A DNA stretch of 47,966 nucleotides from Gammaproteobacteria bacterium. GTDB lineage: Bacteria > Pseudomonadota > Gammaproteobacteria > Pseudomonadales > Azotimanducaceae. Within the stretch, counting starts at the first letter, position 1. Every line of letters starts with the position of its first letter. The stretch is taken from contig JAPPHD010000068.1 of assembly GCA_028821125.1 (NCBI GenBank), positions 1 through 47,966 of the forward strand, read 5' to 3'. The notes beneath the pieces were generated by a model. The model made no database searches and was not told the origin of the DNA. It worked only from the letters and a program-made list of their open reading frames with translations. The position numbers and the translations under genes were made by a program. Of the stretch, positions 1 through 47,966 are shown piece after piece.

Positions 1-72
1 AAATCATGGTGAAATTCGACTCGATCTCGGCCGAGTTGCGGAAGTCGGGTTAGCGCGCGAAGCAGCTTTGAT

Positions 73-801
73 TTGCTTGCGGCTGGGCTGGATGCGGGGA
101 AATTCGATTTTGCTGAACTGGGCGCGTTCGCCTGCTACGGTGTCAGATCGCAGGGCTTGAGTCCGATAGCCCTTCAAGGCCAAGTAGTGATCGTGTCGCT
201 TGAAGCCGGCGCCTCGGACGGGGATCCGGTTGTCGCGCTTTCGGGTAGCAAGGCGTATTTGCGGAGATTGTTCAGTGACCGCAACGATCAATCGCGAGTT
301 GTCCTAGCTTGCGACCGAAGCGGAACAGAGCGGGTACCGCCCACCTTGGTATTGCCCAGGGCGAAGACAAGGCTTCTGCCGGTGATTGGAGTCGTATACG
401 AAGAACTGAGCTTCCCGGGACGGGAGGAGGTCGTCGAAGTAGAGAGCAGTGAGCTTCTTGAACGAGCACTGGTTGCCGCGACAGTCGCAGACGACAGTGC
501 GTTCCCGATCATTCGGGCGGAAGACCTTGTGCTCATGGAGCCTGTTGCGAACTTGGACATGGCTGCTGTAGAGCACTTGGAGGATAGTCTGGTGGTCGCT
601 GAGGTGGGGACGGAGAGTGAAGTCTTTGCCTACCTAAAGCGCCTTGGGGGATACGCGGGACCCGGTATCCGAATATTGGAGAACATTGGCTTGAAGGGGA
701 GCGCATTGTCCGTGGCGATCAGTGACGAAGGCTTATCCACCGATGTTGCGGCGATCCGGAAACTCTTTCGCGTACACGGCACAATCCGGAAGTGCGACTG
801 A
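73..801 (+). CDS. Protein with two tandem LexA/S24-like domains
   Basis: A 242-residue product read from a TTG. The frame is open only back to a TGA at 10-12, so the start is uncertain and an N-terminal DNA-binding part may be lost or frameshifted. Residues about 22-112 resemble a LexA/S24 peptidase fold: RSQGLSPIALQG fits the S-x-x-P-x-x-x-x-G-D region and KAYLRRL the lysine strand. Residues about 140-240 seem to repeat it: DDSAFPIIRAEDLVLM, then EVFAYLKRLG, then a closing LFRVHGTI strand. S24 proteins are repressors or SOS factors that self-cleave with a Ser-Lys dyad. No helix-turn-helix is visible, so a repressor role is inference. It could also be a decayed prophage repressor. Confidence 0.55.
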   Translation: MLAAGLDAGKFDFAELGAFACYGVRSQGLSPIALQGQVVIVSLEAGASDGDPVVALSGSKAYLRRLFSDRNDQSRVVLACDRSGTERVPPTLVLPRAKTRLLPVIGVVYEELSFPGREEVVEVESSELLERALVAATVADDSAFPIIRAEDLVLMEPVANLDMAAVEHLEDSLVVAEVGTESEVFAYLKRLGGYAGPGIRILENIGLKGSALSVAISDEGLSTDVAAIRKLFRVHGTIRKCD

Positions 802-848
802 ATCGGGGCACTCTAATGGAGAAGCGTCCGTTCCTTGGTTCGTGTTGT

Positions 849-873
849 ATCCCACGTGGTTTCAAGGTGGGAT
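849..873. terminator. Possible hairpin terminator after the S24-like gene
   Basis: ATCCCAC (849-855) and GTGGGAT (867-873) form a 7-bp stem with an 11-nt loop, 48 bp after the stop codon of the S24-like gene. A weak T-rich stretch follows. The rest of 802-995 shows no gene that I can support. Confidence 0.3.
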
Positions 874-995
874 TCTCCCGTTGTTTCTGATCGGTCATTG
901 CGGGATTTCCCACATTGAACGGCCAGGCATCGTGTGGCCAGCAGCAATTTTGGGTGTGGATGATTGAGTGAAAGCAGTTCGATCTCCCGAGCCTG

Positions 996-1136
996 TCACT
1001 CGCGGAGGTCGACAAACGCCGGAATGGCTTCCGCCGCTAGCGGGGACTTCGGCTGGCGCGTCACCTCGGCCAGTCGATCAAGCCGCAGGTCGAAGATCGG
1101 ATCAACACGAACCGTTACGGCAGAGGACTTGGCGGT
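996..1136 (-). pseudogene. Relic of a ribbon-helix-helix (CopG/RelB-type) antitoxin
   Basis: The minus strand reads about 46 residues beginning TAKSSAVTVRVDP and ending AFVDLRE before a TGA. This is the N-terminal ribbon-helix-helix of small antitoxins: a beta strand AVTVRV, then a helix pair LDRLAEVTRQPKSPLAAEAI. Family members continue E-W-Q-x-x-E-I; here the codon after the final E is TGA and the next residues are QAREIE, so a Trp codon appears to have become a stop. No start codon is seen immediately upstream, and the region overlaps the 3' end of the LacI-type gene. No toxin gene follows. I read it as a broken antitoxin left from a toxin-antitoxin module. Confidence 0.5.
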
Positions 1137-2197
1137 CCGGTGCTGCCGCGGAGTACGAACTCCGGCTCGACCTCGCGCCGGTACACCGGCGGGCCCCGGG
1201 ACTGCAGAATGTCGACAATGCATTCCGCCGTGACTTCGCCCATCTCCCAGTCGGGGGTGCGCATGGTCGTTAGCGGCGGATTCATCAGCGCGGCCAGTTC
1301 GATGTCGTCGAAGCCGACGATCGAAACGTCCCGGGGAACCCGTATGCCCATGCTCGCCGCCTCGAAGATGGCGCCGATGGCGAGCTGGTCGTTCATGCAC
1401 ACCAGTGCCGTCGGGCGCTCGGGCGCCGACATGATCTTGCGGAAGCAGGCCCGGCCCTTGCCGATTGAGAAATAGGTGTTGGTGATGTGGTCGGGTGAGA
1501 TGGAGACCCCGGCTTCGTCCAGGGCTTCCACCACGCCGGCGTGAGCCTTGCGGACCCTGGCGTCGGGTTCCAGGGTGTGCCGGCGCTCGATCTGCGGCGA
1601 GGCGATCATCATGAGGCCGAAGCGGCGGTGGCCGAGGTCGATGAGGTGGCGCGTCAGGCGCCGGAAGGCGGCATAACCGTCGTAGCCGATGGTGGTATAG
1701 CCTTCGATGGGCTCGGCGGCGCGGGTGACGATGGTCGGCACCTTGAGCGATTCGACCAGGTTCCAGATTTCCCTGCCGTGGGCGCTGCTGTGGTGCAGCA
1801 CCAGGGCATCGACGCCGCGCTCGAGCAGGCGCTTGGCCTGCTCGATCTCGTTGGCCTCGTCAAGCCCGCTGCAGGCGAGCAGCAGCACGTAGCCCGCATC
1901 CATCAGGCGCCGCTGCAGCGATTCGAGTTCGGTGGCGACATTGGCGTGACCGAGGGTAGCGGTGATGGCGCCGATGGTTCGTGTCTGCCGTGTTGCCAGC
2001 GCCTTGGCGGCGCCGGACGGCACCCAGTTGAGTTCCGCGACGGTTTTCAGCACCCGGGCGCGGGTGGCGTCGGAGACCTTGTCGGGGGAGTTCATCGCCC
2101 GGGAAACGCTTGCCGTGGAAACCCCGGCATGGGCGGCGATGTCCGCCAGGGTCACCACGTTGCTCTTGCGCCTGGTTCTGCGCGCGTTCCCGCTCAT
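1115..2197 (-). CDS. LacI/GalR-family transcriptional regulator
   Basis: About 360 residues, the family's usual length. An N-terminal LacI helix-turn-helix and hinge (VVTLADIAAHAGVSTASVSRAMN) is followed by a periplasmic-binding-protein-like sugar-sensing domain with the typical segments ALVCMNDQLAIGAI and DVSIVGFDDIELAALMNPPLTT. The ATG at 2197 is preferred to an in-frame TTG at 2209. It lies downstream of, and codirectional with, the dehydrogenase and TRAP transporter genes (2392-6286), so it is probably their local repressor, released by the transported substrate. A central-CpG palindrome of the kind LacI proteins bind lies at 6337-6346. Ligand unknown; the similarity to GntR-type members hints at a sugar acid. 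Confidence 0.92.
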   Translation of the reverse strand: MSGNARRTRRKSNVVTLADIAAHAGVSTASVSRAMNSPDKVSDATRARVLKTVAELNWVPSGAAKALATRQTRTIGAITATLGHANVATELESLQRRLMDAGYVLLLACSGLDEANEIEQAKRLLERGVDALVLHHSSAHGREIWNLVESLKVPTIVTRAAEPIEGYTTIGYDGYAAFRRLTRHLIDLGHRRFGLMMIASPQIERRHTLEPDARVRKAHAGVVEALDEAGVSISPDHITNTYFSIGKGRACFRKIMSAPERPTALVCMNDQLAIGAIFEAASMGIRVPRDVSIVGFDDIELAALMNPPLTTMRTPDWEMGEVTAECIVDILQSRGPPVYRREVEPEFVLRGSTGPPSPLP

Positions 2198-2391
2198 TGC
2201 GTTACCCAAATGTCGCGGTGCGGAGCCCGAGCTTACGCCAGCGAACGGCGTAATTCATCAGAACGTCCAGACTTCATGCGAGTCGGCAACCCGGCGCCCC
2301 GAGACGAGGACGTGGAAGGAACAGCGCCGCGTGCGAACTCGCTGCCCGGCGCTGGCGGTTGTCGCAAAGAAGACGCGCACGCAACACCGGC

Positions 2392-3681
2392 CTATCGCAT
2401 CAACTCGGGCAACAGCAGCACGACTCCGGGAAACAGCACTATAAGGGCAAGCCTCAGGAGGTCGGCGATGCCGAAGGGCACCAGGCCGGCGAAGATCCGG
2501 CTCAGGGGGATGTCTGTCACCAGGGACTTCACGACGAAGACGTTCATGCCGATGGGCGGCGTGATGAGGCCGATCTCGGCGACGATCAGGACGAATATGC
2601 CGAGCCACACGGGGTCGAAGCCGAGCCCGGTCAGCGCCGGGAAGAAGATGGGCAGGGTGAGCAGCAGCAGCGAACTGCTCTCCAGGATGCAGCCTAGCGC
2701 CACGTAGATGAGTACGGCGGCGGCGAGCGCGGCCATGGCATCGAAGTTCGACTCGACGATCCACGACTCGATCGTGCCGGGCAGCCCGGCCACGGTAACG
2801 AAATTCGCGAACAGCAGTGCGCCGAAGAACACGACGAACAGGTTCGCCGTAGTGCGGATCGTCTGAACGAGAATCTCGCGCAGCGCCGTCCCGTCCAGTG
2901 AGCGGCGCGCAAGGGCGATGGCGATGGCCCCGAATGCGCCGACGCCCGCCGCCTCCATGGCGGTGAACACGCCCGCGTAGATGCCGCCGAGCACCAGCAG
3001 GAACAGGAAGGCCACGGGCCAGACCGGCAGCAGTGCGCGCAGCCGGTCGGGCCAGGCGGTGCGCCCGCTCGGCGGCCCGTAGGCGGGTTTCACCAGGGCG
3101 ATCAGGCGCACCGCCACCAGGTACAGCAGAACGCTCAGAATGCCCGGCAGCACGCCCGCGACCATGAGCTGCGTCAGGGAAACGCCGGTGATCAGGGAAT
3201 AGAACACCATGCCGATGCTCGGAGGGATCAGTACGCCGAGGGTGCCCCCGGCGGCCACGGAAGCGGCGGCGAACCCGGCGTCGTAGCGGCGCTCCCGCAT
3301 GGCGGGCACCGAGATGCTGGTCATGGTCGCCGCACAGGCGTAGCTTGAGCCGGAGACGGCGGCGAACCCGCCGCTTGCGGCGATGGTCGCCATGGCCAGG
3401 CCCCCGGGACGATGGCCGAGAAAGGCATGGGCGGCGGCGTAGAGATCGGCGGCCATGCGAGTGCGGCCGATGACGTTGCCCATGAGCACGAACAGCGGCA
3501 GCACCGAGAAGTTGTAGTTCAGCGCCGCATCGATGCCCACCTGGCCGATCATGATGACGGCGGGGTCGAGGCCGCGCAGCACGATTACGCCGAGCACACC
3601 GACCAGTGCCATGCTGAAGCCGATCGGGACGCCGGCGACCAGCAGCACGAGCAGCAGTACGAGGCCGATTGCGAACAGCAT
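2392..3681 (-). CDS. dctM: TRAP transporter large permease (DctM family)
   Basis: A 429-residue, strongly hydrophobic inner-membrane protein of DctM length, with about a dozen membrane segments. It forms the sodium-driven translocation channel of a tripartite ATP-independent periplasmic transporter. Recognisable DctM features are an N-terminal GVPIGFSMALVGVLG, a glycine/serine-rich SGSSYACAATMTSI stretch, and LIPPSIGMVFYS followed by the C-terminal LITPPIGMNVFVV. The ATG overlaps the stop of the small permease gene (TGATG), indicating translational coupling. It is last of the transporter genes before the LacI-type regulator. Substrate cannot be read from the permease. Confidence 0.94.
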   Translation of the reverse strand: MLFAIGLVLLLVLLVAGVPIGFSMALVGVLGVIVLRGLDPAVIMIGQVGIDAALNYNFSVLPLFVLMGNVIGRTRMAADLYAAAHAFLGHRPGGLAMATIAASGGFAAVSGSSYACAATMTSISVPAMRERRYDAGFAAASVAAGGTLGVLIPPSIGMVFYSLITGVSLTQLMVAGVLPGILSVLLYLVAVRLIALVKPAYGPPSGRTAWPDRLRALLPVWPVAFLFLLVLGGIYAGVFTAMEAAGVGAFGAIAIALARRSLDGTALREILVQTIRTTANLFVVFFGALLFANFVTVAGLPGTIESWIVESNFDAMAALAAAVLIYVALGCILESSSLLLLTLPIFFPALTGLGFDPVWLGIFVLIVAEIGLITPPIGMNVFVVKSLVTDIPLSRIFAGLVPFGIADLLRLALIVLFPGVVLLLPELMR

Positions 3682-4163
3682 CAGGGCCCGCGCTCCGCCG
3701 GCGGCAGGAAGAGCCGCACGGCGGTCAACAAAGCGGCCAGGAGACAGAGCGTACCGCCCAGGTACGCGAACCACGCCAGGGGTATTTCGAGCATCTCGAT
3801 GAACTCGCCCCGATAGGTGTAGTAGCGCCCCTGCCACAGGAACTGCAGGCCGAATGCCGTCAGGCAGACTGCCGCGGCGCCTTCGATGAGCCGCTCCCGA
3901 ACCCGCGCGAGCACCGGCGGCAGCGCCGCTTTCAGCAACTCGACCTGCATGTAACCGCGCATCGACGACAGGAGCGGCAGGCCCAGGAAGACGACGACGA
4001 ACACCAGCGCCTGTACCAGCGCGTGCCCGCTGGTGACCGGCTTGCCGAGCACGTAGCGGCCGAACACGTCGACCACCGTGACCAGCACCATCGCCAGCAG
4101 CGCCGTGCCCGCCACCCAGACGATTGCGTTGGATGCCGTTCTGATGAGGCGTTCGATGCCCAC
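3681..4163 (-). CDS. dctQ: TRAP transporter small permease (DctQ family)
   Basis: About 160 residues with four predicted membrane helices, as in DctQ proteins. Segments include AIVWVAGTALLAMVLVTVVD, then VFGRYVLGKPVTSG with the typical E/Q-x-R-Y region, and C-terminal IPLAWFAYLGGTLCLLAALL. It pairs with the large permease in the membrane. Start is ambiguous: a GTG at 4163, or a TTG at 4169 that would overlap the DctP stop as TTGA. The stop overlaps the dctM start. Confidence 0.85.
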   Translation of the reverse strand: MGIERLIRTASNAIVWVAGTALLAMVLVTVVDVFGRYVLGKPVTSGHALVQALVFVVVFLGLPLLSSMRGYMQVELLKAALPPVLARVRERLIEGAAAVCLTAFGLQFLWQGRYYTYRGEFIEMLEIPLAWFAYLGGTLCLLAALLTAVRLFLPPAERGP

Positions 4164-4165
4164 GG

Positions 4166-5281
4166 TCAATGGGCGCCCAGGCGGCCGAGGCGGGTTGCTT
4201 CGCGCCGCACCGCTTGCCGGAACGAGGCGAGTACGGCGGCCCCGTCGATGCCGTTGGCGTCGGCATGCTCGACCCAGTGCTCGTCGATGAAGGCGGCGGC
4301 CGCCCGGAAACTGCGCTCGAAATCCTCGCTCGGCGTGATGCGGACAATGCCGGCGCGCTTTAGTTCCAGGTCGGCGTCCCTGGTTCTCTCGATGAACACC
4401 CGGGCCGCCCGGCGTGCGAAGGCTTCGCCGGAAATGTCCAGGATTTGCTGCCGGTCCGCGGGATCGATACGCTGCCAACTCGCGTTGTTGGCGACCAGGT
4501 AGAAGCCGCCCCAGCTCAGCCCGGCGCCGTCTGCGACCGGCGTCTCGTATTTGAGGAACGGATACAGGTGCAGGCGCGACGTGCCGGTCGGGCCCATGCT
4601 GACGCCGTCGATGATCCCCCGGGACAGGCCGTCGTGAATTTCGGGAGCGGTGAGCAGCACCGGTATGGCGCCGAGCCGCTCGATCAGCGCTGCGCCGAGT
4701 TCGCTGGGCGCGGCGATCTTGAGGCCGGTGAGGTCGGCCATCTCGCGTACGGGTTTCTCGGTGGTATAGAGCTGCTGCAGGCTGCTCACGTGCAGGGCCA
4801 GCACTGTCGTGCCCTCGAATTCGCCGGCCGGTGCGAGGTGTCGAACGTGGGTGCGCCACAAGGCGACGGATATCGATTCCGGGTCGCTGGTGCCGAGGTA
4901 GGGCGATTCGTTGATCATGGTGAGCCGGAACCGGCCGGGGTTGGAACTCTGGTTACCGCCGGCGAGGTCCACCAGCCCGGACCAGGCCATGTCGAAATTG
5001 CGCCGGTAGCTGCCTAGCGGCGCCGTGCTGAAGCGCACCTGCACCCGTCCTCCGGTCACCTTGGCGACATCCCTGGCCCAGGGTTCGAGAATTTCCGAAT
5101 GGTAAAAGTGAGTGCGCGGGGCGACCTGGTTGATGAGCAACACCTGTTGGTGAAACGTGGCCCGTTCGGCTGCCTGCGCGCGCATCGGGCTGCCGGGGTG
5201 CCGGTCATCGGCTCCGGCGGCCAGGGCGGCGCCCGTGGCGAGATGCAGCAGCGCGGCTACCGTTGCAGCGAATCGGCGCAC
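4166..5281 (-). CDS. dctP: TRAP transporter solute-binding protein (DctP family)
   Basis: 371 residues from a GTG. An N-terminal signal peptide (MRRFAATVAALLHLATGAALAA) sends it to the periplasm, where DctP proteins capture organic acids or related solutes and deliver them to the DctQM permease. Family features include GGRVQVRFSTAPLG near residues 77-90, and MADLTGLKIAAPSELGAALIERLGAIPV near residue 180, which contains the usual G-x-K-[IV]-[RA] strand. It lies 6 bp downstream of the dehydrogenase gene and overlaps or abuts dctQ, so transport and oxidation of the substrate are probably coregulated. A sugar acid is my guess from the LacI-type regulator; not shown. Confidence 0.92.
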   Translation of the reverse strand: MRRFAATVAALLHLATGAALAAGADDRHPGSPMRAQAAERATFHQQVLLINQVAPRTHFYHSEILEPWARDVAKVTGGRVQVRFSTAPLGSYRRNFDMAWSGLVDLAGGNQSSNPGRFRLTMINESPYLGTSDPESISVALWRTHVRHLAPAGEFEGTTVLALHVSSLQQLYTTEKPVREMADLTGLKIAAPSELGAALIERLGAIPVLLTAPEIHDGLSRGIIDGVSMGPTGTSRLHLYPFLKYETPVADGAGLSWGGFYLVANNASWQRIDPADRQQILDISGEAFARRAARVFIERTRDADLELKRAGIVRITPSEDFERSFRAAAAFIDEHWVEHADANGIDGAAVLASFRQAVRREATRLGRLGAH

Positions 5282-5287
5282 CGGGCG

Positions 5288-6286
5288 TTACCAGTCGGAC
5301 TGCGACCAGTCGAACAGGATGCCCATGGTATCGCCCCGCTGCTCCACGGCCAGGGCGTAGGCTTCAGCGCAATCCGCGGGCGGGAATTCGTGGGTAATCA
5401 GTCCGCCGACATCGAACCGCCCGGCCAGAAGGGAATTGAAGAACAGCTCATCGACCTTGCGTTGTGTCCAGCCGTGCCGGTCGTGGCTGTCATGGGTCGC
5501 CTGGATGGTCAGGCCCTTGGTCATGACATCGGAGGTGAGATGCTGCCGGTCGGGAAACCCGGTGTCGCCGAGCAGTATCACCTTGCCGAACCGCGCCGCG
5601 GCAGCCAGGGCACTCGGAAACACCGCCGGGCTGCCGGTGGCTTCCACCACCACGTCGGGACCGGCGCCCCCGTTCATGGCGCCGATTTCGTCGAGTTGCG
5701 CGGCAATGTCGCCGCAGAGCGTATGGGTGGCCCCGCCGCGCTCGGCGTGGCCAAGGCGTCGTGCGGACAGGTCGGAGACGGCGAGCAATCCCACGTTGGC
5801 GCTGCGCGCCCAGCGCACCGCCATCTGGCCGACGGGCCCGGCGCCGATGATCAATACCTGCCGGCCGGGGTCGAACGGCGCTGCGCGGGCGGCGCGGAAG
5901 GCGGTCTTGGCGAGACCGCACCAGCAGGCATCCCTGGCGTCCACGGCGTCCGGAACGGGGGAGAGCAGCGCTTCCGGCATGACCTGGTGCGAGCCGTGCG
6001 CCATGCGCATGTAGATGCGGTCGCCTTCCCCGAAGTCCCGGACCGAGGCGCCGACCGCTTCCACCCGGGCCACCGCCTGAACGCCCGTTTTCAGTTGCGG
6101 GAACCCGAAGATCCGGTCGTAGTGCGTGCCGGGGTCGTACTTCTGATTCAGGATCGCCGTTTCGGTGCCGATGCTCATCAGGCTGTGAATCGTGCGCACC
6201 CGAACCGAGTCGTCTGCCATGTCCGGGAGGCGGAATTCCTGCAGAACCGCGCGGCCGCGCTCCGGAAAGACGATACGGTGGGGCAT
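5288..6286 (-). CDS. Medium-chain dehydrogenase/reductase (zinc-type alcohol dehydrogenase-like)
   Basis: About 332 residues from the ATG at 6286; an upstream in-frame start at 6313 is less likely. A GroES-like N-terminal domain with VEAVGASVRDFGEGDRIY precedes a Rossmann domain with VLIIGAGPVGQMAVRWA. The structural and catalytic zinc ligands of classical ADHs are largely absent, as in the BchC-like and threonine-dehydrogenase-like branches of the superfamily. As first gene of the operon with dctPQM and a LacI regulator, it most likely oxidises the imported compound or its derivative using NAD(P). Substrate unknown. Confidence 0.85.
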   Translation of the reverse strand: MPHRIVFPERGRAVLQEFRLPDMADDSVRVRTIHSLMSIGTETAILNQKYDPGTHYDRIFGFPQLKTGVQAVARVEAVGASVRDFGEGDRIYMRMAHGSHQVMPEALLSPVPDAVDARDACWCGLAKTAFRAARAAPFDPGRQVLIIGAGPVGQMAVRWARSANVGLLAVSDLSARRLGHAERGGATHTLCGDIAAQLDEIGAMNGGAGPDVVVEATGSPAVFPSALAAAARFGKVILLGDTGFPDRQHLTSDVMTKGLTIQATHDSHDRHGWTQRKVDELFFNSLLAGRFDVGGLITHEFPPADCAEAYALAVEQRGDTMGILFDWSQSDW

Positions 6287-6323
6287 GGGTAGCGCTTGGT
6301 CGCTTCCAGGCAAGTGTGCACTT

Positions 6324-6346
6324 ACTATAGCGAAAACAACCGGTTG
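6324..6346 (-). promoter_or_regulatory. Likely promoter and LacI-type operator of the dehydrogenase/TRAP operon
   Basis: CAACCGGTTG at 6337-6346 is a perfect 10-bp palindrome with the central CpG typical of LacI-family operators. It lies just upstream of a minus-strand TATAGT (6329-6324) that could be the -10 hexamer of the operon. A repressor bound here would sit between -10 and -35. No convincing -35 is visible. Confidence 0.45.
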
Positions 6347-6507
6347 GAATCAGCGGCCAAGCCTGTGATCAGTGCTGGCGGGACAACGCTCCGGCCCGGC
6401 GAGCGAAAAGTGGCCGGGCGGGATCCTGGCTGATTCGACAATCTTTTCCGCGAATGGCAGGTATAGGGCAACGTGGCCGTCGTAGCGAACAGCAGGCATA
6501 AGGCGTC

Positions 6508-7380
6508 GTGGCAGTCGTACTGATCACCGGCTGCAGCAGTGGCTTCGGCCTTGAGGCCGCCCTGGCCTTCGCCCGGAACGGGGATACCGTGGTTGCCACG
6601 ATGCGCGACCTTGCGCGGAACGGGCGGCTTGCCGCGGCGGCGGAGAAAGAAGCGCTCGCCCTGGAGATGGCGCCGTTGAACGTGGCGGAGCCGCACACCT
6701 TTGCGGACACCGTTGGCCGGGTGGTCGAGGAGCAGGGCGGGCTCGATGTGCTGGTCAACAACGCGGGCATCAACCGCATCGGCGCGTTCGAGGATACGGC
6801 CGAAGCCACGCTGCGGGAGGTGATGGAGGTCAACCTGTTCGGTCCGCTGCTGCTGGCGCGGGCGGTTCTGCCGGTGATGCGTGAACAGGGCGGCGGCTGG
6901 ATCATCAACGTCAGCTCCCTGTCGGGCATAGCCGGATTGCCTGGCGATGTCTCCTACACCGCCAGCAAGTTCGCGCTGGAAGGCGCCATTGAAGCCCTGC
7001 GCCACGAGGTGGACCGCTGGGGTATCCGGGTGGCGCTCGTGGAGGCGGGGCTGCATGCCACCGGGATCTTCGCGGATGCCCTGTCCGGGCCTCTGCCGAT
7101 CCCGGCGGATTCGCCGTACCGGCCATTGATCGAGCGGCGCATGGCCGGCCTCGGCGCCAGAATCGGGGACGCTTTCCCGCCCCGGAAAGTGGGTGAACTG
7201 CTGGTTCGCATTGCCGAATCGGATGGCGAGCGGCTACGCTGGCCCGCGGATGAGGTGGCGGAACGCGTGATGGCCACGCTGTTCGGGCTGGATGACCCGG
7301 CGCGCGACGAGTTCCTGCGCGGCGTTGCCGGCAGCGACTGGTGGAGCCGCGGCGACCCGGGCCCGGACGCGCCTGGCTGA
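6508..7380 (+). CDS. Short-chain dehydrogenase/reductase (SDR, classical)
   Basis: 290 residues from a GTG. It has the classical SDR pattern: nucleotide-binding TGCSSGFG at residues 7-14, NNAG at 84-87, catalytic serine in VSSLSG near 137-139, and YTASK with Y150 and K154. Length and motif spacing fit an NAD(P)-dependent alcohol dehydrogenase or ketone reductase. It is divergent from the TRAP operon and 13 bp upstream of the DUF819 gene, so the two are probably cotranscribed. Substrate cannot be assigned. Confidence 0.88.
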   Translation: MAVVLITGCSSGFGLEAALAFARNGDTVVATMRDLARNGRLAAAAEKEALALEMAPLNVAEPHTFADTVGRVVEEQGGLDVLVNNAGINRIGAFEDTAEATLREVMEVNLFGPLLLARAVLPVMREQGGGWIINVSSLSGIAGLPGDVSYTASKFALEGAIEALRHEVDRWGIRVALVEAGLHATGIFADALSGPLPIPADSPYRPLIERRMAGLGARIGDAFPPRKVGELLVRIAESDGERLRWPADEVAERVMATLFGLDDPARDEFLRGVAGSDWWSRGDPGPDAPG

Positions 7381-7393
7381 GGCATAGAAAACC

Positions 7394-8524
7394 ATGACGA
7401 TTATTGGTCCGGACGACATCTTCGCCCTCGGCACGGTGTTCCTGGGCCTCGCCTGGTTCGGCTTCTGGGCGGACGGCAACCGCCTGGGCAAGACCACGTC
7501 CGGCGTCCTATGGGTCATCATGGGCGGCGTTGCGCTGTCAAATTTCGGAGTCGTTCCGTTCAAGGCGCCGGTGTACGACTTTATCGGCGGGTACCTGGTT
7601 CCTCTGGCGATTCCGCTCCTGCTCTACAAGGCCGACCTGCGCCGCATCCTCCGGGAGAGCGGGCCCGTAATCATCACCTTCGGCATAGCCTGCGCCGGTA
7701 CGGTGATTGGGGCCATCGCGGGGTTCTACCTCATCGACATGGGCGAGATTGGCGCCAAGGCGGCCGGAACCTATACGGGTGGCTGGACCGGCGGGGCCGT
7801 GAACTTCGTGGCCGTGGCCACCGCCGTGGAAATGACGCCCGATGAAGTCTCGGTAGCGATCAGCGCCAACAGCGTGGTCAGCATCATGGCCCTGATCTCG
7901 CTCATCACGCTGCCCTCCATCGTGCTGGTTCGCCGCCTGATACCGTCACGAATCATGGGTGAGTCGGAACGGGCAGCGGCCATTGCGGCCGAAGACGAAC
8001 CGGACAGGCTGCACACCAGCCACGTCGCGGGGGCGCTGGCGCTGAGTTTCGTCATCTGCGCCATTGCATACGCGTTCGCCGACTGGGTGGGGCTATCGAA
8101 CTACGCCATCCTGTTCGTCACCGTCCTGGCCCTGGTTGCCGCCAACGCCTTCCCGCGTGCACTTACGCGCCTGAAGGGCGACTTCGCGCTCGGCATGATC
8201 ATCATGTACCTGTTCTTCGCGGCCGTCGGTTGCGGCACGGATGCACTGGCGTTCGTCGATTCCGCCCTGAACCTTTTCTTCTACTCCGTGGTTATCCTGG
8301 CGGTGCACCTGGTCGTCGTGCTCACCGCCGCCAGGTTCCTGAAAATCGACCTGGCCGAGGCCATCGTAGCGGCGGGCGCGGCCCTGGTCGGCCCCGCACC
8401 TGCAGCCGCCATCGCCGCCGCCCGCGGCTGGAAGACACTCGTTACCCCCGGAATCATGTGCGGGATACTGGGCTATGCCATCGGCACCTTTATCGGCGTC
8501 GCAGTAGCAAAGATGTTGATGTAG
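7394..8524 (+). CDS. DUF819-family integral membrane protein
   Basis: 376 residues, with about ten predicted membrane segments. Family-typical features are the central GTYTGGWTGGAVNFVAVA, a glycine-rich pore-like segment, and a C-terminal GAALVGPAPAAAIAAARGWK. The family's function is not firmly established; its architecture resembles a secondary transporter made of two inverted halves, and the AYAFADW/LIPSRIM loop separates the two halves here. It follows the SDR gene closely, so it may carry the SDR's substrate or product. That is inference. Confidence 0.85.
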   Translation: MTIIGPDDIFALGTVFLGLAWFGFWADGNRLGKTTSGVLWVIMGGVALSNFGVVPFKAPVYDFIGGYLVPLAIPLLLYKADLRRILRESGPVIITFGIACAGTVIGAIAGFYLIDMGEIGAKAAGTYTGGWTGGAVNFVAVATAVEMTPDEVSVAISANSVVSIMALISLITLPSIVLVRRLIPSRIMGESERAAAIAAEDEPDRLHTSHVAGALALSFVICAIAYAFADWVGLSNYAILFVTVLALVAANAFPRALTRLKGDFALGMIIMYLFFAAVGCGTDALAFVDSALNLFFYSVVILAVHLVVVLTAARFLKIDLAEAIVAAGAALVGPAPAAAIAAARGWKTLVTPGIMCGILGYAIGTFIGVAVAKMLM

Positions 8525-8579
8525 TGAAGCGTCCGACAATACCACGCCGGCGTTGTTGAACAGGTAGGAGACCTTCCAG

Positions 8580-9530
8580 ATGACCGGCACTCCGGCGGCG
8601 GAAGTCCGCATTGACACGGATCTCGTCCGTTCATTGATCCGCGACCAGCATCCTCAATATGCGAAGCTGAGCCTGCGCCCGATCGGCTCCGGCTGGGACA
8701 ACGTCATGATGCGTTTGGGCTCGGACATGCTGGTGCGGTTGCCACGCCGGTCCATAGCGGTTCCGTTGATCGAGCATGAGCAGCGCTGGCTGCCGGAACT
8801 CGCACCTCGGCTGCCGATTGCCGTCCCGGCGCCGATACATGTCGGGCGTCCCGGCGCACGCTATCCCTGGCCCTGGAGCATTTCGGCCTGGTTGCCGGGA
8901 GAGGCCGCTGATCTCGCGGCGCCGCGACCGGACGAAGGGCGGCGCCTCGCGGAGTTCCTGGCCGCCCTTCACCACCGTGCGCCGCCCGAGGCGCCTTTAA
9001 ATCCCGTTCGCGGAGTACCGCTGATCAACCGCGCCGACAGCATGGCCGAGCGCATACACAGGCTTCGTTCGCAAACCGAACTTGATTCGTCCCGACTTGA
9101 AGGAATCTGGCTGGATGCTCTTGAGGCGCCAGCAGCCGCTGACGCGCGCTGGCTGCACGGTGACCTCCACCCCCTGAATATTCTGGTCCTCAAGGGTCGA
9201 ATTGTCGGCATCATCGACTGGGGCGACATCACCGGCGGTGATATCGCCACGGATCTCGCTGCGTTCTGGATGATGTTCGACGGCCCCGTTCGGCGCCGTG
9301 CTCTGGCAGCCTACGGTGACATTGACGAGCCTACCCGTGCTCGCGCCAGAGGCTGGGCAGTGTTGTTGGGTGCGGTTTTGTTGGACACGGGTTTGGTGGA
9401 TCACCCGCGCCATGCGGCTATCGGTGCGAAGATTCTGCGACGGCTGGTTGCCGCGGACGAACGGCTGCCGGGAGCCACCGCTGCCCGCAGCCAGGATTTC
9501 CTGTACGACGATGAGGGCCTGCCGAAATAA
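8580..9530 (+). CDS. APH-fold small-molecule kinase (phosphotransferase family)
   Basis: 316 residues. The C-terminal lobe carries the aminoglycoside/choline kinase motifs: a Brenner-type WLHGDLHPLNILV with catalytic Asp and Asn, then GIIDWGDITGGD with the metal-binding Asp. The N-terminal lobe has PIGSGWDNVMMRLG and LVRLPRR, the nucleotide loop and the lysine/arginine strand. Such proteins phosphorylate hydroxyls of small molecules; many chromosomal members do not confer resistance. A TAGGAGA ribosome-binding site precedes the ATG. The target is unknown. Confidence 0.82.
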   Translation: MTGTPAAEVRIDTDLVRSLIRDQHPQYAKLSLRPIGSGWDNVMMRLGSDMLVRLPRRSIAVPLIEHEQRWLPELAPRLPIAVPAPIHVGRPGARYPWPWSISAWLPGEAADLAAPRPDEGRRLAEFLAALHHRAPPEAPLNPVRGVPLINRADSMAERIHRLRSQTELDSSRLEGIWLDALEAPAAADARWLHGDLHPLNILVLKGRIVGIIDWGDITGGDIATDLAAFWMMFDGPVRRRALAAYGDIDEPTRARARGWAVLLGAVLLDTGLVDHPRHAAIGAKILRRLVAADERLPGATAARSQDFLYDDEGLPK

Positions 9531-9656
9531 TTGCCTGCCGCTCTACGAGGAAGAGCACCTTGCGCAAACGGATGTCAGAAGTGCGCTCTGAGGTGGCATG
9601 CGCGTCTCCGCCTTGTCTGGCCGCGATATTCCTGTAACACCCCACCTGGTTTCGGG

Positions 9657-9698
9657 TATACTTTACACGTAACGTAAATCGCGCTCGGCGCAAGGAGG
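9657..9698 (+). promoter_or_regulatory. Promoter, palindromic operator and strong RBS of the monooxygenase-reductase gene
   Basis: A TATACT hexamer (9657-9662) is followed directly by TTTAC-N7-GTAAA (9662-9678), an imperfect palindrome of the style bound by TetR- or MarR-type repressors. AAGGAGG at 9692-9698 is a near-perfect Shine-Dalgarno, 4 nt before the ATG. An operator over the start of transcription suggests induction by an aromatic-CoA ligand; no matching regulator gene is adjacent. Confidence 0.42.
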
Positions 9699-9702
9699 CG
9701 GC

Positions 9703-12006
9703 ATGAAGATCGTCTGCCTGGGTGGCGGCCCGGCGGGGCTGTACCTGGCCATATCCATGAAGCTTCGCGACCCCCGCCACGAAGTATCGGTCTACGAGCG
9801 CAACCGGCTCGGCGACACCTTCGGCTGGGGCGTGGTGCTGTCGGACCAGACGGTGGAAAACCTGGAGGCGAACGACCCGGTGAGCGCCCGGGCCATGACC
9901 GGTGAACTGGTGCACTGGGACCATATCGATGTCTGCCTGCGCGGCCGCACGGAGCGCTCGGGCGGACACGGGTTCATCGGCATCAGCCGGCAGAGGTTGT
10001 TGCGCATCCTCAGCGATCGGGCCGCGGAACTCGGCGTTGACCAGCACTTTTCGACCGAGATAGAGCCGGAAGAACTTAAGGCGCGGTTTCCCGACGCGGA
10101 TCTCATCATCGCCGCCGACGGCCTCAACTCCCGGGTACGCGAACTTTACCGGGATGATTTTGAGTGTGAGATCGACCTGCGGCCGAACAAGTTTGTCTGG
10201 CTCGGCACCGAGCAGCACTTCGACGATGCCTTCGGGTTCTTCTTCGAGCGTACGGAGCACGGCTGGGTGTGGGCGCATGCCTACCAGTTCGACCGGCACA
10301 CCTCCACCTTCATTGTCGAGTGCACGGAGGAGGTGTACGACCGCTGGGGGTTCGAGACCATGAGCCACGAGGAAAGCGCCGAGACGTGCCGGCGGATCTT
10401 CGCCGAACACCTGGGCGGCCATCCCCTGCTCACCAACTCCGCCCACATCCGGGGCTCCGCCTGGATCAACTTCCCGAGGGTGCTGTGCAACCGCTGGATC
10501 AAGGACAACATCGTGCTCATCGGCGATGCAGCGCACACGGCCCACTTCTCCATCGGTTCCGGCACCAAGCTCGGCATGGAGGATGCGATCAGCCTGGCGG
10601 AGCACCTGCATGCCGGCAAACCCCTGACGCAGGCCCTGAACGACTACCAGGAAGACCGCCAACTGGAGGTGCTGCGCCTGCAGAGCGCGGCGCGCAATTC
10701 CATGCGGTGGTTCGAGGAGGCGGACCGCTACCTCGACTACGACCTCAAGCCGTTCACCTATGCGCTCTTGACGCGCAGCCAGCGGGTCAGCCATGAAAAC
10801 CTGCGGCTGCGCGACAAGGGCTGGCTCGAGAGCGTGGAACTGGAGTTCCAGCGCGCGGCGGGCGTCAACAGCGACCGTGCGGTCGCCCCGATGTTCACAC
10901 CGTTCCGGCTGCGCGGCATGGAACTGGTGAATCGCGTGGTGGTATCGCCCATGTCGATGTACAGCGCCGCCGAGGGCATGCCCGACGACTGGCACCTGGT
11001 GCACTACGGGGCGCTGGCCAAGGGCGGCGCGGGCCTGATCTATACGGAAATGACCGACGTGGGCCCCGATGCCCGCATCACCCCGGGGTGCGCGGGCATC
11101 TGGAACGACGGGCAGGAGGCCGCCTGGCGCCGGGTGGTCGGGTTCGTGCACCGGCACAGCCAGGCGAAATTCTGCCTGCAGCTCGGTCACGCCGGGCCCA
11201 AGGGGTCGACCCGTGTGGCCTGGGAAGGCATGGACGAACCGTTGGGGAGCGGCAACTGGCCACTGATCAGCGCATCGTCGACGCCGTATTCTCCGGTCAA
11301 CCAGGTTCCACGTCGGATGGGCCGGTCGGACATGGACGCTGTTTGCAACGACTATGTGGAGGCGGCCCGGCGGGGCGCGCGGGCCGGGTTCGACATGCTC
11401 GAACTGCACTACGCCCACGGCTACCTGATGTCGGCCTTCATTACGCCCTTGCTGAACCGGCGGGCGGACCGCTATGGGGGCTCGCTGGAAAACCGCCTGC
11501 GGTTTCCCCTGCAGGTCTTCGCGGCGGTGCGGGAGGTCTGGCCGGCGGACAAACCGATATCGGTGCGAATTTCCTCAAACGACTGGGTAGGAGACCTGGG
11601 CGTAACCCCGGAAGAGGCGGTTGAGATTGCCGGAGCGCTGAAGGATGCGGGCGTGGACATCGTCGATGTTTCCGCCGGACAGACCAGTCCGGATGCCGAC
11701 CCGGTGTACGGGCGCATGTTCCAGACTCCGTTCTCCGACCGGATACGCAACGAAGTGGGCATTCCCACCATGGCGGTGGGCAATATCTACGAGGTGGATC
11801 ACGTCAACAGCATTCTGGCGGCGCGGCGCGCAGACCTTTGCTGCCTGGCGCGCCCGCACCTGATGGACCCGAACTGGACCCTGCGCGCGGCGGCCCAGCA
11901 ACACTACCAGGGCGAGGCGGTGCGGGTTCCGGTGCAGTACGAGACCGGCTTCGAGCAACTCGAGCGCAATCTGCAGCGGGCGGCAGAGATGGCGCTGAAC
12001 GCCTGA
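9703..12006 (+). CDS. Fused FAD monooxygenase / old-yellow-enzyme (salicylyl-CoA 5-hydroxylase or 2-aminobenzoyl-CoA monooxygenase/reductase type)
   Basis: 767 residues in two parts. Residues 1 to about 385 are a group A flavin monooxygenase: GGGPAG at 7-12, the DG region [14 protein letters not shown] near 145, and the GD motif [17 protein letters not shown] near 272. Residues about 395-767 are an old-yellow-enzyme barrel with [22 protein letters not shown] at its start, the [19 protein letters not shown] active-site segment, and the C-terminal [10 protein letters not shown]. The same fusion is known for 2-aminobenzoyl-CoA monooxygenase/reductase and for bifunctional salicylyl-CoA 5-hydroxylases, which hydroxylate and then reduce an aromatic CoA thioester. 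No CoA ligase lies beside it here, so the substrate supply is elsewhere. Confidence 0.92.
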
Positions 12007-12007
12007 A

Positions 12008-12034
12008 TCACTCCTCCAGCAGGTGCGGTTTATC
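12008..12034 (-). repeat. Second copy of the end of fdxA (possible insertion scar)
   Basis: On the minus strand this segment reads DKPHLLEE then stop, close to the true FdxA ending EKRHLLEE then stop at 12399-12422. The two share AGCAGGTGC (12018-12026 and 12409-12417). They flank the DUF433/DUF5615 remnant as imperfect direct repeats about 390 bp apart. The match is short and may be chance. Confidence 0.28.
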
Positions 12035-12072
12035 CGCCGCGACGCGGCGCAAACATCGAGAAGAAACTTCAC
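12031..12072 (-). pseudogene. 5' remnant of a DUF5615 (PIN-like) toxin gene
   Basis: An ATG at 12072 overlaps the DUF433 stop as ATGA and opens with MKFLLDVCAASRRI, the expected N-terminus of DUF5615 PIN-like toxins that commonly follow DUF433 genes. After about 14 codons the resemblance ends where the sequence runs into the tail of the oxidoreductase gene. The frame stays open antisense to that gene down to 11575, but those residues are not toxin-like. I read it as a toxin truncated by deletion. Confidence 0.5.
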
Positions 12073-12326
12073 GAAGCCTGTTGAACGGGAATGCGGTCAT
12101 GAATTTCCTCTCCGGCCACTGAGCGGTGGGCGAAGAAGAGACACGCTTGAATGTCCTCCGGTTCGAGGAGGGGGTATTCGCTCAGAATGTTTTCAGCGGT
12201 ATTGCCCGCAGCCAGCATCTCCAGTACATGTTCGACGGCGAACCGCATATCGCGAATGATAGGTTTGCCGTTGAAGATGTCGGTTCGGACGGTGATGCGG
12301 TCAAGCAATTCGGTCTCTTCAGCCAT
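12069..12326 (-). CDS. DUF433-family antitoxin-like protein
   Basis: 85 residues from the ATG at 12326. Family signature: ITVRTDIFNGKPIIRDMRFAVEHVLEMLAAG, then TAENILSEYPLLEPEDIQACLFFA. DUF433 proteins are small winged-helix-like proteins that usually pair with a PIN-like DUF5615 toxin encoded immediately downstream. Here only the first codons of that toxin remain, so the antitoxin is effectively orphaned. It sits codirectional with and downstream of fdxA, without relation to ferredoxin function. Confidence 0.85.
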   Translation of the reverse strand: MAEETELLDRITVRTDIFNGKPIIRDMRFAVEHVLEMLAAGNTAENILSEYPLLEPEDIQACLFFAHRSVAGEEIHDRIPVQQAS

Positions 12327-12398
12327 GTTTTCTCCGTTGAGTCTCGTTTCTTTCACCAGTGAACGATCATTTCTCGAGAGGCTGAACCGCAGGCTGGG

Positions 12399-12722
12399 CT
12401 ATTCTTCGAGCAGGTGCCTCTTTTCTGTGACTTCGCGCCAGTCGTCGGCGTCGGGCGGGGGATCCTTCGCCTCGGTGATATTCGGCCAGGTCTCGGCAAG
12501 CCGCAGGTTGAGATCCAGGAAATCTTCCTGTCCTTCCGGCAGTTCGTCTTCCGAAAAGATGGCCTCGACCGGGCATTCGGGTTCGCAAAGCGCGCAGTCG
12601 ATGCACTCGTCCGGGTGGATGACCAGCATGTTCGGGCCTTCGTAGAAGCAATCGACGGGACAGACCTCCACGCAGTCCGTCAGTTTGCACTTGATGCAGG
12701 ACTCAACTACCACGAAGGTCAT
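12399..12722 (-). CDS. fdxA: Seven-iron ferredoxin ([3Fe-4S][4Fe-4S], FdxA type)
   Basis: 107 residues, standard for FdxA. Cluster cysteines are at C9, C17 and C50 for [3Fe-4S] and C21, C40, C43 and C46 for [4Fe-4S], with the extra C12 and C25 seen in Azotobacter-type ferredoxin I. The central [18 protein letters not shown] is diagnostic. It carries electrons at low potential in the cytoplasm. In many Gammaproteobacteria fdxA is next to mutS; here two secreted-protein genes separate them. The 202 bp upstream (12723-12924) shows no gene and probably holds its promoter. It is one conceivable electron donor for CYP51, but nothing in the sequence ties them together. Confidence 0.96.
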
Positions 12723-12924
12723 TAACGGTTCCTCGATTCGCAGAGCCGCGCATTTTAACCATCTTGTTTTCCCTGCACACCCCTTTGCGGAAGTTCGTGC
12801 CCCGCCTGCGCTGACGTGCGGGCGCCCCGAGCCCGGCAGGCGCGTTGCACATGCGCTGTCTTCGACACGCGCGAGGGTCAGGTAGAGCGGGTCGGCCGGT
12901 GGATGTGCGGTCTTTTCCCTGGGG

Positions 12925-15642
12925 TCAGTCGGGGTGGACGCCCAGAGCGAAGCGCAGGCCCCAGGCGTCGAGCGTGCCGGAATCTTCGGGCGCAGCATCG
13001 ACGATCTTCAACGTCCACTCACCGTTGGGCGATTCACCGTAGAAGGCGTTGCTGAGCAGGTGCCAGTCCAGATCGGCGTTTCCGGCCAGCACCTCGTTGA
13101 ATACGGGGTTCAGGATGCTCTCGGTCCCGGAAGGCGAGAAAAGATGAATGCCGAGGTCGTTGGTGAATGGATGGGTGACGTCGATTTCCAGGGTCACCGC
13201 TTCGATGTCGGCATCGGGGGGGAGGCCCTGGACGACGAGCGTCTGTGTCAGGCCGCCGCTGTCGAAGTCCGGTATGTCGGCGCCCGCGGTGCTCTCGAAG
13301 GTTGGAGATTCAGTGAACTCACCGAGGCTGTCCGGTGTGTAGGACGCCGCATAGTCCAGGGCATCGTCCACGGACAAGGCGCCGAAGCCGTACCAGTTGT
13401 GGTAGCGGTAACCGGCTGCATTGGTTACCCAGGGCAGTTGCAGCGTGTAGGGGGTCGGGCCGAATCGGTACCAGTTGCGGGCCCGCTCCGCAGGGTCTTC
13501 GTCCTCCCAGGGTTCCTGCAGCAGGTAGGCCGCGCCGCCGAGGCGATAGCGCACTTCCGGCCTGTGCGGGTCGATCTGGCGCGCCGTTCTGGCCAGGATG
13601 TGCTTGACATCGCGCCAGGTGAGCTGCGGATGGGCCTCGAGCAGCAGCGCAATGGCTCCCGCGGCGTTCGGAGCCGCAGCCGAGGTACCGTTGAAGGAAC
13701 TGACGTAGTTCCCATTGGTGTTGACCGACGCGTCCAGCGACAGGCCCCTGGGAAACAGTGTGTCGTACCCGCGGTTGTGCCCCATCTGGTCTGTAGTGAT
13801 GATCGCGGGATGGTCGCGGCCGAACTCACCCGCCGGGGCGCTGACCCAGATATTGGCCCCCGCGCCGGAATAGCTTGCCCGTATCCCGGAGGCATTGTAG
13901 GCGCCGACGACAACAAGAAAGGGCAGGTTGTTGTTCGAGTCGCCGTTTGTGGCGAGGCAGCCGATCGTCTGGTTGACGAGGCGCGGAATCGAACGGCAGC
14001 TTCCGAAGCCGTTGCCCGCTGACTTGACATAGACCGCGCCGAGGCCGTTGCGCAGATTGGTGACGCCGTTGCGGAACAGCGCAATGTCAGCGTCAGGATC
14101 GGCGTTGCGCTCCAGGCCCAGGCTGCCGAAGCTCATGTTGAAGATGTCGACATCGGTTGAGTTCGGGTTGAGGCTGCTCGCACCCAGGGAATCAGCCCGG
14201 GAGCCGGCCCAATCGAACGCTTCCAGGTAATTGTAGCCACGCAGCCTGGCTGCGCCCGCCACCCCCCTGCCGCCCAGGCCGTTGTCGGCAACGGCGGCCG
14301 CCACGCCTGCGACAGAGGTACCGTGGTCGCCAACGGTTGAGTGGAAGAACGGGTCCCCGGCCAGGGCGCCGAACCAGTGCGCCTGATTGAAATTGTGAGA
14401 CGCGCCGGACTCGACATTGGCGGCCAGGTCGGGATGGCAGATTTCCAGACCCGAATCGACCACGGCGATCTGAACGCCGCGGCCGGAATGCCCGGCCGTC
14501 AGCGCCGCGCTCATGCCGAGATCCTCTCCAGGCGTTCCCGGGTTGACGGCGAACGCGGTCTGGCCGGTGTTGGTCAGATGCCATTGACTGTCGGCCAGGG
14601 GGTCGGGCGCGCCGGGAATGCCGGAGCTGAAACCCGGTTCAGTGCAGCGCACGACCACCGCGCCGGAAGCGTCCAGCGTAAACCCCTTGTAGTCCCGGTT
14701 GCGGGTGCGCAGCGGATGCTCGGAGGGAATCTCGTTGACCTGCATGAGGAGGTAGTAGTCCCGGCCGGGTTCGAATTGTTCCAAGGGCACGTCGATCCCG
14801 TAGGTGAGGCCCGATCTTGCGTCGATTTCGGGCACCTCCGCCTGCTGAGTGCGCCAGGGTACGGCGCCATCCCAATCCGGCCGGTCGTTGATGGCGAATT
14901 CCATGCGGGTTGGCTCGGACCTGACCGCCCCCCAGTTCAGGACGCTGCCCCTGATGTTGAGTTTGTCGGCCTCGATGGTCATGTCCCCGAGAATCGCCAG
15001 CAGGTCCGGCGCCAGGGCGTCTTTCGCGTTCTCCGGATAGTCCTGCCCGGCCGCGGCTGCGGGCGGAGGCACTCGCATCGGCCGCTGAATGTCGTTGCGC
15101 AGCACCAGTTCCGCGCTCTCGACCGACGGATCCGACGCCAGGCGCCGAACCGCGTCGGCCGGATTGACGTTCGGCGGCAAGCGCAGCAGCGCCCAGCCCA
15201 GGGCCGGATAGGCTTTGCCGCCCAGGGCTCCCGTACGGTCGATGAGGTCGCTCAACTTCGCACGGGGAGTCATGCGCACCCGCACGCTCGAAGCCACTTC
15301 GTTGAAGCGGCCCTGCCCCGGGTCGAAGGCCAGCCACCGCCGCGGGCCGCCGACTGGGTTGTAGGCGGTGTGCGTGCGTCCGCCGTGGCGGACGCGATAC
15401 ACCACGAAATCGCCCTCGGCAGCGACTTCGACCGACGTACCCCCAATGACCGCTGCTGCGCGCTCGGCGGGGGCTTCAAGGGGCATGACCAAAAGCTCAC
15501 GCGCTTCGCCCGTTGCCCTGAGCACGCCAAGGGCAGCGTCTGCCTGCACATCGCCGGCGACGGCTTTCGATGCGATTGCTGCCGCCGTCGTCAGCAGCAG
15601 TATCGTTCCGATCGGTTTCCACATGGCCCGGCCCCCGCTCAT
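12925..15642 (-). CDS. Secreted subtilisin-like serine protease with P domain
   Basis: 905 residues; the ATG at 15642 overlaps the preceding stop as ATGA. Signal peptide at about 8-29 ([20 protein letters not shown]). A prosegment/inhibitor-like region is followed by a CARDB-like beta domain (about 205-330). The S8 catalytic domain has D396 (VVDSG), H440 (DHGTSVAG), oxyanion N544 (SAGN) and S654 ([12 protein letters not shown]). A proprotein-convertase P domain closes the protein (about 770-905), with [23 protein letters not shown] and [21 protein letters not shown]. All catalytic residues are present, so it is probably an active exported protease. It is coupled to the repeat protein upstream, suggesting partner or substrate. 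Natural target unknown. Confidence 0.93.
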
Positions 15643-16553
15643 TTGTCTCTGGACAGGATGAACGGTGGAGCGGACGCGCATCCCAGTTCGTCGACGGGTA
15701 CGGCGGCGTCGCTGTAGCCCGGCATGGCTGCGGGGCCGAGGTTTGTCAGGTGCCCGGTTTCCGACTCCAGCAGGTTCATCACGGACAACGGACTCTCCGA
15801 GGTGATGTAGAGTTGCCACTTGCCGACGCCATCGCCAAGGGCTCCCGTCAGTTCCCCGTCTCCTTCTTCGAGTTGCTGAGATGTCAGGATGCGCACCTCT
15901 CCCGGGGGGATTGCAAAGTTGACGGGGCCGCGGCGCGATCCTTCTTCGTCGATGCCGGTGATTTCCACCTCCGCCGCCGCCAGGTCGTAGTTGATCAGCC
16001 GCAGGGAGCTTTGCTGATTGCGGTTGCTGGCCGGGTTGAATATGTTCGCCTCGAAGGCGCAACCTGCGGATTCCAGGCCGAGAGCCTCGGGCCGGTAAGC
16101 CAGCAGGGTGCTGCCCATGGCTGTCAGGAAACCGTCGAAGGTTCTCAGGTAGGCGCCCACCTTGAAGTCGATGTCTCCCTTGAGTTGCAGGTGCCAGTCG
16201 CCGGTGCCGGAGCCGATGCCGGGCCAGGGCCCCGTTCCCTTCCGTCCCGCTCCGAGATGCTCGCGGCCCTGCTCGAGGTGATGGGAGTTGAACGCGATTG
16301 TGGCGCCCGCCGGCAGGCTTAACCTGGCCACTGCAGGCGCGTACATGCCGGTATCGTCCCAGGCGTGGATTTCCACCTCTCCGGCTTCGCCGGTGGAGGT
16401 GACGCGGACGAAACCCTGCTGGTTGGTTTTCGAAGCCGCCGTCATCAGCGGCACTTCGAACACGGTTTCTCCAAGGCTCGGCGGAACTGTGCTCATTGCC
16501 CCAAGGAATACCGCAAACTTCACTAGTTTCCCGGCGGTTGGCGTTCGTTTCAT
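15639..16553 (-). CDS. Secreted protein with two tandem repeats of an uncharacterised domain
   Basis: 304 residues with a signal peptide (FAVFLGAMSTVPPSLG near 13-28). Two copies of a roughly 100-residue beta-rich unit follow. Copy 1 (about 47-145) runs FVRVTSTGEAGEVEIHAWDD ... ATIAFNSHHLEQG ... GDWHLQLKGDIDF. Copy 2 (about 182-272) runs SSLRLINYDLAAAEVEITGID ... GEVRILTSQQLEEG ... GKWQLYITSES. The shared pattern is V-E-I-x-x-x-D(D/E), then a strand before an x-x-L-E-x-G turn, then W-x-L-x-[LI]. I cannot name the family. It overlaps the subtilase gene by 4 bp, so the two are probably exported together; it may be a chaperone, substrate or adhesion partner. Confidence 0.78.
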   Translation of the reverse strand: MKRTPTAGKLVKFAVFLGAMSTVPPSLGETVFEVPLMTAASKTNQQGFVRVTSTGEAGEVEIHAWDDTGMYAPAVARLSLPAGATIAFNSHHLEQGREHLGAGRKGTGPWPGIGSGTGDWHLQLKGDIDFKVGAYLRTFDGFLTAMGSTLLAYRPEALGLESAGCAFEANIFNPASNRNQQSSLRLINYDLAAAEVEITGIDEEGSRRGPVNFAIPPGEVRILTSQQLEEGDGELTGALGDGVGKWQLYITSESPLSVMNLLESETGHLTNLGPAAMPGYSDAAVPVDELGCASAPPFILSRDK

Positions 16554-16580
16554 GCAGATGTACTCCAGGGTCGGATTGGT

Positions 16581-16600
16581 TCTGACAGACAGGAGTCAGA
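16581..16600 (-). terminator. Possible hairpin after mutS
   Basis: TCTGAC (16581-16586) pairs with GTCAGA (16595-16600); allowing one bulged T, the stem extends to GGTCTGAC/GTCAGACC. It lies about 70 bp beyond the mutS stop in the 119-bp gap before the repeat-protein gene. No clear T-run, so termination strength is doubtful. Confidence 0.3.
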
Positions 16601-16672
16601 CCGGCCCGTCAGCTGCCGGTTCTGGATTCGGCGACATTCGAAGCTGGGATGCAACCTGGTCCCCCGTTGACG

Positions 16673-19225
16673 TTACAGGCGTTTTAACTCGTAAAGCAGA
16701 TCGAGCGCTTCGCGGGGCGTGAGTTCGTCCGGGTCGACTCCTTCCATGCGGATTCGAACCGGGTCGGGCTCCGGTTCCGGGGTGACGTTCGCGGGCGCCG
16801 CCGCTGCAAAGAGATCTGCCTGTCGCGGATGGGCCGCGGCTTCGAGCTGTTGCAGGCGGGCGCGCGCCAGTTGCAGCACCTGCCTCGGTACGCCGGCGAG
16901 GCGCGCCACCTGCACGCCGTAGCTCTGGCTGGCCGGGCCCTCCTCGACCTGGTGCAGGAAGACGATGCGGCCGTTGTATTCCGCTGCCGCAAGGTGGACG
17001 TTGGCCGTGTCGGGCACCGTGGCGGGCAGGCTGGTGAGTTCGAAATAGTGGGTGGCGAAGAGCGTTAGGGCGCGCGTCTTTTCCGCCAGGTGCTGGGCGG
17101 TGGCCCAGGCCAGCGCCAGTCCGTCGTAGGTGCTGGTGCCGCGGCCGATCTCGTCGAGCAGCACCAGGCTCTCGTCGGTGGCGTGGTGCAGGATGTCGGC
17201 GGTCTCGGTCATCTCCACCATGAAGGTCGAGCGGCCGCCGGCCAGATCGTCGGCGGCCCCGATGCGCGTGAATATCCGGTCCACGGGGCCGATGACCGCA
17301 TCGGCGGCGGGTACGAAACTGCCGGCGAAGGCAAGCAGCACGAGTATGGCCGTCTGGCGCATGTAGGTGGACTTGCCGCCCATGTTGGGGCCGGTGACGA
17401 TCAGCATGCGGCGCCTGTCGTGCATTTCCAGGTCGTTGGGCACGAAGGTCTCCGTGCTCGCCTCGCGCACGACCGGATGCCAGCCCTGGGTGATGGTCAG
17501 GCCCGGCTCGGTTGTAAACGAGGGCGGGGCGAAGCCCAGGGCCTGCGCCCGCTCGGCGAAGCAGGCGAGCACATCGGTTTCCGCGGCGGCGCGCGCGGCA
17601 CGGGCGAGTGTGGGAACGTCGGCGCCGAGCCGTTCGAGCAGGTCTTCGTAAAGCGTCTTCTCGAGTTGCAGGGCCCGGGCGCGGCTGGTCAGGGCGTTGT
17701 CTTCGAACGTTTTCAGTTCCGGCGTGATGTAGCGCTCGGTATTCTTCATGGTCTGCCGCCGGATGTATTCGGCGGGTACCGATTCGGCGGCGGTGCGCGA
17801 AACCTCGATGTAGTACCCGTGCACGCGGTTGAAGCCGACCTTGAGCGTCGCGATTCCCGTGCGCTCGCGCTCGGCGGTTTCCAGGTCGCGCAGCCACTGC
17901 GCGGCGTTTTCGGTCACGTTGCGCAGTTCGTCGAGTTTCCCGCTGTAGCCGGGCGCGATGACGCCGCCGTCGCGTATGGTGGCGGGCGGCGCCTCCACGA
18001 TCGCTCGCTGCAGCAGGCCGTGTACATCCGACAGATCGGGCATGTCGGCGGCCAGCGCAGCCAACCGGGGGGAGTCTGCGTTGCCGATCAGCGCCCGAAC
18101 GCCGGGCATTGCGCCGGTGGCGGCCTGCAGCCGGGTGAGATCCCGGGGCGTCGCGGATTTCAGCGCCACGCGGGAGACCGCCCGTTCCATGTCTCCGCAA
18201 GCGCCGAGCGCTTCGCGCAGCGGCTCCGTGAGCGCACCGTCGAGCAGGGCGGCGACCGCGGCCTGCCGCCGGCGCACCGTTTCGAGAACCTTGCACGGCG
18301 CGTTCAGCCAGCGGCGCAGCAGCCGTGCGCCCATGGGCGTTCGGGCGGTGTTCATCAGCGCATAGAGAGTGGGCGCCTCGCTGCCGTCGGCCCGGCGGTC
18401 GATCTCCAGGTTGCGGCGGCTGTGCGCGTCCAGGCGCACGTAGTCCTGCGCCTGCACGGCGCTGATGCGGTCGACGAATTCGAGTTTCTGGCACTGGCTG
18501 GCCTGGGCGTACTGCAGCACAGCCGCGGCCGCGCCGATGGCCGGGTCTTCGGATTCCAGGCCGAAGCCGCGCAGGTCGCGGGTGCCGAAGTGCCCGCAGA
18601 GGAAACGGAACCCCAGGTCGACATCGAAAGCCAGCCCGTCGCGGACGTTCTGGCCTGTTCCGTCGAGTTCGCCGAGCTCCCGCGGCGTCAGTACCTCGCT
18701 GGGTTTCAGGCGCGCGATCTCTCCGGTGAGGCTGTCGGCGCCCGTGACGGTCTGCACGGTGAACTCGCCCCTGCCGAGGTTCAGGGCCGCCATGCCATAG
18801 CGCATCCCGCCGGCGTTGCGGCAGGGCGCGACGCCGACCAGGAGGCTGTCGCGGGTCTGTTCGAGCAGGGCTTCTTCGGTGAGGGTGCCCGGTGTGACGA
18901 TGCGCTGCACCCGGCGTTCCACCGGGCCCTTGCTTTGAGCCGGGTCGCCGATCTGTTCGCAGATGGCGACCGAGACGCCGAGTTGCACGAGCTTCGCGAG
19001 ATAGCCGTCTACGGAATGGTAGGGCACTCCGGCCATGGGAATCGGCGCTCCGGCGGACTGGCCGCGGGCGGTGAGGGTGATGTCGAGCAGTTCCGCGGCG
19101 CGTTTCGCATCGTCATGGAAGAGTTCGTAGAAGTCTCCCATGCGGTAGAAAAGCAGGTGGTCGGCGTGTTGCGCCTTGATGCTCAGGTACTGCTGCATCA
19201 TGGGCGTGTGCTGGGAACCGGTCAT
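16673..19225 (-). CDS. mutS: DNA mismatch repair protein MutS
   Basis: 850 residues, the usual MutS length. The mismatch-reading Phe-x-Glu is F32-Y33-E34 within [11 protein letters not shown]. The clamp and lever domains are followed by the ATPase: Walker A in [14 protein letters not shown] near 613, then [22 protein letters not shown] and the FATHYFELT motif. MutS binds mispairs as a dimer and recruits MutL. The ATG at 19225 is chosen because the homologous start [17 protein letters not shown] follows; the frame extends further but without homology. It is divergent from recA. Confidence 0.98.
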
Positions 19226-19325
19226 GCCGGTGGATTGTCCCCTAATCCCGTACGCCGTTCGAGGGTTGTGCCGTACGAAATGGCGGAAATCGCGAATTGC
19301 GGCGTTTCGGGTGTTGCTATTACTA

Positions 19326-19341
19326 CTGAGTATATATACAG
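19326..19341 (+). promoter_or_regulatory. LexA (SOS) box in the recA promoter
   Basis: CTGAGTATATATACAG matches the proteobacterial LexA consensus CTG-N10-CAG with an AT-rich centre. It lies 38 bp before the recA ATG and overlaps the likely -10 region; TTGCTA at 19314-19319 is a possible -35. This predicts DNA-damage induction of recA-recX. Confidence 0.87.
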
Positions 19342-19378
19342 TATCGCCATCTCGTCGAAAACAGTTGGATACACTGCC

Positions 19379-20497
19379 ATGGCCGACCGTACTACCTCCC
19401 TCTCCCGAGCCAGCCGCAAAGATTCCTCGCGCGAATCCGCCCGCGCCGCGCAGAAGAACCAGGCGCTCAGCGCCGCGCTCGCCCAGATCGAGCGCCAGTT
19501 CGGCAAGGGCTCGATGATGCGCCTTGGCGACCGCGAGCAGGTCGCCATCCCCTCCGTTTCCACGGGTTCCCTGGGGCTCGACATCGCACTCGGCATCGGC
19601 GGCCTGCCGCGCGGCCGGGTGGTGGAGATCTACGGCCCCGAATCCTCGGGCAAGACCACGCTCACCCTGCAGGTCATCGCGGAAGCGCAGAAAGCCGGCG
19701 GCACCTGCGCCTTCATCGATGCCGAGCATGCGCTAGACCCGATCTATGCCGCATCGCTCGGGGTGGATACCGACAATCTGCTGGTCTCCCAGCCGGATAC
19801 GGGCGAACAGGCTCTGGAAATCGCCGACATGGTGGTTCGCTCCGGCGCCGTAGACGTGGTGGTCATCGACTCGGTGGCGGCGCTCACCCCCAAGGCGGAA
19901 ATCGAGGGTGAAATGGGCGACTCGCACGTAGGCCTGCAGGCGCGCCTCATGAGCCAGGCCCTGCGCAAGATGACGGGCTCGATCAAGCACTCCAACACGC
20001 TCGTGGTGTTCATCAACCAGATCCGCATGAAGATCGGCGTCATGTTCGGCAGCCCCGAGACCACCACCGGCGGCAATGCCCTCAAGTTCTATTCCTCGGT
20101 GCGCCTGGACATCCGCCGCATCGGCGCGGTCAAGGAAGGCGACGAGGTGGTCGGCAACGAAACCCGGGTCAAGGTCGTCAAGAACAAGGTGGCGCCCCCC
20201 TTCCGCCAGACGGAATTCCAGATTCTCTACGGCAAGGGCATCCACCGGACGGGCGAGATCCTGGAACTGGGCGTCAAGCACGGCATTGTCGAGAAATCCG
20301 GCGCCTGGTACGCCTACGGCAACGACCGGATCGGCCAGGGCCGCAAGAACGCATCGGAGTTTCTCGACCAGAATCCGGCGATGCGCGACGACATCGAGTC
20401 ACGCATCCGAAGCCAACTGCTGCCTGAACTTTCAGGGGAAGGCGATGTGGTCATCCCCGAACCGGCCCGGGACCCGCTCGGGTCAGACCTCGGATAA
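19379..20497 (+). CDS. recA: Recombinase RecA
   Basis: 372 residues. Walker A GPESSGKT is at 86-93; Walker B is in [24 protein letters not shown]; loop L2 and [28 protein letters not shown] are intact. The N-terminus has about 20 residues more than E. coli RecA ([18 protein letters not shown]), and the C-terminus lacks a long acidic tail, ending in a Pro/Gly-rich stretch. RecA forms filaments on single-stranded DNA for strand exchange and drives LexA self-cleavage. The ATG at 19379 follows an SOS box. recX begins 4 bp after the stop. Confidence 0.99.
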
Positions 20498-20501
20498 CGC
20501 G

Positions 20502-21044
20502 GTGTCGCGGGACGGCGGCGCGAATCAGGGGGACAGCGCAGCCTCAAGGAGCGGGACACCCTTTGGGAGTGGAGCATCCCCGGAAGACGCGGATCGTACT
20601 TTCGGAGAAGCGGTTTCGCGGGCCATGGGCCTGCTGGCCCGGCGCGAGCACGGGCGGGTCGAACTGCGGTCCAAGCTAGTCGCCAAGGGCGTCGATGCCG
20701 ATACCGCGGCAGCGGTTGTAGAAAAACTGCGGTCCGAGGGTTTGCAAAGCGAGGAGCGATTCGCCTCGGCCCTGATACGTCGTCGTATCGCTCGCGGTTA
20801 CGGGCCCGTCTACATCCGCGGCGAATTGAGTGAGCGCCGGGTTGACGACGACGTAGCCGATGCCGAGCTGAACCGAACGGACGCGTTCTGGCAGCAACTC
20901 GCCGCGGATGCGCTTGAGAGAAAGTTCCCGGCTGGCAGGGGGCGAGAGGCGCCGTACAACGTCCGTGCCCGGTTTCTGGCGCGGCGTGGATTTCCCGCCG
21001 ACATCGTCTATCGGGCCCTCCGTTCCGGGCTGGAGTACGCCTGA
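20502..21044 (+). CDS. recX: Regulatory protein RecX
   Basis: 180 residues from a GTG, 4 bp after recA. The RecX helical repeats are recognisable: SRAMGLLARREHGRVELRSKL, then VVEKLRSEGLQSEERFASALIRRR and GYGPVYIRGELSERRV, ending with YNVRARFLARRGFPADIVYRAL. RecX restrains RecA filament extension and ATPase activity; cotranscription with recA is the common arrangement. The first 35 or so residues after the GTG are low-complexity and could be untranslated if a later start is used. Confidence 0.92.
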   Translation: MSRDGGANQGDSAASRSGTPFGSGASPEDADRTFGEAVSRAMGLLARREHGRVELRSKLVAKGVDADTAAAVVEKLRSEGLQSEERFASALIRRRIARGYGPVYIRGELSERRVDDDVADAELNRTDAFWQQLAADALERKFPAGRGREAPYNVRARFLARRGFPADIVYRALRSGLEYA

Positions 21045-21196
21045 CACGGGAGGCCAGCGGCCGTTGCCTGAATCCTGAAGTCGCGTCCGAAGGCGGTGGC
21101 AGGCCGTCCTCACGGCCGTTGACGAGGGCGCTACCGCCCCGGGAAACGGGCCACTATACTTGGCGCCTTTTTTGCGGCGCGACTGGTGCGAGCGGC

Positions 21197-23815
<2,619 letters not shown>

Positions 23816-23935
23816 GTGGCGGCGGGAAACTTCGATGATGGCTCATCCCCCGGAATTCATGGTGCTGGCTGCGGCCGAGGCCGGTGACCGAATCTTTGCT
23901 TCGAGTAAACGGGTGAACCGGCGAGGAGCGCCCGC

Positions 23936-25168
23936 ATGCCGCTGATCGTCCAGAAATTCGGCGGTACCAGCGTCGCCTCGGTCGACCATATCCAGCGGGT
24001 CGCGAAACGGGTGGCGCGAAATCTGAAGGCCGGCAACCGGGTCGTTGTCGTGGTCTCGGCGATGAGCGGGGAGACCAACCGGCTCGACGACCTGGGCATG
24101 GCTGTCAGCGAGCGCCCGTTGGGCCGGGAGATGGACGTGCTCCTCGCTTCCGGAGAACAGGTGACAATTGCGCTCCTGAGCATGGCGCTGACTGATCTCG
24201 GCTATCCGGGCAAGTCGTTTCTGGCGCACCAGATTCGCATTCACACCGATTCGAACCATCGCAGGGCGCGCATCGAACGCATCGAGACCGGCGACCTGCA
24301 AACGGCGCTGGCCGAAGGCGTCGTGCCCGTGGTGGCCGGTTTCCAGGGCATCGACTGCGCCGGGAACGTGACCACCCTGGGCCGCGGCGGCTCGGACACC
24401 ACCGCCGTCGCCCTTGCGGCTGCCCTCGAGGCGGACGAGTGCCAGATCTGCACCGATGTCGACGGCGTCTATACGGCCGACCCGCGCATCGTCGCCGATG
24501 CGCGCCGCCTCGGCCTGGTCACCTTCGAGGAAATGCTGGAACTGTCGAGCCTCGGCTCGAAGGTTCTGCATCCCCGGTCCGTCGAATTCGCCGGCCGCTA
24601 CGAAGTTCCGCTCAGGGTCATGTCCACGTTCGAAGACGGCCCGGGAACACTGATCACGATGGAGAACGAAACCATGGAAGAACCGCTCGTCTCCGGCGTC
24701 GCCTATGCGCGCGACGAAGCCAAGATCACCATGACCGGCGTACCGGACGTGCCGGGCGTCGCGTCGAAAATCATCGGGCCGGTGGGCCGTGAGCCCATTG
24801 AAGTGGACATGATCGTCCAGAACACCGGCGCCGACGGGCTCACGGACCTCACCTTCACGGTCAAGCGGGAAGACTACGAGAAGACCCTGGAACTGCTGCA
24901 GCCGGTCACCGGGCAACTCGGCGCGCGGGACCTGTCCGGCGACAACAGGATCGCCAAGGTTTCCGTGGTCGGCCGGGGCATGCGCTCCCATGCCGGCGTC
25001 GCCGCCCGCTTTTTCGATGCGCTGGCAGCGGAGAACATCAACATCCAGATGATCTCCACTTCGGAAATCAAGATCTCCGTTGTCGTCGCGGAGCGCTACC
25101 TGGAACTCGCGGTACGCGCCCTGCACGCCGAATTCGGCCTGAGCGAGGCAGAGACTGAGTCCGGTTGA
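23936..25168 (+). CDS. lysC: Aspartate kinase
   Basis: 410 residues. The kinase domain opens with PLIVQKFGGTSVASV and includes VVVVSAMSGETNRL, then GRGGSDTTAVALAAAL and CQICTDVDGVYTADPR. Two C-terminal ACT domains (about 265-405) bind feedback inhibitors, with SVVGRGMRSHAGVAARFFDAL and NINIQMISTSEIKISVVV. It phosphorylates aspartate as the first step to lysine, threonine, methionine and diaminopimelate. It is a monofunctional aspartokinase without a fused homoserine dehydrogenase. The position after alaS is conserved; csrA, a frequent next gene, is absent here. Confidence 0.98.
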   Translation: MPLIVQKFGGTSVASVDHIQRVAKRVARNLKAGNRVVVVVSAMSGETNRLDDLGMAVSERPLGREMDVLLASGEQVTIALLSMALTDLGYPGKSFLAHQIRIHTDSNHRRARIERIETGDLQTALAEGVVPVVAGFQGIDCAGNVTTLGRGGSDTTAVALAAALEADECQICTDVDGVYTADPRIVADARRLGLVTFEEMLELSSLGSKVLHPRSVEFAGRYEVPLRVMSTFEDGPGTLITMENETMEEPLVSGVAYARDEAKITMTGVPDVPGVASKIIGPVGREPIEVDMIVQNTGADGLTDLTFTVKREDYEKTLELLQPVTGQLGARDLSGDNRIAKVSVVGRGMRSHAGVAARFFDALAAENINIQMISTSEIKISVVVAERYLELAVRALHAEFGLSEAETESG

Positions 25169-25182
25169 TCCGGAGTCAACCG
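25162..25182 (+). terminator. Possible terminator of lysC
   Basis: CGGTTGA (25162-25168) and TCAACCG (25176-25182) form a perfect 7-bp stem with a 7-nt loop, the left arm including the lysC stop codon. No T-run follows. The remaining gap to 25270 shows no gene. Confidence 0.42.
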
Positions 25183-25270
25183 TTACCTCGGTCGCGCCGG
25201 CGCCCGCTTGTCCGGAAACAGCGCTGCCCACTTGCCGGGATACAACCGGGTTCCTCCCGCCCGGTGACGA

Positions 25271-25900
25271 CTATCGTTGCAGCACTTCTTCGGTCAACTT
25301 CAGCATGACGCCCCGAGCCTGCCAGTTTTCGAACAGGGCTGCCCGGCCGTTTTCATCGAGGGCCCGGACGGCATCGGTGACCACCGAGAGGGAGATGTCC
25401 GGAAATTTCGCGAGCAGGCCCTCCACTGCGTAGCGGTTGCAGACATCGAGGGCGACTCCGTATAGAAAGACATCCGTTATACGCAAAGCTCGCAGCACGG
25501 GCGCGACGTTGGGGTTGGTGAATACATCGAAAAAACGCTTGTGGAACAGAACGTCTCCGTCGTGCCGTGCCAGCCTTGCCAATACGTCGGACGCCCCCTG
25601 TTCCGGTTCGACCACCAGCGGATTGCGCAGCGTGGTTTCGGCGATTCGAGCCTGGCCCCTGGTTCCGCGCAGGCAGTGGGGCGGAAAGGTGGATTGAAAG
25701 TCCGGGTTCTCCGAGATTTCCTCGTCGTCGGGATCGTGGTTGTCGGAACTCGCGAGAATGCGGATGCCGTTGTCGTGCGCATAACGGGTCAGCCGGGCGA
25801 GGTTCGGGGCCAGTGTTTCGGCGCCGTTCACGTATAGCTTGCCGTGGGGAAGCATGAAATCGACCTGGGTATCCACATCCCAGAATACTTCCACGGTCAC
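25271..25900 (-). CDS. Nicotinamidase/isochorismatase-family hydrolase (PncA-like)
   Basis: 209 residues from a GTG that overlaps the preceding stop as GTGA. The cysteine-hydrolase triad is D10 (DVDTQVDFM), K121 (FHKRFFDVF) and C154 (ALDVCNRYA). Metal ligands typical of nicotinamidases are in SSDNHDPDD (D53, H55) and FPPHCLRGT (H75). Nicotinamidase converts nicotinamide to nicotinate in NAD salvage. The coupled upstream gene encodes a nicotinate phosphoribosyltransferase, strongly supporting this substrate rather than isochorismate. Confidence 0.88.
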   Translation of the reverse strand: MTVEVFWDVDTQVDFMLPHGKLYVNGAETLAPNLARLTRYAHDNGIRILASSDNHDPDDEEISENPDFQSTFPPHCLRGTRGQARIAETTLRNPLVVEPEQGASDVLARLARHDGDVLFHKRFFDVFTNPNVAPVLRALRITDVFLYGVALDVCNRYAVEGLLAKFPDISLSVVTDAVRALDENGRAALFENWQARGVMLKLTEEVLQR

Positions 25901-26961
25901 GCTACCTCCGTCAGGCGTGGGTTGGGCCGGAACCGCCGGCCGACCTTGGCGGCGGGCTTGCCTTCCAAGAGCACGATATCCGCCGTGAAGTCGAATCTGC
26001 TGTCGTTCCCGACGAGGGACGATCCGACGCCGTACGCATCCACCGGCAGGTCCAGCGCCTCGAATCGCCGTATCTTCTCGTGATCGAATCCACCTGAGAC
26101 TACGATACGGACTGCTTCGAATCCGGCCTCGTCGAGGGCATGGCGGACGTTGAGGACCAATTGCGGGTTGACGCCGTGCGGGCCGAACCCGCCGATGTTC
26201 CCAACGACACTCTTGTCCACGAGATCGCCTGCGGTATCGAGGCGCACGCCATGCAGTCGCTTGCCCAGCGCGCGGGCCACCGCCAGCGAAGTGCCCACGC
26301 AGTCGTTTTCGAAATCGACGAGCACGACGAGCGGCACGGATTCGGGCAATCGCTCGGCGAACATGCGGGCCGCGAGCACCGTATCCCCGCCATGGACGGC
26401 AATGGCGGCGTGGGGCACCGTGCCGACCCCGAGGCCGCCCCACCAGGCCGCCTGGGCATCGGTGGATACGGCGCCGACGCCGGCGAGGTGCGCCGCGTAG
26501 CCGTCGCCGGCCTGCACCGACCAATGGTCGTGCCGGGCGGGAAAGTACAGCACGTCCTTGGGGCGTGCGGCCTCGACGGCCCTGCGGGTGTTGGTGGCGA
26601 TGCGTGTGCGGCGGGCAAGAATGCCGAGATAGAGCGTTTCCAGGTTGGCGAATGCATCGTAAGGGCCCTCGATGGTCATCACCGTCTCGTGCGGTTCGAA
26701 GGTGTCGCCGTCGTGGAGCGCACGCACGCGGAGTGCCGGCCAGGCGTCACTGCCGAGCTTGAGTACGGCGATGGCCTCGTCCACCCCCGAGAGCAGGCCG
26801 GCGCCCTTGCAGAAAACCTGCATCAACACCAGGGGGCTGCCGGTGCCGGCCCGCAAGACATCCCGGGTTCGCACGAAGTACTTGTCGGAGAAGTACCCCG
26901 AGCGAATCCGCTCGACCGGCAGGTCGAAAACGGCGGGGTCGAGGCGTTCCTTGCTGGACAT
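25897..26961 (-). CDS. Nicotinate phosphoribosyltransferase family protein
   Basis: 354 residues from the ATG at 26961. It has the type II phosphoribosyltransferase barrel pattern: SGYFSDKYFVRTRDVL at the N-terminus, MTIEGPYDAFANLETLYLG near 95-113, and VRLDTAGDLVDKS and IVVSGGFDHEKIRRF toward the phosphate-binding end. The enzyme joins nicotinate to PRPP to give nicotinate mononucleotide. It is shorter than E. coli PncB (400) and resembles the compact bacterial branch. The pair with the nicotinamidase makes a two-step salvage route. Confidence 0.9.
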   Translation of the reverse strand: MSSKERLDPAVFDLPVERIRSGYFSDKYFVRTRDVLRAGTGSPLVLMQVFCKGAGLLSGVDEAIAVLKLGSDAWPALRVRALHDGDTFEPHETVMTIEGPYDAFANLETLYLGILARRTRIATNTRRAVEAARPKDVLYFPARHDHWSVQAGDGYAAHLAGVGAVSTDAQAAWWGGLGVGTVPHAAIAVHGGDTVLAARMFAERLPESVPLVVLVDFENDCVGTSLAVARALGKRLHGVRLDTAGDLVDKSVVGNIGGFGPHGVNPQLVLNVRHALDEAGFEAVRIVVSGGFDHEKIRRFEALDLPVDAYGVGSSLVGNDSRFDFTADIVLLEGKPAAKVGRRFRPNPRLTEVA

Positions 26962-26990
26962 CTCCCGGATGGTGGCAGGACGGAAGAGCG

Positions 26991-27007
26991 TCCGCAAATG
27001 TCCGCAA
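26991..27007 (-). repeat. Short direct repeat upstream of the nicotinate salvage operon
   Basis: TCCGCAA occurs at 26991-26997 and 27001-27007, a 10-bp (one helical turn) spacing, about 30-46 bp before the minus-strand start. It could be a regulator half-site pair. The remaining 234-bp gap (26962-27195) shows no gene. Confidence 0.22.
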
Positions 27008-27195
27008 CCGCGGTCGCGCATGCCGCATCTGCCGTGGGTGCTGGACGCCGGTACGCCATGTGCGCCAGCCGGGGAGAAGGTCATGGAGCAGACCGGCCAA
27101 GCCGTCGAGACGACCGCGAGGCCCGTGCGGGGCGCGAAATGCGCGGCGCGAGGACGTAGAATCCCACCCTTGACGAAACCGCGACAGGAGTTCCC

Positions 27196-27930
27196 GTGAT
27201 CGAAGCCGAGATCCCCCTCGTCACGCCCGACGGCGAAATGAGCACCTTCACCACGCGACCGGACGAAGGCGGCCCCTTTCCCGTCGTGATCTTCTACATG
27301 GATGCGCCGGGCATTCGGGAGGAACTGCGGGACATGGCGCGCAGGATCGCAACGACCGGGTACTACGTCATGCTGCCCAACCTCTACTACCGGTCGAAGC
27401 CGGATTTCGTGCTCGACTTCGCAACCGGCTCGAACCGGGACGAGATGTTCTCGCTGATGAACCAGCTCACCAACGGCATCGTCGTGCAGGACACCGAGGC
27501 GCTGATCGCCCACGTGGAGAGTGAACCGGATGCCGATGCCGGCCGTATCGGCTGCGTCGGCTACTGCATGAGCGGGCCCTTCGTACTCTCTGTGGCAGCC
27601 GCCTATCCCGGAACGATTCAATGCGCCGCCTCCATCTACGGGGTGCGCCTGGCGGTCGATGCGGACGACTCGCCCCACCGCGGATTCGCCAACACCCGGG
27701 GTGAGATATACATCGCCGCCGCCGAGCACGACGACTATGCGCCGCCCGAACTGATCGCGCGGGTTGAGGCTGCCGTCGCCGAGTCCGGTGTGAACGGGCG
27801 GGTCGAGTGGTATCCGGGAACCGGGCACGGATTCGCGTTTCCGACCCGCACAGGCATCTTTGAAAAGTCGGCGGCGGAGCGCCACTGGGCCCGGCTGCAC
27901 AGCCTGTTCGACCGAAACCTTAGACACTGA
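27196..27930 (+). CDS. Dienelactone hydrolase family protein
   Basis: 244 residues from a GTG with CAGGAG 5 nt upstream. An alpha/beta hydrolase with a cysteine nucleophile: C124 in GCVGYCMSGPF, acid in IAAAEHDDYAPPE (about D179), and H211 in GTGHGFAF. This triad is that of dienelactone hydrolases, which open 4-carboxymethylene-butenolides in chlorocatechol pathways; many family members act on other esters or lactones. No catechol-cleavage genes are nearby, so substrate is open. Confidence 0.9.
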   Translation: MIEAEIPLVTPDGEMSTFTTRPDEGGPFPVVIFYMDAPGIREELRDMARRIATTGYYVMLPNLYYRSKPDFVLDFATGSNRDEMFSLMNQLTNGIVVQDTEALIAHVESEPDADAGRIGCVGYCMSGPFVLSVAAAYPGTIQCAASIYGVRLAVDADDSPHRGFANTRGEIYIAAAEHDDYAPPELIARVEAAVAESGVNGRVEWYPGTGHGFAFPTRTGIFEKSAAERHWARLHSLFDRNLRH

Positions 27931-28011
27931 AGCCCTGGGCCGGCACACCAATCGCCGACCGCGTCGACGACGAGCAGGGTGGGTAAGAGAACGGCGCGTC
28001 GATCGCCCGAC

Positions 28012-28794
28012 ATGGATCTGAAGCTCTACCAGGTGGATGCGTTCACAGACCGCGCCTTCGGGGGAAATCCGGCTGCGGTGGTGCCGTTGCGCGAGTGGCT
28101 GCCGGCGGCGACGATGCAGGCTGTCGCACAGGAGAACAACCTGTCGGAAACGGCATTCGTCGTGCCGCGCGAGAACGGAGATTTCGATCTGCGCTGGTTT
28201 ACGCCCGCAGTGGAGGTGGATCTGTGCGGGCACGCCACCCTGGGCGCTGCGTGGGTGCTGTTCAATCGGCTCGGTCACACCGGCGATGCCGTCACTTTCC
28301 ATACGCGCAGCGGGCCGTTGAAGGTTTCACGGGAGGATTCCCGGCTTGCCATGGACTTTCCGGCGCAACCCCCGGTTCCGGGCGGGGCCGGGGATATTGC
28401 CGGGGCGCTCGGAACGACACCGGAAGCCGCGCTGAGGGGGCCCTATGCGCTGGCGGTGCTGCGCGACGAAGCGGCTGTGCGAACCGTTCGGCCGGATTTG
28501 ACCAGGGTCGCCGATCTCGATTTGCCCGGGCTGGTTGTCACGGCGCCGGGCCGGAACTGCGATTTCGTCTCGCGTTTCTTTGCGCCCGGGTTGGGGATCA
28601 ACGAAGATCCCGTGACGGGCTCCGCGCACTGTATCCTGATTCCCTATTGGGCGGAACGGTTTGGCAAGACGGAAATGTTCGCCAGACAGGTATCGGCCCG
28701 CGGCGGCGCCCTCTGGTGCTTTCTGAAGGGCGACCGGGTGCTGATTTCCGGTGAGGTCGCGCCCTACATGGAAGGCACGATTACTCTGGACTAG
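28012..28794 (+). CDS. PhzF-family isomerase/epimerase-like protein
   Basis: 260 residues from the ATG at 28012. Family motifs are VDAFTDRAFGGNPAAVV near residue 8, QENNLSETAFV with the catalytic Glu46, VDLCGHATLGAAWVL near 72, and the second-half DPVTGSAHCIL. The fold is two diaminopimelate-epimerase-like halves. PhzF catalyses a hydrogen shift in phenazine synthesis, but most family members lie outside phenazine clusters and are uncharacterised; no phz genes are present here. Its TAG stop lies in a palindrome shared with the convergent sterol gene. Confidence 0.9.
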   Translation: MDLKLYQVDAFTDRAFGGNPAAVVPLREWLPAATMQAVAQENNLSETAFVVPRENGDFDLRWFTPAVEVDLCGHATLGAAWVLFNRLGHTGDAVTFHTRSGPLKVSREDSRLAMDFPAQPPVPGGAGDIAGALGTTPEAALRGPYALAVLRDEAAVRTVRPDLTRVADLDLPGLVVTAPGRNCDFVSRFFAPGLGINEDPVTGSAHCILIPYWAERFGKTEMFARQVSARGGALWCFLKGDRVLISGEVAPYMEGTITLD

Positions 28795-28812
28795 GGCCTG
28801 TTAACAGGCCCT
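28793..28812. terminator. Perfect palindrome spanning both convergent stop codons
   Basis: AGGGCCTGTTAACAGGCCCT is a 20-bp perfect palindrome: an 8-bp GC-rich stem with a TTAA loop. It contains part of the PhzF TAG stop (28792-28794) and the whole TAA of the epoxidase-cyclase gene (28803-28801). It can fold in RNA from either strand, so it probably acts as a bidirectional terminator. Confidence 0.72.
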
Positions 28813-31800
28813 GGCCGAAGGATGCGCCCTGGCTGCGTCGTGGCGTGTCCGGCGCCGGCTTTCGTACAGGCCGAGGGCATGCAGCGGAAAGTACTGCCGG
28901 TAAAGGACGTAGTCGAGCAGCGCCGTGCGGAAGAAGACCCCTGCCATATCCTGCCGGGGCCAGGTTCCATCCGGTTGCTGGGTGTCGATCAGGAACTTGG
29001 CTCCCCGCGCGATCGCCGCCCAGTTGGAATCGCCCGCCTCAAGTAGCCCAATCAATGCCCAGGCTGTCTGGATGACCTGACTCTCACTGTGGGGAACGTA
29101 GCGGCCGCTCAGGCAGCCGCTGTGATGCTCGCCCCAACCGCCGTCGTCACGCTGGTGGCCGAGCAGCCATCGGCAGGCGAGTCGCAGTGCCGGATCGCCA
29201 GGATCGGCCCCCGCGGCAACCAGGCCCCTGATGCCGAAGAAGGTGCCGTAGATGTACTGCACGCCCCATACGCCACGCCATGCCCCGTCGCTTGCCTGGG
29301 TGCGTCGGAGCCAGGCGTCGCCCCGCTGCACCGCACGCTGGGCGTTCGCGTCGGCGATGGCGGGGAAACGATCGCGGCACGCGGCCAGTGCCGCGAGGCA
29401 GGAGGCCGTGCACTCCACGTAGGAACGCTCCGTCATCGACTCGCCGAACATCTCGGCCGGGTTCAGCCATTCGAGGCCGAATCGCGAGCGTCGTGCCTCG
29501 TAGCTGCCGAAGCCGCCATCGCGGTTCTGGCCGCGCAACATGAACGCGATGGCTTCGCGGAGCGCCCGCGGGTCGCCCGTCCCGGGACGGGCCGCGAGCA
29601 GGCCGAGCACGGCCTCGGCCGTGCAGTCGGTTACCGGCCAGCCATGCCACACGCCGGCGAAGCACCAACCGCCCTTCGGGTCGTTCCGGTACGCGGCCCG
29701 GTATCCGTGGAAGGTTTCGCGGATCTGTTGGCTGCGAAGGAATTCACTGCCTCTCTCGAGCGCATCCGTCGCACCGGGGACGCTTCGGGCGGTGGCCAAC
29801 GCCTGCACGGCGAATCCCGTGTCCCAGGATGCGCTTCTCGCCCCGGTGACGCGCGTGCCGCCGTCCGCGTCCTCCCAGATCCAGCCGTCGGCCCGGGCCA
29901 GCGCCTCCCGGCAGTCGCGGTCATCGGGATCCTGCAGCCACAACGCAAGGATGTTGAGAAACCCGCTGACGGGGGAGATGCTCGTGTGGCTGGAACTGGC
30001 AAGCTCCCAGCGAATGCGCTCTGCCAGCGCCTTCACGCATCGTCCGCGCAGCCGCCTGGAATGCAGCCGTTCGTAAGCCCGCCCGATGGCATAAAGGCCC
30101 CGAAGCCGTATCGTGGGTCTCGCGAAGAGATCGCCTTCCCGCAGCCGCTTGCGGCCGGCGGCGAAGTCGACACGCTCGAACCCTTCCGGAAAGAGCTCCT
30201 CCCGCAGTGCTTCGATCAGCGGCGTCACCGGCGCCTGGAACCGATGCGGGTACACCGTCGCCATCGCCATGTAAATGAGGCGCGTGTGGCAGTACCAGTT
30301 CGACGGGTGCAGCGGTATGCGGCCGGGCAGGAGCCACAGCTCCGGCAGGATGGGATTCAGGCCACGCCAATCGTAGAGGTTCAGCAGGGCCAGCCAGAAC
30401 TTTCCCCAACCCGGTATGCGGTGCACGCCTTCCGAGCGGAGAAAGCGCCCGGCGCGCGCAATGAGAGGATCCTCCCGGTCGATGCCGAGCAGCCGCGCAG
30501 CCACATAGACGAGGGCCGTCACGAAGAGGTATGGCCGTGAGTGCTCATGGAGACCCCAGAGCCCTTCCTCGAGCCGTGTGCGCCCGAACTGGCGCAGCAC
30601 AAGCTTCCTGCGGCCCGGTTCCAGTTGCAGCCCCATGATGTGATGCAGCAGCACGTACTGTGCGGTCAGCATCGGACACCAGACCATCTCGCCTTCCCAG
30701 CGACCGTTCTCGCGCTGCAGCCCAAGCAACCGTTCGGTGGCGCGTTGCAGCGTCTCGCGCGCATCGATTGCCGCGGTCGGGAACGCCGGCCTGGGATCGC
30801 GGCCCGGGGCGTGCATGGAGGTCGGCAATGCGCGCGGCAACATGCCCCAGACGCGCTCGTGGCGTTCGCTGGGCGTTTGCCCGGCCCTGTGCAGCCGGCG
30901 ATATCCACGCAGGAAATGTCCGACACGGACACCGAGCGCACGAGCCAGTTCACGGGCGCGGCGCCAGGCCGGCAAGTCGACGGAGTGACGGAACGCGCTG
31001 AAAACCGCATCGACCGCGACAGTCAGGAACGTAAGGCCCAGGCGAACGACCGATGCGTCTTCACAGGCCAGGAGGCGCGTGGTCCTGTCGCGGACTGCGG
31101 AGCTTGCCCGCCAGCACCGGTAGACTGCCTGCCGCATCGCCGCCGCCTCGACCCGGTGGTCGGCAAAGATCTCGTACAGCCCGAGTGCCAGGAACTCCGG
31201 CGCCCGGGTCGCCTGCCCACGATTCGCCACGAACCTGCCGAAATCCCCGTTCTGGGCAATGGCCAGCGCATCCTCGAATCCGAGGGTCATTCCGACCGCT
31301 GTCAGTGGGTGGTAGTGTCCCGCCGCGTCGCCGATGAGCACCCGCCGCGGGGTCCCGTAGGTGACCCGGGGTTGCAGCTCGTTGGCCGCCGCCTGGAAGT
31401 TGCCGCGTCGCAACGTATCGACGAATGCGGAGCGCACCGGGCCCGGCAACAGGTCGGCGTAGGATTCCAGCAGCATGGCCACCCGGTCACGGGGAAGCCA
31501 GTGGTCCAGCGGAACGTCGACGATGATGCGCACCCGCCGCGCTCCCAGATTGAACATGAGGATAGGGCCCGGTCCTCCGAGGACCACGTGCCCGTATCCC
31601 TCGTGGGGGAGGCTGACGCCTTCGGCGACCAACCCGATCATGCGCGAGCAGGTTGCGCGTTGCGGCGACAGCCCGAGCGACCGGCGCACGATGGAAGCGC
31701 GGCCGTCCGCGCCGATCACCCGTTCCGCCGCCATGAACCGTTCCGTGCCGTTGAGCGCGAATGAAAGCCGCCCGTCTTCGACCGTGCGCACGCGCCCGCC

Positions 31801-32178
31801 GCGATAGAAGTCAACGCCCGCTTCGTGTTCCAGCGCCGCGTGCAGTTCGCTCACGAGCGCCGCATGCTCGTACGTGAGGCCCGTGGCTCCGCCGGTATAG
31901 GGCAGCAGGATCGACTCCGAACCGTCTTCCGGAAACACCGCGAAGCCGTTGCAGGTACTGCTGTTGGGGCAGCCGTCAAGCGCGATGCCGATGTCGTGCA
32001 ACATCCGCACGGCGGGTGGATGGAGCCATTCGCCGGCCAGGCGGCCGGACGCTCTGGGATTGGCTTCGAGAAGGGCGACGCGGGCCCCCTTGCGCGCATG
32101 GGCGAGCGCGCACAGGCTGCCTACCGGGCCCGCACCGACGACCGCGACGTCGAAACCGGCAGATACGGCGACGTTCAT
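28801..32178 (-). CDS. Fused squalene epoxidase-type FAD monooxygenase / oxidosqualene cyclase
   Basis: 1125 residues; the ATG at 32178 overlaps the CYP51 stop as ATGA. Residues 1 to about 400 are an FAD monooxygenase: GAGPVG at 15-20, VIGADGRASIVRR near 154-166, and VLIGDAAGHYHPLTAVGMT near 280-298, which resembles the GDA...HPLTGGGMT of squalene epoxidases. Residues about 470-1125 are an oxidosqualene cyclase: PVTDCTAEA with catalytic D851, the OSC motif rather than the DxDD of squalene-hopene cyclases; NWYCHTRLIYMAM (627-639); GVWGVQYIYGTFFGIRGL; several QxxxGxW repeats; and the ending YRQYFPLHALGLY. The chain should epoxidise squalene and cyclise it to a protosterol. Both domains look complete. 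Which protosterol forms cannot be read. A fused pair is unusual, since these enzymes are normally separate. Confidence 0.93.
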   Translation of the reverse strand: MNVAVSAGFDVAVVGAGPVGSLCALAHARKGARVALLEANPRASGRLAGEWLHPPAVRMLHDIGIALDGCPNSSTCNGFAVFPEDGSESILLPYTGGATGLTYEHAALVSELHAALEHEAGVDFYRGGRVRTVEDGRLSFALNGTERFMAAERVIGADGRASIVRRSLGLSPQRATCSRMIGLVAEGVSLPHEGYGHVVLGGPGPILMFNLGARRVRIIVDVPLDHWLPRDRVAMLLESYADLLPGPVRSAFVDTLRRGNFQAAANELQPRVTYGTPRRVLIGDAAGHYHPLTAVGMTLGFEDALAIAQNGDFGRFVANRGQATRAPEFLALGLYEIFADHRVEAAAMRQAVYRCWRASSAVRDRTTRLLACEDASVVRLGLTFLTVAVDAVFSAFRHSVDLPAWRRARELARALGVRVGHFLRGYRRLHRAGQTPSERHERVWGMLPRALPTSMHAPGRDPRPAFPTAAIDARETLQRATERLLGLQRENGRWEGEMVWCPMLTAQYVLLHHIMGLQLEPGRRKLVLRQFGRTRLEEGLWGLHEHSRPYLFVTALVYVAARLLGIDREDPLIARAGRFLRSEGVHRIPGWGKFWLALLNLYDWRGLNPILPELWLLPGRIPLHPSNWYCHTRLIYMAMATVYPHRFQAPVTPLIEALREELFPEGFERVDFAAGRKRLREGDLFARPTIRLRGLYAIGRAYERLHSRRLRGRCVKALAERIRWELASSSHTSISPVSGFLNILALWLQDPDDRDCREALARADGWIWEDADGGTRVTGARSASWDTGFAVQALATARSVPGATDALERGSEFLRSQQIRETFHGYRAAYRNDPKGGWCFAGVWHGWPVTDCTAEAVLGLLAARPGTGDPRALREAIAFMLRGQNRDGGFGSYEARRSRFGLEWLNPAEMFGESMTERSYVECTASCLAALAACRDRFPAIADANAQRAVQRGDAWLRRTQASDGAWRGVWGVQYIYGTFFGIRGLVAAGADPGDPALRLACRWLLGHQRDDGGWGEHHSGCLSGRYVPHSESQVIQTAWALIGLLEAGDSNWAAIARGAKFLIDTQQPDGTWPRQDMAGVFFRTALLDYVLYRQYFPLHALGLYESRRRTRHDAARAHPSARAC

Positions 32179-33569
32179 CGCAGCACGTTCGCGCCGGGAA
32201 GCCGCCGATAGCGCAGCCGGCAAGGGAGCCTGGGCCCGGTAACCCAGCTACCGTAGTTCGGGGCCGGAAAAGGCGCATCGAGGGTGAAGTGGAAGCGGTC
32301 CAGCAGCACGCTCCAGAGCGCCTTGATCTGCAGGATGGCGAAATTCTTGCCCATGCACCGGTGCTTGCCGCCGCCGAAACCGATCAGCGCGTAGGGGTGC
32401 TGCTTGTGTTCGCTGGCAGGCGCCGCGAACCGGTCGGGGAAGAACCGCTCCGGGTCGGCGAAGACGTGGGGCAGCCGGTGCGCGACCGCCGGCGACACCA
32501 TCGCCATGGTGCCGGCGGGCACCATCTGGCCACGGTATCGCAGGGGCCTGACCACCTTGCGGATGAGCAGGATCAATGGCGGGTGCAGCCGTTCGCACTC
32601 GCGCACGGCGTTCTCCAGTACCTGTTGCCGCTTGAGGCTCGCGAGGCTCATCGCGGGGTCGTCGGCGTAGACCTCGCACATTTCATGCCTTACCCGGGCG
32701 AGATACCCCGTGGCCCTCACCAACTCGAGCCCCGTCCAGGTGGCGAGCACCGCGCTCGTATGCTGGCCGGCGAACAGCGCCGCTACGAGGATCCCCGTGA
32801 TCTCGGCATCGGTGAGTGACCGGCCGTCCTTGTAACGGGCGCACATGAGGGCCTGCATGAAGTCGTCGGGTTCCGCGCCCGATGCCCGCCGCTCGGCCAT
32901 GACGCGGCCGAAAATCTCGGTGACCTTGCGCCGGGCCCGGTCGCGGCGGCGATGCGCGGGGATCGGCAGCCTCGGGAAAAAGAACCCGATGGTATTGATG
33001 CCGTTCTGAAGCTCGTGATAGGCCTCGGCGAATCCCGTATCCACCTCGCGGCGGACTTCCTCGCCGAGCAGGCAGCGGCTGGCAATGTTCACGGTGAGCT
33101 GGTTCATCGCCGCCGGGAGATCGAGTTCGCCCTCGGCGCCCATACCGTCGGCGAACAGGCTCGCCTCTTCGAACATGGCCCTGGCGAACCGGCGCATGGC
33201 GGATTCCCGAAGCGCGGGGAACAGGAAGCCGAGCTGTTCGGTCATGATGTCGGGAGCGACGTCGTAGACCACGCCACGCCCGAATATGGGAACCGTGAAC
33301 TGGTAGACGGATTTGGGGTCGAGTTGGTCGTCCGGGGCCTTGAAATAGACGTCGTGGGCTTCGGGACCGGCAAAAAGGGCGAAATCCCGCGGGCCGAGCC
33401 GGAACCGGAACAGTTCTCCACGGTCCCGGTAGCCACGGGCGAGGAAAGCGACCGGATCCCTTTGGAACTCCCGCAAGTGACCGAGCAGCGGCCATCCCCC
33501 GGCGAGGTCGGGAAGCGCCTCGCTCCGCGGGGCGGGGCGGTTAACCGCCAGTTGTGCCTGATCCGCCAT
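32175..33569 (-). CDS. cyp51: Sterol 14-alpha-demethylase (cytochrome P450 family 51)
   Basis: 464 residues from the ATG at 33569 (a GTG at 33587 is possible). CYP51 signatures: the B-C region YQFTVPIFGRGVVYDV (89-104), matching YxxxxPxFGxGVxYD; the I-helix LFAGQHTSAVLATWT, with the CYP51-type AGQHTS at 267-272; ExxR in ECERLHPP (324-327); and the haem loop FGGGKHRCMGKNF with C405. CYP51 removes the 14-alpha methyl of lanosterol-type sterols in three oxidations. There is no fused ferredoxin, unlike Methylococcus CYP51, and no reductase nearby, so redox partners are elsewhere. It overlaps both neighbouring genes, in step with a coupled operon. Confidence 0.93.
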   Translation of the reverse strand: MADQAQLAVNRPAPRSEALPDLAGGWPLLGHLREFQRDPVAFLARGYRDRGELFRFRLGPRDFALFAGPEAHDVYFKAPDDQLDPKSVYQFTVPIFGRGVVYDVAPDIMTEQLGFLFPALRESAMRRFARAMFEEASLFADGMGAEGELDLPAAMNQLTVNIASRCLLGEEVRREVDTGFAEAYHELQNGINTIGFFFPRLPIPAHRRRDRARRKVTEIFGRVMAERRASGAEPDDFMQALMCARYKDGRSLTDAEITGILVAALFAGQHTSAVLATWTGLELVRATGYLARVRHEMCEVYADDPAMSLASLKRQQVLENAVRECERLHPPLILLIRKVVRPLRYRGQMVPAGTMAMVSPAVAHRLPHVFADPERFFPDRFAAPASEHKQHPYALIGFGGGKHRCMGKNFAILQIKALWSVLLDRFHFTLDAPFPAPNYGSWVTGPRLPCRLRYRRLPGANVLR

Positions 33570-34638
33570 CGCGTTCCAGAAACTCACGCCATTTGCGCAC
33601 GGTCACCGTCTGAAAGGCCTGCACCGCCGGGTTCAGTTCGACAGGCGGGGCATCCCAATGGCTTTCGTAGCCTTCCTGTTCGGCTTCGACCGCGAACCGG
33701 TCCTGATCGAGGAGCGGGCCGATCAACAGGCGGTTCGAGAGCTTCATCACCGCCGTCATCGCAAAGCGGGGAAAGCGGAACGGCAGCCACGGAATTTTCA
33801 GCGACCTGAAATAGAACAGGAAGAACACCCGCGTGGTGCGTTCATCGATGGGCAGCACGAACAGCCAGTGCTTGATGGCGCCGTCGGTGTCGGACCACTG
33901 GTAGGGGTACTCGTAACAGAGTTCGATGCGACCGGTGTCGATGCGGTCGTGTTCGACGAAACGACCGGAGAACCGCCCGCGGCCGACCCGCGAGGCGTAG
34001 GCGACGTGCACGCTGTCGTCGATGGTTTCGCATCGCGTCAGGGCCGCGCCCTCGAACGGGCGGTACTGCCGGTGCAGATGCGCGTGGGTGAAATCGCTGA
34101 CGTTGTCGATCACCATCGAATGGTGGGCGGACCAGGTGAATACCAGCGGCACGCACGCCCATCGCGCCGGCCCTTCGAGCTCGGGAATGTGCGGAATCTG
34201 CCGGTCTTGTGCCTGTGCCGGGTCTCCGGGGAACAGCCAGACGAGCCCGTAGCGCACCTTGACGGGATAGGTTCTGAGCGTGAGCCTGGGAAAACCGCGC
34301 CCGTAGCGGTCGTGGGGAATCTCGACGCAGCGTCCGTCGCCGTCGTATTGCCACCCGTGGTAGGCGCACACCAGCCGGCATCCCGTCACATCGCCCAGGG
34401 AAAGCTTGATCTGCCGATGTGCGCAGCGGTTCTCCACCGCATGGAACGAATCGTCCGCCGTCCGGTAAAGGGCGATGGACCGCTTCCAGAAAACGACCTC
34501 CACCACCGTTTCAGGCTTGATCCGGCGCACTTCCTCGACCGCGTACCAGTAGTTCGGGTCGAGCCCCGCCGCCCGCGCCTGCTGGCGAAGCCGATCCGCA
34601 TCCTCGAAGGCGGGGGGTGTGCTTGTTTGCGGGTTCAT
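33541..34638 (-). CDS. sdmA: Rieske-type oxygenase, SdmA-like sterol C-4 demethylase
   Basis: 365 residues. The Rieske cluster ligands are C72, H74, C91 and H94 (RCAHRQIK ... CAYHGW). The mononuclear iron site is in IDNVSDFTHAHLH (about D182, H185, H189). The C-terminal part has hydrophobic PWLPFRFPRFAMTAVM. Oxygenases of this type, SdmA in Methylococcus capsulatus, oxidise a C-4 methyl of sterols, a route distinct from the eukaryotic ERG25. The assignment rests on fold plus its place between an SdmB-like reductase and CYP51; a different sterol position is possible. The ATG overlaps the upstream stop as ATGA. Confidence 0.85.
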   Translation of the reverse strand: MNPQTSTPPAFEDADRLRQQARAAGLDPNYWYAVEEVRRIKPETVVEVVFWKRSIALYRTADDSFHAVENRCAHRQIKLSLGDVTGCRLVCAYHGWQYDGDGRCVEIPHDRYGRGFPRLTLRTYPVKVRYGLVWLFPGDPAQAQDRQIPHIPELEGPARWACVPLVFTWSAHHSMVIDNVSDFTHAHLHRQYRPFEGAALTRCETIDDSVHVAYASRVGRGRFSGRFVEHDRIDTGRIELCYEYPYQWSDTDGAIKHWLFVLPIDERTTRVFFLFYFRSLKIPWLPFRFPRFAMTAVMKLSNRLLIGPLLDQDRFAVEAEQEGYESHWDAPPVELNPAVQAFQTVTVRKWREFLERDGGSGTTGG

Positions 34639-35774
34639 GCCGGCCGGTCAGCCATCGGGCGCGCCGCTTCGTCTGCCGCCGGGCCTGGCGGTGAGGCGGC
34701 GGGAACCGGTGAAGGCGGTCTTGCGTCGGGGTTCCGGATCGCATTGCGCCCGTAGTGGAATGCATAGGCTTCGCGAACCGCCGCCCGGATACTCGTGGGC
34801 CGGTATCCCAGTTCCTGTCGGGCCTTGTCGATGTTGGCCCGACGCCGCATCTTGAGCAGCCGGATGGCCCCGGGGGTGAAGCGCTGCGGGAAGTTCGGAT
34901 GGAATCGGCTCAGGTAAAAGCTGGCCACCTCGGAAAAGGCGTACATGATCGGCGCCGGAATCCGCCGGTGCGGCCGTGGAATCCCCGTAGCCTCTTCGTA
35001 GAGATCGAGGATGTCGGATATCGTCTTGTATTCGCTGGCGAAGATGTACTTCTCGCCGCTGCGCCCGTGCCGCATGCACAGGAGATGCCCGGCGACGATA
35101 TCCCGCGCGGCGACAAACGCGAAGCCCCCGTCGACGTAGGCGTGCAGCTTGCCGTTGGCGTAGTCGCAGAGCGTTCTGCCCAGCCGCGACGGCAGATAGT
35201 CCGCGCCGCCGACCACCGCGCAGCAGGTGGCGATGACCACATCCTGCCCGATTGCGGCCGCGCGCAGACACTCGTGCTCGACGAGCACCTTGCTGCGCTC
35301 GTAGGGCATCGTGCGCTCCATGGGATAGAACGGCATGGATTCGTCGCTCGGAGCCGACGGGTCGTCGAGGTCGTAGCCCACCGCACTGAAAGACCCGGTA
35401 ACGACGACCCTGCCCGCCCCGGTTTCCCGCGCCGCCTGCAGCACGTTGCGGGTACCGAGCACGTTGCACTCGAACAGCTCGCGCCGGTGGGCACGATTGC
35501 CGTCGATGGTCGAGACCATGGCCGCGCAGTGGTAGACCCCCGCACAGCCCTCAAGAGCCCGCCGTGTGGCGTCAAGATCCCGAATGTCCGCGTGAGCGCG
35601 TTCGACGTCCAGGCCGTCCAGCGCCTCGTTGCCGCTCTCCCGCCTCGACAGGACCCGCACACGAACGCCATCGTCCAGCAATCTGCGCACCAGATTGGCG
35701 CCCACATGGCCGGACGAACCGGTAACCAGGACGGGGTGCCTTGGTTCTGAAATCTTTCGGTCCACATCCCGCAC
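34635..35774 (-). CDS. sdmB: NAD-dependent epimerase/3-beta-HSD family protein, SdmB-like
   Basis: 379 residues. Extended SDR: nucleotide loop TGSSGHVG at 18-25, and active site YERSK with Y158 and K162. The long C-terminal part includes FAFVAARDIVAGHLLCM and ends in a Pro/Ala-rich tail. In bacterial sterol C-4 demethylation an SDR of this family (SdmB) takes the oxidised C-4 intermediate through decarboxylation and 3-ketone chemistry. It is first in the minus-strand sterol operon; its stop overlaps the Rieske gene. It could also be a general 3-beta-hydroxysteroid dehydrogenase. Confidence 0.82.
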   Translation of the reverse strand: MRDVDRKISEPRHPVLVTGSSGHVGANLVRRLLDDGVRVRVLSRRESGNEALDGLDVERAHADIRDLDATRRALEGCAGVYHCAAMVSTIDGNRAHRRELFECNVLGTRNVLQAARETGAGRVVVTGSFSAVGYDLDDPSAPSDESMPFYPMERTMPYERSKVLVEHECLRAAAIGQDVVIATCCAVVGGADYLPSRLGRTLCDYANGKLHAYVDGGFAFVAARDIVAGHLLCMRHGRSGEKYIFASEYKTISDILDLYEEATGIPRPHRRIPAPIMYAFSEVASFYLSRFHPNFPQRFTPGAIRLLKMRRRANIDKARQELGYRPTSIRAAVREAYAFHYGRNAIRNPDARPPSPVPAASPPGPAADEAARPMADRPA

Positions 35775-35949
35775 AATCCGACTTGCGATGCTACAAGGAT
35801 TTGTGTGAATGTAGTGCCAATAGCGGCCCGTTAATCGTGCCCATTACGCGAATAAGCACGACAATACGGCGCTGGAGCCAGGATGTATCCTTGAGGTCGT
35901 CCACGGCGAAGCGATCCGCACAGGGCGCCATGCAGCAGAGGATGGACGG
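35775..35949. promoter_or_regulatory. Divergent promoter region of the sterol operon and hybrid regulator
   Basis: 175 bp between divergent starts. TCGTGC (35835-35840) and GCACGA (35856-35861) are inverted with centres 21 bp apart, a spacing suited to a dimer on one DNA face. An AGAGGA ribosome-binding site (35937-35942) lies 7 nt before the regulator's TTG. No clear -10 or -35 pairs. Confidence 0.3.
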
Positions 35950-38289
35950 TTGAGTAGCGAAGACGGCCTGAAGCGCGAGATCGAGGCGTTGCGCGAACAC
36001 GCTTCCCGGCTGTGCGCCGCCGTGCGGCGCATCAATGCGAACCCCGAACTCGACAGCGTATTGGACGCCGTGCTCGAAAACGCCCGCGCGATGACCGGGG
36101 CCGGCTACGGCGTGATTGTCACGGTCGATGCCGCCGGCCAGCCCGAGGACGTCGTGTATTCCGGTTTCCCGGAGGAGACGCGCCGCAAGATGGTGGATGG
36201 GGACGGCGGCCGGCGATTGTTCGATCACTTGCGCAAGCTGCCCGGCGTCCTGCGGCTCGACGACGTGCGCCCCTACGCCAGCGCGAACGGCCTCTCAGAC
36301 GTGCCGCTTCCGGAAGCGGCTTTTCTGGGCACTTCGATGCGCCACGGCAGCGAGTACGTCGGGAGCATCTTCCTGGCTGCGAACGGCCGGGGCGCCGCGT
36401 TCGCCGATGCGGACGAGGAGGTGCTCGAACTGTTCGCCTCACAGGCGGCGGCCGCGGTCGCCAACGCTCACATGCACCGGGAAGAGCGGCGCGCCCGGGC
36501 CAACCTCGAGGCGCTGATCGACACCTCGCCGGTGGGCGTGGTGGTGTTCGACGCGCCGAGCGGTCAGCTCGTGTCACTCAACCGGGAGGCCACCCGTATC
36601 GTGCGCAGCCTGAGCAGCCCCGGCGGCGCGGAAGAGGAGCTTCTGCGGCTGGCCACCTGCCGGCTTCCCGACGGCCGTGAGATCGCTCTCGACGAGTTCT
36701 CGCTGGCGCAGGCCTTCGGGGATGCCGCAACGTTGCGCGCCGAGGAGATCGAGCTCTCGGTGCCGGACGGCCGCAGCGTGACGACGCTGGTCAACGTGAC
36801 ACCGATACGCTCGGAGCAAGACGTTGTCGAGTCGGTGGTCGTCACGCTGCAGGACCTCGAGCCGCTTCGCGAGCTCGACCGGCTGCGGGCAGACTTCCTG
36901 GGCATGGTCAGCCACGAGCTGCGCACCCCGCTGCTGGCGATCAAGGGCTCCACCGGTACGCTGCTCGGCTCTACGCGGACCCTGGATCCGGCGGAGCTGC
37001 GCGAGTTCCATCGCATTATCGACGAGCAGGCCGACCAGATGAGCAGCCTGCTCACCGACCTGCTGGATGCGGGGCGCATCGACACCGGTACGCTTTCGGT
37101 CGCCCCGGAGCCCCTGGAGGTCGGCGCGCTGCTGGAGCGGGCGCGGACCACCTTCGCCGGCGGCGGAGCCCGCCACAACGTGCTGGTGGACCTTCCATCC
37201 GACCTGCCGCGGGCAATGGCCGACCCCCAGCGTATCGTGCAGGTGCTGAACAACCTTCTCGCCAATGCCGCCAGGCACTCGGCGGAGACGGCGCCGATCC
37301 GCATCACGGCGGAACGCCACGGCGTGCACATCGCCGTCTCCGTCGCCGACGAAGGGCAGGGCGTGCCGGCGGAGCAACTTCCGCGCCTCTTCCAGAAATA
37401 CCCCATCGACGGGAGGATCGGGCTGCGGGCGTCCGGACTTGGTCTGGCCATCTGCAAGGGGCTCGTGGAAGCGCACGGCGGCCGCATCCGGGCCGAGAGC
37501 GGCGGCGCGGGCAGGGGCACGCGGTTCACGTTCACGATCCCGGCCGCGGGAGAAACCGGCAAAGTCAGTGGCGGCGCACCGGGCCCGCTGCGCGAAGGGG
37601 GCGCCCAAACGACCGTTCTCGTGGTGGACGACGATCCCAACACGCTTCGCTTCGTTCGTGATGCGCTGACTGACGCGGGTTACGTCACGCTGGTGACCGG
37701 CGACCATCGCGAGCTTGCCGACATGATCCGGACCGAGCGGCCGGCACTGGTCCTGCTCGACCTGATAATGCCGGGTGCCGACGGCATCGAGTTGATGGAG
37801 AGCGTGCCGGAGCTCGGTGACCAGCCGGTGATCTTCATCTCCGGTTACGGCCGCGACGAGACCATTGCCCGGGCGCTCGATGCCGGCGCCGTCGATTATA
37901 TCGTCAAGCCCTTCTCGCCGACCGAGTTGACGGCGCGAATCGCCGCGGCGCTGCGCGGGCAGGAGGAACCGGAGCCCTTCCGTCTGGAAGCCCTCGCCAT
38001 CGAGTTCGACAGGCGCCGGGTGACGCTGGCGGGCCGTTCCCTGGAACTGACGCCCACCGAGTTCGAGCTGTTGCGTGCGCTCGCGCTCAACGCGGGGCGG
38101 GTCATGACCCACGATGACCTGCTGCGCCAGATCTGGAGCCGCCGGGCGGGCAGCGACCCGAAAATCCTGCGGGCGTTCGTGAAGAAGCTCCGTCAGAAGC
38201 TTGGGGACGACGCCGAACGGCCGACGTACATTTTCGGTGTGCGCGGCGTCGGTTACCGCATGGCACAACCGGGAGACGCAACACCCTGA
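35950..38289 (+). CDS. Hybrid histidine kinase with receiver and OmpR-type DNA-binding output in one chain
   Basis: 779 residues from a TTG with AGAGGA 7 nt upstream. Domains in order: an N-terminal helix; GAF (about 30-175); PAS-like (about 183-300); HisKA with H322 in MVSHELRTPLLAIKG; HATPase with NNLLANAARH, DEGQGVP and SGLGLAICKGLVEAHGG (about 425-530); a receiver with DDDP at 560-563, phospho-acceptor D604 (LLDLIMPGADG) and K653; and a winged helix (about 678-775) of OmpR type, ending RGVGYRMAQ. No membrane segment, so it senses a cytoplasmic signal. Sensor, receiver and DNA-binding output are normally on two proteins. It is divergent from the sterol operon and upstream of squalene synthase, so control of both is the natural guess. 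Confidence 0.93.
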   Translation: MSSEDGLKREIEALREHASRLCAAVRRINANPELDSVLDAVLENARAMTGAGYGVIVTVDAAGQPEDVVYSGFPEETRRKMVDGDGGRRLFDHLRKLPGVLRLDDVRPYASANGLSDVPLPEAAFLGTSMRHGSEYVGSIFLAANGRGAAFADADEEVLELFASQAAAAVANAHMHREERRARANLEALIDTSPVGVVVFDAPSGQLVSLNREATRIVRSLSSPGGAEEELLRLATCRLPDGREIALDEFSLAQAFGDAATLRAEEIELSVPDGRSVTTLVNVTPIRSEQDVVESVVVTLQDLEPLRELDRLRADFLGMVSHELRTPLLAIKGSTGTLLGSTRTLDPAELREFHRIIDEQADQMSSLLTDLLDAGRIDTGTLSVAPEPLEVGALLERARTTFAGGGARHNVLVDLPSDLPRAMADPQRIVQVLNNLLANAARHSAETAPIRITAERHGVHIAVSVADEGQGVPAEQLPRLFQKYPIDGRIGLRASGLGLAICKGLVEAHGGRIRAESGGAGRGTRFTFTIPAAGETGKVSGGAPGPLREGGAQTTVLVVDDDPNTLRFVRDALTDAGYVTLVTGDHRELADMIRTERPALVLLDLIMPGADGIELMESVPELGDQPVIFISGYGRDETIARALDAGAVDYIVKPFSPTELTARIAAALRGQEEPEPFRLEALAIEFDRRRVTLAGRSLELTPTEFELLRALALNAGRVMTHDDLLRQIWSRRAGSDPKILRAFVKKLRQKLGDDAERPTYIFGVRGVGYRMAQPGDATP

Positions 38290-38290
38290 A

Positions 38291-38341
38291 TATTCACGCA
38301 ATAGAAACGTTCAAGTGCGGACAATTAGCACTATATTCACG
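38291..38341 (+). promoter_or_regulatory. Repeat-rich region upstream of squalene synthase
   Basis: TATTCACG occurs at 38291-38298 and 38334-38341, 43 bp apart (about four turns). Between them AGTGC (38314-38318) and GCACT (38328-38332) form an inverted repeat. The cluster suggests regulator binding in the 141-bp gap between the hybrid kinase and squalene synthase. Half-sites resembling AGTGC and GCAC also occur at 35813-35861. Confidence 0.3.
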
Positions 38342-38430
38342 AAAAACCCTGTACGCTCGCAGGCTGGCTTGTGCGGGGCGGTTCGTTCGCGCGCCAGTGG
38401 CGCAACGGATTCCGCGTGAGCCCTCGTACG

Positions 38431-39579
38431 ATGGAAGTCAGCGGGATGCGCCGGATGCCAACCATGCCTGTTGCCCGACCCGTTGCGGGTCCTTCCCGAG
38501 CCGCCACGGCGGGATCGGTTTTCGCCGCGCCCCGGGCGCGAACGCAAACGAAAGCCTTGACCGAGCGGGCATGGGCTTACCAGGCACGGGCTCTTCAAGG
38601 GGTGTCCCGGACCTTCGCTCTCACCATTCCACAGCTTCCGCGAGAGTTGCGGGAAGTGGTCGGGAATGCCTATCTTCTTTGCCGCATCGCAGACACCGTT
38701 GAGGACGAACCCGCACTCGATGCCGCAGACAAGCGGGAGTACCTGAGGCGCTTCGTCGGTGTCGTTGCGGGCCGGGTTCCGGCCGGCCCGTTCGCGACGG
38801 GGTTGCGCGCGTTGCTGTCGGGGGCCACGACAGACGCCGAGAAGGAACTGGTTGCCAATACCGCGCTGGTCGTCCATCTGACTCACGGGTTCCGAAACGC
38901 GCAACGCGAAGCGATCCTGCGGTGCGTGGACATCATGACCGCCGGCATGGCCGAGTTCGCCGACCGGGCGCCCGAGGGGCTCGGCACCGTACGGGAGCTC
39001 GACCGGTACTGCTACCACGTCGCGGGCGTGGTCGGAGAGATGATCACGGACCTCGCCTGCGAACATTCCGGCGAGATCGCGTCCCGGCGGAACCGGCTGT
39101 ACCCGTTGTCTTCGGAATTCGGACGCGGTCTGCAACTCGTCAACATCCTGAAGGACGTCTGGGAAGACCGATCGCGGGGCGTGTCCTGGTTGCCGCGCGA
39201 GGCGTTCGGGGGCGGTCCGGGCCCGCCGGCCCCGGTCGCGGGCGACCCGGGTTTTGCCGAAGGCATGCTCACTCTCGTGGGTATCGCCCGCGGGCGTCTC
39301 GAGGCGGCGCTGGAGTACACCCTGACGATTCCGCGGCATGAACCGGGCATCCGGCGGTTCCTCCTGTGGACGCTGGGGATGGCGGTGCTGACGCTCCGCC
39401 GCATCGAGGCGAATCCGCATTTCGCCGCCGGCGACGAAGTCAAGATTCCGCGTCGCCAGGTTCGGGCGACCGTCGTGGCGACGAGTGTGGTGGTACGGTC
39501 GAACCACGCTCTGCGCTGGTTGTTCGACGCGGCGGCGAAGCCATCCCCGAAAGGGGCCGGCGTTGAAAGGCCGACCTGA
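38431..39579 (+). CDS. sqs: Squalene synthase (farnesyl-diphosphate farnesyltransferase)
   Basis: About 382 residues; starts at 38371, 38416, 38431 or 38446 are all possible. The homologous core begins about 50 residues in, at ALQGVSRTFALTIPQLP. First aspartate-rich motif DTVED (88-92) in LCRIADTVEDEP; YCYHVAGVVGEMITDL; second motif DVWED (242-246) in NILKDVWEDRSRG. These match the head-to-head prenyl synthase family and the eukaryote-like one-step squalene synthases, rather than the HpnC/HpnD pair of hopanoid producers. It condenses two farnesyl diphosphates to squalene, the substrate of the fusion protein. No FPP synthase is in the window. Confidence 0.93.
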   Translation: MEVSGMRRMPTMPVARPVAGPSRAATAGSVFAAPRARTQTKALTERAWAYQARALQGVSRTFALTIPQLPRELREVVGNAYLLCRIADTVEDEPALDAADKREYLRRFVGVVAGRVPAGPFATGLRALLSGATTDAEKELVANTALVVHLTHGFRNAQREAILRCVDIMTAGMAEFADRAPEGLGTVRELDRYCYHVAGVVGEMITDLACEHSGEIASRRNRLYPLSSEFGRGLQLVNILKDVWEDRSRGVSWLPREAFGGGPGPPAPVAGDPGFAEGMLTLVGIARGRLEAALEYTLTIPRHEPGIRRFLLWTLGMAVLTLRRIEANPHFAAGDEVKIPRRQVRATVVATSVVVRSNHALRWLFDAAAKPSPKGAGVERPT

Positions 39580-39619
39580 ACGGCGCTTCAACTCATCGAT
39601 CTGAACGGTTGGGGCAGCG

Positions 39620-40762
39620 TCAATGTCCGACGCCGGCCAGGGACCGCACGAGCCGAACCAGGTCTGCCTGCCGTGTAAGCCCGTGTTTGGTGAACATGTG
39701 CTTGATGTGGGAGCGCACCGTGCCCTCTCGGCGGCCAGTCGCTGCGGCGACCTCGCGCGCGGTCATGCCTCCGGCGAGGAGCACCGCCACCTGGCTCTCC
39801 GCACGGGTGAAACGCAGCGTTTCCGCGACCGCGGTGACCTCCACGTCGGAGGCTTCAGTGGCATTGGGTATCAGCACCATTGCCGCAATCGGCCAAGCCC
39901 CGGGGTCAGTCTCCTCACCGCCCACCGGGATCACATGCAGCACCAGAGGCGGCTGGCCGGACGGGCGCCGTGCAATCATCGAACCGGCTGCTCCCCCGCT
40001 TCCGTACGGCGGCAGGGCGCGGGTCAGCAGGTCCTGCAGTTCGGTATTGGCCGTTGGCGTGCGGGCGAACAGGCTGCCGCCTGTATCGTAGAGGATGTCG
40101 CCAATGCGCAGCAGCCTCCGCGCCCGGTCGTTCGCAGCCACGATTCGGGCCCGTCCGTCGAGTTGGATTACACCCAGGCCGGTGGCATCGAGCAGGTTCG
40201 CCAGCGTCATGCCGAGGGTGCCGGCCCTGCCCAGCGCCACCTGCACCCGCACGGTCTGGCGGATGTGCGGCAGGAGGCGGCGAATCGAGTCGAGTCGCGG
40301 GGACGACCAGCCGTCTCTGTCGACGGGATCGTGGACGAACCACAGGATGCGCGAGCCGCCGGGCCCGTCCAGGCGCACGTTCACTGCGTCCCCGGCATTG
40401 CCATGGGTTCTGAAAAAACGGTAAACGGGTGAAGTCTTCAGTTCCTGCTCGGTGAAGACCTCCGTGTTGTGCAACAGGTGCCCGTCGGGCGCATGCCGCA
40501 GGCGGGGCACCCGTTCGTCCAGGGGATAGAAGGTGCCGAAGTAGAGGCGCTCCAGATCCGTGCGCCGCTGGCCGCGGATGCAGGTCCACTGAAACCCGAT
40601 CCGGACGTCATCGTCGGACTCCCCGTCGCCGAACAGCAGGCTGCCGCCGTGGACGCCGAGGGCTTCATCCACGACCGCCGAGAAGCCGGGCCAGCGCGCG
40701 GGATCGAGCGCGGCCTCGTGGAGTGACGTGAGGACGCTCTGGAAGGTCGCTTCATCCTTCAT
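39620..40762 (-). CDS. LuxR-family transcriptional regulator with long N-terminal sensor region
   Basis: About 380 residues from the ATG at 40762. The C-terminal LuxR helix-turn-helix (about 315-376) has LRFTRAESQVAVLLAGGMTAREVAAATGRREGTVRSHIKHMFTKHG. Residues about 185-230 are PAS-like (TLANLLDATGLGVIQLDGRARIVAANDRAR). The N-terminus is not the acyl-homoserine-lactone-binding domain, and no luxI is present. Its start region holds CCCCAATATTGGGG palindromes, and the same palindrome precedes three transcription units to the right, so it is the obvious candidate to bind them and to regulate itself. Ligand unknown. Confidence 0.92.
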   Translation of the reverse strand: MKDEATFQSVLTSLHEAALDPARWPGFSAVVDEALGVHGGSLLFGDGESDDDVRIGFQWTCIRGQRRTDLERLYFGTFYPLDERVPRLRHAPDGHLLHNTEVFTEQELKTSPVYRFFRTHGNAGDAVNVRLDGPGGSRILWFVHDPVDRDGWSSPRLDSIRRLLPHIRQTVRVQVALGRAGTLGMTLANLLDATGLGVIQLDGRARIVAANDRARRLLRIGDILYDTGGSLFARTPTANTELQDLLTRALPPYGSGGAAGSMIARRPSGQPPLVLHVIPVGGEETDPGAWPIAAMVLIPNATEASDVEVTAVAETLRFTRAESQVAVLLAGGMTAREVAAATGRREGTVRSHIKHMFTKHGLTRQADLVRLVRSLAGVGH

Positions 40763-40826
40763 GGTGTAGTGTCCGCGCAAGGGCGCACCGCCGCCCCGAC
40801 GGGCAAGCGAAACGCCATTCCAGAAT

Positions 40827-40840
40827 CACCCATGTTGGGG
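40827..40840. promoter_or_regulatory. Degenerate LuxR-regulator box over the regulator's transcription start
   Basis: CACCCATGTTGGGG matches 12 of 14 positions of the consensus CCCCAATGTTGGGG. It abuts the predicted minus-strand -10 (40846-40841) and covers the predicted start of transcription near 40834. Occupancy would block the regulator's own transcription. Confidence 0.5.
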
Positions 40841-40883
40841 AGCATAGGCATGGTCGGCACTGTGCGCATCCCCAATATTGGGG
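40841..40883 (-). promoter_or_regulatory. Autoregulatory promoter of the LuxR-type gene
   Basis: A perfect palindrome CCCCAATATTGGGG (40870-40883) is followed on the minus strand, after exactly 23 bp, by TATGCT (40846-40841). This is the same box-to-minus-10 spacing as in the three rightward cassettes, placing the box near -42.5 for the regulator gene and replacing the -35. Confidence 0.62.
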
Positions 40884-40889
40884 AGAAAT

Positions 40890-40903
40890 CGTCAACGTTG
40901 GAG
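40890..40903. promoter_or_regulatory. Third, weak box in the regulator promoter
   Basis: CGTCAACGTTGGAG matches about 10 of 14 consensus positions and starts 20 bp (two helical turns) from the perfect box at 40870. It may be an auxiliary site near -62.5. Confidence 0.35.
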
Positions 40904-40953
40904 AGTTTTCGATGTACCTGCGTGCAAACCGGAACCGGCGCGACGAGCGGTTG

Positions 40954-41050
40954 GCGAGCCAAAAAAAGGACAGTAGATCACCCCAATATTGGGGACGCGT
41001 AGACGAATGCCAGTACCTATAGTCGTTCTTCAGCGCGAACGGGCGCAGTT
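40954..41050 (+). promoter_or_regulatory. LuxR-regulon promoter cassette 1
   Basis: Order: GCGAGCC, an A-tract, CCCCAATATTGGGG (40981-40994), ACGCG, TATAGT (41018-41023, 37 bp from box start), then GCGCGAACGGGCGCAGTT. It drives the GNAT-like and radical SAM genes; predicted transcription start is near 41030, giving a leader of about 100 nt. The A-tract may be an UP element. Confidence 0.72.
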
Positions 41051-41128
41051 ATCGAGATAAAACCAAAGAAATTCGTGAATAGGACAGGCGGCCTGGTGAA
41101 ACATGCAAGCTAGAGGTCCTATGCAGAC

Positions 41129-42259
41129 ATGATCGAAATTCACCCCGTATCCGGTAAACGGTCGCTAAAACAATTCATCAAGGTGCCTTGGGCAATCTAT
41201 CGAAACGACCCGAATTGGATACCGCCGCTGATCCTCGAACGGCTGCTGGCGCTCTCGCCAGGGGAACCCGTGTTCGAGCACCTCGACTGGCAGGCCTGGA
41301 TCGCCTGCAGTGAGGGGAGGCCGATCGGCCGCATCAGTGCGCAGATTGACTCGCTGCACCTTGAGCATAACCACCCGGAAGAAGGGTTTTTCGGCATGAT
41401 CGAAGGCGTGGACGACCGGAAGGCTTTCGAACGTCTCACCGGTACCGCCGAAGCCTGGCTGCGCGAGCGTGGAATGACCCGCGTGCTCGGGCCGTTGAGC
41501 CTGAACATGAACCAGGAGCCGGGCCTCCTGTTCCAGGGCTACGATACGCCGCCGACCTTCCTGATGGGTCATGCGCGTCCTTACTATCACCGTCATCTCG
41601 AAGCGGTGGGCTATCGTCCGTGTCAGGAACTGCTCGCCTACCGGATGTACAACGACTATCGGGAGCCCGCAACGATTCGGCGTTTGCGAAAGCGTCTGGC
41701 CGGACGCCTGGAACTGCGCAACATCAACCACGCCGACAGATTGGCGGAACTCGAAAATCTCCGTCGAATCTTCAATGACGGGTGGGCCGACAACTGGGGC
41801 TTTGTCCCATTTACCGAAGCGGAGTTCCGGGCGATCGGGAAGATGTTGCTTTTGGCGATACCGAAGGACTTCATAAAAATCGCCGAACTCGATGGTGAAC
41901 CCGCGGGATTCATCGTTGTGCTGCCTGACATCAACGCCTGCATTGGTGACTTGAACGGACGACTGTTCCCGACCGGCTTCGTGAAGCTGCTTTGGCGTTT
42001 GAAAGTGCGATTTCCCGAGACGGTCAGGGTTCCCCTGATGGGAGTGCGTAAGGACTTGCAGGAAACCGTGTTCGGCCCCGGCATCGCCATGACCCTGATT
42101 CACGCCGCAAGCGCGCCGGCCATCCGGCGGGGAGTGGTGTCCGGGGAATTGTCGTGGATCCTGGAGCAGAACGCCGGCATGCGGAGCATCATCGAACGGC
42201 TGGGGGGCACCGTGACCAAGCGCTATCGCCTCTATCGGAAAGACCTCGGTGGCTCATGA
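41129..42259 (+). CDS. GNAT-like acyltransferase family protein (YghO-like)
   Basis: 376 residues. The N-terminal part (MIEIHPVSGKRSLKQFIKVPWAIYRNDPNWIPP in short steps) and the C-terminal halves look like a duplicated GNAT-type fold: LDGEPAGFIVVLPDINACI and RGVVSGELSWILEQNAGMRSIIERLGG near residues 330-365 fit GNAT motif regions. Related proteins are widespread but lack a defined substrate; some are mis-annotated as pyrophosphohydrolases. First gene after promoter cassette 1 and followed by the radical SAM gene, so probably an acyl- or amide-forming step in the LuxR-controlled pathway. Confidence 0.68.
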   Translation: MIEIHPVSGKRSLKQFIKVPWAIYRNDPNWIPPLILERLLALSPGEPVFEHLDWQAWIACSEGRPIGRISAQIDSLHLEHNHPEEGFFGMIEGVDDRKAFERLTGTAEAWLRERGMTRVLGPLSLNMNQEPGLLFQGYDTPPTFLMGHARPYYHRHLEAVGYRPCQELLAYRMYNDYREPATIRRLRKRLAGRLELRNINHADRLAELENLRRIFNDGWADNWGFVPFTEAEFRAIGKMLLLAIPKDFIKIAELDGEPAGFIVVLPDINACIGDLNGRLFPTGFVKLLWRLKVRFPETVRVPLMGVRKDLQETVFGPGIAMTLIHAASAPAIRRGVVSGELSWILEQNAGMRSIIERLGGTVTKRYRLYRKDLGGS

Positions 42260-42382
42260 CTGCCGTCGCGCGCTCAGCCATTGCAGTCGCCGGCTCACAG
42301 GCTGGCTGTGTTCGTTGCAAACAGGCAAGGTGGAATTGGAATTGAGATCACTTGCGTACGCCCCGGACTGAAGGAGGGAGAG

Positions 42383-43954
42383 GTGCAGAAGAAACTCAGG
42401 ATCGGGGTACTCGACCTCGCCGCGCGGGCGCCGACGAAGGGAATGTTCTCGCGCATCATGCGGGCCAATCTGGCGAGCATCATGCCGCAGGTGGTTGCCG
42501 TCTGGTGCGAACAGGCCGGTCACGAGGTACATTTCGACTGCTATACCGGCATCGGCGCCCCGACCGATGGGCTGCCCGAGGATCTCGATCTCCTGTTCAT
42601 CAGCGCGTTCACGCGCTCGGCGCAGTTGGCATATGCAGTCAGCCACCTGTACCGGCAACGCGGCGCGATTACCGCGCTCGGAGGACCGCATGCCCGTTGC
42701 TACCCGGACGATGCACGGCTCTACTTCGACTATGTGCTCGGTGTCACGGACAGGAGCGTCGTCGACGATCTCGTCAGCGACCGTTCGGTACACAAGCCGC
42801 TCGGTCTGTGCCTCTCTGCCGCGCAACAGCCGCGCGACCTGCCCGGTGTGCGGGAACGCTGGAAATTCATCACGAAGACGCTCGATAAGGCACCCACACG
42901 CCTCAAGTTCGTACCCATGATCGGGAGTCTTGGCTGCCCCTACACCTGCAGCTTCTGCATCGACTCGCTGGTCGACTATCAACCCCTGGAATACGCCCAG
43001 ATTCGTGAGGACCTGAAATTCATCGGCAGGAACATGCCCAATCCCCGGGTACTCTGGCACGACCCCAATTTCGGTATCCGCTTCAACGACTACCTGTCGG
43101 TCATCGAAGAGGCGGCGCCGAACGGCAGCATTCCCTTTCTAGCCGAAAGCACCTTGTCGCTTCTGTCCGAGAAGAACGCCATGCGACTCGGCAAGGCGGG
43201 GTGCCTGGCCATTCTGCCCGGCATCGAGTCCTGGTACGACCTGGGAAACAAGTCCGGCACCGGGCGGCGCCAGGGCGAAGAAAAGGTTCTTAGGGTGTCC
43301 GAGCAGGTCAACATGATCCTGCGCCACATTCCCTATATCCAGACGAATTTCGTGCTCGGACTCGACGATGACGAAGGCGCGGAGCCGTTCGAACTCACCA
43401 AACGGTTCATTACGCTCTCCCCCGGCGCCTTCCCCGCTTATTCGCTGCTCTCGGCATTCGGCGAGGCGGTGCCCCAGAACATCGGCCTGCAGCGCGCGGG
43501 CCGCGTTCTCGGCTTTCCCCACTACTTTCTCGACAACAACAAGGCGATGAACGTTCGGCCGAAAAACTATGCGTGGCCCGAGTTCTACGACCTCCTGATT
43601 GACCTGATGGAGCACTCTTTCTCCAGGGGCGCCGTGTACCGGCGATTTCGTGCTACCAACCGGCCCATCGCGAAACTCATGAACGCGGTGCGCGCCTATT
43701 CCTCCGAAGGCTTCTTCCGTCTCAAGTACCACCGGAAGCTACGAGGTTTCATGGACACCGACCGCCAGGTGCGAAACTACCTCGAACAGGAGACCGACGT
43801 TGTTCCGGACTTCTACCAAAACACCGTCAACCGCAGTCTCGGCGCCTTCGCGGAGTACCTGCCAACGGGCGCCATGGCGCACGACCAGAACGCGTATTCG
43901 AAGAAAGTGGACGTGCGGGCGCAGAACGCAGCTCAGGCGATACGATTGAGCTGA
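42383..43954 (+). CDS. Radical SAM protein with cobalamin-binding-like N-terminal domain
   Basis: 523 residues from a GTG preceded by AAGGAGGGAG. Residues about 5-150 resemble a B12-binding fold (LRIGVLDLAARAP ... DLDLLFISAFTRSAQLAYAVS ... ALGGPHARCYPDDA). The radical SAM core has the [4Fe-4S] motif CPYTCSFC at C185, C189 and C192, then a barrel with GIESWYDLGNKSG and QTNFVLGLDDDEGAEPF. Cobalamin-type radical SAM enzymes methylate unactivated carbons or rearrange carbon skeletons. The DxHxxG motif for base-off cobalamin is not evident, so cofactor binding is uncertain. Probably cotranscribed with the GNAT-like gene, 123 bp upstream. Confidence 0.9.
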   Translation: MQKKLRIGVLDLAARAPTKGMFSRIMRANLASIMPQVVAVWCEQAGHEVHFDCYTGIGAPTDGLPEDLDLLFISAFTRSAQLAYAVSHLYRQRGAITALGGPHARCYPDDARLYFDYVLGVTDRSVVDDLVSDRSVHKPLGLCLSAAQQPRDLPGVRERWKFITKTLDKAPTRLKFVPMIGSLGCPYTCSFCIDSLVDYQPLEYAQIREDLKFIGRNMPNPRVLWHDPNFGIRFNDYLSVIEEAAPNGSIPFLAESTLSLLSEKNAMRLGKAGCLAILPGIESWYDLGNKSGTGRRQGEEKVLRVSEQVNMILRHIPYIQTNFVLGLDDDEGAEPFELTKRFITLSPGAFPAYSLLSAFGEAVPQNIGLQRAGRVLGFPHYFLDNNKAMNVRPKNYAWPEFYDLLIDLMEHSFSRGAVYRRFRATNRPIAKLMNAVRAYSSEGFFRLKYHRKLRGFMDTDRQVRNYLEQETDVVPDFYQNTVNRSLGAFAEYLPTGAMAHDQNAYSKKVDVRAQNAAQAIRLS

Positions 43955-43962
43955 ATCGGTCT

Positions 43963-44033
43963 GCGAGCCGAAAAAACCGTAAATCACCCCAATGTTGGGG
44001 ACGCGAAAACGCATGCCCGTACCTATAGTCGTT
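43963..44033 (+). promoter_or_regulatory. LuxR-regulon promoter cassette 2
   Basis: GCGAGCCGAAAAAACCGTAA, then CCCCAATGTTGGGG (43987-44000), ACGCGAAAACGCATGCCCGT, TATAGT (44024-44029). Box-to-minus-10 distance is again 37 bp. Predicted start of transcription is near 44036, about 31 nt before the decarboxylase GTG. Confidence 0.75.
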
Positions 44034-44066
44034 TTCGTGCACTTAGGAATGACGGAAGGGAGATCC

Positions 44067-45623
44067 GTGTCGGATGAAGTCAACCGCCTGCGACTGGAAG
44101 TGGAAGAACTCCGGGTACGGTTGGCACAGGAACAAGGCGGCGGCAGCGGCTATTACGACTCGCCGCTTGTCAAGAAGGACTGGTTCAATCTGCGGCGCAT
44201 TCCCGAAGTCGGGCTGAATCGGGACGCCGTAAAGTTGATGGTGGAGAACGCGCACGCGCTGGACTTCGACCAGCGGCTGAACACCTCGTCCTATGTGAAC
44301 GTCACGCTTCACCAGGAAGAAGAGGCTATCGCCCTCATGGGATTGAGAGTGAACCTGGCCGATCAGACCGTCTATCCGCAGTCATACAAACTGCACGACA
44401 CGACGGTGAACATGATCGCCGACCTGTGGCACTGCCCCAAAGGCCCGGACTTCGACGACTATGGCGTATTTGCGGGTGCGGGCACCGTCGGCTCCACGGA
44501 AGCCTGCCTGCTCGCCGGGCTGGCGCTCAAGTTCCGTTGGCGCAACTGGTATGCGAAGCGTCACGGAAGGACTGGCGGGGAGATTCCCGGCCCGCGCCCG
44601 AACCTGGTGATATCCACCTGTTTTCAAGCGGCCTGGGAGAAGCTGTTCAAGTACATGGACATCGAGCCGAGGCTGGTCCACCCGTCGGTCGGGAGCTTTG
44701 CGCTGGACCCCGAAGCGGTGCGTGAGGCAATCGATGAACGCACCATGGGCGTGGTGTGCATCATGGGCAATCACTACGGCGGTCACTACGACCCGGTGGC
44801 CGCGGTAAGCGATGTCATCGACCAGGTCAACGCGGAACGAGGATTTCAGGTAGGCATTCACGTCGATGCGGCCTCCGGCGGTTTTATCGCCCCATTCCAG
44901 GACGAGGTGGCGCCCTGGGATTTCCGCGTGGCCAACGTGTTGTCGATATCGGCCAGCGGTCACAAGTTTGGCGAGTCCATCTGCGGAACGGGTTGGATCG
45001 TCTGGCGGCAACGCCATGACCTGAGCGAGCACGTCGCCATATCCGTCAACTACCTCGGGGGCAAGGCGGAGTCCTATACGCTTAACTTTTCCAGGCCCGC
45101 CACGGGCGTCTACGCCCAGTACTACAAGCTGCTGCACTACGGCGTGTCGGGCTACCGCCAATGCTGCGAGAACATGATGGAGAACGCCCGCTACCTGCGG
45201 CACGGCTTGCAGGCCATGACCCTGGCGGGCAAACCGCGCTTCGAACTCCTCGACCACGGTGACGGAGGCTGCCTGCCGGTTGTGACGGCCAGGTTGAATC
45301 CGGATTGCCAGACGGGCTACAGCGACATCGATCTGCAGCATGTGCTGTCACAGCATCATTGGTACGTCGGCAGCTATCGAATGCAGTTCGACCATCCGCT
45401 CACCGGTGAGAAGCTGCCGCTGTTCCGGGATGCAGATCCCGATTCGAGCATGTTCCGCATCGTGGTCAAGAGCAACCTGACAAGGGGCATGGCGGGGCAT
45501 CTGCTGGAGTCCATTCGGGAGACCCTCGAATTCCTGGATGCAGTTGCAGCCAAGGGCTCGCTGGAATTCGAGACGCACTGGCTGCGGCACAAGGATCAAC
45601 GCCGGTTTACCAACCACTGTTGA
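44067..45623 (+). CDS. PLP-dependent decarboxylase, glutamate decarboxylase (GadB) family
   Basis: 518 residues from a GTG with GGAAGGGAG upstream; an ATG at 44049 is less likely, as it lies only 13 nt from the predicted start of transcription. Group II decarboxylase motifs: GTVGSTEACLLAGLALKFRW near 139-158, HVDAASGGFIAPF with D267, and SISASGHKFG with the PLP lysine K300. NYLGGKAESYTLNFSRPATGVYAQYY in sections matches GadB. The substrate may not be glutamate: the segment after K300 reads ESICGTGW where glutamate decarboxylases have APLGCGW. An N-terminal heptad-like helix (EVNRLRLEVEELRVRLAQE) is extra. It is alone behind cassette 2. Confidence 0.88.
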   Translation: MSDEVNRLRLEVEELRVRLAQEQGGGSGYYDSPLVKKDWFNLRRIPEVGLNRDAVKLMVENAHALDFDQRLNTSSYVNVTLHQEEEAIALMGLRVNLADQTVYPQSYKLHDTTVNMIADLWHCPKGPDFDDYGVFAGAGTVGSTEACLLAGLALKFRWRNWYAKRHGRTGGEIPGPRPNLVISTCFQAAWEKLFKYMDIEPRLVHPSVGSFALDPEAVREAIDERTMGVVCIMGNHYGGHYDPVAAVSDVIDQVNAERGFQVGIHVDAASGGFIAPFQDEVAPWDFRVANVLSISASGHKFGESICGTGWIVWRQRHDLSEHVAISVNYLGGKAESYTLNFSRPATGVYAQYYKLLHYGVSGYRQCCENMMENARYLRHGLQAMTLAGKPRFELLDHGDGGCLPVVTARLNPDCQTGYSDIDLQHVLSQHHWYVGSYRMQFDHPLTGEKLPLFRDADPDSSMFRIVVKSNLTRGMAGHLLESIRETLEFLDAVAAKGSLEFETHWLRHKDQRRFTNHC

Positions 45624-45756
45624 GGTGGAGGAACCCGGCTGGGTACTCCATAGAAGAACAATCGGCGGAGGCACTGCGACGGGGGGTAGAGCGCGGTCCG
45701 ACTGCGGGTCGGGAGTCTGATTCCGGCGGCGGTTTACCGGTTCCGGGAATCGATCC

Positions 45757-45852
45757 GCGAGCCGAAAAAAGTCCGTAAACCACCCCAATGTTGGGGACGC
45801 GAAAAAGCGTGCCTGTCCCTATAGTCGGACCCGTGCGTGAACGGGAGCAGTT
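45757..45852 (+). promoter_or_regulatory. LuxR-regulon promoter cassette 3
   Basis: GCGAGCCGAAAAAAGTCCGT, CCCCAATGTTGGGG (45783-45796), ACGCG, TATAGT (45820-45825) at 37 bp from box start, then GTGCGTGAACGGGAGCAGTT, which resembles the tail of cassette 1. It lies in the 342-bp gap between the decarboxylase and the dioxygenase; the predicted leader is about 134 nt. Nothing else is visible in the gap. Confidence 0.75.
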
Positions 45853-45965
45853 GACGTCACGTGTTGTCTGGATTTCAGGCGGAGGTGGCGTCAATGGCCA
45901 GCGAACAGCTTTTGCGGCGGTCCACCCGCCGCCACCCGACCGGGGCAACGAAGGCTTGAAGTCGA

Positions 45966-46832
45966 ATGAGCCCGCTCCGTGTCGAACCATTGAATGCGCC
46001 CTTCGGCGCCCGGGTCACCGGTCTCGACCTGACGACGGAGTTTTCTGTGGAAACGCAGGAAGCGATTCGCGAAGCCATCGACACCTGGTCGCTGCTCTGC
46101 TTCGACAAGCAACCGATGACGGACGAAGCCCACCTCGCGCTCACACGCCGGCTTGGCGAACAGGAGGTGGCGCGCGTGACGGTCGACAGTACCGGGAAGG
46201 CGGCCAGGTTTATCACCATCGGCAACGTTCATGACGCCGGCAATGTCCAGAATAGCGCACACGCCCGAATTCGCTACCAGACCGGTAACGAATTGTGGCA
46301 TTCGGATTCCTCGTTCCGGCGCGTGCCCTCATTCGTGACCATCACCCATGCCTATGAGGTGCCGGGAGAGGGCGGCGAGACAAGCTTCGCAAGCATGCGC
46401 CACGCCTACGCGGGGCTGCCGCCCGATAGGCGGGAGTTGATCGATCCTCTCCATGCGATCCACGACTTCGTCTTTTCCCGTGCCCAAGCCGCGCCTGTCG
46501 ACCCGATTCATGCCGCCTCCCTACCGCCCGTGGAACACAAGCTCGTGCGGACAAATCCGGGAAACGGGCTGAAGAATTATTTCGTCGGTTCGCATGCACG
46601 ATCCATCGTCGGCTGGACGGGGGTCGAAAGCCGCAAGCTACTTGATGATCTCCTTGAGCGGGCGACGGTTCCCGAAGACGTCTACCAGCATCGGTGGCAT
46701 GCCGGCGACACCTTGATCTGGGACAACCGGTGCCTGCTACATCGCGGCAACGGATACGATGCCGACCGCTGGCGCCGCAGACTGCGCCAGACCCGAGTTG
46801 CCGGAGCCTGTCCGACCCTCAAGGAGCCGTGA
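45966..46832 (+). CDS. TauD/TfdA-family Fe(II)/2-oxoglutarate dioxygenase
   Basis: 288 residues. The iron triad is H112 and D114 (ELWHSDSSF) plus H259 ([13 protein letters not shown]); the following arginines ([10 protein letters not shown]) include the 2-oxoglutarate anchor. N-terminal [11 protein letters not shown] is typical of TauD. Such enzymes hydroxylate, desaturate or cleave small molecules. In this place it is likely a tailoring step in the LuxR-controlled pathway rather than taurine use, as no sulfonate transporter is present. Its stop overlaps the convergent LRR gene by 14 bp. Confidence 0.9.
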
Positions 46833-47966
46833 GCCGTGCGCGCAGCCGCGAATCCGTGAAGACGTACGTGGTGGGATTTTCGGAAACGCGCAGCCACACT
46901 AGCTTCGGCAGGTCGCCGAGCACCGAGACGTCGCGCAACCGGTTCCCGGCAAGATCGAGCCGCCGCAGCGACCGCACGTCCCGCAGCAGCGCCGCGTCCG
47001 CCACGCGGTTGTCTCCCAGGCCAAGGTGGGCGAGGTGCGGGAGTCCCCACAGCGGCACCAGGTCCTCGACCCGGTTGCTGTCGAGCAGCAGCACCTCGAG
47101 CCGGCGCAGCTCCGACAGCGGCCGGATGTCGGCCACGCGATTGCCAGAGAGGTCGAGGCGGCGCAGGGCCGTGAGCCCCGCCAGCGGCGAGGTGTCCGAG
47201 ATCGCATTGCCCGACAGGTCGAGCACGCGCAGGTGCGGGAGACTGGCGAGTGCCGAGAGGTCGACCACGGCGTTGTCGCGCAGGTCGAGCACCTCGAGGC
47301 CCGCCATCGCCGCCAGCGGCCAGAGATCGTCGATGCGGTTGCCGCTGAGGTCGAGCACTTCCACGTCCGCCAGTTCCGCCAGTGATGACACATCGGACAG
47401 ACCGCTCGCCGACAGGTCGAGAACCTCGACCTTCGCCGCGCTCAGGAATCGGGTCTCCGGCAACGGGTCGAGCGGTTCGATGTTCCCTGCAGTAACGTCG
47501 TCCCCGTTCACCCGCCGGGCCTGCCGGACCGGCTGGCCGGTCAGCGCCGGCGCCGGGTTGTAGGAGCGGTCCTGCAGCGGGTGCATCGCTGCGGGCAGGT
47601 AGCTGACGGACACGCTCTCCGACTCCTCGATGGGTCGCGATAGCGTCAGCAGCGCCTCGCCGTCGACTACCGCAACCGACTCGACGGGAATCGTCAAGGT
47701 GCCGCTGGTCAACGGACCCGCCGCGACCACGAAGTCGCGCGGCGACGGCACCGAGCCGCGGTCCAGGGTCCGGTCGTAGCGCAGCGTCAACACCGCACCG
47801 GACACGGTCGCGCGCGTGAGCGAGGTGCTCGACGCCGACCCGCACGACACGCCGACGTCCTCGGAGTGCCGGCAGTTGTGCAGGCCCCAGCCGCCGAACG
47901 GGCAGTCCGCCAGGCGCGACTCGCTGCCCGTACACTGGACATCGTCCATCCAGATCGTCCCGGTGC
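46819..47966 (-). CDS. SRCR - SwmB - leucine-rich-repeat surface protein (5' partial)
   Basis: The reading frame enters from beyond the right edge; 382 residues are visible. It begins within a scavenger receptor cysteine-rich domain: [19 protein letters not shown] followed by [17 protein letters not shown], an almost textbook SRCR C-terminal half with four cysteines. Next is a SwmB-like beta domain ([15 protein letters not shown] ... [13 protein letters not shown]). Then eight 22-residue leucine-rich repeats of the form LxxLxVLDLSGNxIxDLxPL, and a short cap. SRCR domains are mainly animal; in bacteria they are uncommon and usually extracellular. The protein is probably secreted or surface-bound and binding-oriented. 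No membrane anchor in the visible part. Confidence 0.9.

Follow-up and report, generated by a model that had tools for sequence, protein, structure and literature searches.

Squalene epoxidase (SE) and oxidosqualene cyclase (OSC) joined in one polypeptide are already a known architecture, which is hardly studied. In the literature as accessible here, it was published twice, in passing. MsbE is encoded by the msb locus of a gammaproteobacterial symbiont of Melophlus sarasinorum and was described in 2020 (PMC7074536). According to the accessible text, it combines a squalene epoxidase and a sterol cyclase in one protein, has flavin residues in the N-terminal domain, and carries a key Val in its cyclase that was taken as lanosterol-type. 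The other report (2023, PMC10070321) mentions 'fused SMO/OSC homologs' in its methods, where their N-termini were trimmed before tree building. Therefore, the initial annotation of the present locus, which knew of no described example, was wrong on this point. The available portions of PMC4919349, PMC10202945, PMC12004948, and PMC13277303 do not mention the SE-OSC fusion. Among the literature matches listed, which covered few subscription papers, there was no biochemical study and no activity or product data for the fused enzyme. A related case is found in the symbionts of Ircinia, in which steroid gene clusters were reported from 115 of 537 MAGs (2022, PMC9531527). These ERG24-CYP51-LSS clusters occur across phyla. 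The gene is named LSS/ERG7, and the word 'fused' is absent from the main text as accessible. The LSS codon alignment has 3765 positions and the mean cluster length is 5910 bp. From these two values, we infer that the Ircinia LSS is probably a fused gene rather than a lone cyclase. The absence of squalene epoxidase from the enriched-gene list of those clusters may likewise be due to the fusion. Other bacteria perform the same two reactions with separate SE and OSC genes; those of Methylococcus capsulatus, MCA2872 (SE) and MCA2873 (OSC), are listed with consecutive tags. The CYP51-ferredoxin fusion of the same species, as described in the accessible part of PMC13277303, also joins partners of bacterial sterol synthesis. 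However, it connects an enzyme with its electron donor, whereas the fused SE-OSC connects two consecutive pathway enzymes.

The window analysed here is a stretch of 47,966 nucleotides of gammaproteobacterial DNA. It carries a fused SE-OSC gene of the MsbE type at 28801..32178 on the minus strand, identified by its single open frame, Pfam matches and conservation. The gene runs from an ATG at 32178 to a stop at 28801 (3378 bp, 1125 aa plus stop). There is no stop codon between the two domains, and the plus strand of the same span is interrupted by stops. The initial annotation had reported the fusion in one uninterrupted 3378-bp frame without giving a strand, and this was borne out on the minus strand. 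The frame extends open to a TTG at 32223, and the TTG version (P0001) is 15 residues longer. Counted on P0001, the Pfam matches are FAD_binding_3 (25–323), SE (169–413), SQHop_cyclase_N (493–786), and SQHop_cyclase_C (797–1121), all above their cut-offs. The motifs lie where they had been placed before, with GAGPVG at 15–20, GDAAGHYHPLT at 283–293 followed by AVGMT to 298, and DCTAE starting from D851. Residues ∼7–433 (30880..32160, minus strand) form the squalene epoxidase domain, C-terminal helices included. The linker covers residues ∼434–470 (30769..30879, minus strand), as delimited by the secondary structure and pLDDT of the structure model. The oxidosqualene cyclase domain covers residues ∼471–1125 (28804..30768, minus strand), as given by Pfam, structure match and invariant residues. 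The model of the fused protein was built from an 81-row alignment and has a mean pLDDT of 86.5 and a pTM of 0.88. In the model, the linker consists of a short helix (436–450) and then a stretch of low pLDDT. The two-domain description is identical to that of the 'fused SMO/OSC homologs' in the accessible text of PMC10070321. As in the published description of MsbE, the SE comes first and the sterol cyclase follows in the same frame, flavin residues are found in the N-terminal domain, and a Val (V849) occupies the lanosterol-type position of the cyclase.

The fused gene is the last of four genes on the minus strand, in the order SdmB-like, SdmA-like, CYP51 and fused gene, and their ends overlap as in an operon. 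The SdmB-like NAD-dependent dehydrogenase (34635..35774, minus strand) has Epimerase and 3Beta_HSD matches and scored 309.4 bits with NF052578. The SdmA-like Rieske oxygenase for C-4 sterol demethylation (33541..34638, minus strand) has Rieske and VanA_C matches and scored 393.8 bits with NF052579. Because both scores are under the cut-off of 600, the two are named only SdmB-like and SdmA-like. CYP51, the sterol 14-alpha-demethylase (32175..33587, minus strand), has a Pfam p450 match and CYP51 structures as its best PDB sequence matches (E 1.7e-103); its stop codon and the start codon of the fused gene overlap in a shared ATGA. A squalene-synthase-like gene (38371..39579, plus strand; PF00494 at 176.5 bits, above the cut-off; TIGR01559 at 92.8 bits, below the cut-off) is likely responsible for substrate supply. 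The msb locus, in its accessible description, has the same neighbours, namely an NAD(P) oxidoreductase, a Rieske oxygenase and CYP51. It differs in having a msbC-type sterol reductase. No C-14 reductase lies between SdmA and CYP51 in the window, and a relative on another contig of the genome shares 61–74% identity with 57 copies beside fused genes. The genome as assembled (G000, 97.3% complete) has no second cyclase, and the fused protein is its sole SQHop_cyclase_C match. The same holds for six further fusion-bearing genomes; the fusion-bearing G123 has a second cyclase. Avoidance of competition with squalene-hopene cyclase, which had been suggested as an advantage of the fusion, was therefore rejected as its reason in this genome.

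The distribution of the fusion was determined in several genome sets. In a kinship draw of 97 genomes, the window's own included, P0001 as query (E 1e-20) matched eight genomes. The own genome and five others gave near full-length matches, and two contained distant cyclases matching in the cyclase half only. The two-domain frame is thus present in 6 of the 97 genomes. The five other fused proteins of the family, three from the same genus and two from another genus, share 61–67% identity with that of the window, and all six align through both domains with a variable linker between them. Within the genus, a cyclase match was found in three of eight other genomes, every one in the fused form. A public scan that covered one genome for each species, with the cyclase half as query, gave 200 relatives, and the best 80 of them were retained. 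A single frame holds both domains in 78 of these best 80 of 200 relatives, with a possible bias to fused relatives from scan patterns that were derived from fused proteins. Such recurrence in both sets is more than chance would give. The two exceptions are L078, which begins at the edge of its contig, and L027, whose domains lie in different overlapping frames through either a natural split or an assembly error. The epoxidase part is incomplete in four of the 78 (L030, L051, L061, and L083), and the frame of L030 also stops within the cyclase. The kept loci with a rank belong to Pseudomonadota, Nitrospirota, Chloroflexota, Actinomycetota, Acidobacteriota, Gemmatimonadota, Candidatus Binatota, Rhodothermota, and Bacteroidota. 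The sole Bacteroidota row is the cut L078 and was not counted, so the fusion was found in eight phyla. Sponge appears in the record title of two kept loci (L015 and L071), and many other kept bins are presumably sponge-derived, judged from their names. An even class draw of 369 genomes was searched with an oxidosqualene cyclase model (E 1e-60). There were 46 matches, only six of them above 600 bits; the remainder scored no more than 254 bits and resemble squalene-hopene cyclases. Three of the six genomes have the fused form (G000, G274, and G123), and two are unfused (G231 and G343), the epoxidase gene following immediately downstream of the cyclase gene. In the sixth, G268, a cyclase frame (L127, 662 aa) stands alone, with no adjoining epoxidase, and an epoxidase frame (L141) reaches the end of a different contig; the domains of this genome may be fused, split into separate frames, or both. 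Therefore, the fusion may not always be kept, as in L027 and possibly G268. In an even phylum draw of 398 genomes (E 1e-100), no match was obtained beyond the window's own genome.

Both domain identities proposed in the initial annotation agreed with Pfam, the nearest solved relatives, the invariant residues and the fold matches of the model, and these assignments support its view that the two domains catalyse consecutive pathway steps. The fold of residues 6–376 is common to many FAD monooxygenases, and several general FAD families also match the N-terminal half. The SE family (PF08491) taken alone is unspecific, as the control genomes of E. coli and C. vibrioides contain matches to it too. 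These facts would allow a different FAD monooxygenase, of the UbiH/VisC or PHBH type, in place of a squalene epoxidase. This is nevertheless very unlikely. SE is the top Pfam family of this half with 86.6 bits (cut-off 20.1) against 71 bits, and it is the only SE match above the cut-off in the genome. Human squalene monooxygenase (SQLE) is the best solved relative by sequence, far ahead of others, and residues 7–433 of the model match its fold including the C-terminal helices. Among the 50 structure matches listed, only human SQLE aligns past residue 376, to ∼433, whereas the alignments of the other FAD monooxygenases end near 376. The residues after 376 therefore belong mostly to the C-terminal helices of the epoxidase, which leaves ∼434–470 as the true linker. 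The FAD motifs GxGxxG, DG, and GD are also intact, with G15, G17, G20, D158, G159, G283, and D284 each found in 80/80 rows of the census. In the C-terminal half, human lanosterol synthase is the best solved relative by sequence, and residues 471–1114 of the model match its fold. DCTAE with the catalytic Asp is present. D851, C852, C923, H631, and V849 are invariant (80/80 rows), and C852 and C923 align with human C456 and C533. The cyclase reached 515.1 bits with TIGR01787 for squalene/oxidosqualene cyclases (cut-off 322.7), 722.1 bits with TIGR03463 for 2,3-oxidosqualene cyclase (under the cut-off of 851), and 284 bits with TIGR01507 for squalene-hopene cyclase (under the cut-off of 431.1). 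It is classed as OSC-like by modelled structure and catalytic residues, without reaching the TIGR03463 cut-off. Its product is likely a lanosterol-type sterol. V849 occupies the place of human V453, which is Val in 80/80 rows. The place of human C449 is taken by His in 79/80 rows (His845), and Ala stands at or beside the place of human T381 in 80/80 rows (Ala780). Because these two positions differ from human lanosterol synthase, V849 alone does not fix the product, and two active domains might mainly produce parkeol or another tetracycle or pentacycle instead. We regard this outcome as unlikely in view of the invariant Val and of the CYP51 and SdmA/B-like neighbours, which suit a lanosterol-type product. 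In the accessible text, MsbE was also annotated as lanosterol-forming from a key Val, presumably at the same position as V849.

The evolution of the two domains was followed in an 80-row alignment, which underlies the residue census, both trees, the distances and the dN/dS values; an extra partial row (L126) was added for the model and profile search, giving 81. The alignment contains 72 of the 80 scanned loci. L058 and L068 (presumably the contigs of L003 and L004, whose lengths and profile scores they share), L027 and L078 were left out, as were L030, L051, L061, and L083, which are cut or incomplete. Pairwise SE and OSC distances over the 80 fused rows have a correlation of 0.82, and none of 999 permutations was as high, which indicates that the two domains mostly travel together. 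Purifying selection acts on both domains: from non-independent pairs, the median dN/dS is 0.26 in SE (222 pairs) and 0.17 in OSC (223 pairs), compared with 0.49 in the linker stretch (223 pairs). A FastTree cyclase tree with the unfused L128 as its root places the fused rows, together with L127, L027, and L078, in a single group (support 99) that excludes the unfused L124. G123 and G268 are the earliest branches and several phyla are clustered inside, a pattern in better agreement with horizontal transfer than with wrong binning alone. In the FastTree SE tree, L027 is placed near the base (support 84), but it is nested in the OSC tree, which speaks against the halves always travelling together. 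The unfused L124 and L128 have adjacent genes in the order OSC then SE, whereas the fused protein has SE then OSC, so that direct joining of neighbouring genes in the former order was rejected as its origin. Both unfused genomes in which an SE was found beside the OSC carry the two genes next to each other.

The single frame itself could be an assembly or binning artefact, since the titled records are metagenome bins. The chance of this is negligible. The initial annotation had named an assembly join or a stop around residues 400–470 as a refutation, and both are countered by the recurrence of the join in separate assemblies. The same join recurs in the five other family genomes at 61–67% identity, and in 78 of the 80 kept loci, which stem from several projects and include two contigs with chromosome in their titles (L050 and L080). 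The artefact was rejected by this conservation across separate assemblies. The fused protein is very probably a bifunctional enzyme of bacterial sterol synthesis, placed probably at the membrane surface, which converts squalene through oxidosqualene into a lanosterol-type sterol; the activity of both domains is deduced from the intact families. The N-terminal FAD domain would use O2 and a reduced cofactor to convert squalene into 2,3-oxidosqualene. D851 of the C-terminal cyclase would then protonate the epoxide, and oxidosqualene would be folded into a lanosterol-type tetracycle. The product would be processed further by CYP51, the C-14 reductase encoded on the other contig, and the SdmA/SdmB-like enzymes. 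A 1:1 stoichiometry and a shared placing are enough to explain the join. Local capture of oxidosqualene by the fused protein is plausible, its channelling between the domains is possible, and a closed tunnel would be conjecture. The fusion might equally serve only to secure co-expression, a 1:1 ratio and joint horizontal transfer, while oxidosqualene diffuses between the domains via the membrane; we consider the chances of this evenly balanced. It is favoured by the spread of the gene across eight phyla, the separate overlapping frames of L027, and the weak constraint on the variable stretch 391–475 (mean identity 38%, dN/dS 0.49). On the other hand, this stretch is confined to 81–93 residues in the 80 rows, R418 is kept in 80/80 of them, and the pTM of 0.88 may point to a settled domain placing in the model. 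If the proposed function is true, channelling of a very hydrophobic intermediate could be tested directly on a one-protein squalene-to-sterol enzyme, which would also be a convenient tool for making sterols in bacteria. A broader picture can be put forward only tentatively. One gene would lead from squalene to the sterol skeleton and pass oxidosqualene between its halves, and would have spread horizontally over at least eight phyla, many of its hosts probably being sponge symbionts, with 11 of 70 loci lacking close relatives of the usual neighbours.

Compared with the two published mentions as far as they are accessible, the near-universal fusion among the kept relatives (78/80; best 80 of 200), the joint evolution of the domains, the domain order opposite to the gene order of two unfused relatives, and the occasional occurrence of the fused gene where close relatives of the usual neighbouring genes are missing are new. 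The last point comes from a neighbour census with matches at 50% identity or more, in which 10 of the 80 loci were unscored (upstream sequence shorter than 1.5 kb, without a CYP51) and 70 were scored. All four upstream genes are present in 55/70, and the C-14 reductase lies between SdmA and CYP51 in 55/70. CYP51 with a part or none of the rest was found in 3/70, namely L027 (without the reductase), L052 (without SdmB), and L018 (CYP51 alone). L052 and L018 are both close to a contig edge. There is no close CYP51 beside the fused gene in 12/70. Of these, L075 has the reductase and SdmB alone, and the remaining 11 have none of the four genes. Weaker P450 matches (24–35%) are seen in L037, L038, L045, and L088 among these 11 loci.

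The order of the two genes was examined in L124 (6414-10060) and L128 (5257-8882), two relatives from unfused gammaproteobacteria with adjacent cyclase and epoxidase genes. In both, the cyclase gene comes first and the epoxidase gene second. The fused protein has its domains arranged the other way round, with the epoxidase preceding the cyclase. A different arrangement was found in the relative L027. Its positions 4461-7926 hold complete epoxidase and cyclase domains in two different, overlapping frames, the sole such case among the best 80 of 200 relatives. L027 also lacks the C-14 reductase gene between SdmA and CYP51, as does the window.

The fused gene was also found apart from close relatives of the usual sterol genes. 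At a match threshold of 50% identity, CYP51, the reductase, SdmA and SdmB were all absent from eleven loci, each with at least 3.5 kb of upstream sequence (L032, L037, L038, L045, L048, L063, L073, L079, L084, L085, and L088). Weaker P450 matches are present in four of them (L037, L038, L045, and L088). The sterol pathway of these bacteria may end at the first sterol, or the remaining genes may be located elsewhere.

Other multidomain genes lie on the contig. A gene at 35950-38289 (+ strand), flanked by the sterol operon on one side and by the squalene-synthase-like gene on the other, encodes a single protein combining histidine kinase, receiver and DNA-binding output domains (GAF, HisKA, HATPase_c, Response_reg, and Trans_reg_C). 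A second flavoenzyme fusion, matching FAD_binding_3 and Oxidored_FMN, is encoded at 9703-12006 (+ strand). At the contig end, an open frame is truncated (46819-47964, – strand). The first part of what remains of this frame corresponds to the final third of a scavenger receptor Cys-rich (SRCR) domain and is followed by an SWM_repeat match and leucine-rich repeats. SRCR is an animal-type domain, and the rest of this contig holds genes of bacterial type, such as RecA and MutS.
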